Source: an uncultured beta proteobacterium
GTDB taxonomy: Bacteria > Pseudomonadota > Gammaproteobacteria > Burkholderiales > Burkholderiaceae_C
DNA length: 53,960 bases
Assembly (NCBI GenBank): GCA_903864505.1
Contig: CAIPGC010000266.1
Span: 1-53,960 of the forward strand
Direction: 5' to 3'
In this document: piece after piece, positions 1 through 53,960 of the stretch
How the letters are laid out: every line of letters starts with the position of its first letter
Position numbering within the stretch: the first letter of the stretch is position 1
Made by a program: the position numbers and the translations under genes
The notes under the pieces: generated by a model
The model's database searches: none
Told to the model about the DNA's origin: nothing
What the model saw: only the letters and a program-made list of their open reading frames with translations

Positions 1-1290
<1,290 letters not shown>

Positions 1291-1318
1291 AACTGACCCG
1301 CATCATGAAGTGAATCAG

Positions 1319-1344
1319 AAGGGGCAGGCTACTGCCCCTTTCTT
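1319..1344 (+). terminator. Hairpin with T-rich tail after the aldehyde dehydrogenase
   Basis: A perfect stem GGGGCAG/CTGCCCC (1321-1327 with 1332-1338), extended by an AA/TT pair on each side, closes a four-base loop and runs into TTTCTT. It looks like a Rho-independent terminator or attenuator between the dehydrogenase and the DUF779 gene. The ribosome binding site of the DUF779 gene begins only a few bases after it. Confidence 0.7.
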
Positions 1345-1358
1345 ACTTGGAGACTGAA

Positions 1359-1736
1359 ATGGTTGATAAAGTCATTGCCACGCCTGCAGCGCTGGAGTTG
1401 GTGGCGTTTCTCAAAACCAAGCATGGACCCGACTTGATGTTTCACCAGTCCGGCGGCTGCTGTGACAACAGTGCAGCGAACTGCTTTCTGCCGGGAGAGA
1501 TCACCATGGGTGCTGGCGATGTCTATTTGGGCGACATCGGCGGCTGCCCGTTCTACATCGGCAAGGGACAATACGAATACTGGAAACACACGCAACTCAT
1601 CATTGATGTGATTGAAGGAACAGGTGGCACCTTTTCACTGGAGGGCCCCGAAGGGAAGGCCTTTCACACTCGCTCCCGAGTGTTCAGCGAGGGTGAAATG
1701 AACGAGTTATTCGGACACAGCACGACGCTGCAATAA
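1359..1736 (+). CDS. DUF779 family protein
   Basis: A 125-residue protein of the DUF779 family, whose members are very often encoded beside acetaldehyde dehydrogenases of the AcoD/AldB type; their biochemical role is not established. Visible features are the cysteine-rich segment QSGGCCDNSAANC near residues 25-37 and the segment GGCPFYIG. The ATG at 1359 was chosen because GGAG lies six bases upstream; a TTG at 1347 would add four residues but has no better signal. A hairpin separates it from the dehydrogenase, so its expression could be partly uncoupled. A metal-binding or assembly role for the partner enzyme is possible from the cysteines but remains speculation. Confidence 0.85.
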   Translation: MVDKVIATPAALELVAFLKTKHGPDLMFHQSGGCCDNSAANCFLPGEITMGAGDVYLGDIGGCPFYIGKGQYEYWKHTQLIIDVIEGTGGTFSLEGPEGKAFHTRSRVFSEGEMNELFGHSTTLQ

Positions 1737-1783
1737 GCCGCTGCCAACGCGTGCCTGTGACCGTCAATGGCCTGCGGCTTCTC

Positions 1784-2014
1784 TCAAGCAGGCATGCCGA
1801 GCAGACGCCCTGTTACCTTTCTTGCCACTGGAGCGAGAAAAAATATGACCGGAACTCCAACCACGTAGGCGATGCCAAACGCTTTGGCCCAAGTCTGCAA
1901 GAACTGAGCGCTCCACCCTACATTGACCAGGCTGATCACAAAGGTCATGATGAAAATCATCATGGCCCCCATGACAAAGGAAAAAACCAGGTGAAATTTC
2001 TTCTGGGCTTGCAT
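1784..2014 (-). CDS. DUF2798 family small membrane protein
   Basis: A 76-residue protein with two hydrophobic helices (about residues 9-30 and 45-63), short basic ends and a conserved-looking MxFxMTxxxSLxNVG stretch typical of DUF2798. Its function is unknown. It has a strong ribosome binding site (AAGGAG) before the ATG. It is the last gene of a minus-strand trio, 15 bases after the methyltransferase gene, and converges on the DUF779 gene with 47 bases between the two stop codons. Confidence 0.8.
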   Translation of the reverse strand: MQAQKKFHLVFSFVMGAMMIFIMTFVISLVNVGWSAQFLQTWAKAFGIAYVVGVPVIFFLAPVARKVTGRLLGMPA

Positions 2015-2029
2015 CGATAGATCTCCTTC

Positions 2030-2629
2030 TTAAATACGTTGACCAATCCAGCGCGTCACATGTGCCAGTCCCTGGTGCCCCGGGCCTTCTGCGAGATGAA
2101 TCTCCCCATGCCAGGTCAATTCGGGTGCAATGATTCCGTCGAAATCGGCACTCAACTGTTCGGGCGTGTACAGCATGTCAACCTCTTTAGGCCCTCCGCT
2201 GGTGTGGGCTAGTTGCAAGGGGTGAAATGCTTCCAGAAAAATCCAGCCGCCTTGCACGAGGCCGCGTGCGAGTGCGCGATGCGCGCGCTGCCGAAATGAC
2301 TTCGGCAAATGGGTGTAGATCAACACCAGTGCATCAAAACTGGCTTCATCGGGTACCCATGCTGCCAGGTCCGCCAACTGCGTTGTGATGGAAACCTCGC
2401 GTTCGCTCGCAAGCAAGGCGGTTTTTGTCAATCCGACCACGGAGCTATCAACCGAGATAACCACGTGGCCCTGGCGCGCCAACCAAACACCGTTGCGGCC
2501 TTCGCCATCTCCAGGCACCAGCACCCGGCTTCCTTGCGGCAGTCGCACAGCGCTGTCGCGAACGAATGCGTTGGGCTCGGTTCCATACTTGAAACCTGGC
2601 TCCGAGAAGCGTTCATCCCACACGTTCAT
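2030..2629 (-). CDS. Class I SAM-dependent methyltransferase
   Basis: A 199-residue protein with a Rossmann-type methyltransferase fold. The opening WDERFSEPGFKYGTEPNAFV is typical of the TehB/thiopurine-methyltransferase-like group. The cofactor motif I appears as VLVPGDGEGRNGVWLA, followed by an acidic end of strand 2 (VISVDSS) and the FDALVLIYTHLP motif IV region. The substrate cannot be told from sequence. It sits nine bases after the AhpD-like gene and 15 before the DUF2798 gene, so the three are probably co-transcribed. A detoxification role is plausible from the neighbours and is inference. Confidence 0.85.
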   Translation of the reverse strand: MNVWDERFSEPGFKYGTEPNAFVRDSAVRLPQGSRVLVPGDGEGRNGVWLARQGHVVISVDSSVVGLTKTALLASEREVSITTQLADLAAWVPDEASFDALVLIYTHLPKSFRQRAHRALARGLVQGGWIFLEAFHPLQLAHTSGGPKEVDMLYTPEQLSADFDGIIAPELTWHGEIHLAEGPGHQGLAHVTRWIGQRI

Positions 2630-2638
2630 CGCGGTGTC

Positions 2639-2989
2639 CTACTTCTCGGCGCTCATCTTTTCATAGGCGCTGAGGGCCTCTGAGCAGTACATCAGAGCCG
2701 GCCCCCCTCCCATGTAGACACAGACACTCAACATCTCTTCCAATTCCTGGCGGGTACAGCCCAGGCGAATCAACGCCTTGACATGAAATCCGATGCACCC
2801 AGAACAGTGCTGCGTGATCCCGATCGCCAGTGCCATCAACTCCTTGTGTTTCGCGCTGACGCTTCCCTCCGCCATGGCACTCTTTGCCAGTTGCCCGAAT
2901 GCCTGCATCGCATCCGGTTGGGCTTTTCGCAATGGTGCCAGGTTCTCGTTGATGTTCTTGATCAGGGTGATATGTTCGAACGAACTCAT
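2639..2989 (-). CDS. Carboxymuconolactone decarboxylase family (AhpD-like) protein
   Basis: A 116-residue all-helical protein of the CMD/AhpD family. The redox-type motif HCSGCIGFH (CXXC followed by a histidine) sits mid-protein, as in alkylhydroperoxidase AhpD-like proteins that reduce peroxides through a disulfide. The C-terminal segment with GGGPALMY is also typical. Of two in-frame ATGs, the inner one at 2989 has GAGG nine bases upstream, whereas the outer one at 2995 would be only three bases from it, so the inner start was preferred. It is the first gene of the trio and has a candidate operator upstream (3057-3077). The family is clear; peroxidase activity is inferred. Confidence 0.88.
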   Translation of the reverse strand: MSSFEHITLIKNINENLAPLRKAQPDAMQAFGQLAKSAMAEGSVSAKHKELMALAIGITQHCSGCIGFHVKALIRLGCTRQELEEMLSVCVYMGGGPALMYCSEALSAYEKMSAEK

Positions 2990-3056
2990 TTCCATATTCC
3001 TCGGTTGACAATGGGTTAAATCAATAACTGGCTTGGCTGGTTATTGCAGACACGCA

Positions 3057-3077
3057 AGTATACCCCCCATAGTATAT
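3057..3077. promoter_or_regulatory. Candidate operator: C-tract between two AGTATA direct repeats
   Basis: Two AGTATA hexamers flank the octamer CCCCCCAT in the 190-base gap upstream of the minus-strand AhpD-like gene. Read on the minus strand this gives two TATACT boxes around ATGGGGGG. An AT-flanked G/C tract of this kind resembles operators of the CsoR/FrmR/CstR repressor family, and either TATACT could be a -10 box. No such repressor is encoded in the window. The rest of the gap (to 3185) holds nothing recognisable. Confidence 0.35.
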
Positions 3078-3185
3078 TGTTGTATCGGTGATTTTCGCAG
3101 ATTGTTGTCACATTGCCTCCAGCGGATGCTTGTGCGACGGATTGTTCGCTGGCCTGCTGCCATCCGCATTGTTAAGCACCCAATC

Positions 3186-5408
3186 CTACGGTGTACCAAT
3201 GAACAGGTAAGCATTTACCTGACCGGTGCTGGCGCGTCCAAACCCCAGATAGGCCGGTCCAAACGGGGTTTCCCCTCGAACATAGAGCAACACCGAATTG
3301 AGCAGACCGGTGCGCTGCGGTTCTGATAGCGGTAGATCCACCCGGCCCGCCTCCAGCGCCAGGCCAACACGCAAGTCGCCCCGCATGCCCAGCGGCATGC
3401 GCCCAAAAATCCGCTCCGCCCGCAGGTGCCCGTAGCTCACTTTGTCTCCCAGCAACTGGTCGTTCGCAAAGCCCGACAGATTGAGAAATCCTCCCAGCTT
3501 GGTGGCTTCCTGGGGCGGCAAACTACCGTAGGTCGAACCGGCATAGCTGCCACGCAAACCCAGCACCCATTCCTCCCACTGGTAACTTCCATCCAGCGCG
3601 ATCGTCAGGCGGTTGTAATCGCTGTGGCTCGATTCAAACCAGGTGCCTCTGGCAGACCATCCGTTGGTCGCGATATAGAGTTGGTTTTTTTGATCGAGCT
3701 CAAACGTCGCCAATGCACCTCGAACGCGCAAAGGATCGGTTGGCAACAGCGCAACACCGGTTTCCAGGTTGATTTCCTGGCGCTCCTCGCGCCAGCCCAT
3801 GCGGGCTTGCCCAATCAGGCCGATATTGATTCCCGCAGAGACATCCAGTCGGGCTATTGTGTTTCGGTAATCCGAGATTCTAAGGTCATCCACGAACAGT
3901 GCCGTGCTTTCGCGGCGCACCGTTGCAATTGCGTCCAGAAAGTAGCGCTGTGCTGGGTCAAGAGGCTGGTAGAGTTCCGCTCCGATACCCGCGTTTGACC
4001 CTATTTCACCGGTCAGCAACAGTTCACCGCCCAGGGTATTGATCCAGGTCTTTTGGTAAGCGGTTCGCACGCTAAAGGTAGAGCGACCACTGAAGGTTGA
4101 GTTCAGGTTGAGCCCAAAACGCAGATAGTCCGGTCCCCAAGATTTTTCAATCGGCAAGATGCGGAGCACGTTACGCTCCCCCTCGTGCGTCATGGTGTAG
4201 TCGACGCGCTCGTAATAGCCATCCCCGTAGGCCCGAAGCAAGTCACGATTGAGCTTGGGAACGTCGAGCGAGTCGCCCAGTTTCTGCTCCATGTACCGCG
4301 TGACAGTAGCCGGGTTCACGGTATACAGCGTGGCGATTTCAATCGCATCCACCGCAGGCAACGGCAACGGTGGTGGCGTCCCCTGTTTGCGCCAGGTCGC
4401 ATAGGTTGCCGGATCTACCGCAAGGTCGCGCAGCCCGGTGGCAGCCAGCGCGGCAACACGACCGCGCTCCGCCGCCTCGCCACTTCGATCAAAATCCATC
4501 GCAGAAATTCCGGTCAGATCGGGCCGGATGTAGATGTCACCCGGATTGAGCAGCGCCAGGGACTGCGTCACGTTTTGTTCAGTGAGAATCGACACCATCT
4601 GGGTTGAAATACTCAGAAACCCACTGATGTCGCTGGCCTTGAGCAGAGGAGACCCCACGTTAACGGCAATAACCACCTGGGCATCACAACGCTCGCGCAC
4701 CTCCCGTACCGGCAAGTTATCCACCAGACCGCCGTCGACCAGCTTTCTTCCCATGTGCTCCAGCGGTGCCATCAGCCCTGGCACCGACATGCTTGCACGC
4801 ATGGCCAGTGTCAGACTGCCATCGCGAAAGACCACCCGTTCGCCACTGCCAATGTCGGTGGCGATCATGGACACCGGCAAGGGCAGTTGTTCCAGCGAAC
4901 GCTCTCCCCGGTCCGCATGAACGAGCTGGTTGAAGAACAGTTTGATCTTTTGGCCAGAAACAACACCCGGGGGTGCCACCAATCCGTTCGATGTAACGCC
5001 TGTTTCGCTGCCAGGCAGGAAGCGTTGCGTCAGTCGTTTGTTGCGGTAATTGAAGTCGGCATAACCCGGGTTGTCCTGAAACATGTCGTTCCAGTCGGCC
5101 TTGGCCAATTCGCTTCGCATGGAGGCAGGTTCCAACCCGGCCGCCCATGCCCCAGCCACCAGGGCTCCCATGCTGGTCCCGGCCACACAGTCCACCGGAA
5201 TGCGCAAGCGCTCCAGTTCCTCAAGCACGCCGATGTGTGCCGCACCACGCGCACCACCCCCACCAAGCACCAGCCCCACCCTGGGACGCTCCGCCGCAGA
5301 CACAAGCGAGCTCAGGCCCAGCAATAGCACAGCCAGCGCGGATGCACATTGATTTCTGCAAAATGAGGTCAGCACGATGTCGATCATATTGGGTAACAAT
5401 ACCTTCAT
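3186..5408 (-). CDS. Patatin-like phospholipase with C-terminal outer-membrane barrel
   Basis: A 740-residue protein. After a signal peptide (about residues 1-38) comes a patatin domain with the oxyanion motif GGGGARG, the nucleophile motif GTSMG and the catalytic DGG (LVDGGLVDNLP). The C-terminal half resembles the surface-antigen/BamA (Omp85-type) barrel, preceded by a POTRA-like segment around residues 355-420. This architecture matches the RssA/PlpD type, in which a lipase is linked to an outer-membrane barrel, so the enzyme probably acts on membrane lipids at the outer membrane. The ATG at 5408 has purine-rich AGGTAGAGG upstream; a second ATG at 5387 is possible. Its 5' end overlaps the divergent MscS gene by 32 bases. 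Family assignment is strong; substrate unknown. Confidence 0.9.
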   Translation of the reverse strand: MKVLLPNMIDIVLTSFCRNQCASALAVLLLGLSSLVSAAERPRVGLVLGGGGARGAAHIGVLEELERLRIPVDCVAGTSMGALVAGAWAAGLEPASMRSELAKADWNDMFQDNPGYADFNYRNKRLTQRFLPGSETGVTSNGLVAPPGVVSGQKIKLFFNQLVHADRGERSLEQLPLPVSMIATDIGSGERVVFRDGSLTLAMRASMSVPGLMAPLEHMGRKLVDGGLVDNLPVREVRERCDAQVVIAVNVGSPLLKASDISGFLSISTQMVSILTEQNVTQSLALLNPGDIYIRPDLTGISAMDFDRSGEAAERGRVAALAATGLRDLAVDPATYATWRKQGTPPPLPLPAVDAIEIATLYTVNPATVTRYMEQKLGDSLDVPKLNRDLLRAYGDGYYERVDYTMTHEGERNVLRILPIEKSWGPDYLRFGLNLNSTFSGRSTFSVRTAYQKTWINTLGGELLLTGEIGSNAGIGAELYQPLDPAQRYFLDAIATVRRESTALFVDDLRISDYRNTIARLDVSAGINIGLIGQARMGWREERQEINLETGVALLPTDPLRVRGALATFELDQKNQLYIATNGWSARGTWFESSHSDYNRLTIALDGSYQWEEWVLGLRGSYAGSTYGSLPPQEATKLGGFLNLSGFANDQLLGDKVSYGHLRAERIFGRMPLGMRGDLRVGLALEAGRVDLPLSEPQRTGLLNSVLLYVRGETPFGPAYLGFGRASTGQVNAYLFIGTP

Positions 5409-7074
5409 GCGCCTCTACCTCGTCGCTTTCCTCTACGCCTTCGCGTTCGCCATGAGCATGCTGGTGCGCCCCGCATTTGGCCAGTCTGCAGGAGAACGAG
5501 CGGTGGTCGCTCCCGCTGCTGCAGCGACATCACCCGTGGTTGCAGAGCCATTGGTGCTGTTCAGTCGTCCGGTATTCATTTTTCGATCGGCGCTGCTCGG
5601 GGTGTCAGCGCGTGACCGGGTCAAGCGCGCGCACACCCGCATCCATGATCAACTTACCTTGACGGGACCGCATCTTGTCACACTCAAATCCGAGCAAAAC
5701 ACTGTGCAGGTGCAGATCGACGGGGGGACGAGTTTTGTCGTGCTCGCCTCCGACCTCGACCCTGGAAGAGAAGACACCCTGGAGCAGACCGCGCAACTGG
5801 CTGCCCAGGCTCTGACTCAGGCTATCCGTGAGAGCGTGGAGAGCCGAAGCCTGGAGACACTGACCCGCGCGCTGGCGCAGGCCGTTGCCGCCAGCGTGTT
5901 GTACGCCGTTTTGGTGTGGTTGGCGGCCAGAGGTCAGCGTGCGCTGGCGGGGCGTCTGGTTGCCGTGGCGGAAAAGCACTCTGCTAAGTTGCACGTGGGC
6001 GGCATGGCGCTGTTGCAGCAGGCGCGCCTGGCCCATGGCGTGCGCTGGGTGCTGACGCTCGCGTATCGCCTGCTGGTACTTGTGCTGACCGTGGAATGGC
6101 TGAGTTTTGTCCTGCGCAGTTTTCCGTTCACCCGCGGCTGGGGTGAATCTTTGAACGGCTTCCTGCTGAACCTTGCCGTGCCGGTGCTCACAGCAGCCGT
6201 AGGCGCCGTTCCGGAGCTTCTGACAGCATTACTGATTTTCTTCCTCGCCTACGGGATTACCAGGGCGCTGGACCGATTTTTTGCGAATGTACAAAGCGGC
6301 AAGGTGCAATTGCAGTGGCTGGACCGTGACAGCGCCGCGCCCACGCAACGCATTGCCAAGGTCGTGGTGTGGCTATTCGCGCTGGCCGCGGCCTATCCGT
6401 ACCTGCCGGGGTCCGATACCGAGGCATTCAAGGGACTCTCGGTGCTGGTGGGATTGATGCTGTCGATGGGCGCCTCTAGTCTGGTCGGGCAGGCCGCCAG
6501 CGGGCTCATCCTGACCTACGGTCGTGCCTTTCGGAAAGGGGAATTCGTGCGCGTCGCCGACCAGGAGGGCACGGTGACCGAGATGGGCATGTTCACAACA
6601 CGTATCCGCACCGGGCTGGGTGAAGAGTTAACCATCTCCAATGCGAGCATTCTTGGCAGCACGACCAAGAACTATTCGCGCGCTGTGAAAGGTGCCGGGT
6701 TCGTCCTTGACACCACCGTCACCATTGGCTACGACACTCCGTGGAGGCAGGTGCACGCCCTGTTGATCGAGGCCGCAAAGCGCACCCCTGGAGTGCTGCA
6801 CGATCCGGCTCCGCAGGTTTTCCAAACAGCCTTGTCCGACTGGTACCCGATCTACCGCCTGGTCTGCCAGGCCGTGCCAGAGGGGCCAGTCCCGCGCGCC
6901 ATTCTGCTGAGCAACTTGCTTGCCAATATTCAGGATATCTTTAATGAGTATGGTGTGCAAATCATGTCGCCCCAGTACATCGCCGATCCTGCTGATCCCA
7001 AGTTGGTAGCGGCAGATCAATGGTACTCGGCACCGGCAGTCCGAGCCGACAGCCCGCCTTGCCACACGCCATGA
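5377..7074 (+). CDS. MscS-family mechanosensitive ion channel
   Basis: A 565-residue inner-membrane channel of the MscS family that opens on membrane tension to release solutes after osmotic downshock. A signal-like hydrophobic stretch (about residues 10-30) is followed by a periplasmic segment, four or five membrane spans, and the pore/beta-domain signature: the helix containing LSMGASSLVGQAASG, then FVRVADQEGTVTEMG and the segment ELTISNASILGSTTKNYSR. The start at 5377 has GAGG eight bases upstream; an ATG at 5407 would give a tidier signal peptide but has no ribosome binding site. The stop overlaps the next gene's ATG (ATGA), indicating translational coupling to the antiporter. Confidence 0.9.
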   Translation: MSIILGNNTFMRLYLVAFLYAFAFAMSMLVRPAFGQSAGERAVVAPAAAATSPVVAEPLVLFSRPVFIFRSALLGVSARDRVKRAHTRIHDQLTLTGPHLVTLKSEQNTVQVQIDGGTSFVVLASDLDPGREDTLEQTAQLAAQALTQAIRESVESRSLETLTRALAQAVAASVLYAVLVWLAARGQRALAGRLVAVAEKHSAKLHVGGMALLQQARLAHGVRWVLTLAYRLLVLVLTVEWLSFVLRSFPFTRGWGESLNGFLLNLAVPVLTAAVGAVPELLTALLIFFLAYGITRALDRFFANVQSGKVQLQWLDRDSAAPTQRIAKVVVWLFALAAAYPYLPGSDTEAFKGLSVLVGLMLSMGASSLVGQAASGLILTYGRAFRKGEFVRVADQEGTVTEMGMFTTRIRTGLGEELTISNASILGSTTKNYSRAVKGAGFVLDTTVTIGYDTPWRQVHALLIEAAKRTPGVLHDPAPQVFQTALSDWYPIYRLVCQAVPEGPVPRAILLSNLLANIQDIFNEYGVQIMSPQYIADPADPKLVAADQWYSAPAVRADSPPCHTP

Positions 7075-8360
7075 CCCCATTCGTCGCAATCCCCATGTCA
7101 GCAACCCCTTTTGAATTGGTCTGCAGCGTGCTGTTTGCGCTGGCCATCGTCCACACGTTTTCGACCAAGTATTTCGAGCACCTTGCCCACCAACACCCCC
7201 GCCACGCAGGCCTGTGGCATTGGCTTGGGGAAGTAGAGGTGGTGTTCGGCTTCTGGGCACTGGTGCTTGTCATCACCATGTTCGCCCTGATCGGCGCAAA
7301 GCCGGCCATTGAGTACATAGACACGCGCAACTATACCGAGCCGATGTTTGTATTTGCGGTCATGGTCATTGCCGCCACGCGCCCGATTCTGCAGGCGGCG
7401 ATCGATCTGGTGCAGTGGATTGCACGTGCCGTCCCACTGGGCGGCAGCCTAGGCTACTACCTGGTGGTGATGGTATTGGTACCCCTGATGGGCTCATTCA
7501 TTACCGAGCCCGCCGCCATGACGCTGGCCGCACTGATTCTGGGCAACCGCTTCTATGCCAGAGCATTGTCTGCTCGTTTCAAGTACGCCACGTTGGGGGT
7601 GCTCTTTGTCAACGTATCGGTAGGCGGGACGCTCACTTCTTTTGCCGCACCGCCGGTGCTGATGGTGGCGGCGCAGTGGGGTTGGGACACAGCCTTTATG
7701 GCATCGACCTTTGGCTGGAAAGCGGCCATTGCGGTTGTGGTGAATGCCGCCGGGGTTTCATTCTTCTTTCGCAAGGAACTGATGGGGCTGCCCCTGCTCG
7801 TCCCTTCCGGCACAGCCGAACAGATTCCTGTACCCTGGACGCTTGTGTTTGTGCATTTCGTCTTCCTGGTCGGTGTGGTAGTTTTTGCCCACCATCCACC
7901 CATTTTTATGGGTCTTTTCTTGTTCTTTCTCGGGATAGCGCACGCCTACGAACGCCACCAGGATCGGTTGATCCTGAAAGAGGGACTGCTGGTAGCGTTC
8001 TTCCTGGCTGGCTTGGTGGTGTTGGGTGGGCAGCAGCAGTGGTGGCTGCAACCGCTGTTGATGCGCATGAGCAGTGACATGGTCTTTATAGGTGCCATTG
8101 TCCTGACGGCCTTCACCGACAACGCTGCACTGACCTACCTGGGCTCCCTGGTGGAAGGCCTTAGTGCAAGCTTCAAATACGCGTTGGTGGCAGGCGCGGT
8201 GACTGGTGGAGGGTTAACCATCATTGCCAACGCACCCAATCCAGCTGGCATTGCCATACTGCGCACGCATTTTGACGAAGGCGCGGTAAGCCCAGCGCAA
8301 TTGCTCCTCGCGGCGCTGCCCCCAACGTGCGTTGCGGCGCTGCTGTTTTGGCTACTTTGA
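7071..8360 (+). CDS. Putative Na+/H+ antiporter (Na_H_antiport_3-type)
   Basis: A 429-residue integral membrane protein with about ten to twelve hydrophobic segments. It resembles the putative Na+/H+ antiporter family with conserved HTFSTKYFEHLA near the N-terminus, the stretch GSFITEPAAMTLAA and the late motif AFTDNAALTYLG, where acidic residues lie inside membrane spans as expected for ion-coupled transport. The start was set at the ATG that overlaps the MscS stop by four bases; an earlier ATG at 7020 lies inside the MscS gene. Pairing with MscS suggests a joint role in ion or osmotic balance. Transport activity is inferred from family resemblance only. Confidence 0.75.
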   Translation: MTPFVAIPMSATPFELVCSVLFALAIVHTFSTKYFEHLAHQHPRHAGLWHWLGEVEVVFGFWALVLVITMFALIGAKPAIEYIDTRNYTEPMFVFAVMVIAATRPILQAAIDLVQWIARAVPLGGSLGYYLVVMVLVPLMGSFITEPAAMTLAALILGNRFYARALSARFKYATLGVLFVNVSVGGTLTSFAAPPVLMVAAQWGWDTAFMASTFGWKAAIAVVVNAAGVSFFFRKELMGLPLLVPSGTAEQIPVPWTLVFVHFVFLVGVVVFAHHPPIFMGLFLFFLGIAHAYERHQDRLILKEGLLVAFFLAGLVVLGGQQQWWLQPLLMRMSSDMVFIGAIVLTAFTDNAALTYLGSLVEGLSASFKYALVAGAVTGGGLTIIANAPNPAGIAILRTHFDEGAVSPAQLLLAALPPTCVAALLFWLL

Positions 8361-8435
8361 GCGGGTGTGGTCGTTTCGACATCCGATCACTCCGGCCCGT
8401 TCCTTGCGTACTGTTTGACTCATTTAAGGAAAATC

Positions 8436-9143
8436 ATGTCATCCATTAATTTCATAGGCGGCGAAAAGGGCGGAGTCGGCAAGTCCGTGGTATCGCGCCT
8501 GCTGGCACAATATTTCATCGACAAAGGCCGCCCCTTCACCGGCTTTGACACCGACCGTTCGCATACCTCGTTTACGCGCTTTTATGCCGACTATGCGGCG
8601 CCGGTGGTAGTAGACACCTACGAGGGACTGGACCTGATTGCCGCGGTTTTTGAAGAAAAACCACCTGCAGGCCCGTCGCCCAACGTAATTGTGGATCTGG
8701 CAGCCCAAACTGCAACGCCCCTGGCACGCTGGGTACAGGATTCGGACCTGGTGCCACTGATGGCGAGCATCGGTGTGACCGTGAACTTCTGGCATATCGC
8801 CGATGCAGGCAAAGATTCGGTGGACCTGCTCGACCGCTTGGTGGCTACTTACGGCGCAGGTCCCAACTACATTGTCGTCAAGAATCTGGGGCGGGGTTCG
8901 GACTTTTCACTGCTCGACGCATCAGCAGCGCTGAAGAAGGTGCAGGCGGTGGGTGGTTATGTCATGACGCTGGCGCAACTCCACGAAGCGAGCATGCGAA
9001 AGATCGACCGCAGCAACACCAGCTATTGGGCGGCGATGCACACCACCACAGGTCCCGACGCGCTGGGCATGCTGGAGCGCCAGCGGGTGAAGACATGGCT
9101 GAAGAATGCTTATCAAAGTCTTGATAGTCTGCCCTTAGGCTGA
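8436..9143 (+). CDS. ParA/MinD-type ATPase, orphan
   Basis: A 235-residue P-loop ATPase. The deviant Walker A motif GGEKGGVGKS (residues 8-17, signature lysine 11) begins almost at the N-terminus, as in ParA/MinD and in MobD-like mobilisation ATPases, which it resembles in the stretch TGFDTDRSHTSFTRFYA. A Walker B-like IVDLAAQ follows. The inner ATG at 8436 was chosen because it places the P-loop at the usual distance from the N-terminus and AAGGA lies just upstream. There is no parB partner, so it is not a normal partition locus. Its role is unknown; positioning of another protein or complex is one possibility. Confidence 0.8.
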   Translation: MSSINFIGGEKGGVGKSVVSRLLAQYFIDKGRPFTGFDTDRSHTSFTRFYADYAAPVVVDTYEGLDLIAAVFEEKPPAGPSPNVIVDLAAQTATPLARWVQDSDLVPLMASIGVTVNFWHIADAGKDSVDLLDRLVATYGAGPNYIVVKNLGRGSDFSLLDASAALKKVQAVGGYVMTLAQLHEASMRKIDRSNTSYWAAMHTTTGPDALGMLERQRVKTWLKNAYQSLDSLPLG

Positions 9144-9241
9144 AGCCGAGGTACTGCGTTCACCGCAAGCACCCAGGTGCAAGCAGGGACTGGGTCTCCC
9201 CCACCAATTGGCGGACCTGCTTTGCGGCATACTTCAGCGCA

Positions 9242-11878
9242 GTGAATATTGCATCTGAATCCGCCGACCCTGACCACTACGCGAACCCGTCTGCGGTGGG
9301 TCGTGCCGTGCACGCACCCTGGGCTGCGCCAGGCCATTACGACGAGTTGCATGGCTGCACCTCGCCAGCCAGTGACCGCCCTCTCTGCGCTTCTCATTTG
9401 ATAGCTGGTCCAGCAGGCATGACGGGCCCTTGGAGCCAATTCTTCGCCAATTCAGAGTCGGATGGTGCGGGTGACCTGAACCAGCGTTCGGTCAGGTTGG
9501 CACGCCAGATTCGCGACAACGGTGTCACCTACAACGTCTACGCCGACGAGGACGGCCCCCAGCGACCGTGGTCACTGGATCTTTTTCCTTTGATTATTTC
9601 CGCCCAAAGCTGGCAGCAGATCGAGTCCGGTGTGCTACAGCGGGTAAGGCTTCTGGACCGGGTTATGGCCGACGTGTACGGCCCCCAGGACCTGCTGGAC
9701 AATGGGTTGCTCCCACCCGCCCTGGTCCATGCGCATCCTGGCTATCTGCGGGCCATGCATGGCGTCAAGCCGGTGGGGGGATCGCATTTGCACATAGCGG
9801 CATTTGATCTTGCCCGCGGACCAGACGGCAACTGGTGGGTCGTGTCGCAGCGCACCCAGGCACCGTCCGGTCTGGGCTATCTGCTGGAAAACCGGCTGGC
9901 AGTGTCTCGACTCTTTCCGCAGGCCTTCGAGAGCCTTCAGGTTCAGCGCCTGGCAGGTACTTACCGCGCGCTCATGGACAGCATGAAGAGTTTGAGCCCG
10001 GCCGGGCCGGAAGCCCACATCGCACTGCTCACCCCCGGCCCCTACAACGAAACTTACTTTGAGCATGCCTATCTTGCGCGCTACCTCGGTTTGACGTTGG
10101 TGGAAGGCAACGACCTGATTGTGCGTGACCAGCGCCTGTTCCTCAAGACCCTGCGCGGGCTGGTTCCGGTGGATGTCGTGCTCAAGCGGCTGGATGACCA
10201 GTTTCTGGACCCGCTGGAATTGCGTTCGGACTCGACACTGGGGGTGCCTGGCCTGCTTCAGGTCATTCGCGCCGGCAATGTTCTGGTGGCCAATGCACCC
10301 GGCTCTGCCTTTCTGGAGTCACCTGCACTGCTGGGATTCCTGCCGGCCCTGTCCAAGCATTTGCTGGGAGAAGAACTGCAGATGCCAGCGCTTCCTACCT
10401 GGTGGTGCGGAGAGCGCTCGGCCATGGAAGAAGTACTGCCGCATCTTGCAGAACACACCATCAAGCCAACCTATCCAGGCTCGGCTAACCACGGGAATTT
10501 CGATTCGGTGCAGGGGCACACCCTTTCGCCGCGCGAAGTCGATGAATGGGCGAACCGCATCGTGAGTCAAAGCGAAGACCACACTGTGCAGGCCTATCTG
10601 CCACTTTCGCAAATGCCCACCTGGCAAGCCAGCGATGGCCACCCCGGAGTAGTGCCACGCTCGGTCATGCTGCGGGTATTCGCCGTATCGGATGGAATGC
10701 AGTCGTGGCGCGTATTGCCAGGAGGATTGGCACGTGTGGCGGGCGGTAGCGCCGATGTAGCATCCATGCAGAACGGCGGCAGCAGTGCCGACGTGTGGGC
10801 CATCACCGCCCAAGCGGTGGACAAGACCACCCTGCTGCAACCACCACTCACGCCGTCGAGCCTGTCCCAGCGCAAGCGTTTGGTCACCAGTCGCGCCGCC
10901 GAAAATCTGTTCTGGCTGGGGCGTTACACCGAACGCGCTGAAAACTCGGTGCGCCTGGCACGACTCACGCTTGAGGCCTTGGGAGGTGAGGACCAGTCCT
11001 CCCAGCCCCTGCTGACCTGGCTCGGGCGAATGGCCATCCACAACACCCTTGTGCTTCCCGGTGTGCCCGCGCCGACCCCAGTGGCGCAAGCGCGCCGCGT
11101 GTTTGAACGCGCACTGATCGCAAGCCTGGGCGCAAGCAACCAGGCCACCAGTGTGGGCTACAACCTGCGCGCCGTGCGACTGGCAGGAGCGTCGGTGCGC
11201 GAGCGCCTGTCGCAGGAGCACTGGAGCCTGATGCAGCGCGCCGAAGAAGCCTTCTTCCAGAGTTGTTCCGAGCATTTGATCGATGCCGATTACTCGTCAC
11301 TGCAGGCAATGGGATCGCTCAAGATCGCCAGCGACCACCTGGCCGCCATCACCGGGTTGCAAACCGACCGCATGACCCGCGACGATGGCTGGCGGCTGTT
11401 GAGCATTGGCCGCCACATAGAACGTTTGGGATTTTTATCGTCGGCACTGCGCAATGGATTTGAGACAACGTGTGTTCACTACAGCGGAGGGTTTGAGGCG
11501 ATGGTGGCGCTGTTTGACAGCACCATCACGTTTCACGCACAGTACCAGCAAAGCCGGGAAATGGCCGCTCTGATCGATTTGCTGGTACTCGACCGTGACA
11601 ACCCCCGCTCCCTGGCATGGGTAGTACAGACGCTGCGCGGACGCCTGGCCAAGCTCGCCGGCAGTGAGCCCGACCAGCTCAGCCTGCTGTCGCTCAGCGT
11701 CCCCGACCCCAGCCAGTGGCACCTGGAAACCCTGTGCGATGCCGGACCCAATATTGGCTTTAGTAACCTTACCAACCTACTGATGGACTGTGGCGAAGCG
11801 GCCTACCATGTGTCCGAGGAAATCGGTGCGCAGTACTTTACACACTCTGGCGAGGCAGGCCAGAGCCTGGGGGCATGA
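9242..11878 (+). CDS. Circularly permuted ATP-grasp protein fused to alpha-E domain
   Basis: An 878-residue fusion. The N-terminal two thirds (about residues 25-530) match the circularly permuted type 2 ATP-grasp family (DUF404/407): GHYDEL near the start, the YADEDGPQRPW stretch, HPGYLRAM, GLGYLLENRLAVSR and the LTPGPYNETYFEHAYLARYLG core. The C-terminal third (from about residue 545, SRAAENLFWLGRYTERAEN) is the helical alpha-E domain (DUF403). These proteins are predicted to form amide bonds in making a peptide-like metabolite or modification and are usually encoded with a transglutaminase, as here. The GTG at 9242 was chosen because GHYDEL is conserved and lies before the first ATG (9419). 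Between GHYDEL and the next conserved block there is extra sequence containing a TTTGATAGCTG repeat. Confidence 0.9.
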   Translation: MNIASESADPDHYANPSAVGRAVHAPWAAPGHYDELHGCTSPASDRPLCASHLIAGPAGMTGPWSQFFANSESDGAGDLNQRSVRLARQIRDNGVTYNVYADEDGPQRPWSLDLFPLIISAQSWQQIESGVLQRVRLLDRVMADVYGPQDLLDNGLLPPALVHAHPGYLRAMHGVKPVGGSHLHIAAFDLARGPDGNWWVVSQRTQAPSGLGYLLENRLAVSRLFPQAFESLQVQRLAGTYRALMDSMKSLSPAGPEAHIALLTPGPYNETYFEHAYLARYLGLTLVEGNDLIVRDQRLFLKTLRGLVPVDVVLKRLDDQFLDPLELRSDSTLGVPGLLQVIRAGNVLVANAPGSAFLESPALLGFLPALSKHLLGEELQMPALPTWWCGERSAMEEVLPHLAEHTIKPTYPGSANHGNFDSVQGHTLSPREVDEWANRIVSQSEDHTVQAYLPLSQMPTWQASDGHPGVVPRSVMLRVFAVSDGMQSWRVLPGGLARVAGGSADVASMQNGGSSADVWAITAQAVDKTTLLQPPLTPSSLSQRKRLVTSRAAENLFWLGRYTERAENSVRLARLTLEALGGEDQSSQPLLTWLGRMAIHNTLVLPGVPAPTPVAQARRVFERALIASLGASNQATSVGYNLRAVRLAGASVRERLSQEHWSLMQRAEEAFFQSCSEHLIDADYSSLQAMGSLKIASDHLAAITGLQTDRMTRDDGWRLLSIGRHIERLGFLSSALRNGFETTCVHYSGGFEAMVALFDSTITFHAQYQQSREMAALIDLLVLDRDNPRSLAWVVQTLRGRLAKLAGSEPDQLSLLSLSVPDPSQWHLETLCDAGPNIGFSNLTNLLMDCGEAAYHVSEEIGAQYFTHSGEAGQSLGA
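9397..9407 (+). repeat. TTTGATAGCTG element inside a coding region
   Basis: The 11-mer TTTGATAGCTG occurs here within the ATP-grasp gene and again at 31771-31781 in an intergenic gap. Words of this kind (TTTGATAGCTGC and its complement) recur as short dispersed repeats in Comamonadaceae genomes, as far as I recall. Here it would encode part of the peptide HLIA in a stretch that looks like an insertion relative to the family. Confidence 0.4.
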
Positions 11879-12873
11879 TGCAGTTGCGGATCACCCATGA
11901 AACCTGCTACGACTACGCACCTGCGGTCGACATTGCGCAGCATATGGCCTACCTGCAGCCCTTGAACAACAGCCACCAGCACCTGCTGAGTCACAGCCTG
12001 CTCATCACGCCTGAACCGGCGCAACAGATCGCCACCCAGGATGTGTATGGCAACACGCGGCAATTTTTTTCACTGCAAGCGTCCCACACCCAGCTCAAAG
12101 TCACCGCCAACAGTGTTGTCTCGACCCAGGCTTGCCCGATGCCCGAGAGTGAAATCGGGTGGGAAGAGGTGCGTGAGCGCTTCCGCTACTGCGCGAAAAA
12201 GCCGTTTGATGCTGCCGCGGAATTTGTTTTCACGTCGCCCTACGTGCCCCGCCACGCGGAGTTCGCTGCCTATGCGCGCCCCAGTTTCAGCCCAGGGCGA
12301 CCGCTGTTGCAGGCGGCAAGGGACCTGATGCAGCGCATCCACCTGGACTTCACCTACGAAAGTCAGAGCACCCAGGTCAACACTCCGGCACTGGTGGCGC
12401 TGGAACAGAGAAAGGGCGTTTGCCAGGACTTTGCCCACATCATGATCGCCTGCTTGCGCGCCAACGGCGTACCGGCACGCTACATCAGCGGCTATGTGCT
12501 GACCCAACCCGCTCCCGGTCAACCGCGTCTGATTGGCAGCGATGCCTCACACGCATGGGTCTCGGTTTACCTGCCCGACCTGGGCAACACAACGACCGAC
12601 GCGCGATGGTGCGACCTGGATCCGACCAACAATCGAGATGGCTGGGGAACACCCGGGCAAGACTATGTCACGGTTGCGATCGGGCGGGACTATGCCGATG
12701 TGTCACCGATCCGGGGTGTCATCCACGGTGGCGCAAATCACACACTGACAGTAGGTGTGACGGTAGAGCCCTTTGAGGTATTCGCGCCGCTGGGCCAGTC
12801 ACAATCCCAGTCACAAACTCAAGGCTCAAGCCAGGACATGAGTCAAAGCCAACGTCCGGCTGCTATTATTTAG
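11875..12873 (+). CDS. Transglutaminase-family protein (cysteine protease fold)
   Basis: A 332-residue protein with the N-terminal beta region (LRITHETCYDYAPAV) and a transglutaminase-like core. The probable catalytic triad is Cys183 in RKGVCQDFAH, His226 in ASHAWV and Asp249 in CDLDPTNN. Bacterial members of this group are thought to act as peptidases or amide-exchange enzymes rather than protein cross-linkers. It overlaps the ATP-grasp/alpha-E gene by ATGA, and the two form a widely conserved module. The last 25 residues are unusual, a glutamine/serine-rich low-complexity tail (bases 12796-12855) that is not part of the fold. Family assignment is secure; the substrate is unknown. Confidence 0.9.
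   Translation: MMQLRITHETCYDYAPAVDIAQHMAYLQPLNNSHQHLLSHSLLITPEPAQQIATQDVYGNTRQFFSLQASHTQLKVTANSVVSTQACPMPESEIGWEEVRERFRYCAKKPFDAAAEFVFTSPYVPRHAEFAAYARPSFSPGRPLLQAARDLMQRIHLDFTYESQSTQVNTPALVALEQRKGVCQDFAHIMIACLRANGVPARYISGYVLTQPAPGQPRLIGSDASHAWVSVYLPDLGNTTTDARWCDLDPTNNRDGWGTPGQDYVTVAIGRDYADVSPIRGVIHGGANHTLTVGVTVEPFEVFAPLGQSQSQSQTQGSSQDMSQSQRPAAII
12796..12855 (+). other. Glutamine/serine-rich tail of the transglutaminase
   Basis: Alternating Gln and Ser codons (QSQSQSQTQ, then SSQDMSQSQ) built from CAG/TCA/CAA units near the gene's 3' end. The repetitive DNA could vary in length by slippage. The fold is complete before it. Confidence 0.7.
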
Positions 12874-12945
12874 GTAGCGCCTTATGCTTTGTCCACGGGG
12901 GCACAGGTCAAAAGTCTCAATTTTCTCACCCACCGCAACTCCACC

Positions 12946-13404
12946 ATGAACGTCTACGACACCCTCACCAGCATGCATATCACCTTGCCTCCCGTTGCCA
13001 TTCCCGCTGCGGCCTATGTACCATTTATACAAACCGGCAAGATGGTTTTCCTGAGCGGCCACATTGCCAAGAAAGATGGCAAACCCTGGGTTGGCCAGTT
13101 GGGAAAGAATATGAAAACAGAAGAAGGCAAAGCGGCCGCCCACGCGATCGCCATTGACCTTTTGGGTACCCTTCATGCGGCGGTGGGTGACCTCAACCGC
13201 GTCAAGCGCATCGTCAAGTTGATGTCGCTGGTGAATTCCACCGCGGATTTCACCGAACAGCACCTGGTTACCAACGGTGCCAGCGAACTCTTTGTCCAGG
13301 TTTTTGGACCCGAAATTGGCACACATGCCCGCAGCGCCTTTGGTGTTGCCCAAATTCCCCTGGGTGCTTGCGTCGAGATCGAACTGATCGCCGAAATAGC
13401 CTGA
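12946..13404 (+). CDS. RidA/YjgF-family protein
   Basis: A 152-residue cytoplasmic protein of the RidA family, whose classic members hydrolyse reactive enamine/imine intermediates. The segment TGKMVFLSGHIAKKDGKPWVG and the C-terminal GVAQIPLGACVEIELIAE are typical. The arginine that binds the substrate carboxylate in true RidA (in the R-x-A/x-V-A strand) may correspond to Arg in ARSAFGVAQ. It resembles the longer YjgF/'endoribonuclease L-PSP' subgroup with an internal helix containing NRVKRIVKLMSLVNS. The ATG at 12946 was preferred to an upstream GTG at 12889, which would add an atypical 19-residue leader. It stands alone, converging on the SulP gene. Confidence 0.88.
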   Translation: MNVYDTLTSMHITLPPVAIPAAAYVPFIQTGKMVFLSGHIAKKDGKPWVGQLGKNMKTEEGKAAAHAIAIDLLGTLHAAVGDLNRVKRIVKLMSLVNSTADFTEQHLVTNGASELFVQVFGPEIGTHARSAFGVAQIPLGACVEIELIAEIA

Positions 13405-13442
13405 AACCTGCGTCTCAGGGCGCGCCTACCGGCCACTGCGAA

Positions 13443-13464
13443 CCGGGTTCATCGCGGAACCCGG
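13443..13464. terminator. Perfect hairpin between convergent ridA-type and SulP genes
   Basis: Stem CCGGGTTC/GAACCCGG (8 bp) around a six-base loop lies in the 68-base gap between two convergent stop codons. It lacks a T-run on either strand, so it may stabilise RNA ends or assist Rho-dependent termination rather than act as a classical intrinsic terminator. Confidence 0.45.
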
Positions 13465-13472
13465 CAATGTGC

Positions 13473-15689
13473 TTATCCCTGCACATCCTGCCACTGCGTA
13501 ACTGCGTTAACAAGCTGGTTTGACGCATTGCACGCGAGCGCTAGCAGAATGGCAATGGCAAGCGGCGGGTGCTGCTCAGACAGGGCATCGAACTGCGCGC
13601 GCGTCAACACAAAGACCTCTGTTTCTTCCAATGCAACGGCTTCTGTCGGCGCAGACGCCTGTTGCAAGAAGCCATCACCACAGAGCACTGCGCCGGGTTC
13701 GACCCAGGCGACCGACAGGCGATCCCGGTCGCGCTTTCGCAGTGGCACCTCCACCCCCAATCTGCCGCTTCGCACCAGGTACAGGTTGTCGTCACCGCGG
13801 GCCAGCTTCAAGAGTTTTTTCCCGGCATGCACCGTGCGCAACTGTGCCATCTGCTGCACGGCCTCAAGGGCTTGCGGCGAACAACCGGACAGCACCGCCA
13901 TGGCGGATAAATCAACCACACTTTTATGGGAAAAGTCTACCGGGCAAAACGGGTGTTCACGCTCCTCTACCCATTTCAACGCATCTTCCATCTGGCGGAA
14001 TGCAAAGGCCTTGTTGGTCGGGCGCACCACTCCGGTATCCTTTAAAAACCGCTTCATCTTCAGCCCGCTGGGCAGCCCCTTCGGGATGTCGCAGAACACC
14101 AAAAAGGCATTATTTTTTTCCAGTTGGTCCTTGATTTGCTCGAGTACATGGGTGGCCGTCACGTCCAGCGACTGAACCCGGCGCATATTCAGAATCACAT
14201 ACTTGTGTGCCACAGTTTCAGGCTCCAGCGCCGCATGTAGCTGGCTGGCCGTACCAAAGAACAGGCTACCCTGCAATTCAAGCACAACCGCCTCATAACC
14301 CGTCAGTGCAGACGGGTCCCCTGCATTCAAACTGCGCAAGCGGCGGGAAAAAATATCCAGGCCTTCGATGCGACTGCGCACCACGGAGCTTCGTGTCTGT
14401 TCCCGGATGAACAACAAAATGGCCAGGGCCACTCCGATACCCGAGGCCGCAATCAGGTTGCCAAACAGGGCCACCACAATGACCGACAGAATCACCATGA
14501 AGTCCAACCGGGTATCGGCGGTATTGAAAAAAGCCAGACTGCGTCGGTCGATCATTCGAAAGCCGGTCACGATCAGAATCGCCGCCAGCGCGGCCACCGG
14601 CACCCAGGCTATCAGCGGCGACAGCAGCAGCAGCGCCAGCAAAGAGGCCATGCCCGTCACAAAACCGGAGAGCTTGGTGGTACCCCCGCTGGACACGTTG
14701 ATCAGCGATGCGCCCATGGTCCCGGCACCAGGAATGCCCCCCAACAGCGACGATGCCACATTGCCCACCCCCTGACCGATGAGTTCGCGGTTGGAGTTGT
14801 GACTGGAATTGCTCAGGGCATCGATCACCAGGCATGTCTTCAGGGTATCAATAGACAACAGTACCGCAAGTGTCAGCGCCGGGACACCGACCTGAACCAG
14901 TGTTTCCAAGGTCAGTACATCGGTCGCAGGCATGTGCATGCCCAGCGTGTTGAGTAGATCCCCTCCACTTCCGGCCAGCCTTCCGACCAGCAGCGGATTG
15001 CCATCCACAGTGCGCAGAGCCGGGTCCCACCAGGCCAGCAACCCGTAGCATGCCACGCCCGACAGCAGGGCAAGAATGGTGGCGGGAATGGCTTTTGTGA
15101 GGTAGGGCACAAGCAACATGGCCGCCACCACGACCCCACCCACCAGCGCACTCTGCCACAACCAGGCCGAAGGCTGCCCCAGCGTCTGGAGAAAACCTGT
15201 AGCACCGCCCACGCCCAGAAATTTCGGAACCTGCCCGCCGATGATGATGAGACCCACACCACTGAGGTACCCGCTAACCACCGGGAAGGGAATGTATTTG
15301 ATGAGTTGCCCGATGCCCGCCAGTCCTAAACCGATCTGGATCAATCCGGCCAGCAGACCAATCAACGCTAACAGCATCAATGCCTTCTCAGGCGGCATAC
15401 CAGCATGGGCGAATCCGACTGCCAGTGCGGACAACACTGCGGCTGCAGGCGCACAAGGAGCCGTAATCAGTCGCGTGCTGCCCCCCAGCAGCGGCGCCAG
15501 CAACCCCAATGCAATGGCACCCAATATGCCCGCGATGGCACCTTGCGCACCCAGTGAACCACCGAGTGGTGCCACGATTGCCACGCCGAAGGCAATCGCC
15601 GAAGGAAGTGCCACCAGCATGGCGGCGGTACCGCCCCAGAGGTCACCCGCAAGGTGTGCGTTCCGTGGCGGACTACTGGAGTTTTTCAA
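13473..15689 (-). CDS. SulP-family anion transporter with STAS and cyclic-nucleotide-binding domains
   Basis: About 738 residues. The first 410 or so residues form a SulP/SLC26 membrane domain (AGDLWGGTAAMLVALPSAIAFG, then repeated spans and the GAGTMGASLINVSSGG motif). A STAS domain follows (YEAVVLELQGSLFFGTAS ... ILNMRRVQSLDVTATHVLEQI), and the C-terminus is a Crp-like cyclic-nucleotide-binding domain ending in ALSEQHPPLAIAILLALA. Such proteins move sulfate, bicarbonate or other anions across the inner membrane. The start is uncertain: a TTG at 15689 has GGGGGC eight bases upstream and a 17-base overlap with folK; an ATG at 15725 or 15773 would read further into folK without a clear ribosome site. 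The phosphate-binding-cassette match is by eye. Confidence 0.85.
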   Translation of the reverse strand: MKNSSSPPRNAHLAGDLWGGTAAMLVALPSAIAFGVAIVAPLGGSLGAQGAIAGILGAIALGLLAPLLGGSTRLITAPCAPAAAVLSALAVGFAHAGMPPEKALMLLALIGLLAGLIQIGLGLAGIGQLIKYIPFPVVSGYLSGVGLIIIGGQVPKFLGVGGATGFLQTLGQPSAWLWQSALVGGVVVAAMLLVPYLTKAIPATILALLSGVACYGLLAWWDPALRTVDGNPLLVGRLAGSGGDLLNTLGMHMPATDVLTLETLVQVGVPALTLAVLLSIDTLKTCLVIDALSNSSHNSNRELIGQGVGNVASSLLGGIPGAGTMGASLINVSSGGTTKLSGFVTGMASLLALLLLSPLIAWVPVAALAAILIVTGFRMIDRRSLAFFNTADTRLDFMVILSVIVVALFGNLIAASGIGVALAILLFIREQTRSSVVRSRIEGLDIFSRRLRSLNAGDPSALTGYEAVVLELQGSLFFGTASQLHAALEPETVAHKYVILNMRRVQSLDVTATHVLEQIKDQLEKNNAFLVFCDIPKGLPSGLKMKRFLKDTGVVRPTNKAFAFRQMEDALKWVEEREHPFCPVDFSHKSVVDLSAMAVLSGCSPQALEAVQQMAQLRTVHAGKKLLKLARGDDNLYLVRSGRLGVEVPLRKRDRDRLSVAWVEPGAVLCGDGFLQQASAPTEAVALEETEVFVLTRAQFDALSEQHPPLAIAILLALACNASNQLVNAVTQWQDVQG

Positions 15690-16140
15690 TGCTCTGCCCC
15701 CGTACTGCGTGCAACTGGTCGGCATGGACACAATCCGGAGCAATTTCTGCCAGCGGCACCAGCACAAAGGCACGCTCCCACATGCGGGGATGGGGGACCG
15801 TGAGCTTGGATCGGGTTATGTGTGCATTGGCGTATAGCAAGATGTCCAGATCCAGGGTGCGGGGGGCATTGCGGTAGGGTCGGGTGCGCCCCGCTTGCGT
15901 CTCAATGGTTTGCAAAGCCTCTAGCAATTTCGAAGCCTTCAGATGCGTTAACACTTGGACCACCGCGTTTACGTAATCAGGACCGTTTGCATCCACTGGG
16001 GTGCTCGCATACAGAGCCGACCGCCTGTTAAGTACCACACCGTCAATACCGGCAATCTCCTGCATCGCCCGCAGTACCGTTGCCCGTGCATCGCCCAGAT
16101 TGGCCCCAAGGCCCACATAAGCGGTCACGCTGGAGCGCAT
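15673..16140 (-). CDS. folK: 2-amino-4-hydroxy-6-hydroxymethyldihydropteridine diphosphokinase
   Basis: A 155-residue enzyme that transfers pyrophosphate from ATP to hydroxymethyldihydropterin in folate synthesis, in the cytoplasm. Hallmarks are AYVGLGANLGD at the N-terminus, the PVDANGPDYVNAVV segment and the signature RPYRNAPRTLDLDILLYA, whose DLDIL aspartates bind Mg2+-ATP, followed by VPHPRMWERAFVLVPL. The length is normal for the family. It lies nine bases after pcnB in the same direction, an arrangement common in beta- and gammaproteobacteria, and its 3' end overlaps the probable SulP start. Confidence 0.96.
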   Translation of the reverse strand: MRSSVTAYVGLGANLGDARATVLRAMQEIAGIDGVVLNRRSALYASTPVDANGPDYVNAVVQVLTHLKASKLLEALQTIETQAGRTRPYRNAPRTLDLDILLYANAHITRSKLTVPHPRMWERAFVLVPLAEIAPDCVHADQLHAVRGQSIEKLQ

Positions 16141-16149
16141 ATGCTTCCA

Positions 16150-17733
16150 TCAAGCGCCGTTGTCGGCGCCCCCTTGCACGTTGCCATCGGACCGGTCCGA
16201 ACCGGAGCGGCGACGACGACGACGCTTGCGCGGTGCCCCACCATCGCCTTCCGGGCTGTTATAGGACTCAGCGACCGTGCCTGAGGGGGATGTCGCCGCA
16301 AAACTGTCGCTGTTTGCGCTGCCTCCGGCCCCACCCAAAGCTGCCGCTGGCGGGGCACGGTGGATTCGCGGTGCCTGCTTGCGCTTATGCTGCTCCTCAC
16401 GGACCAAGTCCACCATATCCTGGCGAATCGCATCGCTGGCCATGCTGAACTCCTGCCACCAGTCGGCCAGCACTTCCTCGACCTCGCCCACATCGGCACG
16501 CAAGCGCATGAAGTCAAAGGCGGCGCGAAAGCGGGGTTGTTCGACCAGTCCAAATGCGGTGCTGCCCACGCGCTTCTCAAAGCGGGGCTGCATGACCCAG
16601 ATTTCCCGCATGTCGCTGGCAAGCTTGCCGCCACCCGACACATCTCCAATTCGTGCCTGAAACACATCGTCCACCGCATCCATCAGCGCCGGGTGGCTAT
16701 GCTGGCGCTGCTCCAGGCGAAGCATCCAGCCGTCGCGCACATCGGCCCACAGTACGCAAGCCAGCAAAAAGCTCGGTGCCACCGGCTTTCCTTCGCCCAC
16801 ACGCCGGTCGGTGTCTTTCAGCGCCGCATTGACAAAAGGCTGCTCGGAGCGCTCCACCACGACGTCGAGCAGCGGATAAATACCGCGCGCCATGCCGAGA
16901 TTTTTCAGGGTGGCGATCGATGCCAGCGCGTGACCGGTCTGGAGCAGTTTGAGCATTTCATCAAACAGGCGACTCTGCGGCACATCCGCCAACAGTTCCT
17001 GTGACTTCACCAGTGGTGCGGCCGTCTTGGGTTCGAGCTTAAAACCGAGTGCGCTGAGCTTGGCGGCAAAGCGCACAGCACGAATGATGCGCACCGGGTC
17101 TTCGCGGTAACGGGTTGTGGGGTCTCCAATCATGCGCAGGATGCGGTTCTTGCTGTCCTTCAAACCATGGTGATAGTCCACAACCACCTGCGTCAGGGGG
17201 TTGTAGTACATGGCGTTGATGGTGAAGTCGCGGCGTACCGCGTCCTCCTCCTGCGGACCCCAGACGTTGTCACGCAACACGCGACCCGTGCTGTCCACCG
17301 CATGCTTCATGCCTGCCAACTCACTACGGCTGGTCTTTTCGTTGCCCACCACTTGTTCCGCCGCCGCATTGTCCAGGTAGGCGCGGAAAGTGGAGACTTC
17401 TATCACCTCATGTTCACGTCCCCGACCGAACACCACGTGCACGATCCGAAAGCGTCGCCCGATGATGAAAGCCCGGCGAAACAGGCCCTTGACCTGTTCG
17501 GGCGTGGCGTTGGTAGCGACATCGAAGTCCTTGGGGCGCAGTCCGACCAGCAGGTCGCGCACCGCGCCACCCACCACATAGGCCTCGAAACCGGCTTCCT
17601 GCAGCGTACGCACCACCATTACGGCGCGTTCATCCACCAGCGAGGGATCGATGCCGTGGGTCTGGACCGGAACCTCGACACGCTTTCCAAAACCCGTTTT
17701 TCCCAGCAATTTGTCGATAAATCTCTTGATCAT
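16150..17733 (-). CDS. pcnB: Poly(A) polymerase I
   Basis: A 527-residue nucleotidyltransferase that adds 3' poly(A) tails to RNA and so promotes decay. The catalytic head is visible: YVVGGAVRDLLVGLRPKDFDVAT with the DFD metal ligands, FRIVHVVFGR, the RRDFTINAMYYN motif and the RFAAKLSALGFKLE region that distinguishes the family. The N-terminal leader before the head and the long basic C-terminus (RKRRRRRRSGSD) point to PcnB rather than the CCA-adding enzyme. It is 26 bases downstream of the HAD gene and nine upstream of folK. Confidence 0.94.
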   Translation of the reverse strand: MIKRFIDKLLGKTGFGKRVEVPVQTHGIDPSLVDERAVMVVRTLQEAGFEAYVVGGAVRDLLVGLRPKDFDVATNATPEQVKGLFRRAFIIGRRFRIVHVVFGRGREHEVIEVSTFRAYLDNAAAEQVVGNEKTSRSELAGMKHAVDSTGRVLRDNVWGPQEEDAVRRDFTINAMYYNPLTQVVVDYHHGLKDSKNRILRMIGDPTTRYREDPVRIIRAVRFAAKLSALGFKLEPKTAAPLVKSQELLADVPQSRLFDEMLKLLQTGHALASIATLKNLGMARGIYPLLDVVVERSEQPFVNAALKDTDRRVGEGKPVAPSFLLACVLWADVRDGWMLRLEQRQHSHPALMDAVDDVFQARIGDVSGGGKLASDMREIWVMQPRFEKRVGSTAFGLVEQPRFRAAFDFMRLRADVGEVEEVLADWWQEFSMASDAIRQDMVDLVREEQHKRKQAPRIHRAPPAAALGGAGGSANSDSFAATSPSGTVAESYNSPEGDGGAPRKRRRRRRSGSDRSDGNVQGGADNGA

Positions 17734-17759
17734 TTTTTCTTGTGCAGAACAGTGCGTGG

Positions 17760-18446
17760 CTACTTAAACAGCTCAAGTATGCGCCATCCGCGCTCGGTAG
17801 CAAGTGCGCGCAAACGCGGGTCAGGGTTGGTTGCCACTGCAACGTTGGCCTTCTCCAGCAACGGCAAGTCGTTGATGGAGTCCGAGTAGAAGGTGGTGTG
17901 AACCGTGTCCCAGTCCCATCCGCGTGAGCGCAGCCACTGCTGAACCCGTGTCACCTTGCCCTCACGGAAGGACGGGACGCCTTCAATCGCGCCGGTGATC
18001 CAGCCCGAACCCCCTTGCGTGCAGTCGCGCTCGAGTTCCACCGCGATCAGTTCGGACACGCCAAAGGCGGTGGCTATGGGTCGGGTCACAAACTCGTTCG
18101 TGGCGGTCACAATCACCACCATATCGCCTGCCAGGCGATGCTGCTCCAACAGCGCGGATGCTTCGGGTCTTATGGATTTTTGCACCACAGACCCCATGAA
18201 GTCTGCGTGGGCAGCTATCGAATTCGCAGCACCAGCGCGAACGATCGCGGCGGTGGCAAAACGAACATAAGCATGCACGTTGAGCTCGCCGGCCTTGTAT
18301 TGCTCGTAGAAATGGTCGTTACCGCGCTTGAACTCGACCGGTTCCACCCAGCCCCGCGCAATCATGAACTCGCCCCATGCGTAATCTGAATCGATGGGCA
18401 ACAGCGTGTTGTCCAAATCAAATAAAGCGATTTTAGGAAGACTCAA
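17760..18446 (-). CDS. HAD-superfamily hydrolase, SerB-like (HAD-IB)
   Basis: A 228-residue phosphatase-type protein. Motif I is FDLDNTLLP near the N-terminus with the nucleophile Asp, motif II is VIVTATNEFVTRP, and motif IV is YSDSINDLPLLEKA with two metal-binding aspartates. The helical cap between motifs I and II fits the HAD-IB group, which includes phosphoserine phosphatase and related small-molecule phosphatases. Its ATG overlaps the hda stop by four bases (ATGA). The gene is regularly found beside hda and pcnB in betaproteobacteria; the substrate is not determined. Confidence 0.9.
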   Translation of the reverse strand: MSLPKIALFDLDNTLLPIDSDYAWGEFMIARGWVEPVEFKRGNDHFYEQYKAGELNVHAYVRFATAAIVRAGAANSIAAHADFMGSVVQKSIRPEASALLEQHRLAGDMVVIVTATNEFVTRPIATAFGVSELIAVELERDCTQGGSGWITGAIEGVPSFREGKVTRVQQWLRSRGWDWDTVHTTFYSDSINDLPLLEKANVAVATNPDPRLRALATERGWRILELFK

Positions 18447-19123
18447 GTGTTCTCCATCATGGATCTGATCAGCGGAATCGTGATGGCGCGTTTGGTCTGC
18501 AGGGCGTAGCCGTCGAGCGACTCCAGCAGTTCCATCAGACTGCCCAGGTCGCGACTGAAGCGGGTGAGCATGAAGTCAATGACTTCGTCGCCCAGGAACA
18601 CTCCCCGGTCATCGGCCGCCTGGCGCAGTACCGCACGTCGCTCGGGTTCACTTAAAGGCATGAGGCGAAAAACATGACCCCATCCCAGACGGGATCGCAG
18701 ATCATCACGCAGTTTGAGGTCTACCGGAGCAAGCTCTCCCGCCGCCAGCACCGGGCGCTGCAGGGTTTGGGCGTTGACAAACCAGTTGAACGCCGTGTGC
18801 TGCTGGGCGCTGGTGTACAGATCTACGTCGTCGAGTAATACGGCCGCCCAGGACTCATTGAACTCACCCTCGTCATGCAACGATGCATCCAGCCAACCCA
18901 CCCGCGCACCCTGCTCGCGCAAGGCCTCACGCGCGCCCTTGAGCAGGTGGCTCTTTCCGCACCCGACGGGGCCCCAATAATAGGTTGGCAAGGGAGACCG
19001 CGTTGACGAATTTCCCCCCAGCCAGAGGACAAGATGTTCCAGCGCCGCCTGGTTCGGACCAGGACAAAAATTGGCGATCGTCGGTCCCGCCGAGAGACCG
19101 ATATCGAGCACAATTTGTTTCAT
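18443..19123 (-). CDS. hda: DnaA regulatory inactivator Hda
   Basis: A 226-residue AAA+ protein homologous to the ATPase core of DnaA without the DNA-binding domain. With the sliding clamp it stimulates ATP hydrolysis on DnaA and prevents re-initiation of replication. The Walker A motif reads WGPVGCGKSHLL, Walker B AVLLDDVDLY, and an arginine-finger segment occurs in DLRSRLGWGHVFRL. The N-terminal MKQIVLDIGLS fits a clamp-binding peptide. The ATG at 19123 was chosen because it puts this peptide at the N-terminus; longer starts read into the transporter gene. It is translationally coupled to the HAD gene. Confidence 0.92.
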   Translation of the reverse strand: MKQIVLDIGLSAGPTIANFCPGPNQAALEHLVLWLGGNSSTRSPLPTYYWGPVGCGKSHLLKGAREALREQGARVGWLDASLHDEGEFNESWAAVLLDDVDLYTSAQQHTAFNWFVNAQTLQRPVLAAGELAPVDLKLRDDLRSRLGWGHVFRLMPLSEPERRAVLRQAADDRGVFLGDEVIDFMLTRFSRDLGSLMELLESLDGYALQTKRAITIPLIRSMMENT

Positions 19124-19133
19124 CCCAATTGCC

Positions 19134-20216
19134 TCATGCCTGGTACAGGCGACTGGCCAGATAACGCGCCCTGAGCCGACGAATCGCAACCAACAGTACT
19201 GCACTTACGGGAAGCGCAATCAACACTCCCACAAATCCAAACATCTGACCGAATGCCAACAACGCAAAAATCACTGCCAGAGGGTGCAGGCCAATTCGCT
19301 CTCCCACCAGACGCGGAGTCAAAATGAAACTCTCCACCACCTGACCCAGCCCATACACCACCGCCACCATGGCAACGGCCTGCCCCGCTCCCCCCGAAGC
19401 AGAAAATTGCAGCAAGCCGGCCAGGGTCGCAAGCAGCAAGCCCAGGCCGTACCCCACATAGGGCACAAATACAGCCAACCCCGTGAACACGCCAATGGGC
19501 ATTGCCAGGTCCAGGCCGAACAAAGCCAGACCGGTACTGTAGAAAACTGCCAACAGCACCATAACGAGCAATTGCCCGCGCAGGTACTGCCCCAGCACCC
19601 AGTCCGCCTCATGCAGGAAGCCCAACGCCCATTCACGCAGACGCGGTGGAATGAGCTGGTGCACCTGGGAGACAAAGTGGTCCCAGTCCATTAAAAGATA
19701 GAACAGCACCACGGGAATCAGCACGGCGTTGCCCACTACCGCCATCGCCACACTTCCACCGAGTTTTAGGGATGCCATGATCGAGCCAAATGCATCCTCA
19801 ACATTGGCACTGAAATACTTGACCACGAACGATTTGAGGCTACCCCCATCGAGCGAAACATGGATACCCCACTGATTGAGGAGGGGTGCTAGAGCGCGGT
19901 TGATGCTTTCCATCACAACCGGCAGTTGATCCCGCATCAGGGGCAATTCCTTGGCCAGAATGGGCACGATGAGAAAGAGGATTCCTAGCAAAGCAACGAC
20001 ACATAGCAATTCCACCAGCACCACCGCAAGCAGGCGGGGAATGCGGCCACGCCCCAGACCGTCGATCCAGTCGACCAGCGGCGTGAGGGCGTAGGCCAGC
20101 ACCGCAGCCACCACAAAGGGCGCCAGCACCGGAGATAGCAACCACAGAAGCACTGCGAGCAGCGCCGCAATCAGGCTCCAGGCGACTAAAGTTTTTTGAG
20201 TGGCGGTGAATTGCAT
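19134..20216 (-). CDS. AI-2E family transporter (PerM/YdiK type)
   Basis: A 360-residue inner-membrane protein with about eight spans, including paired helices at the N-terminus (SLIAALLAVLLWLLSPVLAPFVVAAVLAYALTP region), a soluble stretch of about 100 residues with GSLKSFVVKYFSAN, and C-terminal spans containing PRLVGERIGLHPLAVIFALLAFG, a family hallmark. Members are variously linked to autoinducer export, Na+/H+ exchange or unknown substrates, so the specific role is open. The inner ATG at 20216 was preferred to one at 20255. It starts the hda-HAD-pcnB-folK run and is divergent from purM across about 80 bases. Confidence 0.88.
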   Translation of the reverse strand: MQFTATQKTLVAWSLIAALLAVLLWLLSPVLAPFVVAAVLAYALTPLVDWIDGLGRGRIPRLLAVVLVELLCVVALLGILFLIVPILAKELPLMRDQLPVVMESINRALAPLLNQWGIHVSLDGGSLKSFVVKYFSANVEDAFGSIMASLKLGGSVAMAVVGNAVLIPVVLFYLLMDWDHFVSQVHQLIPPRLREWALGFLHEADWVLGQYLRGQLLVMVLLAVFYSTGLALFGLDLAMPIGVFTGLAVFVPYVGYGLGLLLATLAGLLQFSASGGAGQAVAMVAVVYGLGQVVESFILTPRLVGERIGLHPLAVIFALLAFGQMFGFVGVLIALPVSAVLLVAIRRLRARYLASRLYQA

Positions 20217-20295
20217 CAAACAAGGCGCGGGGACGAACCCGTAGAATCTGGGCAAATTCTATAGGCCAGCGCCCATGCTGCCGCATGCATTGCAA

Positions 20296-21339
20296 ATGAA
20301 CCCATCCAACACCACTTCTCCCCTGTCCTATAAAGACGCTGGCGTCGATATTGATGCCGGCGATGCTCTGGTCGAGCGTATCAAACCCCTCGCCAGGAAG
20401 ACCATGCGCGAGGGCGTGCTGGCCGGCATTGGCGGATTTGGCGCGCTGTTTGAAGTACCCAAGCGCTACAAGGAACCGGTGCTGGTGAGCGGCACCGACG
20501 GCGTGGGCACCAAGCTTAAGCTGGCATTTGAGTGGAACATGCACGACACCGTGGGCATCGACCTGGTCGCCATGAGTGTCAACGACGTGCTGGTACAAGG
20601 CGCAGAGCCCCTATTCTTTCTGGACTACTTTGCCTGCGGTAAGCTCGATGTGGATACTGCTGCTGCCGTGGTGGGCGGGATTGCCAAGGGTTGCGAGCTT
20701 TCGGGCTGTGCCCTGATTGGAGGAGAAACCGCGGAAATGCCTGGCATGTACCCGGCGGGCGAGTATGACCTGGCGGGCTTTGCCGTCGGCGCCGTGGAAA
20801 AATCCAAAATTCTGACCGGCGCCGACGTGAAGTCTGGCGACGTGGTGTTGGGACTGGCCTCCAGCGGCGTGCACTCCAACGGCTTCAGTCTGGTGCGCAA
20901 GTGCATCGAGCGTGCCGGTAACGAACTGCCCAGCACTTTGGACGGAAAGACATTCCGTTCTGCAGTGATGGAACCCACTCGCCTGTACGTACAGAGTGTG
21001 TTGGCGGCACTCGCAGCGCACCCGATCAAGGCGCTGGCCCACATTACAGGAGGGGGCTTGCTGGAAAACATTCCCCGCGTGCTGCCTGACGGCATGGCTG
21101 CACACCTGAAGAAAGGCAGTTGGCCCCAGAGCGAACTGTTTGCGTGGCTGCAAGAAACGGCGCGTATTGACGACATCGAAATGAACCGCACTTTCAATAA
21201 CGGCATTGGCATGGTCGTAGTGGTAGATGCTGCCCAGGCACAGGACTGCGCCGCCACGCTGCGTGCATCGGGCGAGACGGTGTACACGATCGGAACCATC
21301 GCTGCACGTGGTGACTCGGCTGCCGTAGTCGTCGCCTGA
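20296..21339 (+). CDS. purM: Phosphoribosylformylglycinamidine cyclo-ligase (AIR synthetase)
   Basis: A 347-residue enzyme that closes the imidazole ring of AIR from FGAM with ATP in purine synthesis. Characteristic segments are [21 protein letters not shown], the glycine-rich [36 protein letters not shown]-like [23 protein letters not shown] and [16 protein letters not shown]. The length is normal. The ATG at 20296 lies closest to the conserved start; one at 20275 would add seven residues. It is divergent from the AI-2E-type gene; the short gap contains TAGAAT and TATAGG words that could be -10 boxes but no convincing -35 partner. Confidence 0.96.
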
Positions 21340-21350
21340 TCCGTCGCAGT

Positions 21351-22196
21351 CTAGAACCGCCTTAGCGCATCCACCCGGTTGGCGATTGCGTCCAGGTCCA
21401 GACGCTCGTCGGCATGCACCAGGTAGCATTCAAGGTCGGCCAGGGCCTGTTCCGTATGCCCCAGTTCCGCATGCGCCAGACCTCGATCACGATACTCCAA
21501 CCAGGCCTCTGGCATCAAGACAACGAGACGCTCCTGCACAGCCAATAGCCGCACCCAGTCCCGCTGCGTCCGGTGCACCTCCTTGAGGTTATGCAACATG
21601 CGGGCGATGATGTCGCGTGGTGATGCCGATTGAAGGTACAGCCCAAGCGGCACTTCAAGCTCATCCACCAAGCCCTTGCGTTGACGATAGGGTTCCAGTC
21701 GCTCTGCCAGTTCATCACGGCTCAAGGAGCGCCCATCGACTGGGTCAATGACCACCTGCCCGACGGAAAGGTTGACCTTGACCATGAAATGCCCGGGAAA
21801 GCTGACACCCCGCACCGACAGCCCCAGACCCTGCGCCAGTTCCATCCACAGCACCGCCAATGAAATGGGAATTCCCCTGCGTGTGCGTAACAGCACGTTC
21901 ATGAAACTGTTGCCGGGATCGTAAAAGTCATTGACGTTGCCGGCAAAGCTCAGGTCCTCATAGAAGATGCGATTGAAAATACGCAGCTTTTGCAGTGGCA
22001 TCGCATCCGACGGAATGCGCCTACGTATACGCGCAAGCAGCTGATCCACCTCGCCCAGCACCGACTGCACATCCAGTTCGGGATACTCGTCCTGAGCCAG
22101 ACTCGCCGCCGCCTCAAACAAGGCGAAATCACCATCACTTTGCACCAGTGCGGCAAAGTAATCCAGCGGCGTTGGGACGACAAAGGAAAGTGTCAT
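21351..22196 (-). CDS. SirB1 family protein (transglutaminase-like plus TPR)
   Basis: A 281-residue protein of the SirB1/YchA family. The N-terminal part contains IFYEDLSFAGNVNDFYDPGNSF and the segment RRGIPISLAVLWMELAQGLGL followed by GVSFPGHFMVKV, typical of the transglutaminase-like core; the usual catalytic cysteine position is occupied by a hydrophobic residue, as in the family. The C-terminal third forms two TPR-like helix pairs (LGHTEQALADLECYL). Its molecular role is not established. The gene converges on purM with 11 bases between stops and lies 22 bases downstream of murJ on the same strand. Confidence 0.85.
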   Translation of the reverse strand: MTLSFVVPTPLDYFAALVQSDGDFALFEAAASLAQDEYPELDVQSVLGEVDQLLARIRRRIPSDAMPLQKLRIFNRIFYEDLSFAGNVNDFYDPGNSFMNVLLRTRRGIPISLAVLWMELAQGLGLSVRGVSFPGHFMVKVNLSVGQVVIDPVDGRSLSRDELAERLEPYRQRKGLVDELEVPLGLYLQSASPRDIIARMLHNLKEVHRTQRDWVRLLAVQERLVVLMPEAWLEYRDRGLAHAELGHTEQALADLECYLVHADERLDLDAIANRVDALRRF

Positions 22197-22218
22197 TGCA
22201 ATCCCACCGACGGCTCGC

Positions 22219-23784
22219 TCAGCGCCGCAGAAACTGTCGCAAATTCAGGCCGGCCGCCCACGCCGACCCCATGTAAACCACAGCAGCTCCGCCAAGCACC
22301 AGGGCCAGCAACCCAATGCGCTTGAGACCTTCGCCGCGCATGGCAATCCAGTCAAAACTTTGCGCCGCCCACATAAGGTAGACCACCAGCAGTGCACTTG
22401 CGGCAATTATCTGCAACGAAAATACGCCCCACCCAGCCTGCGGACGGTAGCTCTTGCGCCGCAACAACCCCGCGAGCAACCAGACGGCGTTAATCAGTGC
22501 ACCAATGCCGATGGACAGCGACAGTCCAGCATGGCGAAACAGCGGCACCAGGGCCAGATTGAGCAACTGCGTTATCACCAGTACCACCACCGCAATGCGC
22601 ACCGGCGTGCGGATGTCGTGACTGGCATAGTAGCCCGGTGCCAGCACCTTGATGGCCACAATGCCGACCAGACCCGAACCCCACCCCATCAAGGCGACGG
22701 TGGTTTGCTGCACGTCGTTGGCGGAGAAGGCGCCGTAGTGGTAGAGCACCGCAACCAGCGGCCGGGCAAACACCAGGAGCGCCACGGCACAGGGCACCGA
22801 CAGCAAAACCACAATTCGCAAGCCCCAGTCCAGCATGCCCGAATAGCGCTCGGGGTCACCCGCAGCACGTGCAGCGGCCAGTTGCGGCATCAACACCACC
22901 CCCAGCGCGACGCCAAGCATTGCGGTGGGAAATTCCATCAGACGATCGGCGTAGGTGAGCCAGCTCACACTGCCAGGCGGCAGATGCGAAGCAATCTGTG
23001 TATTGATCAGCAGTGAGATTTGTGCCACGCTGACGCCCAGCAAAGCCGGCAACATCAACCTGGCAATGCTGCGGGTGGCGGGATCATTCCATGCGGACCG
23101 AACCCCGTGCCAGTTGAACGACACCCGCGGCAGCAGGCCCAAGCGCAACAGCGCTGGCACCTGCATACCCAGTTGCAGCGCCCCGCCCACCATCACGCCC
23201 ACACCCATCGCATAAATTGGCTCAATCCCCTGCCCTTTGAACACCGGCGCCAACAACCAGGCAGCGCTAATCATGGCGACGTTGAGCAGCACGGGTGTGG
23301 CGGCCGGTACGGCGAAACGCTTCCAGGTATTGAGTACCCCGGATGCAAGCGCCACCATGGACATGAAGCCAATATAGGGAAACATGAACCGGGTCATGAA
23401 CACCGCCGCCTCGTACCCGCGTGGATCCTGCTTGAGGCCACTGGCCATGGCCCAGACCAACCAGGGGGCAAGCACCACGCCAGCCACACAGGTCACCACC
23501 AGCGTCCACGCCAGAACCGTTGCCACCCGGTCTATCAGCAGCTTGGTTACTTCCTCGCCATGACGCGCCTGGCTGGCTGCCAGCGAGGGCACAAACGCCT
23601 GGCTAAAGGCACCTTCGGCAAACAGACGGCGGAACAGATTCGGAATGCGAAACGCCACATTGAAGGCATCGGTCATCGCGCTGGCCCCAAAAGTGGAGGC
23701 AACCAGCAGTTCCCGCACCAAACCCGTGATGCGGGATACAAGAGTCCACAGGGAGACCGTTGAGGCGGATTTAAGGAGGCTCAC
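22219..23784 (-). CDS. murJ: Lipid II flippase MurJ
   Basis: A 521-residue membrane protein with about 14 spans that flips lipid II across the inner membrane for peptidoglycan synthesis. The N-terminus ([23 protein letters not shown]) and the segment [30 protein letters not shown] are strong hallmarks, carrying arginines that line the central cavity. The GTG at 23784 was chosen, with AAGGAGG (23771-23778 region on the minus strand context) just before it on the transcript side being weak; an upstream ATG at 23838 would add 18 residues that do not fit the family and would cross the rpsT promoter region. It is divergent from rpsT. Confidence 0.93.
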
Positions 23785-23798
23785 GGCTGAAGTGTAGC

Positions 23799-23807
23799 TG
23801 TTACAAT
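23799..23807 (+). promoter_or_regulatory. Extended -10 promoter candidate for rpsT
   Basis: TGT followed by TACAAT gives an extended -10 element (TGnTACAAT) 45 bases before the rpsT ATG. No good -35 hexamer is seen at the right distance, which fits an extended -10 promoter. It lies just behind the divergent murJ start. Confidence 0.45.
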
Positions 23808-23852
23808 GCTCGGCTTTGCTGGCAACATCCTCAGACACAAGGAATTACTACT

Positions 23853-24152
23853 ATGGCATCTGGAAAACCCAAGAAAAAGAACCCGCGCCTGGCGTCGGGC
23901 CGTAAACGCGTCCGTCAGGACGTCAAAATCAATGCAGCCAACACTTCCCTGCGCTCCAAGTACCGCACTGCGGTAAAGAACGTCGAGAAGGCGGTTCTGG
24001 CTGGCGACAAGACCAAAGCCGCTGAGGCTTTTGGCAAGATGCAGGCGGTGGTCGACACCGTGGCCGACAAGGGCATCTTCCACAAGAACAAGGCCGCCCG
24101 CGACAAGAGTCGTCTGGCCACCAAGGTGAAAACCTTGGCACTCGCCGCCTAA
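23853..24152 (+). CDS. rpsT: 30S ribosomal protein S20
   Basis: A 99-residue, lysine- and arginine-rich protein that binds 16S rRNA in the small subunit. The N-terminal [22 protein letters not shown] and helices with [19 protein letters not shown] and the C-terminal [16 protein letters not shown] are typical of betaproteobacterial S20. Length is normal to slightly long. It stands alone with its own promoter and is followed by a strong terminator. Confidence 0.97.
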
Positions 24153-24219
24153 ATTTTTAGGCAAAACAGCACGAATCCTGCCCGCAGGGTTCGCCGTTTG
24201 CACCGGGTGCGCTGTCAGC

Positions 24220-24258
24220 AAAGCAAAAAAGCCGTTCAATGAACGGCTTTTTTGCTTT
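24220..24258. terminator. Strong bidirectional Rho-independent terminator after rpsT
   Basis: A perfect inverted repeat with 18-base arms (24220-24237 and 24241-24258) and a three-base loop AAT. The stem core GCCGTTC/GAACGGC is followed by TTTTTT on both strands, so it can end rpsT transcription and, in the other direction, transcription of the convergent DUF3579 gene. Confidence 0.92.
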
Positions 24259-24275
24259 GTGCAACCGGGGAAATT

Positions 24276-24638
24276 TCAGTGGCTTGGACCGAAGTGCAGG
24301 TCCGGACGCGTCTCACTGACCTGCAGTTCGTTGTCAACCGCGAAATTGACACAAAAGTCCCAGGCCATGACTTCGTAATCGCGCAGTTCACTGCTGACGA
24401 CGACACACTTGACCTTACCGATCACGGTCGGCACGCACCACGGGGAATAGCGCAGATGGCTGCCGGGTTGCGGACCGCCGGGCCGAAACTGACTCATCAC
24501 GCCGGCGAGTCGCTCCGCCCAGTCGCTGGGCCGGAAGAGCTTGCCTTGCCGGGTCAAACCCAGAATAAAAATTTCTTTCGAATTGTTGGGAACCATCGGG
24601 GTGAATTTTATCCGAGACACTTTGCGGTTCGCTGACAT
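24276..24638 (-). CDS. DUF3579 domain-containing protein
   Basis: A protein of about 120 residues carrying the DUF3579 signature: IFILGLTRQGKLFRPSDWAERLAGVMSQF, then RYSPWCVPTVIGKVKCVVV and VMAWDFCVNFAVDNELQV. Members are short conserved betaproteobacterial proteins of unknown function, commonly next to argD/argF. The start is not decided by a ribosome site; ATGs at 24638 and 24596 are both possible, the former chosen. It is convergent with rpsT and divergent from argD. Confidence 0.85.
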   Translation of the reverse strand: MSANRKVSRIKFTPMVPNNSKEIFILGLTRQGKLFRPSDWAERLAGVMSQFRPGGPQPGSHLRYSPWCVPTVIGKVKCVVVSSELRDYEVMAWDFCVNFAVDNELQVSETRPDLHFGPSH

Positions 24639-24769
24639 CAAGACCGTGGCGCAAGCGTGCATGCGACGGCAGCCGACTCCAAAGGCACTAAAATCACCGT
24701 TCAATGGCCCAACCTGCTTATGCAATCGTTGGGCCGCCTTGTTTTGGAGTCATTTTCGGAGCCCGTCGC

Positions 24770-25990
24770 ATGACCACCGTTACGCCCACTGTCGCACCCA
24801 CCTCACCCCACGTAATGCCCACCTACGGGCGACTACCGATTGCACTGTCGCATGGCCAGGGGTGCAACGTATGGGACATTGAAGGTCGGCAGTACCTGGA
24901 TGCGCTCGGTGGTATTGCCGTCAACACGCTCGGGCACAACCACCCTCAATTGGTGGCGGCCCTGCAAGACCAGGTGACCAAGCTGATCCACACATCCAAC
25001 TACTACCACATCCCCTTGCAGGAAGAGTTGGCGAAGCTGCTGGTGGAGCGCTCCGGCATGACCAATGTGTTCTTCTGCTCCACCGGACTCGAGGCGAACG
25101 AAGCGGCACTCAAACTGGCGCGCAAATTCGGACACGACAAGGGCATTGATCGACCTGAAATTGTGGTCTATGAAAAGGCCTTCCATGGCCGCTCCATTGC
25201 CACCCTGAGCGCGACGGGAAACCCGAAAGTGCAAGCTGGATTTGGCCCGTTGGTTGAGGGGTTCATCCGCGTGCCCATCAACAACATTGCGGCATTGAAG
25301 GCAGCCACCGAAGGCAATTCCAATGTGGTGGCGGTATTTTTTGAAGCCATCCAGGGCGAAGGTGGAATCCATCCCATGCACCTGGATTACCTGCGGGACG
25401 TGCGCGCCTTATGCGACGCCAACGACTGGCTGATGATGGTCGACGAGGTGCAATGTGGCATGGGGCGCACCGGCAAGTGGTTTGCACACCAATGGGCCGG
25501 CGTTCATCCCGATGTCATGCCACTGGCCAAGGGCCTTGGTTCGGGTGTTCCGGTCGGGGCGGTAGTCGCTGGTCCCAAGGCAGCAGCTATTTTTCAACCC
25601 GGCAACCACGGCAGCACCTTTGGTGGCAACCCACTGGCCATGCGTGCCGGGGTAGAAACCATCCGCATCATGGAGGCACAGGACCTGCTGGCAAACGCCA
25701 CGAGCGTAGGCGCACACCTGAAGACCGGATTGCAAAAGGCACTGGCAGCCGAACTGGCCAGCGGCGCTGTCAAGGAAATCCGAGGCCAGGGCCTGATGCT
25801 GGGCATAGAGTTGTCCAAGCCCTGTACCGTACTAACGCAGCAGTGTGTCGACCACGGACTGCTGATCAGCGTCACGGCCGAGACTGTCATCCGCTTGGTC
25901 CCTCCCCTCATCCTCACCGCTGCGCAGGCCGATCAGATTGTCGTCATTCTCTGCCCCTTGATCACGGCACTGCTTAAGGAAACCGCATGA
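24770..25990 (+). CDS. argD: Acetylornithine/succinyldiaminopimelate aminotransferase
   Basis: A 406-residue PLP enzyme that makes N-acetylornithine from the semialdehyde in arginine synthesis. The class III aminotransferase features are present: GCNVWDIEGRQYLDALGGIAVNTLGH, the cofactor-site CSTGLEANEAALKLAR, the LMMVDEVQCGMGRTG segment with the pyridine-binding Asp, and the Schiff-base lysine in PLAKGLGSGVPVG. The ATG at 24770 has GGAG eight bases upstream; one at 24704 would add 22 unfitting residues. Its stop overlaps the argF start (ATGA), so the two are translationally coupled. Confidence 0.94.
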   Translation: MTTVTPTVAPTSPHVMPTYGRLPIALSHGQGCNVWDIEGRQYLDALGGIAVNTLGHNHPQLVAALQDQVTKLIHTSNYYHIPLQEELAKLLVERSGMTNVFFCSTGLEANEAALKLARKFGHDKGIDRPEIVVYEKAFHGRSIATLSATGNPKVQAGFGPLVEGFIRVPINNIAALKAATEGNSNVVAVFFEAIQGEGGIHPMHLDYLRDVRALCDANDWLMMVDEVQCGMGRTGKWFAHQWAGVHPDVMPLAKGLGSGVPVGAVVAGPKAAAIFQPGNHGSTFGGNPLAMRAGVETIRIMEAQDLLANATSVGAHLKTGLQKALAAELASGAVKEIRGQGLMLGIELSKPCTVLTQQCVDHGLLISVTAETVIRLVPPLILTAAQADQIVVILCPLITALLKETA

Positions 25991-26961
25991 GCCCGAGCCA
26001 GCAAGCCCTGTTCAGCACCTTACCCCAAGGCGCACCTCCCGTGCGACATTACCTGCAGTTTGCCGACTTCAGCACCGACGAGTACCACTATCTGCTGGAG
26101 CGCACCGCGTTCATCAAGAACAAGTTCAAGACCTTTGTTCGCCACCAACCGCTGGTGGACCGCACACTGGCGATGATTTTTGAGAAAGCCTCGACCCGCA
26201 CCCGCGTCAGCTTCGAAGCCGGCATGTACCAGCTCGGTGGCAGTGTGGTGCACCTGACCACCGGCGACAGCCAGCTTGGTCGCGCTGAGCCGATCGAAGA
26301 CTCGGCACGGGTCATCAGCCGCATGACGGACCTCGTGATGATCCGCACCTACGAGCAAACCAAGATCGAGCGCTTTGCGGCGCACTCGCGCGTTCCGGTC
26401 ATCAATGGTCTGACCAACGAGTTTCATCCCTGCCAAATTTTGGCCGACATCTTTACCTACATCGAACACCGCGGCCCCATTTGCGGCAAAACAGTGGCAT
26501 GGGTGGGCGACGGCAACAACATGGCCAACACCTGGCTGCAGGCAGCCGCACTGTTGGGCTTTCATTTGCGCGTGAGTACCCCCAGCGGCTACGAAGTGAA
26601 TGAGAAAACAGCCGCAGCCCCGCGCCAGATGAGCGTAGGAAGCTATAAAACCTATAGTGATCCGTTGGAGGCCTGCACCGGTGCAGACCTCGTCACCACC
26701 GATGTCTGGACCAGCATGGGGTATGAAGCTGAGAACGAAGTGCGGCGCACCGCCTTTGCTGCCTGGTGTGTAAACAGCCGGCTGATGTCGGTTGCCAAAT
26801 CCGATGCCCTGTTCATGCATTGCCTGCCGGCGCACCGTGGCGAAGAAGTCAGCGCAGATGTCATTGACGGACCGCAGTCGGTGGTTTGGGACGAAGCCGA
26901 AAACCGTATGCACGTGCAAAAGGCGCTGATGGAATACCTGCTGCTGGGACGTAAGACCTGA
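25987..26961 (+). CDS. argF: Ornithine carbamoyltransferase
   Basis: A 324-residue cytoplasmic enzyme that joins carbamoyl phosphate and ornithine to citrulline. Carbamoyl-phosphate motif STRTRVSFEAGMYQLGG, the FHPCQ motif, the ornithine-side DVWTSMG and the catalytic HCLPAHRGEEV are all intact. Length is normal. It starts within the argD stop and is followed after 19 bases by the cysteine-cluster gene, so it is probably in one transcript with argD, the cysteine-cluster gene and kynU. Confidence 0.97.
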   Translation: MSPSQQALFSTLPQGAPPVRHYLQFADFSTDEYHYLLERTAFIKNKFKTFVRHQPLVDRTLAMIFEKASTRTRVSFEAGMYQLGGSVVHLTTGDSQLGRAEPIEDSARVISRMTDLVMIRTYEQTKIERFAAHSRVPVINGLTNEFHPCQILADIFTYIEHRGPICGKTVAWVGDGNNMANTWLQAAALLGFHLRVSTPSGYEVNEKTAAAPRQMSVGSYKTYSDPLEACTGADLVTTDVWTSMGYEAENEVRRTAFAAWCVNSRLMSVAKSDALFMHCLPAHRGEEVSADVIDGPQSVVWDEAENRMHVQKALMEYLLLGRKT

Positions 26962-26980
26962 GCGCAGCCGTTGGACTGCC

Positions 26981-27295
26981 ATGACTACCTGCACTTCCTG
27001 CGGTGCCTGCTGCGCCAGCTACCGCGTGGATTTTTCCGTCCACGAAGCCGAGCACTGTGGTGGCCAGGTTCCCGCCGGTTTGACCGAGCAGGTGACCGAC
27101 AGCACCAGTCGCATGCGCGGCACCGACCATGCGGCGCCGCGCTGCGCAGCGCTGAGCGGCAGCGTGGGACGACAGGTAGCTTGCGGCATCTATGAATGGC
27201 GTCCGTCGCCCTGCCACGAACTGCAGGAAGGCTCCGACGCCTGTCAGCGGGCGCGTCGTCGCCACCTCCTGTTCAACGAAAGATCCCTGCCATGA
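26981..27295 (+). CDS. YkgJ-family cysteine cluster protein
   Basis: A 104-residue protein whose cysteines [11 protein letters not shown] near the N-terminus, CAAL and [14 protein letters not shown] match the YkgJ/CxxCxxCC family thought to bind zinc or an iron-sulfur cluster. The tail is rich in arginine. No activity has been assigned. It lies between argF and kynU and its TGA overlaps the kynU ATG. Confidence 0.88.
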
Positions 27296-28581
27296 TGACC
27301 CTGCACGAATGCCAGGCGCGCGATGCCAACGACCCTCTACGCAGCCTCAAGGACCTGTTTGCCATCCCCCAAGGCGTCATCTACCTCGACGGCAACTCGC
27401 TTGGCGCGATGCCGAAAGCGGCACCTGCGCGCGCGGCAGAAGTCGTATCGCAAGAATGGGGGCAGGATCTGATTCGTTCCTGGAACACGGCGGGGTGGTT
27501 CAACCTGCCCCAACGACTGGGCAACCAGATCGCCCCCCTCATCGGCGCGGGTGTGGACGAGGTGGTAGTCACCGACAGCACCTCCATCAACCTTTACAAG
27601 GTACTTTCTGCCGCGCTGAACATTGCAGCACATGACGCGCCACAGCGCCGCCAGGTCCTCAGTGAGCGCAGCAACTTTCCGACCGACCTGTACATCGCCC
27701 AGGGGCTGTGCAAGGAGCGAGGCTACACACTCACTCTGGTGGAGCCGCAGGACATCGCCGCTTCGCTCACGTCCGAGGTGTCCGTTCTGATGCTTACCCA
27801 CGTCAACTACCGCACCGGTGCAATGCACGACATGCAGGCGCTGACCGCAGCGGCCCATGCGGCCGGTGCCCTCACCGTGTGGGACCTGGCACACAGCGCC
27901 GGCGCCTTGCCGGTGGATTTGACCGGAGCCCACGCCGATTTTTCCATTGGCTGTGGTTACAAGTACCTCAACGGGGGTCCGGGCGCACCCGCTTTCGTAT
28001 GGGTCAACCCCCGCCATGCCGATCGTTTCTGGCAACCGCTTTCTGGCTGGTGGGGCCACGCCGCCCCGTTTGCATTCACACCGGACTACCGGCCCGCTTC
28101 TGGCATCACACGCTACCTGTGTGGCACACAGCCGGTCGTGAGCTTGTCCTTGCTGGAGTGCGGTCTAGCGGTATTTTCTGCAGCAGAAAAACTCGGCGGC
28201 ATGGGGGCTTTGCGCGCCAAGTCACTGGCGCTCACCGATCTGTTCATTGCACTGGTGGAACAGCGCTGTGCGGGCTACGGGCTGGGACTGGCCACACCGC
28301 GCCAGCACAATCAGCGCGGATCGCAGGTATGCCTCACACGTGCGTCCCGCGCTGAAGGGTCGAGTGCATTTTCCATCGTGCAAGCCCTCATTGCGCGCGG
28401 GGTAATTGGAGACTTTCGCGGCGGAGATGGCAGCCAGCATCTGGACATCCTGCGCTTTGGATTTGCGCCGCTATACATCGGCTTTGCGGACGTGTGGAAC
28501 GCAGTAGAGCATTTGTTGCAAGTGTTGCAAAGCGACGAATGGAAACAGGCCCAATTCAACCAAAAGAATGCGGTTACCTGA
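27292..28581 (+). CDS. kynU: Kynureninase
   Basis: A 429-residue PLP enzyme that splits kynurenine to anthranilate and alanine in tryptophan breakdown. Family features: [19 protein letters not shown], the [16 protein letters not shown] region, the [15 protein letters not shown] segment with the PLP-binding Asp, and the Schiff-base lysine in [12 protein letters not shown]. The C-terminal [19 protein letters not shown] is also typical. The start overlaps the preceding stop; a second ATG follows directly. Kynurenine formamidase and tryptophan dioxygenase genes are not in the window, so the rest of the route must lie elsewhere. Confidence 0.94.
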
Positions 28582-28630
28582 ACTCAACCTGCAGCCCGGG
28601 CCGATAATATGTAACATTCTGTAACCGCAT
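28568..28630. repeat. 10-bp perfect inverted repeat at the kynU-hemerythrin junction
   Basis: ATGCGGTTAC (28568-28577, in the last codons of kynU) is repeated in inverted form as GTAACCGCAT (28621-28630), 43 bases apart, just before the hemerythrin gene. The second arm also holds one of two TGTAAC words spaced exactly ten bases (28610 and 28620). It could be an operator pair or an RNA stem; the intervening sequence contains AT-rich promoter-like GATAATAT. Confidence 0.5.
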
Positions 28631-28662
28631 CCAGCAGCGCACAACCACCGACGAACGCCAAC

Positions 28663-29097
28663 ATGCCCTATTTTGAATGGACCGCTGAACTGATTATTGA
28701 CCGAGGGGCCATTGATGAAGATCACCTCCTGCTGGTGAATCTGGTCAACAGCCTGCACGATGCAGCAACCGAAGGTCTCAGCCCGAGCACCGTGATGGAG
28801 CGCATGGCAGAACTGGTGTTTTACACGCAAGACCATCTTCTGCGCGAAGAAGATGTGATGGCTGCAGTGGGATTTCCGAATCTCGATTCGCACAAGCAGG
28901 GCCACATCGAGTTGATGGCCCATTTGCACGCCCTGCAGCGCGACTACAACAGCGGTCAGGCCACCACTGCGCTGCAACTTGCTTCGCTTCTGCGCGACTG
29001 GTTATCCAACCATATCCGTGAAGCTGACGGTGAGTTGCGTCAATTCTTGCAAGATAGTGCACCACCCGCCGCACTGGCCGGCAGTTTGTCCGGCTGA
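28663..29097 (+). CDS. Bacteriohemerythrin
   Basis: A 144-residue four-helix protein with a non-haem di-iron site that binds O2. All seven expected ligands are visible: His21, His58, Glu62, His77, His81, His117 and Asp122, in the motifs DEDH, YTQDHLLREE, HKQGH and NHIREAD. There is no fused domain, so it probably serves oxygen delivery, storage or sensing rather than signalling by itself. It lies about 80 bases after kynU and meets the monooxygenase gene tail to tail with one base between stop codons. Confidence 0.93.
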   Translation: MPYFEWTAELIIDRGAIDEDHLLLVNLVNSLHDAATEGLSPSTVMERMAELVFYTQDHLLREEDVMAAVGFPNLDSHKQGHIELMAHLHALQRDYNSGQATTALQLASLLRDWLSNHIREADGELRQFLQDSAPPAALAGSLSG

Positions 29098-29098
29098 G

Positions 29099-30277
29099 TC
29101 AGGCGTCCGGGCCCCGGTAGAGCCAGGGCACATCGAGCAGTTTTTCTCCTAGCGAGCGCATGGCGAGATCCCGCCCCCACCGCATGGGACCGGTGACGTG
29201 AAAGATTTCGCCGTTACGGATCGATCGAGCCTGCACCCGCGCATTGCGCTGCCATCGCCGCTGGGCGTAAGAGTGCAAAACCTGCGCCATCGGCACATCC
29301 CTTGAAAGTTCCTGCTGCAGGCAGACCGCATCCTCGATCGCCATGCCTGCGCCCTGAGCCATGTAGGGGCGCATGGGATGCGCCGCATCGCCCAGCAATG
29401 CCACACGTCCTCTCGCCTGCTCATGCGCGCCGCGCATCGGCGGGCGATCGCACAGGGGCCAGAGTCGCCACTGCTCAATTGCCCCTACCAGGTCTTGCAG
29501 CGGGCTGCAGGTAGCGGCCAGAGCCTTGCGCAAATCGCCTGCATTTGCACTGTGGTCCCAGTTGTCCAGTTCTCCACCCACCACGCCTTGGATGATGCCC
29601 ACCACGTTGAGCCAGTCGCCACGCCGTACCGGGTACTGGACCAGGTGCAGACGCGGCCCCAGCCAGGCTGTCACCACTTGACTGCGCAAACGTTCAGGCA
29701 GGCTGTCTTGCCGGACCATAGCACGGTAGGCCAGGTGCCCGCTCACGCGCGGAGCCGCATCGTTCAGCAACTGCTGGCGCACCACGCTCCACAATCCATC
29801 GGCGCCTACCAGCGCCTGCGCCACGAGCGTCAGGCCTTCGTGGGTGCATACCTGTACGCCAGCATCGTCCTGCTTGAACGCCGAGACGCGCTGACCCAAC
29901 TGCAGGTTCACCTGTGGGCGCTGCTTGACGGCATCGAGCAGCAACTGCTGCATGTCAGTGCGATGAATGGTGGCATACGGGGCACCATATAGTTCCTGTG
30001 TACGCTCGCCCAGGGGCAGACAACCCAGCTCCGCTCCGGTAGAGGCGCTGCGCACGTGGAGCGCCAGCGGAAAGGCGGCCACTTGCCGCAGCGCAGACTC
30101 CAGCCCCCAACCGACCAGTTCCTTGACCACATTGGGTCCGAGCTGAATACCGGCGCCCACCTCGCCAAACGCGCTTGCGCGCTCCAGCAGTTGCACCTGT
30201 GCTCCTGCGTTGGCACAGGCCAGGGCAGCCGCCAGCCCACCGATGCCTCCACCGGCAATCACGATTTGCTTGTTCAT
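29099..30277 (-). CDS. FAD-dependent monooxygenase (salicylate hydroxylase/3-hydroxybenzoate 6-hydroxylase type)
   Basis: A 392-residue class A flavoprotein monooxygenase. The Rossmann motif IAGGGIGGLAAALA is at the N-terminus, the DG motif appears as LVGADGLWSVVRQ, and the FAD ribityl motif as LLGDAAHPMRPYMAQGAGMAIEDA. These enzymes hydroxylate aromatic acids with NAD(P)H and O2. The closest types are 3-hydroxybenzoate 6-hydroxylase and salicylate 1-hydroxylase. The substrate is unproven, and no ring-cleavage dioxygenase is encoded nearby. Confidence 0.88.
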   Translation of the reverse strand: MNKQIVIAGGGIGGLAAALACANAGAQVQLLERASAFGEVGAGIQLGPNVVKELVGWGLESALRQVAAFPLALHVRSASTGAELGCLPLGERTQELYGAPYATIHRTDMQQLLLDAVKQRPQVNLQLGQRVSAFKQDDAGVQVCTHEGLTLVAQALVGADGLWSVVRQQLLNDAAPRVSGHLAYRAMVRQDSLPERLRSQVVTAWLGPRLHLVQYPVRRGDWLNVVGIIQGVVGGELDNWDHSANAGDLRKALAATCSPLQDLVGAIEQWRLWPLCDRPPMRGAHEQARGRVALLGDAAHPMRPYMAQGAGMAIEDAVCLQQELSRDVPMAQVLHSYAQRRWQRNARVQARSIRNGEIFHVTGPMRWGRDLAMRSLGEKLLDVPWLYRGPDA

Positions 30278-30354
30278 ACCGCCATTGTCCCGCCAAATAT
30301 ATGCCTTGCCCGCATGCCTGCAGCAAATCCAAGCTTGCCGGACAATACGTCTCC

Positions 30355-31740
30355 ATGAGCCTCCACCCTCCCGAACTCCTCCTGCCTGCCGGATCGCTGG
30401 AAAAAATGCGCGCCGCCTATGACTTTGGTGCCGATGCGGTCTATGCAGGCCAGCCGCGCTACTCGTTGCGGGCTCGCAACAACGAATTCAAACTGGAACA
30501 GATCGAGATCGGAATTGCAGAGGCCCATGCCCGCGGCAAAAAGTTTTTTGTGACCAGCAACCTGCTGCCGCACAACGACAAGGTACGGACCTACCTGCGT
30601 GACATCGAGCCCGTCATCGCGATGAAGCCCGACGGCCTGATCATGGCGGACCCCGGCCTGATCATGATGGTGCGAGAAGGCATGGACAAGGGCAACTATC
30701 AGGATATCCCCATTCACCTCTCAGTACAGGCAAATACGGTGAACTTCATGGCAGTGAAGTTCTGGCAGAAGGTGGGGGTGACACGCATCATTCTGTCGCG
30801 CGAGTTGAGCCTGGAAGAAATCGAGAAGATTCGCCAGGAATGCCCAGACATGGAACTCGAAGTGTTTGTGCATGGTGCCCTGTGCATTGCCTATTCGGGA
30901 CGCTGCCTGCTCTCCGGTTACTTCAACCGGCGCGATCCCAACCAGGGCACCTGCACCAACGCCTGTCGCTGGCAATACAGCACCCAGACCAGCGCCGAAA
31001 ATCCCAATACCGGTGAGGCCATCGCCGTAAAGATGGACAGTGGCTTCAACTTCAGCACGGCTCAGGAAGAGGCCGAATCGTCCTTTGCCACCTGCGGTGG
31101 CAGTGCCCGCCACCCTGATGCCGACAAGGTTTACCTGCTGGAAGAGGCCGGCCGGCCGGGTCAGTTGATGCCCATCATGGAAGACGAGCATGGCACCTAC
31201 ATCATGAACAGCAAGGACCTGCGCGCCGTGGAACACGTGGAGCGACTGGTGAAAATTGGTGTGGACTCGCTCAAGGTGGAGGGACGCACCAAGAGCCTGT
31301 ACTACGTGGCGCGCACGGCGCAGACCTACCGCCGCGCCATCGACGACGCCGCGGCCGGACGGCCGTTCAACCCCCGGCTGATTACCGAGCTGGAGGGACT
31401 GGCAAACCGGGGCTTTACCAGCGGCTTTCTGGAACGCCGCCCGTCCCAGGACTACCAGAACTACGAAACCGGCCATTCCGCGATAGGCCACAGCCACTTT
31501 GTGGGTGAAGTGCGCAACGTGTTTGACGGTTGGGCTGAAGTGGAAGTGAAAAACAAGTTCCTGGTGGGCGACCAGATCGAGGTGATCCACCCCGGCGGCA
31601 ACCATGTGTTCAAGCTAGAGCAAATGCGCAGTCTGGCGGGCGATCCCATCTCGGCAGCCCCGGGCAGCCCACTGCTGGTGCGCATACCACTGGAAGCACG
31701 GTTTTCCGGTGCACTACTGGCCCGGCTGATGCCCGCCTGA
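30355..31740 (+). CDS. trhP: tRNA 5-hydroxyuridine modification protein TrhP (U32 peptidase family)
   Basis: A 461-residue protein of the U32 family corresponding to E. coli YegQ/TrhP, which takes part in prephenate-dependent hydroxylation of U34 in tRNA. The opening PPELLLPAGSLEKMRAAYDFGADAVYAG, the segment ELEVFVHGALCIAYSGRCLLSGY and NQGTCTNACRWQY show the conserved cysteines of the group, which bind a Fe-S cluster in related proteins. The ATG at 30355 matches the family start; a longer frame from 30175 overlaps the divergent monooxygenase gene. Confidence 0.9.
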   Translation: MSLHPPELLLPAGSLEKMRAAYDFGADAVYAGQPRYSLRARNNEFKLEQIEIGIAEAHARGKKFFVTSNLLPHNDKVRTYLRDIEPVIAMKPDGLIMADPGLIMMVREGMDKGNYQDIPIHLSVQANTVNFMAVKFWQKVGVTRIILSRELSLEEIEKIRQECPDMELEVFVHGALCIAYSGRCLLSGYFNRRDPNQGTCTNACRWQYSTQTSAENPNTGEAIAVKMDSGFNFSTAQEEAESSFATCGGSARHPDADKVYLLEEAGRPGQLMPIMEDEHGTYIMNSKDLRAVEHVERLVKIGVDSLKVEGRTKSLYYVARTAQTYRRAIDDAAAGRPFNPRLITELEGLANRGFTSGFLERRPSQDYQNYETGHSAIGHSHFVGEVRNVFDGWAEVEVKNKFLVGDQIEVIHPGGNHVFKLEQMRSLAGDPISAAPGSPLLVRIPLEARFSGALLARLMPA

Positions 31741-31770
31741 GCCCACAGAAGTGATGTGACTTGCTCTACC

Positions 31771-31781
31771 TTTGATAGCTG
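31771..31781 (+). repeat. TTTGATAGCTG element, intergenic copy
   Basis: The same 11-mer as at 9397-9407, here in the 67-base gap between trhP and the convergent small gene, followed by GCCTACGC. See the other copy for its context. Confidence 0.4.
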
Positions 31782-31807
31782 CCTACGCAGCATCCACGGG
31801 GCCTGGA

Positions 31808-32119
31808 CTAATATGTGATGCTCAAAGCATCGGCATCAATATTGACCGATGGCTTGCCCAGCACGGAGCATGCTGCGTGAGCAAACGCCTTGGCCCAGGC
31901 TTCGTCCGCAAATTTGGTGGGCCCGGCGGCCTGGGCTACCACCACGACCCGGTCTGCCATCAACAGTTTTCCGGTCGCACGCAGGGGTTCGCATTCCATC
32001 GCGATGAACTGCTCGTCGAGCCACCTGCGGGCCTCGTCCCGGGGCATGGGTGGCTCCTCATGAAGATCCACCCGCACCGGAGGATTGTTTTTGAACGTAA
32101 CGCTAACTTGACTTCGCAT
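31808..32119 (-). CDS. Conserved hypothetical protein, 103 residues
   Basis: Not recognised. A small soluble-looking protein with a mixed alpha/beta pattern: a short strand with KNNPPVRVDLHEEP, a helix with RDEARRWLDEQFIAMECE, a strand DRVVVVAQ, then an amphipathic helix and the C-terminal strand VNIDADALSITY. A good ribosome site (AGGAG) precedes the ATG, and the frame uses the same codon pattern as its neighbours, so it is probably real. It is divergent from the molybdopterin oxidoreductase gene by about 100 bases and convergent with trhP. Confidence 0.65.
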   Translation of the reverse strand: MRSQVSVTFKNNPPVRVDLHEEPPMPRDEARRWLDEQFIAMECEPLRATGKLLMADRVVVVAQAAGPTKFADEAWAKAFAHAACSVLGKPSVNIDADALSITY

Positions 32120-32222
32120 GGCTTACTCCTAATGCCCGAATCATAAAACCAAACGATGCCCGTCCCGGGGTGTCCCCGATAATCCTGCGCACTCCCCCTG
32201 ATGCCCCTACTGAGACGACGCC

Positions 32223-34457
32223 ATGACCGAATCCACCCACTACCGAATCTGCCCCCTGTGCGAAGCCTGTTGCGGACTGGAAATCAAGCTCCGGGACGGA
32301 GAAGTCACATCCATCCGGGGCCATGATGCCGATGTCCTGAGCGCTGGCTACATCTGCCCCAAGGCGGTGGCGCTGAAGGACCTGCACGAAGACCCCGACC
32401 GTATACGCACCCCCCTTATCAAGCGCAACGGTGTGTTCGAACCATCCACGTGGGATGAGGCGTTTGCTGAAATTGAACGTCGTCTGCCGCCAGTGCGGGC
32501 CACACATGGTCGAAATGCCGTGGCTATCACGGTGGGCAACCCCTCGGCGCACAAGATCGGGCTGCTCACCTACTTTGGCAAACTGGCACGTGCGCTGGGA
32601 ACAAAAAACGTATTTTCGGCATCCACCCTGGACCAGATGCCCAAGCAACTCGCCAGCGGTCTGATGTTCGGGCACTGGTTATCGGTGGCACTACCCGACA
32701 TCAGTCGGACCAAACTGCTCATCGTCATCGGCGCCAATCCGCTGGTCAGCAACGGCAGCATGTGGACCGTGCCTGACTTTCGTGGCAAGGCAAAAGCATT
32801 GAAGGCGCGCGGCGGGAAACTCATCGTGATCGATCCACGTCGTACGGAAACCGCCAAAGTTGCAGACGCGCATCACTTCATTCGTCCCAGCGCAGATGTA
32901 TTCCTGCTGGCGGCCATGGTGCACACTCTGTTTGCTGAAGGGCTGGTGAAACTGGGTAGCACGGCGGCCTGGGTCAACGGTGTGGAACAGGTGCGCGCCG
33001 CAGTCGCGCCCTTTACACCCGAGGCTGCGGCCCCGCGTTGTGGTATAGCCACCAACACCATTCGCGAACTGGCACGCCAACTGGCCAATACCGAGCGCGC
33101 TGCGATATATGCACGCATTGGCACCTGCACCCAGGAGTACGGCACCGCAGCTTCCTGGCTGGTGGACGTCCTCAATACCCTGACCGGGCACGTGGACCAA
33201 ATCGGCGGCGTTCTTTTTGCCAAATCGGCTGCCTTCGCCAGCAACACGACTGGGAAACCTGGCATTGGCAAGGGGGTAACCACAGGGCGCCACCACGCCC
33301 GCGTAAGCGGTGCACCCGAAGTCTATGGCGAACTGCCCATCACCTGCCTGGCCGAAGAGATCGAAACGCCCGGCAAGGACCAAGTCCGAGCACTCTTCAC
33401 GGTGGCCAGCAACCCGGTGCTCTCCAGCCCCGATGGCCCGCGTCTGGCGCGGGCGCTTGACACGCTCGACTTCATGGTCAGCATGGACATTTATGTGAAC
33501 GAGACCACGCGCCATGCCGATGTGATTTTGCCCGGCTTGTCGCCACTGGAAGATCTGCACTTTGACGTAGCCTTTCCGCAGCTTTCATGGCGCAACCATG
33601 CGCGCTACAGTCCGCCGGTACTCCCGCCGGCGCCAGGGCAACCGCAGGAATGGCAAACTCTGCTCAAACTTGCCGCGATCGTGCAGGGCAAGGGCGCGGC
33701 CTGCGATGCCGAGGCGCTTGACGATGCACAGTTTGCTGAGGATGCACAGCGCCTGTTTGGCAGCCACGCCGATGCCGTCATTGCAGCGACGATGGCGCTG
33801 AAGGGCCCCGAGCGCACCCTCGAAGTTGCCCTGCGCACCGGACCCTATGGAGACCATTTTGGTCAACGCCCCGAAGGGCTGACCCTGGCCAAGGTGATCG
33901 CCTCCAACCCCACCGGCGGCATTGACCTGGGTGAGTTACAGCCCCGCATACCTGAAATGCTGCGCACACCGAGCGGAAAGATTGAGTTGGCACCGCCACT
34001 TTTGCTACAAGATTTGCAGCGTGCTACGCAGGATCTGCGAGCGCTAGCGCCGGATTTGGTCATCATTGGCCGGCGTGATGTGCGATCCAACAACAGCTGG
34101 ATGCACAACCTGCCCACGCTGGCCAAGGGTCCGTTTCGCTGCACCGCACTGGTCCACCCGGTGGACGCATTGCGTCTGGGATTGAAGGACGGCACGCAAG
34201 CCCATCTGCGCAACGGAACGCGCAGCGTGCAGGCGCAAGTGCAAATCAGCGACGAGATGATGCCCGGCGTGGTCAGCCTGCCCCACGGATGGGGGCACGA
34301 CCGGCCCGGAACGCAACTTCATGTGGCGGCTGAACGACCCGGAACCAACCTTAACGCTCTGCTGAACGATCAGTCGCGCGACCCCGTCTCAGGCAACGCG
34401 GTGCTGGGAGGCGTTGCGATTACCATGGAAGCCGTCGTTTCCGGGCAATGCGAGTAG
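32223..34457 (+). CDS. Molybdopterin-dependent oxidoreductase (DMSO reductase family)
   Basis: A 744-residue member of the DMSO reductase superfamily. The N-terminal [4Fe-4S] motif CPLCEACCGLEI (residues 10-21) with a later cysteine in YICPKA is intact. The Mo-bis-MGD binding domains follow, with LIVIGANPLVSNGS and LIVIDPRRTETAKVAD, and the cofactor-capping C-terminal domain contains LRLGLKDGTQAHL and LPHGWGHD. It lacks a Tat signal, so it should be cytoplasmic. It is close to formate dehydrogenase/assimilatory nitrate reductase-like proteins, but the metal-ligand region (FSASTLDQMPKQL) shows no Cys or Sec, and the substrate cannot be assigned. No electron-transfer partner subunit is adjacent. 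Confidence 0.85.
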   Translation: MTESTHYRICPLCEACCGLEIKLRDGEVTSIRGHDADVLSAGYICPKAVALKDLHEDPDRIRTPLIKRNGVFEPSTWDEAFAEIERRLPPVRATHGRNAVAITVGNPSAHKIGLLTYFGKLARALGTKNVFSASTLDQMPKQLASGLMFGHWLSVALPDISRTKLLIVIGANPLVSNGSMWTVPDFRGKAKALKARGGKLIVIDPRRTETAKVADAHHFIRPSADVFLLAAMVHTLFAEGLVKLGSTAAWVNGVEQVRAAVAPFTPEAAAPRCGIATNTIRELARQLANTERAAIYARIGTCTQEYGTAASWLVDVLNTLTGHVDQIGGVLFAKSAAFASNTTGKPGIGKGVTTGRHHARVSGAPEVYGELPITCLAEEIETPGKDQVRALFTVASNPVLSSPDGPRLARALDTLDFMVSMDIYVNETTRHADVILPGLSPLEDLHFDVAFPQLSWRNHARYSPPVLPPAPGQPQEWQTLLKLAAIVQGKGAACDAEALDDAQFAEDAQRLFGSHADAVIAATMALKGPERTLEVALRTGPYGDHFGQRPEGLTLAKVIASNPTGGIDLGELQPRIPEMLRTPSGKIELAPPLLLQDLQRATQDLRALAPDLVIIGRRDVRSNNSWMHNLPTLAKGPFRCTALVHPVDALRLGLKDGTQAHLRNGTRSVQAQVQISDEMMPGVVSLPHGWGHDRPGTQLHVAAERPGTNLNALLNDQSRDPVSGNAVLGGVAITMEAVVSGQCE

Positions 34458-34539
34458 CCGCCTAACAGTTCACGCTCCACGCCCGCACGTGTCGCCAGGG
34501 CGATGCCAGTTTTCCTCAAGCTTTGTACACTCGTGCCAC

Positions 34540-34558
34540 GGGGCCTTTGTCGGGCCCC
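34540..34558 (+). other. GC-rich hairpin in the leader of the efflux operon
   Basis: Stem GGGGCC/GGCCCC with a seven-base loop, followed by CTCTTCT, about 20 bases before the start of the adaptor gene. It could be a terminator of the upstream gene, or an attenuator or a structure affecting translation of the efflux operon. No transcriptional regulator gene is adjacent. Confidence 0.4.
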
Positions 34559-34577
34559 CTCTTCTGAAGGTCACTCC

Positions 34578-35822
34578 ATGTTTTCGTCGAACCGTACTCA
34601 AGGTCAGCACAGCGCTTTTGCACTCGCACTCCCCACCGTAGCATTTGCTGCCGCAGCGTTACTGACGGCCTGTGGGGGGAAAGACGGTGCACCCGGTGTA
34701 GCGGGCGGTGCTGGGGGCATGCCACCCGCCGAAGTGGGCGTAGTAACCGTAGCACCCGAAATCGTGGCTCTCCAGACCGAATTACCGGGACGCGTCAGTC
34801 CGGTGCGGGTCGCGCAGGTACGTGCACGTGTCAACGGAGTGGTGCTGCAACGTTTGTTCCGAGAGGGCAGTGAAGTAAAGGCTGGACAGGTGCTCTACCA
34901 GATCGATGCGACCCCCTACAAGGCGGCGCTGGATAGTGCGCAAGCCAGCGTCAGCAAGGCACAGGCCAACCTCGCACAAGCCGTCGCCCAAGTGGACCGA
35001 TACAAACCACTGGTGGAAGCCAATGCGATCAGCAAGCAGGAATACACCACCCTGGTGACCGCGAAAGCTCAGAGTGAGGCTGATCTGGCTATGGCCAAAG
35101 CGGCGGTGCAGTCGGCCGCCATCAGTCTGGATTACGCCACCGTGACTGCGCCCATTTCCGGCCGCATTGGCCAGGCCTTGGTGACAGAGGGCGCACTGGT
35201 AAGCCAGGCGGAGGCGACGCAGTTGGCAGTGATTCAACAAACCGGCACGATGTACGTCAACTTCACTCAGTCCACCACCGATGTATTGCGCCTGCGCAAG
35301 GCACTGGCCTCCAAACAACTACGCAGCGCGGGCGACGGCTCGGTAGTGGTGCGGGTGGTATTGGAAGACGGAAGCGAATTGCCAAAAGCCGGCAAGCTGC
35401 TGTTCTCGGACCTGACGGTGGATCCCACTTCCGGCCAGATCACCCTGCGCGCCGAGGTGCCCAACGCCGACGGCACGCTTCTGCCTGGGCAATACGTGCG
35501 TGTTCGACTGTCTCAGGCGGAACTTCCTTCAGGCATGCTGTTGCCCCAGCAGGCAGTTACCCGCAGCAACCAGGGCGACACCGTGCTGGTAGTGGGACCC
35601 GATGGCAAACCCGGTCCACGCCCGGTAAAAGTGGGCAACGCGCAAAACGGTCAATGGGTGATCACTGGCGGCTTGCAACCGGGTGAACAAGTCATTGTGG
35701 ATGGGTTCCAGAAAATGATGGTACCTGGTGCACCTGTGAAGCCGGTCCCCTGGGCAGCTGCCGCGCCAGCAACCGCTGTTCCTGCCTCAGCCCCTTCCGC
35801 TACGGCATCGGCTGGCAAATAA
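34578..35822 (+). CDS. RND efflux periplasmic adaptor (membrane fusion protein)
   Basis: A 414-residue AcrA/MexA-type adaptor that joins the inner-membrane pump to the outer-membrane channel. A lipoprotein signal ends in the lipobox LTAC, so it is probably anchored in the inner membrane by lipid. Next come the barrel/lipoyl halves (LPGRVSPVRVAQVRARVNG, then DYATVTAPISGRIGQALV) around a coiled-coil hairpin (about residues 110-165), and a C-terminal alanine/proline-rich tail. The ATG at 34578 was chosen because the signal peptide starts there and GAAGG lies upstream; an ATG at 34503 adds an unlikely leader. It is the first of three genes with 12- and minus 8-base spacing. Confidence 0.93.
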   Translation: MFSSNRTQGQHSAFALALPTVAFAAAALLTACGGKDGAPGVAGGAGGMPPAEVGVVTVAPEIVALQTELPGRVSPVRVAQVRARVNGVVLQRLFREGSEVKAGQVLYQIDATPYKAALDSAQASVSKAQANLAQAVAQVDRYKPLVEANAISKQEYTTLVTAKAQSEADLAMAKAAVQSAAISLDYATVTAPISGRIGQALVTEGALVSQAEATQLAVIQQTGTMYVNFTQSTTDVLRLRKALASKQLRSAGDGSVVVRVVLEDGSELPKAGKLLFSDLTVDPTSGQITLRAEVPNADGTLLPGQYVRVRLSQAELPSGMLLPQQAVTRSNQGDTVLVVGPDGKPGPRPVKVGNAQNGQWVITGGLQPGEQVIVDGFQKMMVPGAPVKPVPWAAAAPATAVPASAPSATASAGK

Positions 35823-35834
35823 GGAACCCGATCC

Positions 35835-38800
35835 ATGGCCCAGTTTTTTATCAGCCGACCCATCTTTGCATGGGTAATTGCCTTGTTCATTCTGGTGGTA
35901 GGCGGCGTAGCCATTACGCAGTTGCCGGTCTCCCAGTATCCGCCGGTGGCCCCCCCGTCCATTGTGGTCAGCATGGCCTATCCCGGTGCCTCGGCGCAAA
36001 CGCTGGAAGACAGCGTGATCAGCGTGATCGAGCGGGAAATGAATGGCTCTCCTGGCCTGATCTACATGGAGTCGGTCGCCCAAGCCGATGGCTCGGGCAA
36101 TATCACGTTGACGTTTGAGACCGGCACCAGTCCTGACCTGGCCCAGGTCGATGTTCAAAACCGCCTCTCGCGCGCGGCACCGCGTCTGCCAGCGGCGGTC
36201 ACGCAAGCGGGTGTGCGCGTGGACAAGGCGCGGTCGAACTTTCTGCTATTCACCATGCTGTCCTCGGACAACCCGGACTTTGACATCATCGCGCTGGGCG
36301 ACTATGCGTCGCGCAACGTACTACCGGAAATTCAACGCTTGCCGGGCGTGGGCCAGGCCCAGTTGTTCGGAACCGAGCGCGCCATGCGGATCTGGATTGA
36401 CCCCGCCAAGTTGGCGGGGTTCAACCTGTCCGCCAACGATGTCAACAATGCCATCCGCGCCCAGAACGCCCAGGTGTCCTCTGGCGCCATTGGCGACCTG
36501 CCCAATGTCACCGGGCAGTCCATTGCCGCAACGGTCATTGTCGAAGGCCAACTCTCTGGTGCGGCGCAGTTCGGCAACATCCTGCTGCGCGCAAATTCCG
36601 ATGGTTCTGCCGTGCGCCTGAAAGATGTGGCACGCATTGAACTCGGTGCACAGGGTTATGCAACTTCAGCCCGCCTCAACGGCAAACCGGCCGCCGGCAT
36701 GGGCGTACAGCTATCGCCTTCGGGCAATGCGCTGGCCACAGCCAAGGCGGTGCGCGAGCGAATGGAGCAACTGCAAACCTATTTCCCACCCGGTGTTAAG
36801 TGGACTATCCCGTACGACAGTTCGCGCTTCGTCAGGATTTCCATTTCGCAGGTGGCCGAGACGCTGGTGATTGCGGTCGTACTGGTGTTTCTAGTGATGT
36901 TTTTGTTCCTGCAGAGTTTCCGCTACACCATCATTCCTACCATCGTCGTTCCAGTCGCATTGATGGGCACGTTCGGCATGCTCATGGCACTGGGCTTTTC
37001 CATCAATGTGTTGAGCATGTTTGGGATGGTACTGGTGATCGGCATTGTGGTCGACGACGCCATCGTGGTGGTGGAAAACGTGGAGCGCATCATGAGCCAC
37101 GAAGGCCTTGCGCCGCTGGAGGCGACACGCAAGGCGATGGGACAGATCTCGGGTGCCATCATCGGTGTGACCGTAGTGCTAATCGCCGTGTTTGTACCGC
37201 TGGCCTTCTTCAAGGGTTCGGTTGGAAATATTTACCGTCAGTTTTCCGCGGTGATGCTGAGCTCGATCTCCTTTTCGGCGTTCATGGCACTCTCCCTGAC
37301 ACCCGCACTCTGTGCCACGCTACTTAAACCGGTTGAGGCGGGGCACCACCATGCCAAGACTGGATTTTTTGGCTGGTTTAACCGTGGCTTTACCAGCACT
37401 GCCAAGAGTTATGAAGGGCTGGTCGCGCGACTGCTAAAACGCGCCGGACGCTACCTCATCATTTACGCAGCCATCATCGCCGCAGTGGCTGTGGTCTACA
37501 TGCGCTTACCAACCTCCTTCTTGCCCAACGAAGATCAGGGAACGATGCTGGTCAATGTCCAGTTGCCACCGGGAGCCACCCAGGCGCGAACACTGAATGT
37601 AATGCAACAGGTAGAGGGATTCATTCTTAATCAACCAGAAGTGCAGAGCATGGTCAGCGTGTTGGGGTTCAGTTTTTCCGGCCAGGGGCAAAATGCAGCG
37701 CTGGCGTTTGTGACACTCAAGGACTGGAAGGACCGCGTCGGTGCCGAGCACTCGGCACAGGCCCTGGCAGGTCGCTCGTTTGGGGCGCTGATGCAGGTGC
37801 GCGATGCCTTCATTTTTCCGCTCAGTCCACCCCCGATTTCCGAACTGGGCAATGCGTCCGGATTTACTTTCCGCCTACAGGACCGTGGAGGTAAGGGCCA
37901 CGATGCACTGGTCGCAGCCCGAAACCAGATGCTGGGCATGGCATCCAAGAGTCCGGTTCTGACACAGGTGCGCCCCGATGGTCTGGAAGATGCCCCGCAG
38001 TTGCAGATTGATATTGACCGCGACAAAGCCAGCGCACTGGGCGTAGGTTTTGATTCCATCAACAGCACCATCTCCACCGCACTGGGCTCGGCCTACATAA
38101 ACGACTTCCCGAATCAAGGCCGCTTGCAACGCGTGGTGGTGCAAGCGGACGCTACCGCACGCATGCAACCCGACGACTTGCTCAAACTCAATGCCTCCAA
38201 CGCACAGGGCAAGCCGGTACCCCTCTCGGCCTTTGCCCGCACGCGCTGGGTCAAGGGGGCCATGCAAACGATTCGATTCAATGGGTACCCCGCCATGCGT
38301 ATTGGCGGCAACGCAGCACCGGGCTACAGCACCGGAGCAGCGATGGCCGAGATGGAAAAACTGGCCACGCAACTGCCCGCCGGTTTTGCCTACGAGTGGA
38401 CCGGACAGTCACGGGAAGAAAAATTGGCCGGCTCTCAGGCAATGATCTTGTATGCTTTTGCGATTCTGGCAGTGTTCTTGTGTCTGGCCGCGCTGTATGA
38501 GAGTTGGTCGATTCCGATGTCGGTGATTTTGGTGGTGCCACTAGGTGTGCTGGGTGTGTTGCTGGCCACGGTATTGCGCGGCTACGCCAACGATGTGTAC
38601 TTCCAGGTGGGACTGATCACCATCATCGGCCTGTCCGCCAAGAATGCGATTTTGATCGTCGAGTTCGCCAAGGACCTACAGGCGCAAGGCAAGAGCGTGG
38701 TGGAATCCGCCCTTGCCGCCGCGCACCTGCGGTTCAGGCCCATCATCATGACCTCCATGGCGTTCATGTTGGGTGTGCTGCCGCTGGCCATTTCCAGCGG

Positions 38801-38990
38801 CGCAGGATCGGCCAGTCAACGCGCCATTGGTACCGGCGTGATCGGCGGGAGCATGTTGGGAACCATACTGGCCGTGTTCTTTGTACCGATCTTCTTTGTG
38901 GTGATTCGCGGCCTTTTCAAGGTAAGCGAACGCCAGCACCAGTTTGACATGGAACACAGCCACCAGATGGGAGTAGAAGCTGATGAATAG
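35835..38990 (+). CDS. RND multidrug efflux permease (HAE1, AcrB/MexB type)
   Basis: A 1051-residue inner-membrane proton/drug antiporter. The start MAQFFISRPIFAWVIALFI is typical of the HAE1 family. The proton-relay aspartates are present in MVLVIGIVVDDAIVVVENVER, and the later relay lysine lies near GLSAKNAILIVEFAKDL. Two large periplasmic loops fall between spans 1/2 and 7/8. The length is normal. The gene lies between the adaptor and outer-membrane channel genes. Substrates would probably be hydrophobic or amphiphilic compounds, but they cannot be told from sequence. Confidence 0.96.
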   Translation: MAQFFISRPIFAWVIALFILVVGGVAITQLPVSQYPPVAPPSIVVSMAYPGASAQTLEDSVISVIEREMNGSPGLIYMESVAQADGSGNITLTFETGTSPDLAQVDVQNRLSRAAPRLPAAVTQAGVRVDKARSNFLLFTMLSSDNPDFDIIALGDYASRNVLPEIQRLPGVGQAQLFGTERAMRIWIDPAKLAGFNLSANDVNNAIRAQNAQVSSGAIGDLPNVTGQSIAATVIVEGQLSGAAQFGNILLRANSDGSAVRLKDVARIELGAQGYATSARLNGKPAAGMGVQLSPSGNALATAKAVRERMEQLQTYFPPGVKWTIPYDSSRFVRISISQVAETLVIAVVLVFLVMFLFLQSFRYTIIPTIVVPVALMGTFGMLMALGFSINVLSMFGMVLVIGIVVDDAIVVVENVERIMSHEGLAPLEATRKAMGQISGAIIGVTVVLIAVFVPLAFFKGSVGNIYRQFSAVMLSSISFSAFMALSLTPALCATLLKPVEAGHHHAKTGFFGWFNRGFTSTAKSYEGLVARLLKRAGRYLIIYAAIIAAVAVVYMRLPTSFLPNEDQGTMLVNVQLPPGATQARTLNVMQQVEGFILNQPEVQSMVSVLGFSFSGQGQNAALAFVTLKDWKDRVGAEHSAQALAGRSFGALMQVRDAFIFPLSPPPISELGNASGFTFRLQDRGGKGHDALVAARNQMLGMASKSPVLTQVRPDGLEDAPQLQIDIDRDKASALGVGFDSINSTISTALGSAYINDFPNQGRLQRVVVQADATARMQPDDLLKLNASNAQGKPVPLSAFARTRWVKGAMQTIRFNGYPAMRIGGNAAPGYSTGAAMAEMEKLATQLPAGFAYEWTGQSREEKLAGSQAMILYAFAILAVFLCLAALYESWSIPMSVILVVPLGVLGVLLATVLRGYANDVYFQVGLITIIGLSAKNAILIVEFAKDLQAQGKSVVESALAAAHLRFRPIIMTSMAFMLGVLPLAISSGAGSASQRAIGTGVIGGSMLGTILAVFFVPIFFVVIRGLFKVSERQHQFDMEHSHQMGVEADE

Positions 38991-40359
38991 GCTCCACCTT
39001 GGAACGCTGGCTGCCACGCTGGCAATAGCTGGTTGCAGTCTCATACCCACTTATGAACGCCCTGCTGCGCCCGTGGCGGCAACCTTTCCTACGGACAGCG
39101 CAGGTGCTGGCGCACCACAAGGCGCAGCGGATATGGAGTGGCAGACCTTCTTTCCTGACGCACGCCTGAAACGTCTGGTTGAAATTGCCCTGCAAAACAA
39201 CCGCGACCTGCGCATGGCCGTGCTCGCAGTGGAGCAGACACGCGCTCAACTACAACTCCGCCGCGCCGATGAGTTGCCCTCGTTGAATGCCGGACTCAAT
39301 TTGACACGGGGCCCGAATACTTCGGGAGCCATCGCCAGCACCTACACAGCAGGGCTAAGCATCACTGCCTACGAATTGGACATTTTTGGGCGCGTGCGGG
39401 CGTTAAGTCAGTCCGCGCAGGCTCAGTTGCTGGCATCGGACGAGGCACGAAAGACCGTACAAATCAGCCTGCTTGCGTCGGTGGCCAATACCTACCTCAA
39501 TCTCCTGGCGGACGGTGAACTACTGCGCGTAACACGCGACACGCTTGCCACCCGCCGTGACTCGCTCAAACTTACGCAACTCAAATTTGACAATGAAGCT
39601 GCGTCCAAACTCGACTTGAGTCAGGCGCAATCGTTGTTCGAAGGTGCAAGGATCGCTCTGGCGCAAGTCACCCGCCAGCGTGCACAGGACGAGAACGCCC
39701 TGGTCCTCCTGCTTGGCCAACCACTACCTTCCGATCTCCCCAGCGGGCTCGGACTGCAGGAGCAGAACCTGTTACCCAGCCTGCCAGCTGGCGTTCCGTC
39801 TGATTTGCTGATGCGCCGACCCGATGTGCGTCAGGCCGAGCAAGTTTTGCTTGCTAACAACGCCAATATCGGTGCCGCGCGTGCCGCCTTCTTTCCACGC
39901 ATTACCCTAACCGGCAGCGCAGGTGTGGTGAGCAGCGATCTGGAGAACCTGTTCAGCAACGGCACCTCGGCCTGGACCTTTGTGCCGCAATTGCTGCAGC
40001 CGATTTTTGATGGGGGACGCAATCAAGCCAATTTGGACAGCGCCAAAGTCAGTCGTGATATTGCGGTCGCCCAGTATGAGAAGGCAATTCAAAATGGTTT
40101 CAAGGAAGTCGCGGATGCCCTGGCTGGATACGCCACGCTGGCTGAGCAACTGCGTGCACAAACGGCGCAACTTGACGCTGAAAAGACACGCATGCAGCTT
40201 GTCCAGTTGCGCTTTGAGCACGGTGCTGCCAGTACGCTCGATCTACTCGACGCACAACGTTCCCTGTTCGCTGTGCAACTGGCTCAGGTACAAACTCAAA
40301 CGCTGTCGCATCAGAACCTGGTAACGCTCTACAAGGCGCTTGGGGGCGGGTGGAAGTGA
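38983..40359 (+). CDS. Outer-membrane efflux channel lipoprotein (NodT/OprM family)
   Basis: A 458-residue TolC-like protein that forms the exit duct of the pump. The lipoprotein signal ends at IAGCSLIPTYERP; two OEP repeats follow, with the hallmark LPSLNAGLNLTRGP and RRPDVRQAEQVLLANNANIGAARAAFFPRI in the halves. It starts eight bases before the permease stop, so the three genes form one operon. It meets the FeS/FAD oxidoreductase gene tail to tail with 13 bases between, which marks the right border of the efflux operon. Confidence 0.94.
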   Translation: MNRLHLGTLAATLAIAGCSLIPTYERPAAPVAATFPTDSAGAGAPQGAADMEWQTFFPDARLKRLVEIALQNNRDLRMAVLAVEQTRAQLQLRRADELPSLNAGLNLTRGPNTSGAIASTYTAGLSITAYELDIFGRVRALSQSAQAQLLASDEARKTVQISLLASVANTYLNLLADGELLRVTRDTLATRRDSLKLTQLKFDNEAASKLDLSQAQSLFEGARIALAQVTRQRAQDENALVLLLGQPLPSDLPSGLGLQEQNLLPSLPAGVPSDLLMRRPDVRQAEQVLLANNANIGAARAAFFPRITLTGSAGVVSSDLENLFSNGTSAWTFVPQLLQPIFDGGRNQANLDSAKVSRDIAVAQYEKAIQNGFKEVADALAGYATLAEQLRAQTAQLDAEKTRMQLVQLRFEHGAASTLDLLDAQRSLFAVQLAQVQTQTLSHQNLVTLYKALGGGWK

Positions 40360-40372
40360 TATTGGCAGACGA

Positions 40373-41665
40373 TCAGGCCTTGCCAAACTTGGTATCGAAG
40401 CGAATTCCTATCTTTTGTAGCAACGGTGTTGGCAGTAAACCGCCAGCACACACAATGACTGCATCATTGCGGTAGGCCTTCACCCCCTCAGAGGTCTTGA
40501 TCTCTATGGAGTCCGGTGAAATTGAATTGACCGACGAATTGAGCATCACCTGGAGTCGACCCGCCTGTTGCTGTTGTTCCAGCATCAGGCGGTTCTTTTG
40601 CTTGACGCGCGAAAACGCAGCGCTGCGGTAGGAAAGAATCACATTCGTTCCTTCTTCCTGCGAAATCGTTATCGCGGCTTCCAGCGCGCTATCTCCACCA
40701 CCGACCACCACTACCGCCTGCTTGGCATACTGCGCAGGATCGGTCAGGCGATACACCACTTTGGCAGATTCTTCACCGGGAACATCGAGTTTGCGCGGCG
40801 TTCCGCGACGACCCATGCACAGCAACACATTCCTGGCCGAATAGGCACCGACGTTTGTTTTGACAACAAAGTGGCCATCCACTTTTTCAATACTCTCCAT
40901 CTGTTCGCGAAAGCCAATCTTCAAACCCGTCTTCTTCACCACATCCAGCCAGAATTCCAGAAGCTTCTCCTTCTGCACCTCGGCAAAGCGCACCTTGCCG
41001 ATCAAAGCCAGTTCAACTGGCGCGGTCATGGCAATCTTCTGACGCGGATAGTGGTACACCGCGCCGCCCAAAGAATCCTCCTGCTCAATCAGTTTGTACT
41101 TCAATTTGTGCGCGATGGCGGATAAGCCCGCCGACAGACCCGCGGGACCACAGCCCACCACCACCACGTCAAATTCAGCAGCGCCCCCTGATGAACGCTT
41201 CTTGATGGCATCCATGGCTTTTCTGCCCTGCTCGGCCGCCTTGCGTATAAGGCCCATTCCGCCGAGCTCGCCCGCAATAAAAATACCCGGGACATTGGTC
41301 TCAAATTCGGCCGAGATGTTCGGAATGTCAATGCCGCGCTTTTCAGTACCAAATACCAATGAGATCGCCTCGACCGGACACGCATCCCGACAAGCGCCAT
41401 GGCCAATGCAATGGGCACCGTTGATGAGCACTGCTTTTCCGTTGACAACCCCTAGCGCGCCTTCTGGACATGACCTGGCACACGCACCCGACCCCATGCA
41501 TTTGAGCGGGTCCACGACCGGATGCAAGGACGGCGGCTCCGCCAACCCCGCTTCGACGGATTCCTGTAATACAGCAACTTCCGCGGTTTCGACGCGTTTG
41601 CGACGTCTTACATAGAAAGCCATCACGAGCAAAAGGACGGCGGCGTAGAGGTACAAATAGTTCAT
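40373..41665 (-). CDS. Membrane-anchored 4Fe-4S/FAD NAD(P)H oxidoreductase
   Basis: About 430 residues. One N-terminal helix (residues 3-19) is followed by arginines, then a ferredoxin-like pair of cysteine motifs: C56-x5-C62-x3-C66-P and C86-x5-C92-x3-C96-P. In each, the second cysteine of the usual CxxCxxCxxxCP pattern is replaced (Ser59, His89). A flavoprotein domain follows with [12 protein letters not shown] for FAD and [14 protein letters not shown] for NAD(P)H, of the thioredoxin-reductase/YpdA fold but without a CXXC redox pair. Similar proteins, with the same Ser/His motifs as I recall, occur beside multiheme cytochromes. It probably feeds electrons from NAD(P)H into the membrane; this is inference. 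The ATG at 41665 starts at the anchor helix. It is the last gene of the cytochrome cluster. Confidence 0.85.
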
Positions 41666-41713
41666 GATGAGAAATGACCGGTATGCGCAGATTGTGCCAA
41701 AGCCCAAAACGCT

Positions 41714-42751
41714 TCAGGGCCGATAGACTTCGCCAATTTTCAGAGTCACGCCCGATGCGCCAACATCAACCGGTCCGGTTTGACCGACCAAGTCTCCAGA
41801 CTGCGGGGTTGCGCTTCCGTTTTTACTGATTCTGGCGGACAGGACTACTTTTTCTACACCCGAGATTTTGGAATCAGGAGACATTGCCATAGAGTCATTG
41901 ATCACCACGGAAAACGGCAAATCCTTCACCTGCTTGCGGAGTATGGCCACCGGCAGGCGTGTGCCAACCAGCGAGCGCACAGTAACAAATACTGAATCTT
42001 GCGGCGTAGTCTGGCCTAACAGGGCCGGTACAAGAGAAATTGTGGCCCCAATCTCCGCACTGGACTTTACCGCCGCACTCACCTTCCCCGAACTTGGGAT
42101 GCCCGACATCGCTCGCGCCATGTCCAGGTCCGCTTGAATTTGCTTGGCGAAAAAATTTTCGGTCCCGCCGTTGGCGACCACCTTGTCCCAGTGTTTGATG
42201 GCAGTGACATAGTCCTTATGGTCAAAGGAATACTTGCCAGCGATGGCTAATCCCTTGACATTGTTTGGGTCCAACTTAAGCGCCCGTTGCACTAGTTGCA
42301 TTGGCTCACCTTCCATACTCCGGTTATTCTTTACCGCCAACGCGTCTGCATAATCAACCAGCAATGCCGCATCACCCGCACTCAACTGGACCGCATGTGC
42401 ATAGGCATCTGCTGCTTCAGAAGCTCGTCCAACGACACTGTAAGTTCGCGCGAGCATGGCCCAGCCCCCCGCGTCGGCCGGATTGTTCTTCAGTCTTTCA
42501 GAAAGACTTTTCACCATTGCCTCAACCTTTTCCGGATCGACGGACGGTGTGCCCGTCACGTCGCTTCTCCTGGTAGCGTTTGAGTCTGGAGTTGGCGCGG
42601 AATGGTTCCACCGGTAAACCCCAGCAATCACCAGTACGAAGAAAAGTGCAAGTCCAATCAGCAACCCCCTCGGCACAGGGGCATAGGGAGATTCCTCCTG
42701 CAATGGAGTGGCCGGTGCAAGCGTCGGTGTATCTACTTCGGTTGCAGTCAT
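41714..42751 (-). CDS. CcmI/CycH-like TPR protein
   Basis: A 345-residue protein with one membrane helix near residue 35 (LLIGLALFFVLVIAGVY), three to four TPR repeats (about residues 80-220, e.g. AGGWAMLARTYSVVGRASEAADAYAHAVQL), and a C-terminal periplasmic domain (from about 225) like that of CcmI/CycH, containing SVFVTVRSLVGTRLPVAILRKQVKDLPF. CcmI delivers apocytochromes to the haem lyase in c-type cytochrome maturation. No other ccm gene is in the window, and it starts one base after the stop of the 24-heme cytochrome gene, which suggests a helper dedicated to that cytochrome; this is inference. Confidence 0.82.
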   Translation of the reverse strand: MTATEVDTPTLAPATPLQEESPYAPVPRGLLIGLALFFVLVIAGVYRWNHSAPTPDSNATRRSDVTGTPSVDPEKVEAMVKSLSERLKNNPADAGGWAMLARTYSVVGRASEAADAYAHAVQLSAGDAALLVDYADALAVKNNRSMEGEPMQLVQRALKLDPNNVKGLAIAGKYSFDHKDYVTAIKHWDKVVANGGTENFFAKQIQADLDMARAMSGIPSSGKVSAAVKSSAEIGATISLVPALLGQTTPQDSVFVTVRSLVGTRLPVAILRKQVKDLPFSVVINDSMAMSPDSKISGVEKVVLSARISKNGSATPQSGDLVGQTGPVDVGASGVTLKIGEVYRP

Positions 42752-42752
42752 A

Positions 42753-44558
42753 TTACCCACCGCGACCCCTAATTCGCTTCCAAGAACTCGTCAGGTGGCA
42801 TTGCTCACATCGAGTTCCAAAACGACTCTCGTGTGGATCTTTGCCTCTGTGGCATGAATAACAATTGGCAGGAAGGGCCGCCGCCGCCTTGCCCGTCGGT
42901 GCGGGTTCTGTGTGGCACGCAGCACATTTAACCTTGGCATGCAACCCGACAAGCGGATAGCGCGTAAGCTTGTCATGGTCGTAGGACCAGAGCGGCCAAC
43001 CGCGAGAGTTGTGGCAGTTCTCGCAATTCGTCCCAAATGCCTGCTTGTGCTTGTCCACCTTCAAGTGACAACTTACACAATCCCGCTTTGCATCCCTGAA
43101 ACGCGAGGTTACATGGCACTCCTTACAGGGTGTCAACGCGTGCAACCCGTTCAACGGGAACCTCGCCTTGTTGTGATCAAAGTGTTCCACCTTCCAATTG
43201 CGGTCGGTATGGCATTGCTCACATTTCTGTCCAAGCTGCGATTCGTGCTTATCGTCCTTCTTGTGACAGTTAAAACACTCCATGGTTGTATTGCGGAAAC
43301 TCTTGAGGTCAGCGTGGCAGGTCTTGCAGACGATCTTTTTGTCTGCATGGGCGTTGCGCAAGGGGAAACGCGTCTTGGCGTGGTCGAAGCGCAAGTGGGG
43401 CGACTTCCAACCGAGATCATCATGGCAATCCGCGCACTTGTTGCCCAGAGTGGCTTCGTGCTTGTCATCCTTCTTGTGGCATGAGAAACATTCCTTGCTC
43501 GCCTCCTTGAACATGACTCCCTCATGGCAGGCCTTGCACTTGGCTTCGGCGTGCTTGCCGAAAAGGGGGAACTCTGACTTGCTGTGGTCAAACTGTGTCT
43601 TTTCTTTCCAGCCCTTCTCATTGTGACAGTTCTGGCATTCATGGCCCAATGACTCTTTATGTTTGTCGTCCTTGCGATGGCAAGCGTAGCAATCCTGCGA
43701 AGTTTTCACACCAAATAGTTTGCCTGTGTGGCAACTGGTGCATTTTGTCTGCACATGCTTTCCGCGCAGCACGTACTTTGTATCAACATCATGGTTGAAC
43801 ACCGCAGGTTTCCACGCCTTGGTGTTGTGGCACGACTCGCATTTCTCACCAAACTGTCCTTTGTGTCCCTTTTGATCATCAATTTTTCGATGGCAACTTA
43901 CACAAGTTTTTGGCGTTTCCTTGTAGGTGGCATCTTTGTGACACTCAGAGCACTTGGTATCAATGTGTTTTCCGGTGAGAGAAAATTTGGTCTTTTCATG
44001 GTCGAACTTTGTTTCTTTCCAGTTCACTTCTGAGTGGCAGTCATTGCAGGTGTTACCGAGAGAGCCCTTATGCACATCGTCCTTGCGGTGGCAAGCCTGA
44101 CAGGTATTAGGTGCCTCGCGAAATTTCTTGCCGGCAACGTGGCACTTTTCACAGTCAGTTTTCTGGTGCTTCCCATTCAGTATGAAAGCAGTGGATTTGT
44201 GATCAAAATTCGTCTTATCCAACTTCACCAACTTGGCATCCGCACCACCGTGTTCCGAATGGCAGGTCCGGCATGCCTGCTGCTTCATCTTGCCATGAAG
44301 CCCGGTATGGGCCTGAACATCGGCGCGAGTTTCCTTGTGGCAATCCAGGCATCGTTTGTCCTGGCCAGGACGATCAAACTTGATATGGCATTGGGCGCAA
44401 TCCTCCTCCCACTTGGCGTGCACCTTCGCAAGTTTGCCCGGCGACATAATAGACTCAATTCCCTGTGCCGAAACCCAGGACACTTGCAAATAAAGGAACA
44501 AAAATGCGACAAGGCCCGCCAGATGTCGCCAGGAAGTGGTGGTTGGCATTGCGTTCAT
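42753..44558 (-). CDS. 24-heme c-type cytochrome with seven tandem three-heme repeats
   Basis: A 601-residue secreted cytochrome. A signal peptide (residues 1-31) is followed by 24 CXXCH haem sites: three in a leader (CAQCH, CLDCH, CRTCH) and 21 in seven repeats of 66-69 residues. Each repeat reads FDH ... GKH ... CxxCH ... CxxCH ... DDKH ... LG ... CxxCH ... W, and so supplies three extra histidines for its three haems. It resembles the cytochrome c3/multihaem family and probably stores or carries electrons across the periplasm. It is flanked by the membrane b-type cytochrome gene (12 bases upstream) and the CcmI-like gene. Its exact partner is not shown. Confidence 0.93.
   Translation of the reverse strand: MNAMPTTTSWRHLAGLVAFLFLYLQVSWVSAQGIESIMSPGKLAKVHAKWEEDCAQCHIKFDRPGQDKRCLDCHKETRADVQAHTGLHGKMKQQACRTCHSEHGGADAKLVKLDKTNFDHKSTAFILNGKHQKTDCEKCHVAGKKFREAPNTCQACHRKDDVHKGSLGNTCNDCHSEVNWKETKFDHEKTKFSLTGKHIDTKCSECHKDATYKETPKTCVSCHRKIDDQKGHKGQFGEKCESCHNTKAWKPAVFNHDVDTKYVLRGKHVQTKCTSCHTGKLFGVKTSQDCYACHRKDDKHKESLGHECQNCHNEKGWKEKTQFDHSKSEFPLFGKHAEAKCKACHEGVMFKEASKECFSCHKKDDKHEATLGNKCADCHDDLGWKSPHLRFDHAKTRFPLRNAHADKKIVCKTCHADLKSFRNTTMECFNCHKKDDKHESQLGQKCEQCHTDRNWKVEHFDHNKARFPLNGLHALTPCKECHVTSRFRDAKRDCVSCHLKVDKHKQAFGTNCENCHNSRGWPLWSYDHDKLTRYPLVGLHAKVKCAACHTEPAPTGKAAAALPANCYSCHRGKDPHESRFGTRCEQCHLTSSWKRIRGRGG
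42774..44207 (-). repeat. Seven tandem 3-heme repeat units within the cytochrome gene
   Basis: Seven units in protein positions 118-184, 185-253, 254-322, 323-390, 391-459, 460-525 and 526-595. Period is 66-70 residues (about 204 bases). DNA identity between units is partial, so this is an old duplication under selection for the haem and histidine pattern. The final two units vary most (GLH for GKH, DPH for DDKH). Confidence 0.9.
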
Positions 44559-44570
44559 CCCAAATACGAG

Positions 44571-45464
44571 TCAGTAGGCATGCACTGCAAAGATGTGCAC
44601 GAAGGTGCTGATCACCAGCAGGAACACGAATGGTATATGGGCAATATGCCAGGCGGACAACATCCATTCATAGGAGGAAAACTGGGCTACCCGCACCACG
44701 GCATTCAGATAGCGACGCACCAACTTGTGCGCCAGACGCCGATGGTCGCCCAACTGCCGTGCGTTCCAGTTGTTGCGCATCTTCAATTTCTCCAGCCTGC
44801 CGCGCAGCAGGAGAACGCAGCGCACGTAAGTGATGAGTTGCACGCTAGGCAACAGAAAGACGCGGTACAAATGGTCGACCCAACCCGGCGTCGGATTCTG
44901 CACTTTGACTTTGAAACCGGCTAATACAACCTCCACCTTGGGCGCAAAACTCAGACGAGACCGTGCTCCATCCTGTTCAATACCAGCACGCGCCTTTAAC
45001 TCCTCCAGGGCAACGCGTTCGCCATGCAAACCGCGATTGATACGCGTGTAGATGAAGCGCCCCACGACGCCACTTGCGGCCACGATGATCATGCTCCACA
45101 GCGCCACCCCGGCGTTGAGCGACCCAAAGCGAAATCCTGAGTGAATCAGTATCAGCACCGGCCCTCCTATGCCCAGCACCATGTGCCACGCCAGCCAGCG
45201 CCGCACCGGTCCCCAGCCAAAGGTGAAACGGAAATATTTGCGTATTGGATAACTCAGGAGCAACAACATCATGCTGGCCCCCACCACGCCTATCCAGTAA
45301 CCTGCGTCCTCACCGGCTTTGAACAGATTAAGCAGGCTGATTTCTCGCGCACCCCAAACCACCAGGGCAATCCCGGCGTACACAAACATGTCTTTGGACA
45401 GCGCAGGAATCTCTCGCCGGACATTTTCCTGAGACTCAACGTCCGATGCCTCCTTCACGCTCAT
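44571..45464 (-). CDS. Cytochrome b-like integral membrane protein
   Basis: A 297-residue inner-membrane protein with about five spans. Four are near the N-terminus (residues 27-47, 56-72, 93-110, 118-138), then a basic cytoplasmic-looking region of about 130 residues, then a last span (275-292). Histidines 94 and 108 in span 3 and 273, 276, 290 and 295 around the last span could ligate b-type haems. It resembles ferric-reductase-like or b561-type quinol-interacting proteins. The ATG at 45464 has GGAAGG upstream and overlaps the propeller gene stop (ATGA); longer frames reach into that gene. In context it could transfer electrons between the quinone pool or the FeS/FAD protein and the 24-heme cytochrome. 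Confidence 0.75.
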   Translation of the reverse strand: MSVKEASDVESQENVRREIPALSKDMFVYAGIALVVWGAREISLLNLFKAGEDAGYWIGVVGASMMLLLLSYPIRKYFRFTFGWGPVRRWLAWHMVLGIGGPVLILIHSGFRFGSLNAGVALWSMIIVAASGVVGRFIYTRINRGLHGERVALEELKARAGIEQDGARSRLSFAPKVEVVLAGFKVKVQNPTPGWVDHLYRVFLLPSVQLITYVRCVLLLRGRLEKLKMRNNWNARQLGDHRRLAHKLVRRYLNAVVRVAQFSSYEWMLSAWHIAHIPFVFLLVISTFVHIFAVHAY

Positions 45465-47779
45465 TGCAGTTCCTTCCTTTCGGCAAATTGATCGTTGCCA
45501 GCCAGGGGACGGTATTGAGCTCTCCCACCCAGTTCGCCGCGACGCCGTATCGTTATCCAAGCGGCCAAAAGCACCATCAACCAAAGCACAGGGTCCGGTC
45601 TTGCGGTACGGGCGATTGAGCAACCGCCCCCCGATGATTCCGAGGCCACCGTCTGTGTTGCCTGCACTGGCGAAGCGACCGAGACTCCAGCCGACGAGGC
45701 CACAAATATTCGACCATCCATAAATCGCACCGCGTTAATCAGCGCTGAGGGCAAACTGGAAGATCCACCGCCATTGGCGTTGATCGATTGCATAGAAAAA
45801 CCGGAACCGATCTTCCAGGACCAAATTCCACCACCGTATATTCCCGCGTACAGCATCTCGCCATCGGTGGCCAATGAAGACACGCTTTCACCGTCGCCGT
45901 TGGAGAGCAACGGAAGGCCTGGAACGTCAGTCCAGAGGGCATCTGCCTTAGCGCACTGGCGTAAAAAACCATCGCCGCCAGCGAAAACCTGCCCTGCTGA
46001 CACGGCAAGACGACTCAACACCGGAAGCAATTTGGACGCAAACTGGGCCCCACCAACCCGGGTCCAGGCAGGAGCAGGGATATTGGGTGCGTAGTCATTT
46101 GCAAAATAAACTGCGTTTTCATAGAGTCCGTCTGCGTTGCGTGCAATCCCTCCCGCCGCATAAATTTTCCCTCTGTCGATCGTCAAAGCCCTGACACTCA
46201 AATCTGCAGGAAAAGAACCCATCATTTCCGTGGGGATAGAAAAACTCGGCTGATCAAGTAGCGATTGAATGACCAACCCTCCACCCGACAAAAGATGCAC
46301 TGCACCCCCCTCATCGATTGTCGTAGCGTCGCGCCCTACATACAAAGCCTGGCTTCCCACGGCAAGCGCTCTCACATCGAACGCATTTCCCATCGAATAC
46401 CACGTTCTGGTTGATTCACGGTACGCGAACACCCCATTCGTCGTTCCAGCATACAAGACCTTGTTGGCTGTATCAATGGTAAGAATACGCAGGCGACCGA
46501 GGGATGCACTGAACCAGTAGTCCGCTGTAAGTCCTGTTCGCTCCCAAGTAGTGCCTGCGTCGCTACTCCTGAGGACATCGGCATAGCTGGGACGCCCGCT
46601 TGCCTCAACAATTGCGTACAAATTGGACCCCAGCAAAACCACATCTGCGACATTAACGTTATTCAGGCGCTGACCTGCACTGGCTGCCGACACTGGACCA
46701 TTTAGGACCAAAGGAGCAGTCGGACTCAACCACTTGAAGAGGTCCTCCAGCAAATTGCTATAAACACCGAACTCTGTCGCCCACAGCAGAACGGACTGAC
46801 TTTGTCCAGCAAATTGCACCGCCGCATTCACGTGGTTTGTCATGGGAAACACCGGGCCTGGCAATAAGTTCGGAGCATCCGAAGTCAGATCATCGAAGGG
46901 TGACGAGACCAAAGCGCCCGAATCAGTCGCCACCGCCACAACCCATTGAGGCGGGTTGGAGGCTGCACGCAAGACATTTACTCTGTTACAGCTGGAAGGC
47001 AGGGTCTCGCTCGCGAAGGACAACCTGCGCCAATTGACCACAGCAATTCCGCCCGACAAATCACCCTGAAAAATCCCGCCATCAAGAGTGCAGGCAAATG
47101 CCCATCGGCTTGAATTCGAGGCAATGGACACCACCGTACCTGATAGCGCTACCTTCGCCAAGCCTGATTCGCTACTCACAAAAGTATTCGATAGTATGTC
47201 CAAGAGAAACACCGTATCAGATGTTCCGATAGCAATATTCCCCTCCAGTTCACCCAATGCAGTCACATTCTGACGCGACGGAACACTCACCGCCTTCCAG
47301 CCAGGGGCAAGGCCATTGTTTGTCGTTGAGTACACTCGAGAATCACACGCGGCGGCAAGGTACAAAGTATCGGCAACCCGCTGCAACATCGTATAGTCAC
47401 ATGCCACGATGGCCGGATTTACCAGTCGGGTCCATTGAGGCGCACTCCCAGCGGGTGTCACATACACACCTCCGTCCGTTGCCGCATACACAAAGTTGCC
47501 CAAGTACGCCAAAGAGTACACACGGCGCCCACCTTGAGACGACATGCCCGCGTTGGCTGCAACCCAGGTTGCGCCCACATCAGTACTCAGGAACATGCCA
47601 TTCAAGTCCGTCCCTGCGTACAGCGAGTTCTGTGCAATCGGGTCAGAAAGTAGCGCCGTCACACTCCCACCCGAGGGGCCAGCAGAGGTCCAGTTTGGCA
47701 CCAACTGCGCCCACGCGTTTCCCGCGATGACCAGCACAATGCAACCCAAGGCGCGGAGCCATCGATTCAAAAGTTTCAT
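45461..47779 (-). CDS. Secreted beta-propeller (BNR/WD-like) protein with JDVT-CTERM-type C-terminus
   Basis: A 772-residue protein with a signal peptide ending at GNAWAQ. The body contains repeated sialidase/BNR- and photosystem-assembly-type propeller blades such as SLYAGTDLNGMFLSTDVGATW, FVYAATDGGVYVT, VLRSSDAGTTWE and LYAGTTNGVFAYRES. At residues 717-744 it has GGGCS, a DP pair and a hydrophobic helix, followed by RRR: the pattern of a JDVT-CTERM sorting signal (see that entry). Ribosome site AGGAG precedes the ATG. Likely role: a surface- or membrane-anchored scaffold or sensor for the electron conduit; it has no haem sites. Residues 745-772 extend beyond the basic end, which is unusual. 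Confidence 0.8.
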   Translation of the reverse strand: MKLLNRWLRALGCIVLVIAGNAWAQLVPNWTSAGPSGGSVTALLSDPIAQNSLYAGTDLNGMFLSTDVGATWVAANAGMSSQGGRRVYSLAYLGNFVYAATDGGVYVTPAGSAPQWTRLVNPAIVACDYTMLQRVADTLYLAAACDSRVYSTTNNGLAPGWKAVSVPSRQNVTALGELEGNIAIGTSDTVFLLDILSNTFVSSESGLAKVALSGTVVSIASNSSRWAFACTLDGGIFQGDLSGGIAVVNWRRLSFASETLPSSCNRVNVLRAASNPPQWVVAVATDSGALVSSPFDDLTSDAPNLLPGPVFPMTNHVNAAVQFAGQSQSVLLWATEFGVYSNLLEDLFKWLSPTAPLVLNGPVSAASAGQRLNNVNVADVVLLGSNLYAIVEASGRPSYADVLRSSDAGTTWERTGLTADYWFSASLGRLRILTIDTANKVLYAGTTNGVFAYRESTRTWYSMGNAFDVRALAVGSQALYVGRDATTIDEGGAVHLLSGGGLVIQSLLDQPSFSIPTEMMGSFPADLSVRALTIDRGKIYAAGGIARNADGLYENAVYFANDYAPNIPAPAWTRVGGAQFASKLLPVLSRLAVSAGQVFAGGDGFLRQCAKADALWTDVPGLPLLSNGDGESVSSLATDGEMLYAGIYGGGIWSWKIGSGFSMQSINANGGGSSSLPSALINAVRFMDGRIFVASSAGVSVASPVQATQTVASESSGGGCSIARTARPDPVLWLMVLLAAWITIRRRGELGGRAQYRPLAGNDQFAERKELQ
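45548..45631 (-). other. JDVT-CTERM-like sorting signal at the propeller protein's C-terminus
   Basis: Encodes GGGCSIARTARPDP, then the hydrophobic stretch VLWLMVLLAAWITI, directly followed by RRRGE. The GGGC start, the DP before the helix and the arginine cluster are what I recall of the JDVT-CTERM domain family, which co-occurs with an MrtJ-type glutamic intramembrane protease; a candidate for that enzyme is encoded at 49647-50084. Confidence 0.7.
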
Positions 47780-47845
47780 GAGAATAGCTCCTGCTTCGCG
47801 AGTAAAAACGAGGTAGATGCAATACAGATCAACATACCTCTCCGT

Positions 47846-49186
47846 TCAAAAGGAATACCAGGGACCATCTTCCGCACCAACTTGCTGCCATATCGACAGA
47901 TAGGTACGTCGACCATAGAAGAAAGGTAGACCCCATGAAAATGAAGGGGCACTGGAGGCACTTGCAACATAGGTCCCGCCCAAGTACGGAAATGCCGTAT
48001 TGGATGTTGAAAACGACGCGTCCGCATTGCCAATGTCGAAGTCGACGTTAACCCTGTTCGCCTGAGGATTGTCCCCATCTGACAAGATTGCGGAGAGATG
48101 CAACGCGCTGGAAGGGCAAAACCAGCTTGAGTTAACGCAGTTTCCAATGTCCATGTCAGGAAAAAATAATGCGTTCGTTCCGGTGTCCAAATAGCTATTT
48201 GTAAACAGTTTCCCCTTGTAGGTCGTAGTGACGTTCAGATAGGACGGAAAGTTGTGCTGCCAATCGACACCCAGGTGAATTCGAGTTGCAGATGCAGGCA
48301 ACTGATTGTTTGTGGACGAGTTAATACCAAAAATCAACTCTCCATTGACTTTGGATGCGCCAAGGCCAGTAACCTGAGGCAGAACCAACACGACACCGTT
48401 GTTATGCTGCGGCAACGCTGCCACGGGATTGAATACCTGAAAGTTGCTAGGCACCGCTGCCGGCCTACAGTCCGATGCGCTAGTTACGCTTGCAGGGCAG
48501 CCATAGTACTGCACATACGAATTACTGTAGTCACCGGCGAGGCACATTTGTCCACAATCAAGTTTTACACTGCCAATTCCTAGAATACCGTTAGAACCCA
48601 AGGCACTGGCCGTACTCAATACCTCGCCATTGACCGCATCGGAACAATCCTGCGGGACTTTCGGTAAAGCGTTTACATCATCCTGAATCAACTGTATCGG
48701 GATCGCACTGGCAATTTGCGCTCCGAGTCCAACGTCTGCAACCTTATTCGGCCCCCACAAGCCGCCGATGACAAAGGGATAGCACTCATGTGCGACAGAC
48801 GCTGTCCCATTAGCGCCGTCGTTCGCGAGAACGACCGACGGCAAGTTAAGTTGCTTAACCTTGCTCGCCAAAACCCGAAGCCCTACCGAACCGGTATCTA
48901 CCTGAATGTGGTCAATGGACTGACAACGTTCCGTCCCGGGTTCACAAACTACAACTGTGGTGTACAGAATGTTTGCCTGCGCCAATGAAAACCCACCATC
49001 TGGTCCACCGTCGACCGTCACAGCCACGCTGTTGAGTTTGGGCAATACAACTTGACCCACAACCGGTCCTTCGTTCTGGCCTTGAAGTCCTCCGCCACTG
49101 ATGGTAGTGACAGTTGAATTCTCGCCCCCTCCGCACCCCGCGAGGACCGAAATCCAAATGAGCAGTTGGAACAACTTCATCCGCAT
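47846..49186 (-). CDS. DUF3443 family lipoprotein with two DTG motifs
   Basis: A 446-residue protein, probably a lipoprotein (SVLAGCGGGEN), of the DUF3443 family. Sequence features are the early HIQVDTGSVGLRVLA and the later NSYLDTGTNALFFPD, which look like the two DTG active-site loops of pepsin-type aspartic peptidases, with cysteine-containing loops between. The family has no proven function that I know of. It starts four bases after the DUF2844 stop, the usual pairing of the two families. The ATG at 49186 fits the signal; the ribosome site is weak, consistent with coupling to DUF2844. Peptidase activity is a hypothesis. Confidence 0.82.
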   Translation of the reverse strand: MRMKLFQLLIWISVLAGCGGGENSTVTTISGGGLQGQNEGPVVGQVVLPKLNSVAVTVDGGPDGGFSLAQANILYTTVVVCEPGTERCQSIDHIQVDTGSVGLRVLASKVKQLNLPSVVLANDGANGTASVAHECYPFVIGGLWGPNKVADVGLGAQIASAIPIQLIQDDVNALPKVPQDCSDAVNGEVLSTASALGSNGILGIGSVKLDCGQMCLAGDYSNSYVQYYGCPASVTSASDCRPAAVPSNFQVFNPVAALPQHNNGVVLVLPQVTGLGASKVNGELIFGINSSTNNQLPASATRIHLGVDWQHNFPSYLNVTTTYKGKLFTNSYLDTGTNALFFPDMDIGNCVNSSWFCPSSALHLSAILSDGDNPQANRVNVDFDIGNADASFSTSNTAFPYLGGTYVASASSAPSFSWGLPFFYGRRTYLSIWQQVGAEDGPWYSF

Positions 49187-49190
49187 GGTC

Positions 49191-49682
49191 TTATTCAATC
49201 TGGTCCGGACTGAAATCTGGCGGCAGCAGGGACCTCCGGTAAGCCCAACCTGAGAACAGATGCAAATGAGCATCGGATTTGACTACCAGATCACTACTGG
49301 AATGCCTGAAATTCCGACGTATACCGACCTGCCCAGAGTTGTCTCGGGCCGACTTAACGTATCCTGAGTAAGAAGCACCGAGCAACTTCTCCAGGTTGGG
49401 TTTGTATTGCGTGCGCCAACTCACCCCGAAAATAATGCCGTCGCTTGATACAAATTCCCGAACCAAGGAACCATCCCGCATCGCAAGGTTGTAGACAGAG
49501 TATGCGGGCCTAATTTCGAGGTGGCGTCGGGCCGCCATGCGCATACTATCCCCCTGGGTTGTAGACTCCACCTCTCCCAACGCAGCCCTGGCAGGATCCA
49601 TGGCAAGCAACAGGGCCGAAAAAACTACTGAAACACCCAAGAGAAAATGCGCCCTGCTCGTTCCCCATCCAGAATTAACCAA
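49191..49682 (-). CDS. DUF2844 family exported protein
   Basis: About 163 residues. A signal peptide ends in DPARA, giving a mature start ALGEVES, followed by the DUF2844 core (RRHLEIRPAYSVYNLAMRDGSLVREFV, GIIFGVSWRTQYKPNLEKLLG). The function is unknown; the family is typically encoded directly before DUF3443, as here. No ATG lies before the signal peptide, so a TTG at 49682 was proposed; a longer frame to 50045 reads through the antisense protease gene and is not credible. The C-terminal part (SAHLHLFSGWAYRRSLLPP-like) carries the family end. The 5' end overlaps the divergent protease gene. Confidence 0.75.
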   Translation of the reverse strand: MVNSGWGTSRAHFLLGVSVVFSALLLAMDPARAALGEVESTTQGDSMRMAARRHLEIRPAYSVYNLAMRDGSLVREFVSSDGIIFGVSWRTQYKPNLEKLLGASYSGYVKSARDNSGQVGIRRNFRHSSSDLVVKSDAHLHLFSGWAYRRSLLPPDFSPDQIE

Positions 49683-50084
49683 TGGATGGCGTACTGCCTG
49701 TGCATGATCTGTGGGCCGTTTGGAGCCTACCTCCTGAAGCGAACACAGAATGCTCTTGAACCCGATGCGTGTGCGGTTGGCAGTCTGCTTATCTTGTTGC
49801 TGATCTCGCCCATTGCAGAGGAGGTGATCTTTCGCATGGGTGTCCATTCCTACCTTCTGCGTCATTTCCAATCTCGCTTGAGATATTTGAGTCTTCCGAA
49901 TCTGTTGACAGGCATATTGTTCGGCATGTCGCACGCAATACTCCATGTCTCGCCGAATGAAATACTCTGGACGCTTCCTGCGTTGCTCATCGGTTGGACT
50001 TGGGAACTCAGTGGAGCTCGAATTGCCGCCCCTGTTTTTGTACATATTTGGTTCAATCTTTGTCTGGTACTTTTTTCCTGCTAG
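49647..50084 (+). CDS. MrtJ-like glutamic-type intramembrane protease (CPBP/CAAX family)
   Basis: A 145-residue membrane protein. The CPBP motifs are visible: EEVIFRMG (motif 1, EExxxR) at about residues 58-65, FGMSHAILH (motif 2, FxxxH), and HIWFN (motif 3, HxxxN) near the C-terminus. Three or four hydrophobic spans are seen. It is much shorter than typical CPBP proteases, as expected for dedicated CTERM-processing enzymes. It is the only plus-strand gene within the cytochrome cluster. Its tail overlaps the barrel gene by four bases and its 5' end overlaps the DUF2844 gene. An ATG at 49686 is an alternative start. It probably cleaves the JDVT-CTERM tail of the propeller protein. Confidence 0.8.
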   Translation: MRPARSPSRINQWMAYCLCMICGPFGAYLLKRTQNALEPDACAVGSLLILLLISPIAEEVIFRMGVHSYLLRHFQSRLRYLSLPNLLTGILFGMSHAILHVSPNEILWTLPALLIGWTWELSGARIAAPVFVHIWFNLCLVLFSC

Positions 50085-52582
50085 AACAGGTCGTAGCGAT
50101 ACCCAACATAGAAGAAATAGGCCGAAGATGTGTCGTGATTGGTTGGACCGTCGGTAGTCGATTGCTCAAAAATAGTTTCGCCGGATACGCTTGCACGCTC
50201 GGACAATTTGTATGAGAGCCGCAAACCAGGCGATACCCTGTTCACTTTTGTTGCCGTATTGTCTGTTTGGGTGTACAGGCTGATGGAGAACTCGACGCTG
50301 GCTTTGTTATCGAAAATTCCGGTCAGGTTGTTGTACGAGAACTGCGTGCCCTGTAACGTACCGCTATTGAGAAGACTCAGATTGAATCCATTGATGTCGC
50401 GGCTTGAATAAAGGTTTGAACCCGTCAGCTGGAACGACAAAGTGTACTGGGCACCGGTGGCGGGCATGGCTTGGAAGTTGCCTATGGCTGGCAATTCACC
50501 AATCTCACTGTACCGAATGTCGGCGGAAGACTGCCACTTGGGTGAAATTGGACGGGAAACACTTAGCATGGCCTGGCGCGCCTGTGCCGCGGTTCCAAGA
50601 GCTAGTTCTTTCACCTCGGCAAGGCTCCTGAGTTGCAGCAAAGTCTTCAAAGACGTCGTGCCTGAGCTAATCAGTGCATCACTCAACTGCAAAGAGGGAG
50701 CCTTCCTATCGTCTACCAACAGCGTAATTGACGTATCCATCGGCCCCTGCATGGAACCCTGCAAAGTAAAGGCATTGATCTTCTCAAAATTCAGGTCGTA
50801 GTCCATCTGCGAGAAAACTGACACCCCCTCGCCAAAATAGCGAACCTCGGCACCTACGGCACGTCTGTCTGAAATTTCCTCGGTCCTTTGGTCCACCAGC
50901 GAGATGGCTCCTCCCCACCGTTCAAACAGATTATCAGCTTCCAACATGACGCCAAATAACTGCTGGGACGGAGCCGAAACCAGGGTGTTGGCTGGAACAC
51001 CGAGGGACCCACTGAGTTTGAGGCTTCCAGCAACGGGCATGGACAGCGACACTCCGTCGAACAAACCAAACATGGACCCTGCAATCGCCGACTGCCTTCC
51101 TACTCGCAAACCCAAGCGGTTATTCAGGTTCTTGTAATCCAGGTAAGCGGCGCCCAAAGAACTTTGTGCTTGCGAGGTTGCTATGAAATTGCTTGCCGAG
51201 CTTCCCCGAATAACAAGCTTCAAATCCGACGATTCAGTCTTGTAGCGCCCCGTCATATCCAAACTGGTAACCAATGCCGATTGATTGGTTCGGCTCAGAG
51301 TATTTTGATCAATACCCGCTGAAATATTCACCAGAGATTCGGATTTCGAGCTACCACCGTAGTAATACTGCGATAGGCCACCTGAATAGCTGAAACCTGG
51401 CTGTTCCTTAGAGCCAAGGCTACCTGATGTCGCATTCACTTCAGCACCTGTGCCCATCCCAATCGCTGAAAGACGCTGTGCAACACGTTGCGCCGCTTCT
51501 CCATTTGGATACAGCCGCTGGTACAGCTTGTACTCAATGCGCGCACGGTCAACGTCTCCCGTACCCTCCCACGCATTGCCAATCCATTCCTGCGCTAGTT
51601 CCGTCGAAGTGTTGGGTGGCAACAGCAACGCCCGGCTCAAAACGTCGACCGCGTCACGAAAACGCTGTTGCGAAAGTGCCACCTTTGCCTGCCCCAACAA
51701 AACCTGCGCATCAGAATTAATCTGCCCTGGAGTCTGTTGCTCAGGCACGTTGCGTGTCTCCTCCGCAGCCAGCGGAAGTTGGGGCGCGGTTTGTTCCGCC
51801 ATTTGGCTAGGAACTACTTCGGGAACCTTTGCCGCTGCGACTTCTGCATCCAAACGAAGAATCGAAGCTGAAGGAAACTGCGACAAAACTCTGATGCGGA
51901 CCACCTCGGCGTCCTCCAATGTTTTGAAGTATCCGACCGCCAGCGCTTGTCCGGCCCCACCCTCAATAGCAACTTGGCGCGAAAAAACCACATAGTCTTG
52001 CAATGCTACAGGGACCCTCGGGAAGTCCGCCGATTGCTTCGAATCCAATACTTTCAATACGACGGCAAAGTTTCTGTCGTTGACCGACTCGACCATCGCA
52101 GGCAATGGCGCGAGCTTTCCCTTCTGCCCCTCAATACTGACAAACTCCATATCGATCGAGCGTGCATCAGGACCCTGCCGCGCCAATACCTGCACTCTTT
52201 TACCAAACTGTAGACTCAATATCTTGGGCCGACCACTCCCCACCGGCGCGTAGGTCAAAGCGATATCTGGGTACTGACCTCTGGCGATGAGTCGTCTGCT
52301 CTCCTGCATCACTGGTCGCCACACCGCTTCGTCAGCAGCAGCGATGTCAAAGCTGATTTGCATCAAATCTGATATCGCAGTGGGGGCCTGGCGCAGAAAT
52401 CGCACATTGGTACCAAATGAGATTCTGGCCAATGTTGCGCCGCCCGCATCTATCCACTCAAGACGGTCAATCGTCTGGGCAATTGACTGACCTCCCGCAA
52501 ACATCAGGCACAGTAACCATGGCCAACTGCGTCGCAACACGGGGTATCCAATAATGGATGCAAGTAGATGCTGCACTCTCAT
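50081..52582 (-). CDS. Outer-membrane barrel protein with AMIN-, SPOR- and TPR-like segments
   Basis: An 833-residue exported protein. A signal peptide (about residues 1-36) is followed by an N-terminal region resembling AMIN or FimV/PilQ-like beta domains, a SPOR-like stretch (VFSRQVAIEGGAGQALAVGYFKTLEDAEVVRIRVL), a linker with PEQQTPGQ, and TPR repeats (residues ~300-375: AKVALSQQRFRDAVDVLSRALLL). The last 430 residues alternate polar and hydrophobic residues with aromatic girdles and end in a terminal Phe (GYRYDLF), as in outer-membrane barrels. It may be the pore through which the multiheme cytochrome passes electrons. The start overlaps the upstream cytochrome stop (ATGA). Confidence 0.75.
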   Translation of the reverse strand: MRVQHLLASIIGYPVLRRSWPWLLCLMFAGGQSIAQTIDRLEWIDAGGATLARISFGTNVRFLRQAPTAISDLMQISFDIAAADEAVWRPVMQESRRLIARGQYPDIALTYAPVGSGRPKILSLQFGKRVQVLARQGPDARSIDMEFVSIEGQKGKLAPLPAMVESVNDRNFAVVLKVLDSKQSADFPRVPVALQDYVVFSRQVAIEGGAGQALAVGYFKTLEDAEVVRIRVLSQFPSASILRLDAEVAAAKVPEVVPSQMAEQTAPQLPLAAEETRNVPEQQTPGQINSDAQVLLGQAKVALSQQRFRDAVDVLSRALLLPPNTSTELAQEWIGNAWEGTGDVDRARIEYKLYQRLYPNGEAAQRVAQRLSAIGMGTGAEVNATSGSLGSKEQPGFSYSGGLSQYYYGGSSKSESLVNISAGIDQNTLSRTNQSALVTSLDMTGRYKTESSDLKLVIRGSSASNFIATSQAQSSLGAAYLDYKNLNNRLGLRVGRQSAIAGSMFGLFDGVSLSMPVAGSLKLSGSLGVPANTLVSAPSQQLFGVMLEADNLFERWGGAISLVDQRTEEISDRRAVGAEVRYFGEGVSVFSQMDYDLNFEKINAFTLQGSMQGPMDTSITLLVDDRKAPSLQLSDALISSGTTSLKTLLQLRSLAEVKELALGTAAQARQAMLSVSRPISPKWQSSADIRYSEIGELPAIGNFQAMPATGAQYTLSFQLTGSNLYSSRDINGFNLSLLNSGTLQGTQFSYNNLTGIFDNKASVEFSISLYTQTDNTATKVNRVSPGLRLSYKLSERASVSGETIFEQSTTDGPTNHDTSSAYFFYVGYRYDLF

Positions 52583-53960
52583 GGCACCACCGGCACTGGC
52601 TTGGTACGGTCCGAAGAACGCATCTGCCGAGGAATCATTTCGCTGTTCGTCACATGGCAGCTCACGCAAGTCGAATTTCCTGCCACTGGCTTGTAGGACG
52701 GCGACAAGTGTGAATAAGCCACCGGCAGCCAGGCCACCGTTTTGTGGCAGCTATCGCAGGAGCGTGCTGTCATAAAGTGTCCCGTTGGCTTGGCAGGGGC
52801 TCCCATCCCGTTATGACAAACCAGACAGGTATTGAACGAGATTCCTCCATGGTTGAAATACGCAGGCTTCCAGGTCGACGTCCGATGGCAGGTATCACAG
52901 GAACTGGTAACCATGAGGTGACGTGCCGGCATGCCAGATGCTCTCATTCCATCGTGACAGGATTTGCATTTTCCAGCCTCCACGCCCTGGTGGTCATAGT
53001 CGGCTCCCAGGGTTCCTCGCCCTGACTGTTCAACCTGCAGGTTAGGCAGCAAACTACCCAGAGTGGCATTCACTGCGGCATTGCGAATGATGGGCTTGAT
53101 CACCGCACGGAAGCCTCCGCTGGAATACTTATGACAGCCCGAGTTGTCACAGTCATTGGGGGCGGCGCGAGCAGTCACTGAAGTGTGTGCGCTTGGTCTC
53201 GCTTTCCAATTACTAAAGCCGCCAAACCAGGTATAGCCCTTCTCATGGCAGCTCATGCAAGTCTGTGAAGCCGCTGCAGTGTGCGCAGCAGCTGTCATGG
53301 GGGTACCGGAGAAAGTCGTGAAATTGCTCTTGGAATGGCAAGCTTCACACGCGATACCCGCAACCGGCACGTGGGTAGCCGTCGACGGTGCAGTTGGAGA
53401 GCCCCCGGCGGCGAGCGGCATCAACTTGGGTTGATAGGTAATCGGAGGCGGTGCGGTACAGGCAACCTGCGTCGTGCATCCGGCAAACGGTCCCTTTCCG
53501 TTCCCTGCTGTGTGGCAGGCAATGCAATTGGAGGTAATTCCAGTGTGCACAATTGTGCTGGACGCCAATGCGGCCAGAGAATAATCCCCTGCAGCAAGGT
53601 GACATGTAGCGCAATTGGTCACTGAAGTCGAAATGTGTCCATTTGGCATACCGGCCGGCGAAAACGCGGTCGTACTGTTGTGGCACAGCGAACAGTCTCC
53701 CCCCGGTGGATGCGCCGCATCGGCAACACTGTAGGTTGTCGCAGCGGAGTATGGTCGCGTCTGGAATCCCTTGTAGGACGCATTTGCAACGACGGTGGTT
53801 GGGGTAATCGGATACTGGTTCATTCCCATCCAAACATAGTTCTTCTCATGGCAGGCATTGCAACCGCTGCTGATACCCGAGTGCGTCATGGCCGACGTAG
53901 GAACAGGGTTCAGGAATGCCGTTCCAGGCGCAGTTTTCACTGACGACGCGTTGACCAGCC
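52579..53960 (-). CDS. Large multiheme c-type cytochrome, N-terminus beyond window
   Basis: At least 460 residues of a secreted multihaem cytochrome; the frame continues past the window edge, and the GTG at 53940 is an internal valine. Eleven CXXCH sites are visible plus one CX4CH (CDNSGCH, bases 53131-53151). The repeat HxxxxxxxCxxCHEKxYxWxG occurs at least twice. Glycine-, alanine- and threonine-rich linkers separate the haem modules, fitting a surface-exposed or secreted cytochrome rather than a compact periplasmic one. It is translationally coupled to the barrel protein gene, a pairing that recalls porin-cytochrome complexes. The C-terminus (TKPVPVVP) has no sorting signal. Confidence 0.88.
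   Translation of the reverse strand, partial: LVNASSVKTAPGTAFLNPVPTSAMTHSGISSGCNACHEKNYVWMGMNQYPITPTTVVANASYKGFQTRPYSAATTYSVADAAHPPGGDCSLCHNSTTAFSPAGMPNGHISTSVTNCATCHLAAGDYSLAALASSTIVHTGITSNCIACHTAGNGKGPFAGCTTQVACTAPPPITYQPKLMPLAAGGSPTAPSTATHVPVAGIACEACHSKSNFTTFSGTPMTAAAHTAAASQTCMSCHEKGYTWFGGFSNWKARPSAHTSVTARAAPNDCDNSGCHKYSSGGFRAVIKPIIRNAAVNATLGSLLPNLQVEQSGRGTLGADYDHQGVEAGKCKSCHDGMRASGMPARHLMVTSSCDTCHRTSTWKPAYFNHGGISFNTCLVCHNGMGAPAKPTGHFMTARSCDSCHKTVAWLPVAYSHLSPSYKPVAGNSTCVSCHVTNSEMIPRQMRSSDRTKPVPVVP
53131..53151 (-). other. CX4CH haem-binding variant in the partial cytochrome
   Basis: The site reads C-D-N-S-G-C-H instead of the usual CXXCH. The spacing is known in some tetrahaem cytochromes c3. 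Whether the haem is attached here cannot be told from sequence. Confidence 0.8.

Follow-up and report, generated by a model that had tools for sequence, protein, structure and literature searches.

PCC3 is a published candidate porin–cytochrome complex that occurs in iron oxidizers (He et al. 2017, PMC5566968). In the portion of that report considered here, it is described as four proteins: a porin, a giant extracellular multiheme cytochrome (eMHC) for which 34 hemes are given, a periplasmic multiheme cytochrome (MHC) of ~21–24 hemes, and an inner-membrane protein (IMP) of ~300 residues with an SGxxG motif and two WX3HX13H motifs. The periplasmic MHC has about 21 hemes, and 21, 24, or 27 in Gallionellaceae. 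The authors proposed that IMP exchanges electrons with quinones (PMC5566968). A second relevant system is the JDVT-CTERM/MrtJ pair, which the source, as far as consulted, describes as a two-gene neighbourhood comprising a tagged target with an invariant Cys and a CPBP-type glutamic protease (PMC11980579). The locus analysed here resembles the former in its electron-transfer genes and the latter in a sorting pair embedded among them.

Gene content and order of the cluster

The window, i.e., the whole stretch of DNA that was analysed (53,960 bases), is an entire contig. Positions 40,373–53,960 hold a minus-strand cluster with one plus-strand gene, for an MrtJ-like protease, inside it; the upstream side of the cluster is cut at 53,960 by the contig end. 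A first-pass annotation had placed here an eMHC, a barrel, DUF2844 and DUF3443 proteins, a JDVT-CTERM propeller, a b-type protein, a 24-CXXCH cytochrome, a CcmI-like protein, and an FeS/FAD oxidoreductase, together with the plus-strand protease, and each was found at its place. Its gaps of 1–66 bases also agree with the other junctions listed here (about 1, 10, 12, 48, and 66 bases, given the start codons selected), but only two of its three ATGA overlaps could be located, at 52,579–52,582 and 45,461–45,464.

The eMHC gene (52,579–53,960, minus strand) encodes 459 residues with 11 CXXCH motifs and matches Cytochrome_C7 (E = 2.8e-17). Since its 5′ end is lost at the contig end, 11 is a partial count and genes farther upstream are out of view; in L128, which has the same variant as the window, the eMHC carries at least 25 CXXCH motifs before its contig ends. 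The eMHC gene is likewise interrupted by a contig end in each of the seven relative contigs inspected (L011, L024, L119, and L128–L131). Through an ATGA overlap it is joined to the gene of a PCC3-type outer-membrane porin (50,081–52,582, minus strand), whose family also occurs in canonical loci and whose relatives were found in 47 of the 91 loci searched. The porin has a signal peptide by eye, an N-terminal part with weak SPOR-like and TPR matches, and F as its last residue; its C-terminal part is presumed to be the barrel. The periplasmic cytochrome (42,753–44,558, minus strand; 601 residues, signal peptide by eye) contains 24 CXXCH motifs by count. Only four other window ORFs of at least 100 residues have any CXXCH, indicating that the counts of 24 and 11 are not due to chance. 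The IMP gene (44,571–45,464, minus strand) encodes 297 residues from its ATG, with two WX3HX13H motifs and SGVVG, and its product is a putative two-heme cytochrome b. It shares 33–64% identity with the IMPs of 13 other loci, and among 83 relative IMP ORFs longer than 200 residues, both H motifs are present in 80 and SGxxG in 82. Five transmembrane helices are a trait of PCC3 IMPs; a simple hydropathy scan of the window IMP returned overlapping segments only. Pfam yielded nothing for IMP at E ≤ 0.1, and a sequence search against solved structures gave no useful match for IMP or for the DUF3443 protein.

A porin gene overlapping an MHC gene, a 24-CXXCH periplasmic MHC, and a 297-residue IMP with its motifs all match the PCC3 description (PMC5566968), as far as consulted, and the reading of the cluster as a novel type of conduit was dropped for this reason. 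The cluster fits a PCC3-type candidate conduit, the link being made through features, gene order, and relatives in Leptothrix and Sphaerotilus rather than through a reference PCC3 sequence. The first-pass annotation had regarded it as unlike Mtr, Pio, and Pcc loci. This holds insofar as no MtrB/PioB-type barrel or decaheme MtrA/PioA family was matched (E ≤ 0.1 for the barrel and IMP, E ≤ 0.01 for the nine cluster proteins), but the cluster does fit the published candidate PCC3. It shares with MtrCAB, MtoAB, and PioAB a heme wire predicted to run through an outer-membrane barrel, as well as a weak PF22113 (MtrC/MtrF domain) match on the 24-heme protein (28 bits, under the cut-off of 30). Collectively, the anatomy of the cluster and the conservation of its gene set in other genomes, a recurrence on which the earlier reading had been made to depend, lend good support to a predicted electron conduit across the envelope at 40,373–53,960. 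A lower GC had also been noted, and indeed GC3 is 0.586 for the nine cluster ORFs against 0.697 for the 24 other ORFs of the window. Gain by transfer is only suggested by this figure, whereas four relatives carry the same variant with ordinary GC3.

Out of 353 matches, the best 80 make up the related loci compared, so the sample leans to close relatives, and the loci cited here are partly redundant: L025 and L073 lie on one contig, other stretches are likewise shared, L011 and L033 belong to one genome, and L024 and L039 to another. "Canonical" denotes any of the 80 loci outside a list of eight window-type loci. Exactly 24 CXXCH motifs were counted in 77 of the 80 loci, the remaining three being cut; the tree of the 24-heme protein leaves out the partial L093, L094, and L100 and eight loci without the gene. 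The 72 canonical relatives keep the order IMP, 24-heme gene, eMHC, barrel wherever locus length could tell. IMP precedes the 24-heme gene in 78/78 loci with room, the eMHC follows the latter in 69/69 canonical loci with room, and the barrel follows the eMHC in 29/29 canonical loci that include the end of the eMHC gene and enough sequence beyond it. These counts, by ORF ends and with wider limits, were redone after misses were seen; the first ones, in which each ORF had been drawn out to its earliest possible start, were 74/78 for IMP, 60/68 for the eMHC, and 15/22 for the barrel. The median eMHC of the 29 canonical loci has 34 CXXCH motifs, equal to the published PCC3 figure. In the window, the eMHC directly precedes the barrel gene, as in canonical loci, and the same four families are present. 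However, their order is rearranged, with the eMHC–barrel pair first and the IMP–24-heme pair later, and DUF2844, DUF3443, the propeller, MrtJ, CycH, and the FeS/FAD oxidoreductase (FeSFAD) are added. Two of these features go beyond the published PCC3 description as far as consulted: the tie between FeSFAD and IMP, and a rearranged window clade with a JDVT-CTERM/MrtJ surface-sorting pair.

The FeSFAD oxidoreductase and its co-occurrence with IMP

FeSFAD (40,373–41,665, minus strand) comprises an N-terminal hydrophobic anchor, a two-site Fe-S domain, and a YpdA/FNR-like FAD–NAD(P)H domain, and it looks like a membrane-anchored, FNR-like enzyme. Its Fe-S motifs are CxxSxxCxxxCP and CxxHxxCxxxCP, the second Cys being replaced by Ser and His, respectively, in 33 of 33 sequences. 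Its closest relatives of solved structure are YpdA, thioredoxin reductases, and ferredoxin–NADP reductases of that fold. YpdA bacillithiol reductase and the thioredoxin reductase-like ferredoxin–NADP reductases are the best sequence relatives of the FAD–NAD(P)H part, whereas the membrane anchor and the Fe-S domain set FeSFAD apart from them. Across 15 rows, GGGDSA is invariant and is followed by YRxxxFxRxK. In YpdA, the Cys of GGGPCG is the redox cysteine; it is Ala in FeSFAD in all 15 rows, including that of the window. The window FeSFAD also contains no CXXC motif, and together these features argue against a thiol role.

In the window, FeSFAD comes after the gene for a CycH/CcmI-like cytochrome c maturation protein (41,714–42,751, minus strand; PF23892, E = 7.4e-30; PF23914, E = 1.8e-22) with one N-terminal hydrophobic segment. 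It adjoins CycH or ccm genes in several other loci as well. In L030, genes for an ABC ATPase, CcmB, a Cytochrom_C_asm protein, CcmE, CcmF, a thioredoxin-like protein, and CcmH lie between the barrel and CycH–FeSFAD. Elsewhere (e.g., L083, L095, L101, L102, and L103), FeSFAD stands beside IMP, and CycH was not found within the flank searched. FeSFAD itself was not found in the stretch searched of the variant locus L036.

FeSFAD and IMP occur together across genomes. In the order sample, FeSFAD was present in 10/10 IMP-positive and 0/190 IMP-negative genomes (p = 4e-17), and the 24-heme gene was found in the same 10. The family sample gave 22/22 and 1/277, respectively (p = 2e-32), the exception being G262 (92% complete), where FeSFAD is present and IMP was undetected. 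FeSFAD lies beside IMP, divergently and about 230–350 bases away by match ends, in all nine order-sample genomes other than the window's own. In 9 of the 22 family genomes it is kept though on another contig than IMP; these are draft genomes (G439 in 6 contigs, most others in tens to hundreds), and the real distance may be small. FeSFAD best matches were all below 1e-195, with the limit set at 1e-100, and strong IMP best matches were all below 1e-80. Four genomes with weak IMP matches (E about 1e-16 to 1e-18) and no FeSFAD were scored as IMP-negative (G058 and G196 in the order sample, G354 and G514 in the family sample). The paired searches were taken to cover the same genomes from identical handles in the rows listed.

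The JDVT-CTERM propeller, MrtJ, and neighboring exported proteins

The DUF2844 exported protein (49,191–49,682, minus strand; PF11005, E = 1.4e-25) has an uncertain start, with TTG at 49,682 or 49,640. The neighboring DUF3443 protein (47,846–49,180, minus strand; PF11925, E = 3.6e-102) is a lipoprotein with an LAGC lipobox by eye. Its two Asp-Thr-Gly motifs, DTGS and DTGT, are pepsin-like by motif only; both are present in 9/9 DUF3443 relatives longer than 440 residues, and one each in four partial relatives. The genome shared by L024 and L039 has a DUF3443 gene next to JDVT in L024 and a second one next to IMP in L039. No mention of DUF3443 or DUF2844 was found in the literature searched.

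The secreted BNR-like propeller (45,461–47,779, minus strand) matches the JDVT-CTERM model NF033191 with 39.6 bits (cut-off 27), and the relative L034 shows a weak BNR match. Its C-terminal tail, viewed alongside those of six relatives, is Gly-rich and contains a Cys, a transmembrane segment, and an Arg-rich end. The protease of the JDVT-CTERM pair (49,647–50,084, plus strand), an MrtJ-like glutamic intramembrane enzyme, matches NF033192 (E = 8.3e-16) and the Rce1-like PF02517 (E = 1.5e-10). It is the only match in its genome at E ≤ 0.01, yet at 60.3 bits it stays below its family's cut-off, which is 75. Equivalently placed counterparts score 78.3 bits in L034 and 76.1 bits in L036, both above that limit; those of L037, L041, and L024 score 71–75 bits. 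The window pair resembles the described one in its tagged, Cys-containing target and its protease type. Unlike the latter, it is split by the DUF2844 and DUF3443 genes, lies within an electron-transfer cluster, and has its protease antisense.

Relatives of the window propeller were found in six, and relatives of the window MrtJ in four, of the best 80 loci, in addition to the partial L011 and L024. All belong to window-type loci, and a general role of JDVT-CTERM/MrtJ in PCC3 was rejected; the search models were built from the window proteins, and other JDVT-CTERM proteins would escape them. In the family sample, MrtJ was matched at E ≤ 1e-12 in 50 of 299 genomes (28 over the cut-off), including 10 with a strong IMP, i.e., in 10/22 IMP genomes versus 40/277 others (p = 0.001). 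By coordinates, MrtJ lies within 20 kb of IMP only in the window and, as a sub-cut-off match, in G250. In the window clade, MrtJ would be expected to cleave the propeller at its C-terminal Cys-containing tag. The propeller, whose role we infer, would thereby end lipid-anchored on the cell surface.

Proposed electron path and its alternatives

Gene identities, motifs, conserved order, and co-inheritance are established, and on this basis we propose that FeSFAD feeds NAD(P)H electrons via IMP into the PCC3 conduit, by the logic of a split NADPH oxidase; we give this reading a probability of roughly 0.6. At the cytoplasmic face, NAD(P)H would hand its electrons to the FAD of FeSFAD; from there they would move through the two Fe-S centers of that protein to the two b hemes of IMP and so across the inner membrane. 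The 24-heme periplasmic wire would carry them from IMP to the eMHC in or on the TPR-barrel, while CycH would serve heme attachment. We infer heme loading, complex formation, the direction of electron flow, and NADPH rather than NADH as donor. FeSFAD and IMP would be a split counterpart of NADPH oxidase or ferric reductase (FRD), with direct NADPH input replacing the quinone pool or running alongside it. The two H-X13-H helices as a b-heme site, a comparison made in the PCC3 report as far as consulted (PMC5566968), and the FAD–NAD(P)H module are the common elements. By contrast, the window flavoprotein is separate and YpdA/FNR-like with two Fe-S sites, and IMP lacks a Pfam match at the threshold given above. 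A broader formulation, to which we assign slightly less than even odds, makes PCC3 an NADPH-powered exporter with a FeSFAD–IMP gate bypassing quinones, Ser/His Fe-S centers, and, in one clade, a sortase-like, lipid-anchored surface propeller.

An ordinary PCC3, in which electron exchange takes place between IMP and the quinone pool while FeSFAD is a loosely related accessory enzyme, would agree with the published comparison of IMP with quinone-active cytochromes b and with the four-protein description (PMC5566968, as far as consulted). Yet FeSFAD and IMP are co-inherited nearly without exception, even on separate contigs, which is unlike a loose accessory and makes this account rather unlikely. 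FeSFAD and CycH could instead form a maturation side-branch, in which FeSFAD provides electrons for heme or thiol reduction during assembly of the giant cytochromes. The position of FeSFAD after CycH in the window and other loci, and the ccm genes next to CycH–FeSFAD in L030, allow such a role. However, FeSFAD adjoins IMP itself in the nine non-own order-sample genomes and in several loci whose searched flank yielded no CycH, and the lost YpdA cysteine and missing CXXC of the window protein also speak against it; we judge the side-branch decidedly improbable.

The conduit might also run inward, with extracellular Fe(II) or minerals supplying electrons and FeSFAD making NADPH. Generating NADPH with electrons from Fe(II) is strongly endergonic, and no energy input is visible in the path. 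The presence of PCC3 in iron oxidizers (PMC5566968) favors this direction, as does Sideroxydans sp. CL21, where the IMP of PCC3 copy 2 is up in iron-oxidation-capable cells (PMC12442390, in the part considered). In S. lithotrophicus ES-1, on the other hand, both PCC3 clusters showed lower levels on Fe(II) citrate than on thiosulfate, and an FeCl2 spike likewise brought them down (PMC8788666, in the part considered). This decrease argues against Fe(II) oxidation in ES-1 and lends no positive support to export. We consider the inward direction improbable. Finally, the TPR-barrel might be an exporter and the cytochromes merely unrelated neighbors, given that no MtrB-type family was matched and that TPR and barrel parts are also combined in polysaccharide exporters. 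The eMHC–barrel adjacency in all 29 canonical loci able to show it, and in the window-type L034, L036, L037, and L041, leaves this explanation hardly credible.

PCC3 is a candidate conduit with heme counts among the largest reported, and the co-inherited flavoprotein offers a concrete, testable entry to its electron source. The FeSFAD link puts in question both the quinone connection assumed for PCC3 and the default view that its role is Fe(II) oxidation. The JDVT-CTERM/MrtJ pair of one clade would be an example of surface sorting employed by an electron conduit. In the genomes compared, PCC3 is accompanied by an enzyme predicted to use NAD(P)H, which may supply the conduit with electrons.

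Gene content and assignment of the cluster

The contig (C266) is 53,960 bases long, constitutes the entire window, and belongs to a draft genome (G000; 4.04 Mb, 332 contigs, 94% complete). On the minus strand, the cluster occupies the sequence between 40373 and the contig end and comprises, in transcription order, an extracellular-type multiheme cytochrome (eMHC; 11 CXXCH, 5′ end lost), a TPR-barrel, DUF2844, DUF3443, a JDVT-CTERM propeller, a small inner-membrane protein (IMP), a 24-CXXCH cytochrome, a CycH/CcmI piece, and an Fe-S/FAD oxidoreductase (FeSFAD, 40373–41665). The plus-strand protease gene reported inside the cluster by the first-pass annotation is present and MrtJ-like (49647–50084), and the lower GC judged by eye is borne out (GC3 of 0.586, against 0.697 for the 24 window ORFs outside the cluster). 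Two junctions, not three, overlap as ATGA; the others that were inspected are separated by roughly 1–66 bases. RND efflux genes (34503–40359) are convergent with the cluster; the adaptor was named by family match, and the pump and the OprM-like gene, which ends at 40359, by eye.

The IMP contains WLAWH-X13-H, SGVVG, and WHIAH-X13-H motifs, and its partner cytochrome has 24 CXXCH. Since Leptothrix discophora and Sphaerotilus mobilis loci are also among the relatives found with four 24-heme proteins, the locus was filed as PCC3, a published candidate porin–cytochrome complex (He et al. 2017, PMC5566968). Leptothrix is named as one of the PCC3 hosts (PMC5566968; PMC13386937), and 21, 24, or 27 motifs are given for the periplasmic multiheme cytochrome (MHC) in Gallionellaceae (PMC10734462). 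The earlier claim of unlikeness to Pcc loci is thus contradicted: the locus represents a new variant within a type already published as a candidate, rather than a conduit of an altogether new category.

Scanning genome contigs with the four 24-heme proteins yielded 353 relatives, the best 80 of which were analyzed and split into 8 rearranged (window-type) and 72 canonical loci. Among these 80, the IMP precedes the 24-heme gene in all 78 loci with room, the eMHC follows it in 69/69 canonical loci with room, and the barrel follows the eMHC in all 29 canonical loci where the eMHC ends inside with room behind; in the other 40 canonical loci the eMHC runs off or leaves no room, so they lie outside the barrel count. 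A stricter first gene-order count gave lower figures, for technical reasons. The locus is real and well conserved. In one relative (L030:3889–9585), a ccm heme-attachment operon lies between the barrel and CycH–FeSFAD, and the 24-heme gene is outside the stretch examined. The complete eMHCs of those 29 canonical loci have a median of 34 CXXCH. Four eMHCs (L090, 11785 onward; L058; L099; L106) have 86–93 CXXCH in a single reading frame, and those of L090 (92) and L058 (90) terminate within the locus; 85 is the largest count known to the authors of PMC5566968, as stated there.

FeSFAD and the proposed electron path

In the order sample (200 genomes), the IMP (E < 1e-80) occurs in 10 genomes, and FeSFAD and the 24-heme protein occur in the same 10; in the family sample (299 genomes), FeSFAD occurs in the 22 IMP genomes plus one other (G262). 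Because the genomes are not independent, the Fisher p values for co-occurrence (4e-17 and 2e-32, respectively) are only descriptive. FeSFAD is divergent from the IMP, approximately 230–350 bases away by match ends, in all nine order genomes other than G000. In the family, the pair lies on one contig within ~18 kb in 13/22 genomes and on different contigs in 9/22; different contigs in drafts can still be close, but hardly so in G439 (6 contigs). Linkage therefore varies while co-presence persists, as for a functional partner, and the FeSFAD–PCC3 link is strong. FeSFAD does not appear in the four-part descriptions of PCC3 compared here, and "FAD" is absent from the main text of PMC5566968, although the protein may have been noticed before. 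That paper remarks that the clusters of PCC4 and of other MHC–IMP pairs usually encode a further redox protein, and an additional partner of this kind is hence not foreign to it.

FeSFAD begins with a hydrophobic anchor and RRRKR, followed by a two-site Fe-S domain and a FAD-NAD(P)H domain whose closest relatives are YpdA, thioredoxin reductases, and the ferredoxin-NADP reductases that share this fold. In all 33 FeSFAD proteins of at least 380 aa from the loci, the Fe-S sites are CxxSxxCxxxCP and CxxHxxCxxxCP, with the second Cys replaced by Ser or His; the standard motif occurs in 0/33. Where YpdA has its redox cysteine, FeSFAD has Ala. GGGDSA, then YRxxxFxRxK, is invariant in 15 FeSFAD rows, and presumably resembles the NADPH site of thioredoxin reductases.

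In the proposed path, electrons would pass from NADPH through the FAD and Fe-S sites of FeSFAD to the b hemes of the IMP, and from these along the 24-heme wire to the barrel and eMHC; FeSFAD would be the flavoprotein half of a ferric reductase/NOX-like gate formed with the IMP. A similarity of the IMP to ferric reductase/NOX is described by He et al., who favor quinone exchange (PMC5566968). Outward flow would be downhill and is compatible with data from S. lithotrophicus ES-1, whose PCC3 genes are reported as lower with Fe(II) citrate (PMC8788666), but the copy-2 IMP of Sideroxydans sp. CL21 is reported as higher in iron-oxidizing cells (PMC12442390), which counts against the proposed path. 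Alternatively, FeSFAD may serve cytochrome maturation, and this stays a live rival because FeSFAD adjoins CycH or a ccm set in several loci.

The rearranged variant and its predicted surface module

The window-type order is eMHC, barrel, DUF2844, MrtJ (antisense), DUF3443, JDVT, IMP, 24-heme, CycH, and FeSFAD. L034, L037, and L041 contain the full set except for a cut eMHC; L036 contains it except for the eMHC end and FeSFAD, the latter not found within the stretch of that locus examined; and L011, L024, L033, and L038 are partial. In L035 and L039, DUF3443 adjoins the IMP, without JDVT. In a midpoint-rooted tree, the window's 24-heme protein and those of the eight window-type loci form one group (9 rows, to one side of a branch with SH-aLRT 100), nested among the canonical ones. 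The window-type eMHC runs off the contig in 8/8 cases (L011, L024, L119, L128, L129, L130, L131, and the window, at 53960), probably because repeats break the assembly.

DUF2844 and DUF3443 also follow the barrel in loci whose gene order is canonical, namely L025/L073 (a single contig) and L072, where CycH comes before them, as well as in L026 and L027, whose examined stretches contain no 24-heme gene. One draft genome has two such pairs, one leading to JDVT (L024) and the other directly to the IMP and 24-heme gene (L039). A second DUF3443 gene of G000 (L007:9910–11487, contig C129) has no cytochrome-like frame among the listed frames of at least 180 aa around it; DUF3443 is therefore not limited to electron-transfer loci. 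DTGS and DTGT motifs, present in 9/9 full-length DUF3443 relatives, may be a pepsin-like sign.

Weak matches mark the propeller as BNR-like, and its tail (Gly-rich, Cys, TM, Arg) is shared by the window and the six relatives with an available C-terminus. JDVT-CTERM and MrtJ are described as a two-gene neighborhood, sporadic in beta- and gammaproteobacteria (PMC11980579). MrtJ (E ≤ 1e-12) was found in 50/299 family genomes, 10 of these with a strong IMP, which is above expectation (10/22 PCC3-IMP genomes vs. 40/277 others, p = 0.001). Mostly it lies far from the IMP; by coordinates, it is near only in the window and, as a weak match, in G250. Twelve MrtJ stretches (1.8 to 3.3 kb) contained no relative of the window propeller and no frame with at least three CXXCH, and four of them encode a different protein whose C-terminal tail is similar. 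Thus, the pair was probably recruited into the window-type PCC3 clade.

On contig C121 (L023:1–3610), G000 also has a canonical IMP gene paired with a 24-heme gene and an eMHC start, and on contig C102 (L004:11023–14097) an eMHC end with a barrel; these are probably parts of one second, canonical PCC3 locus split by assembly. Likewise, the assemblies of variant loci L036 and L037 hold canonical copies (L067 and L066, by shared assembly prefixes). This side-by-side presence suggests that variant and canonical PCC3 have different jobs.
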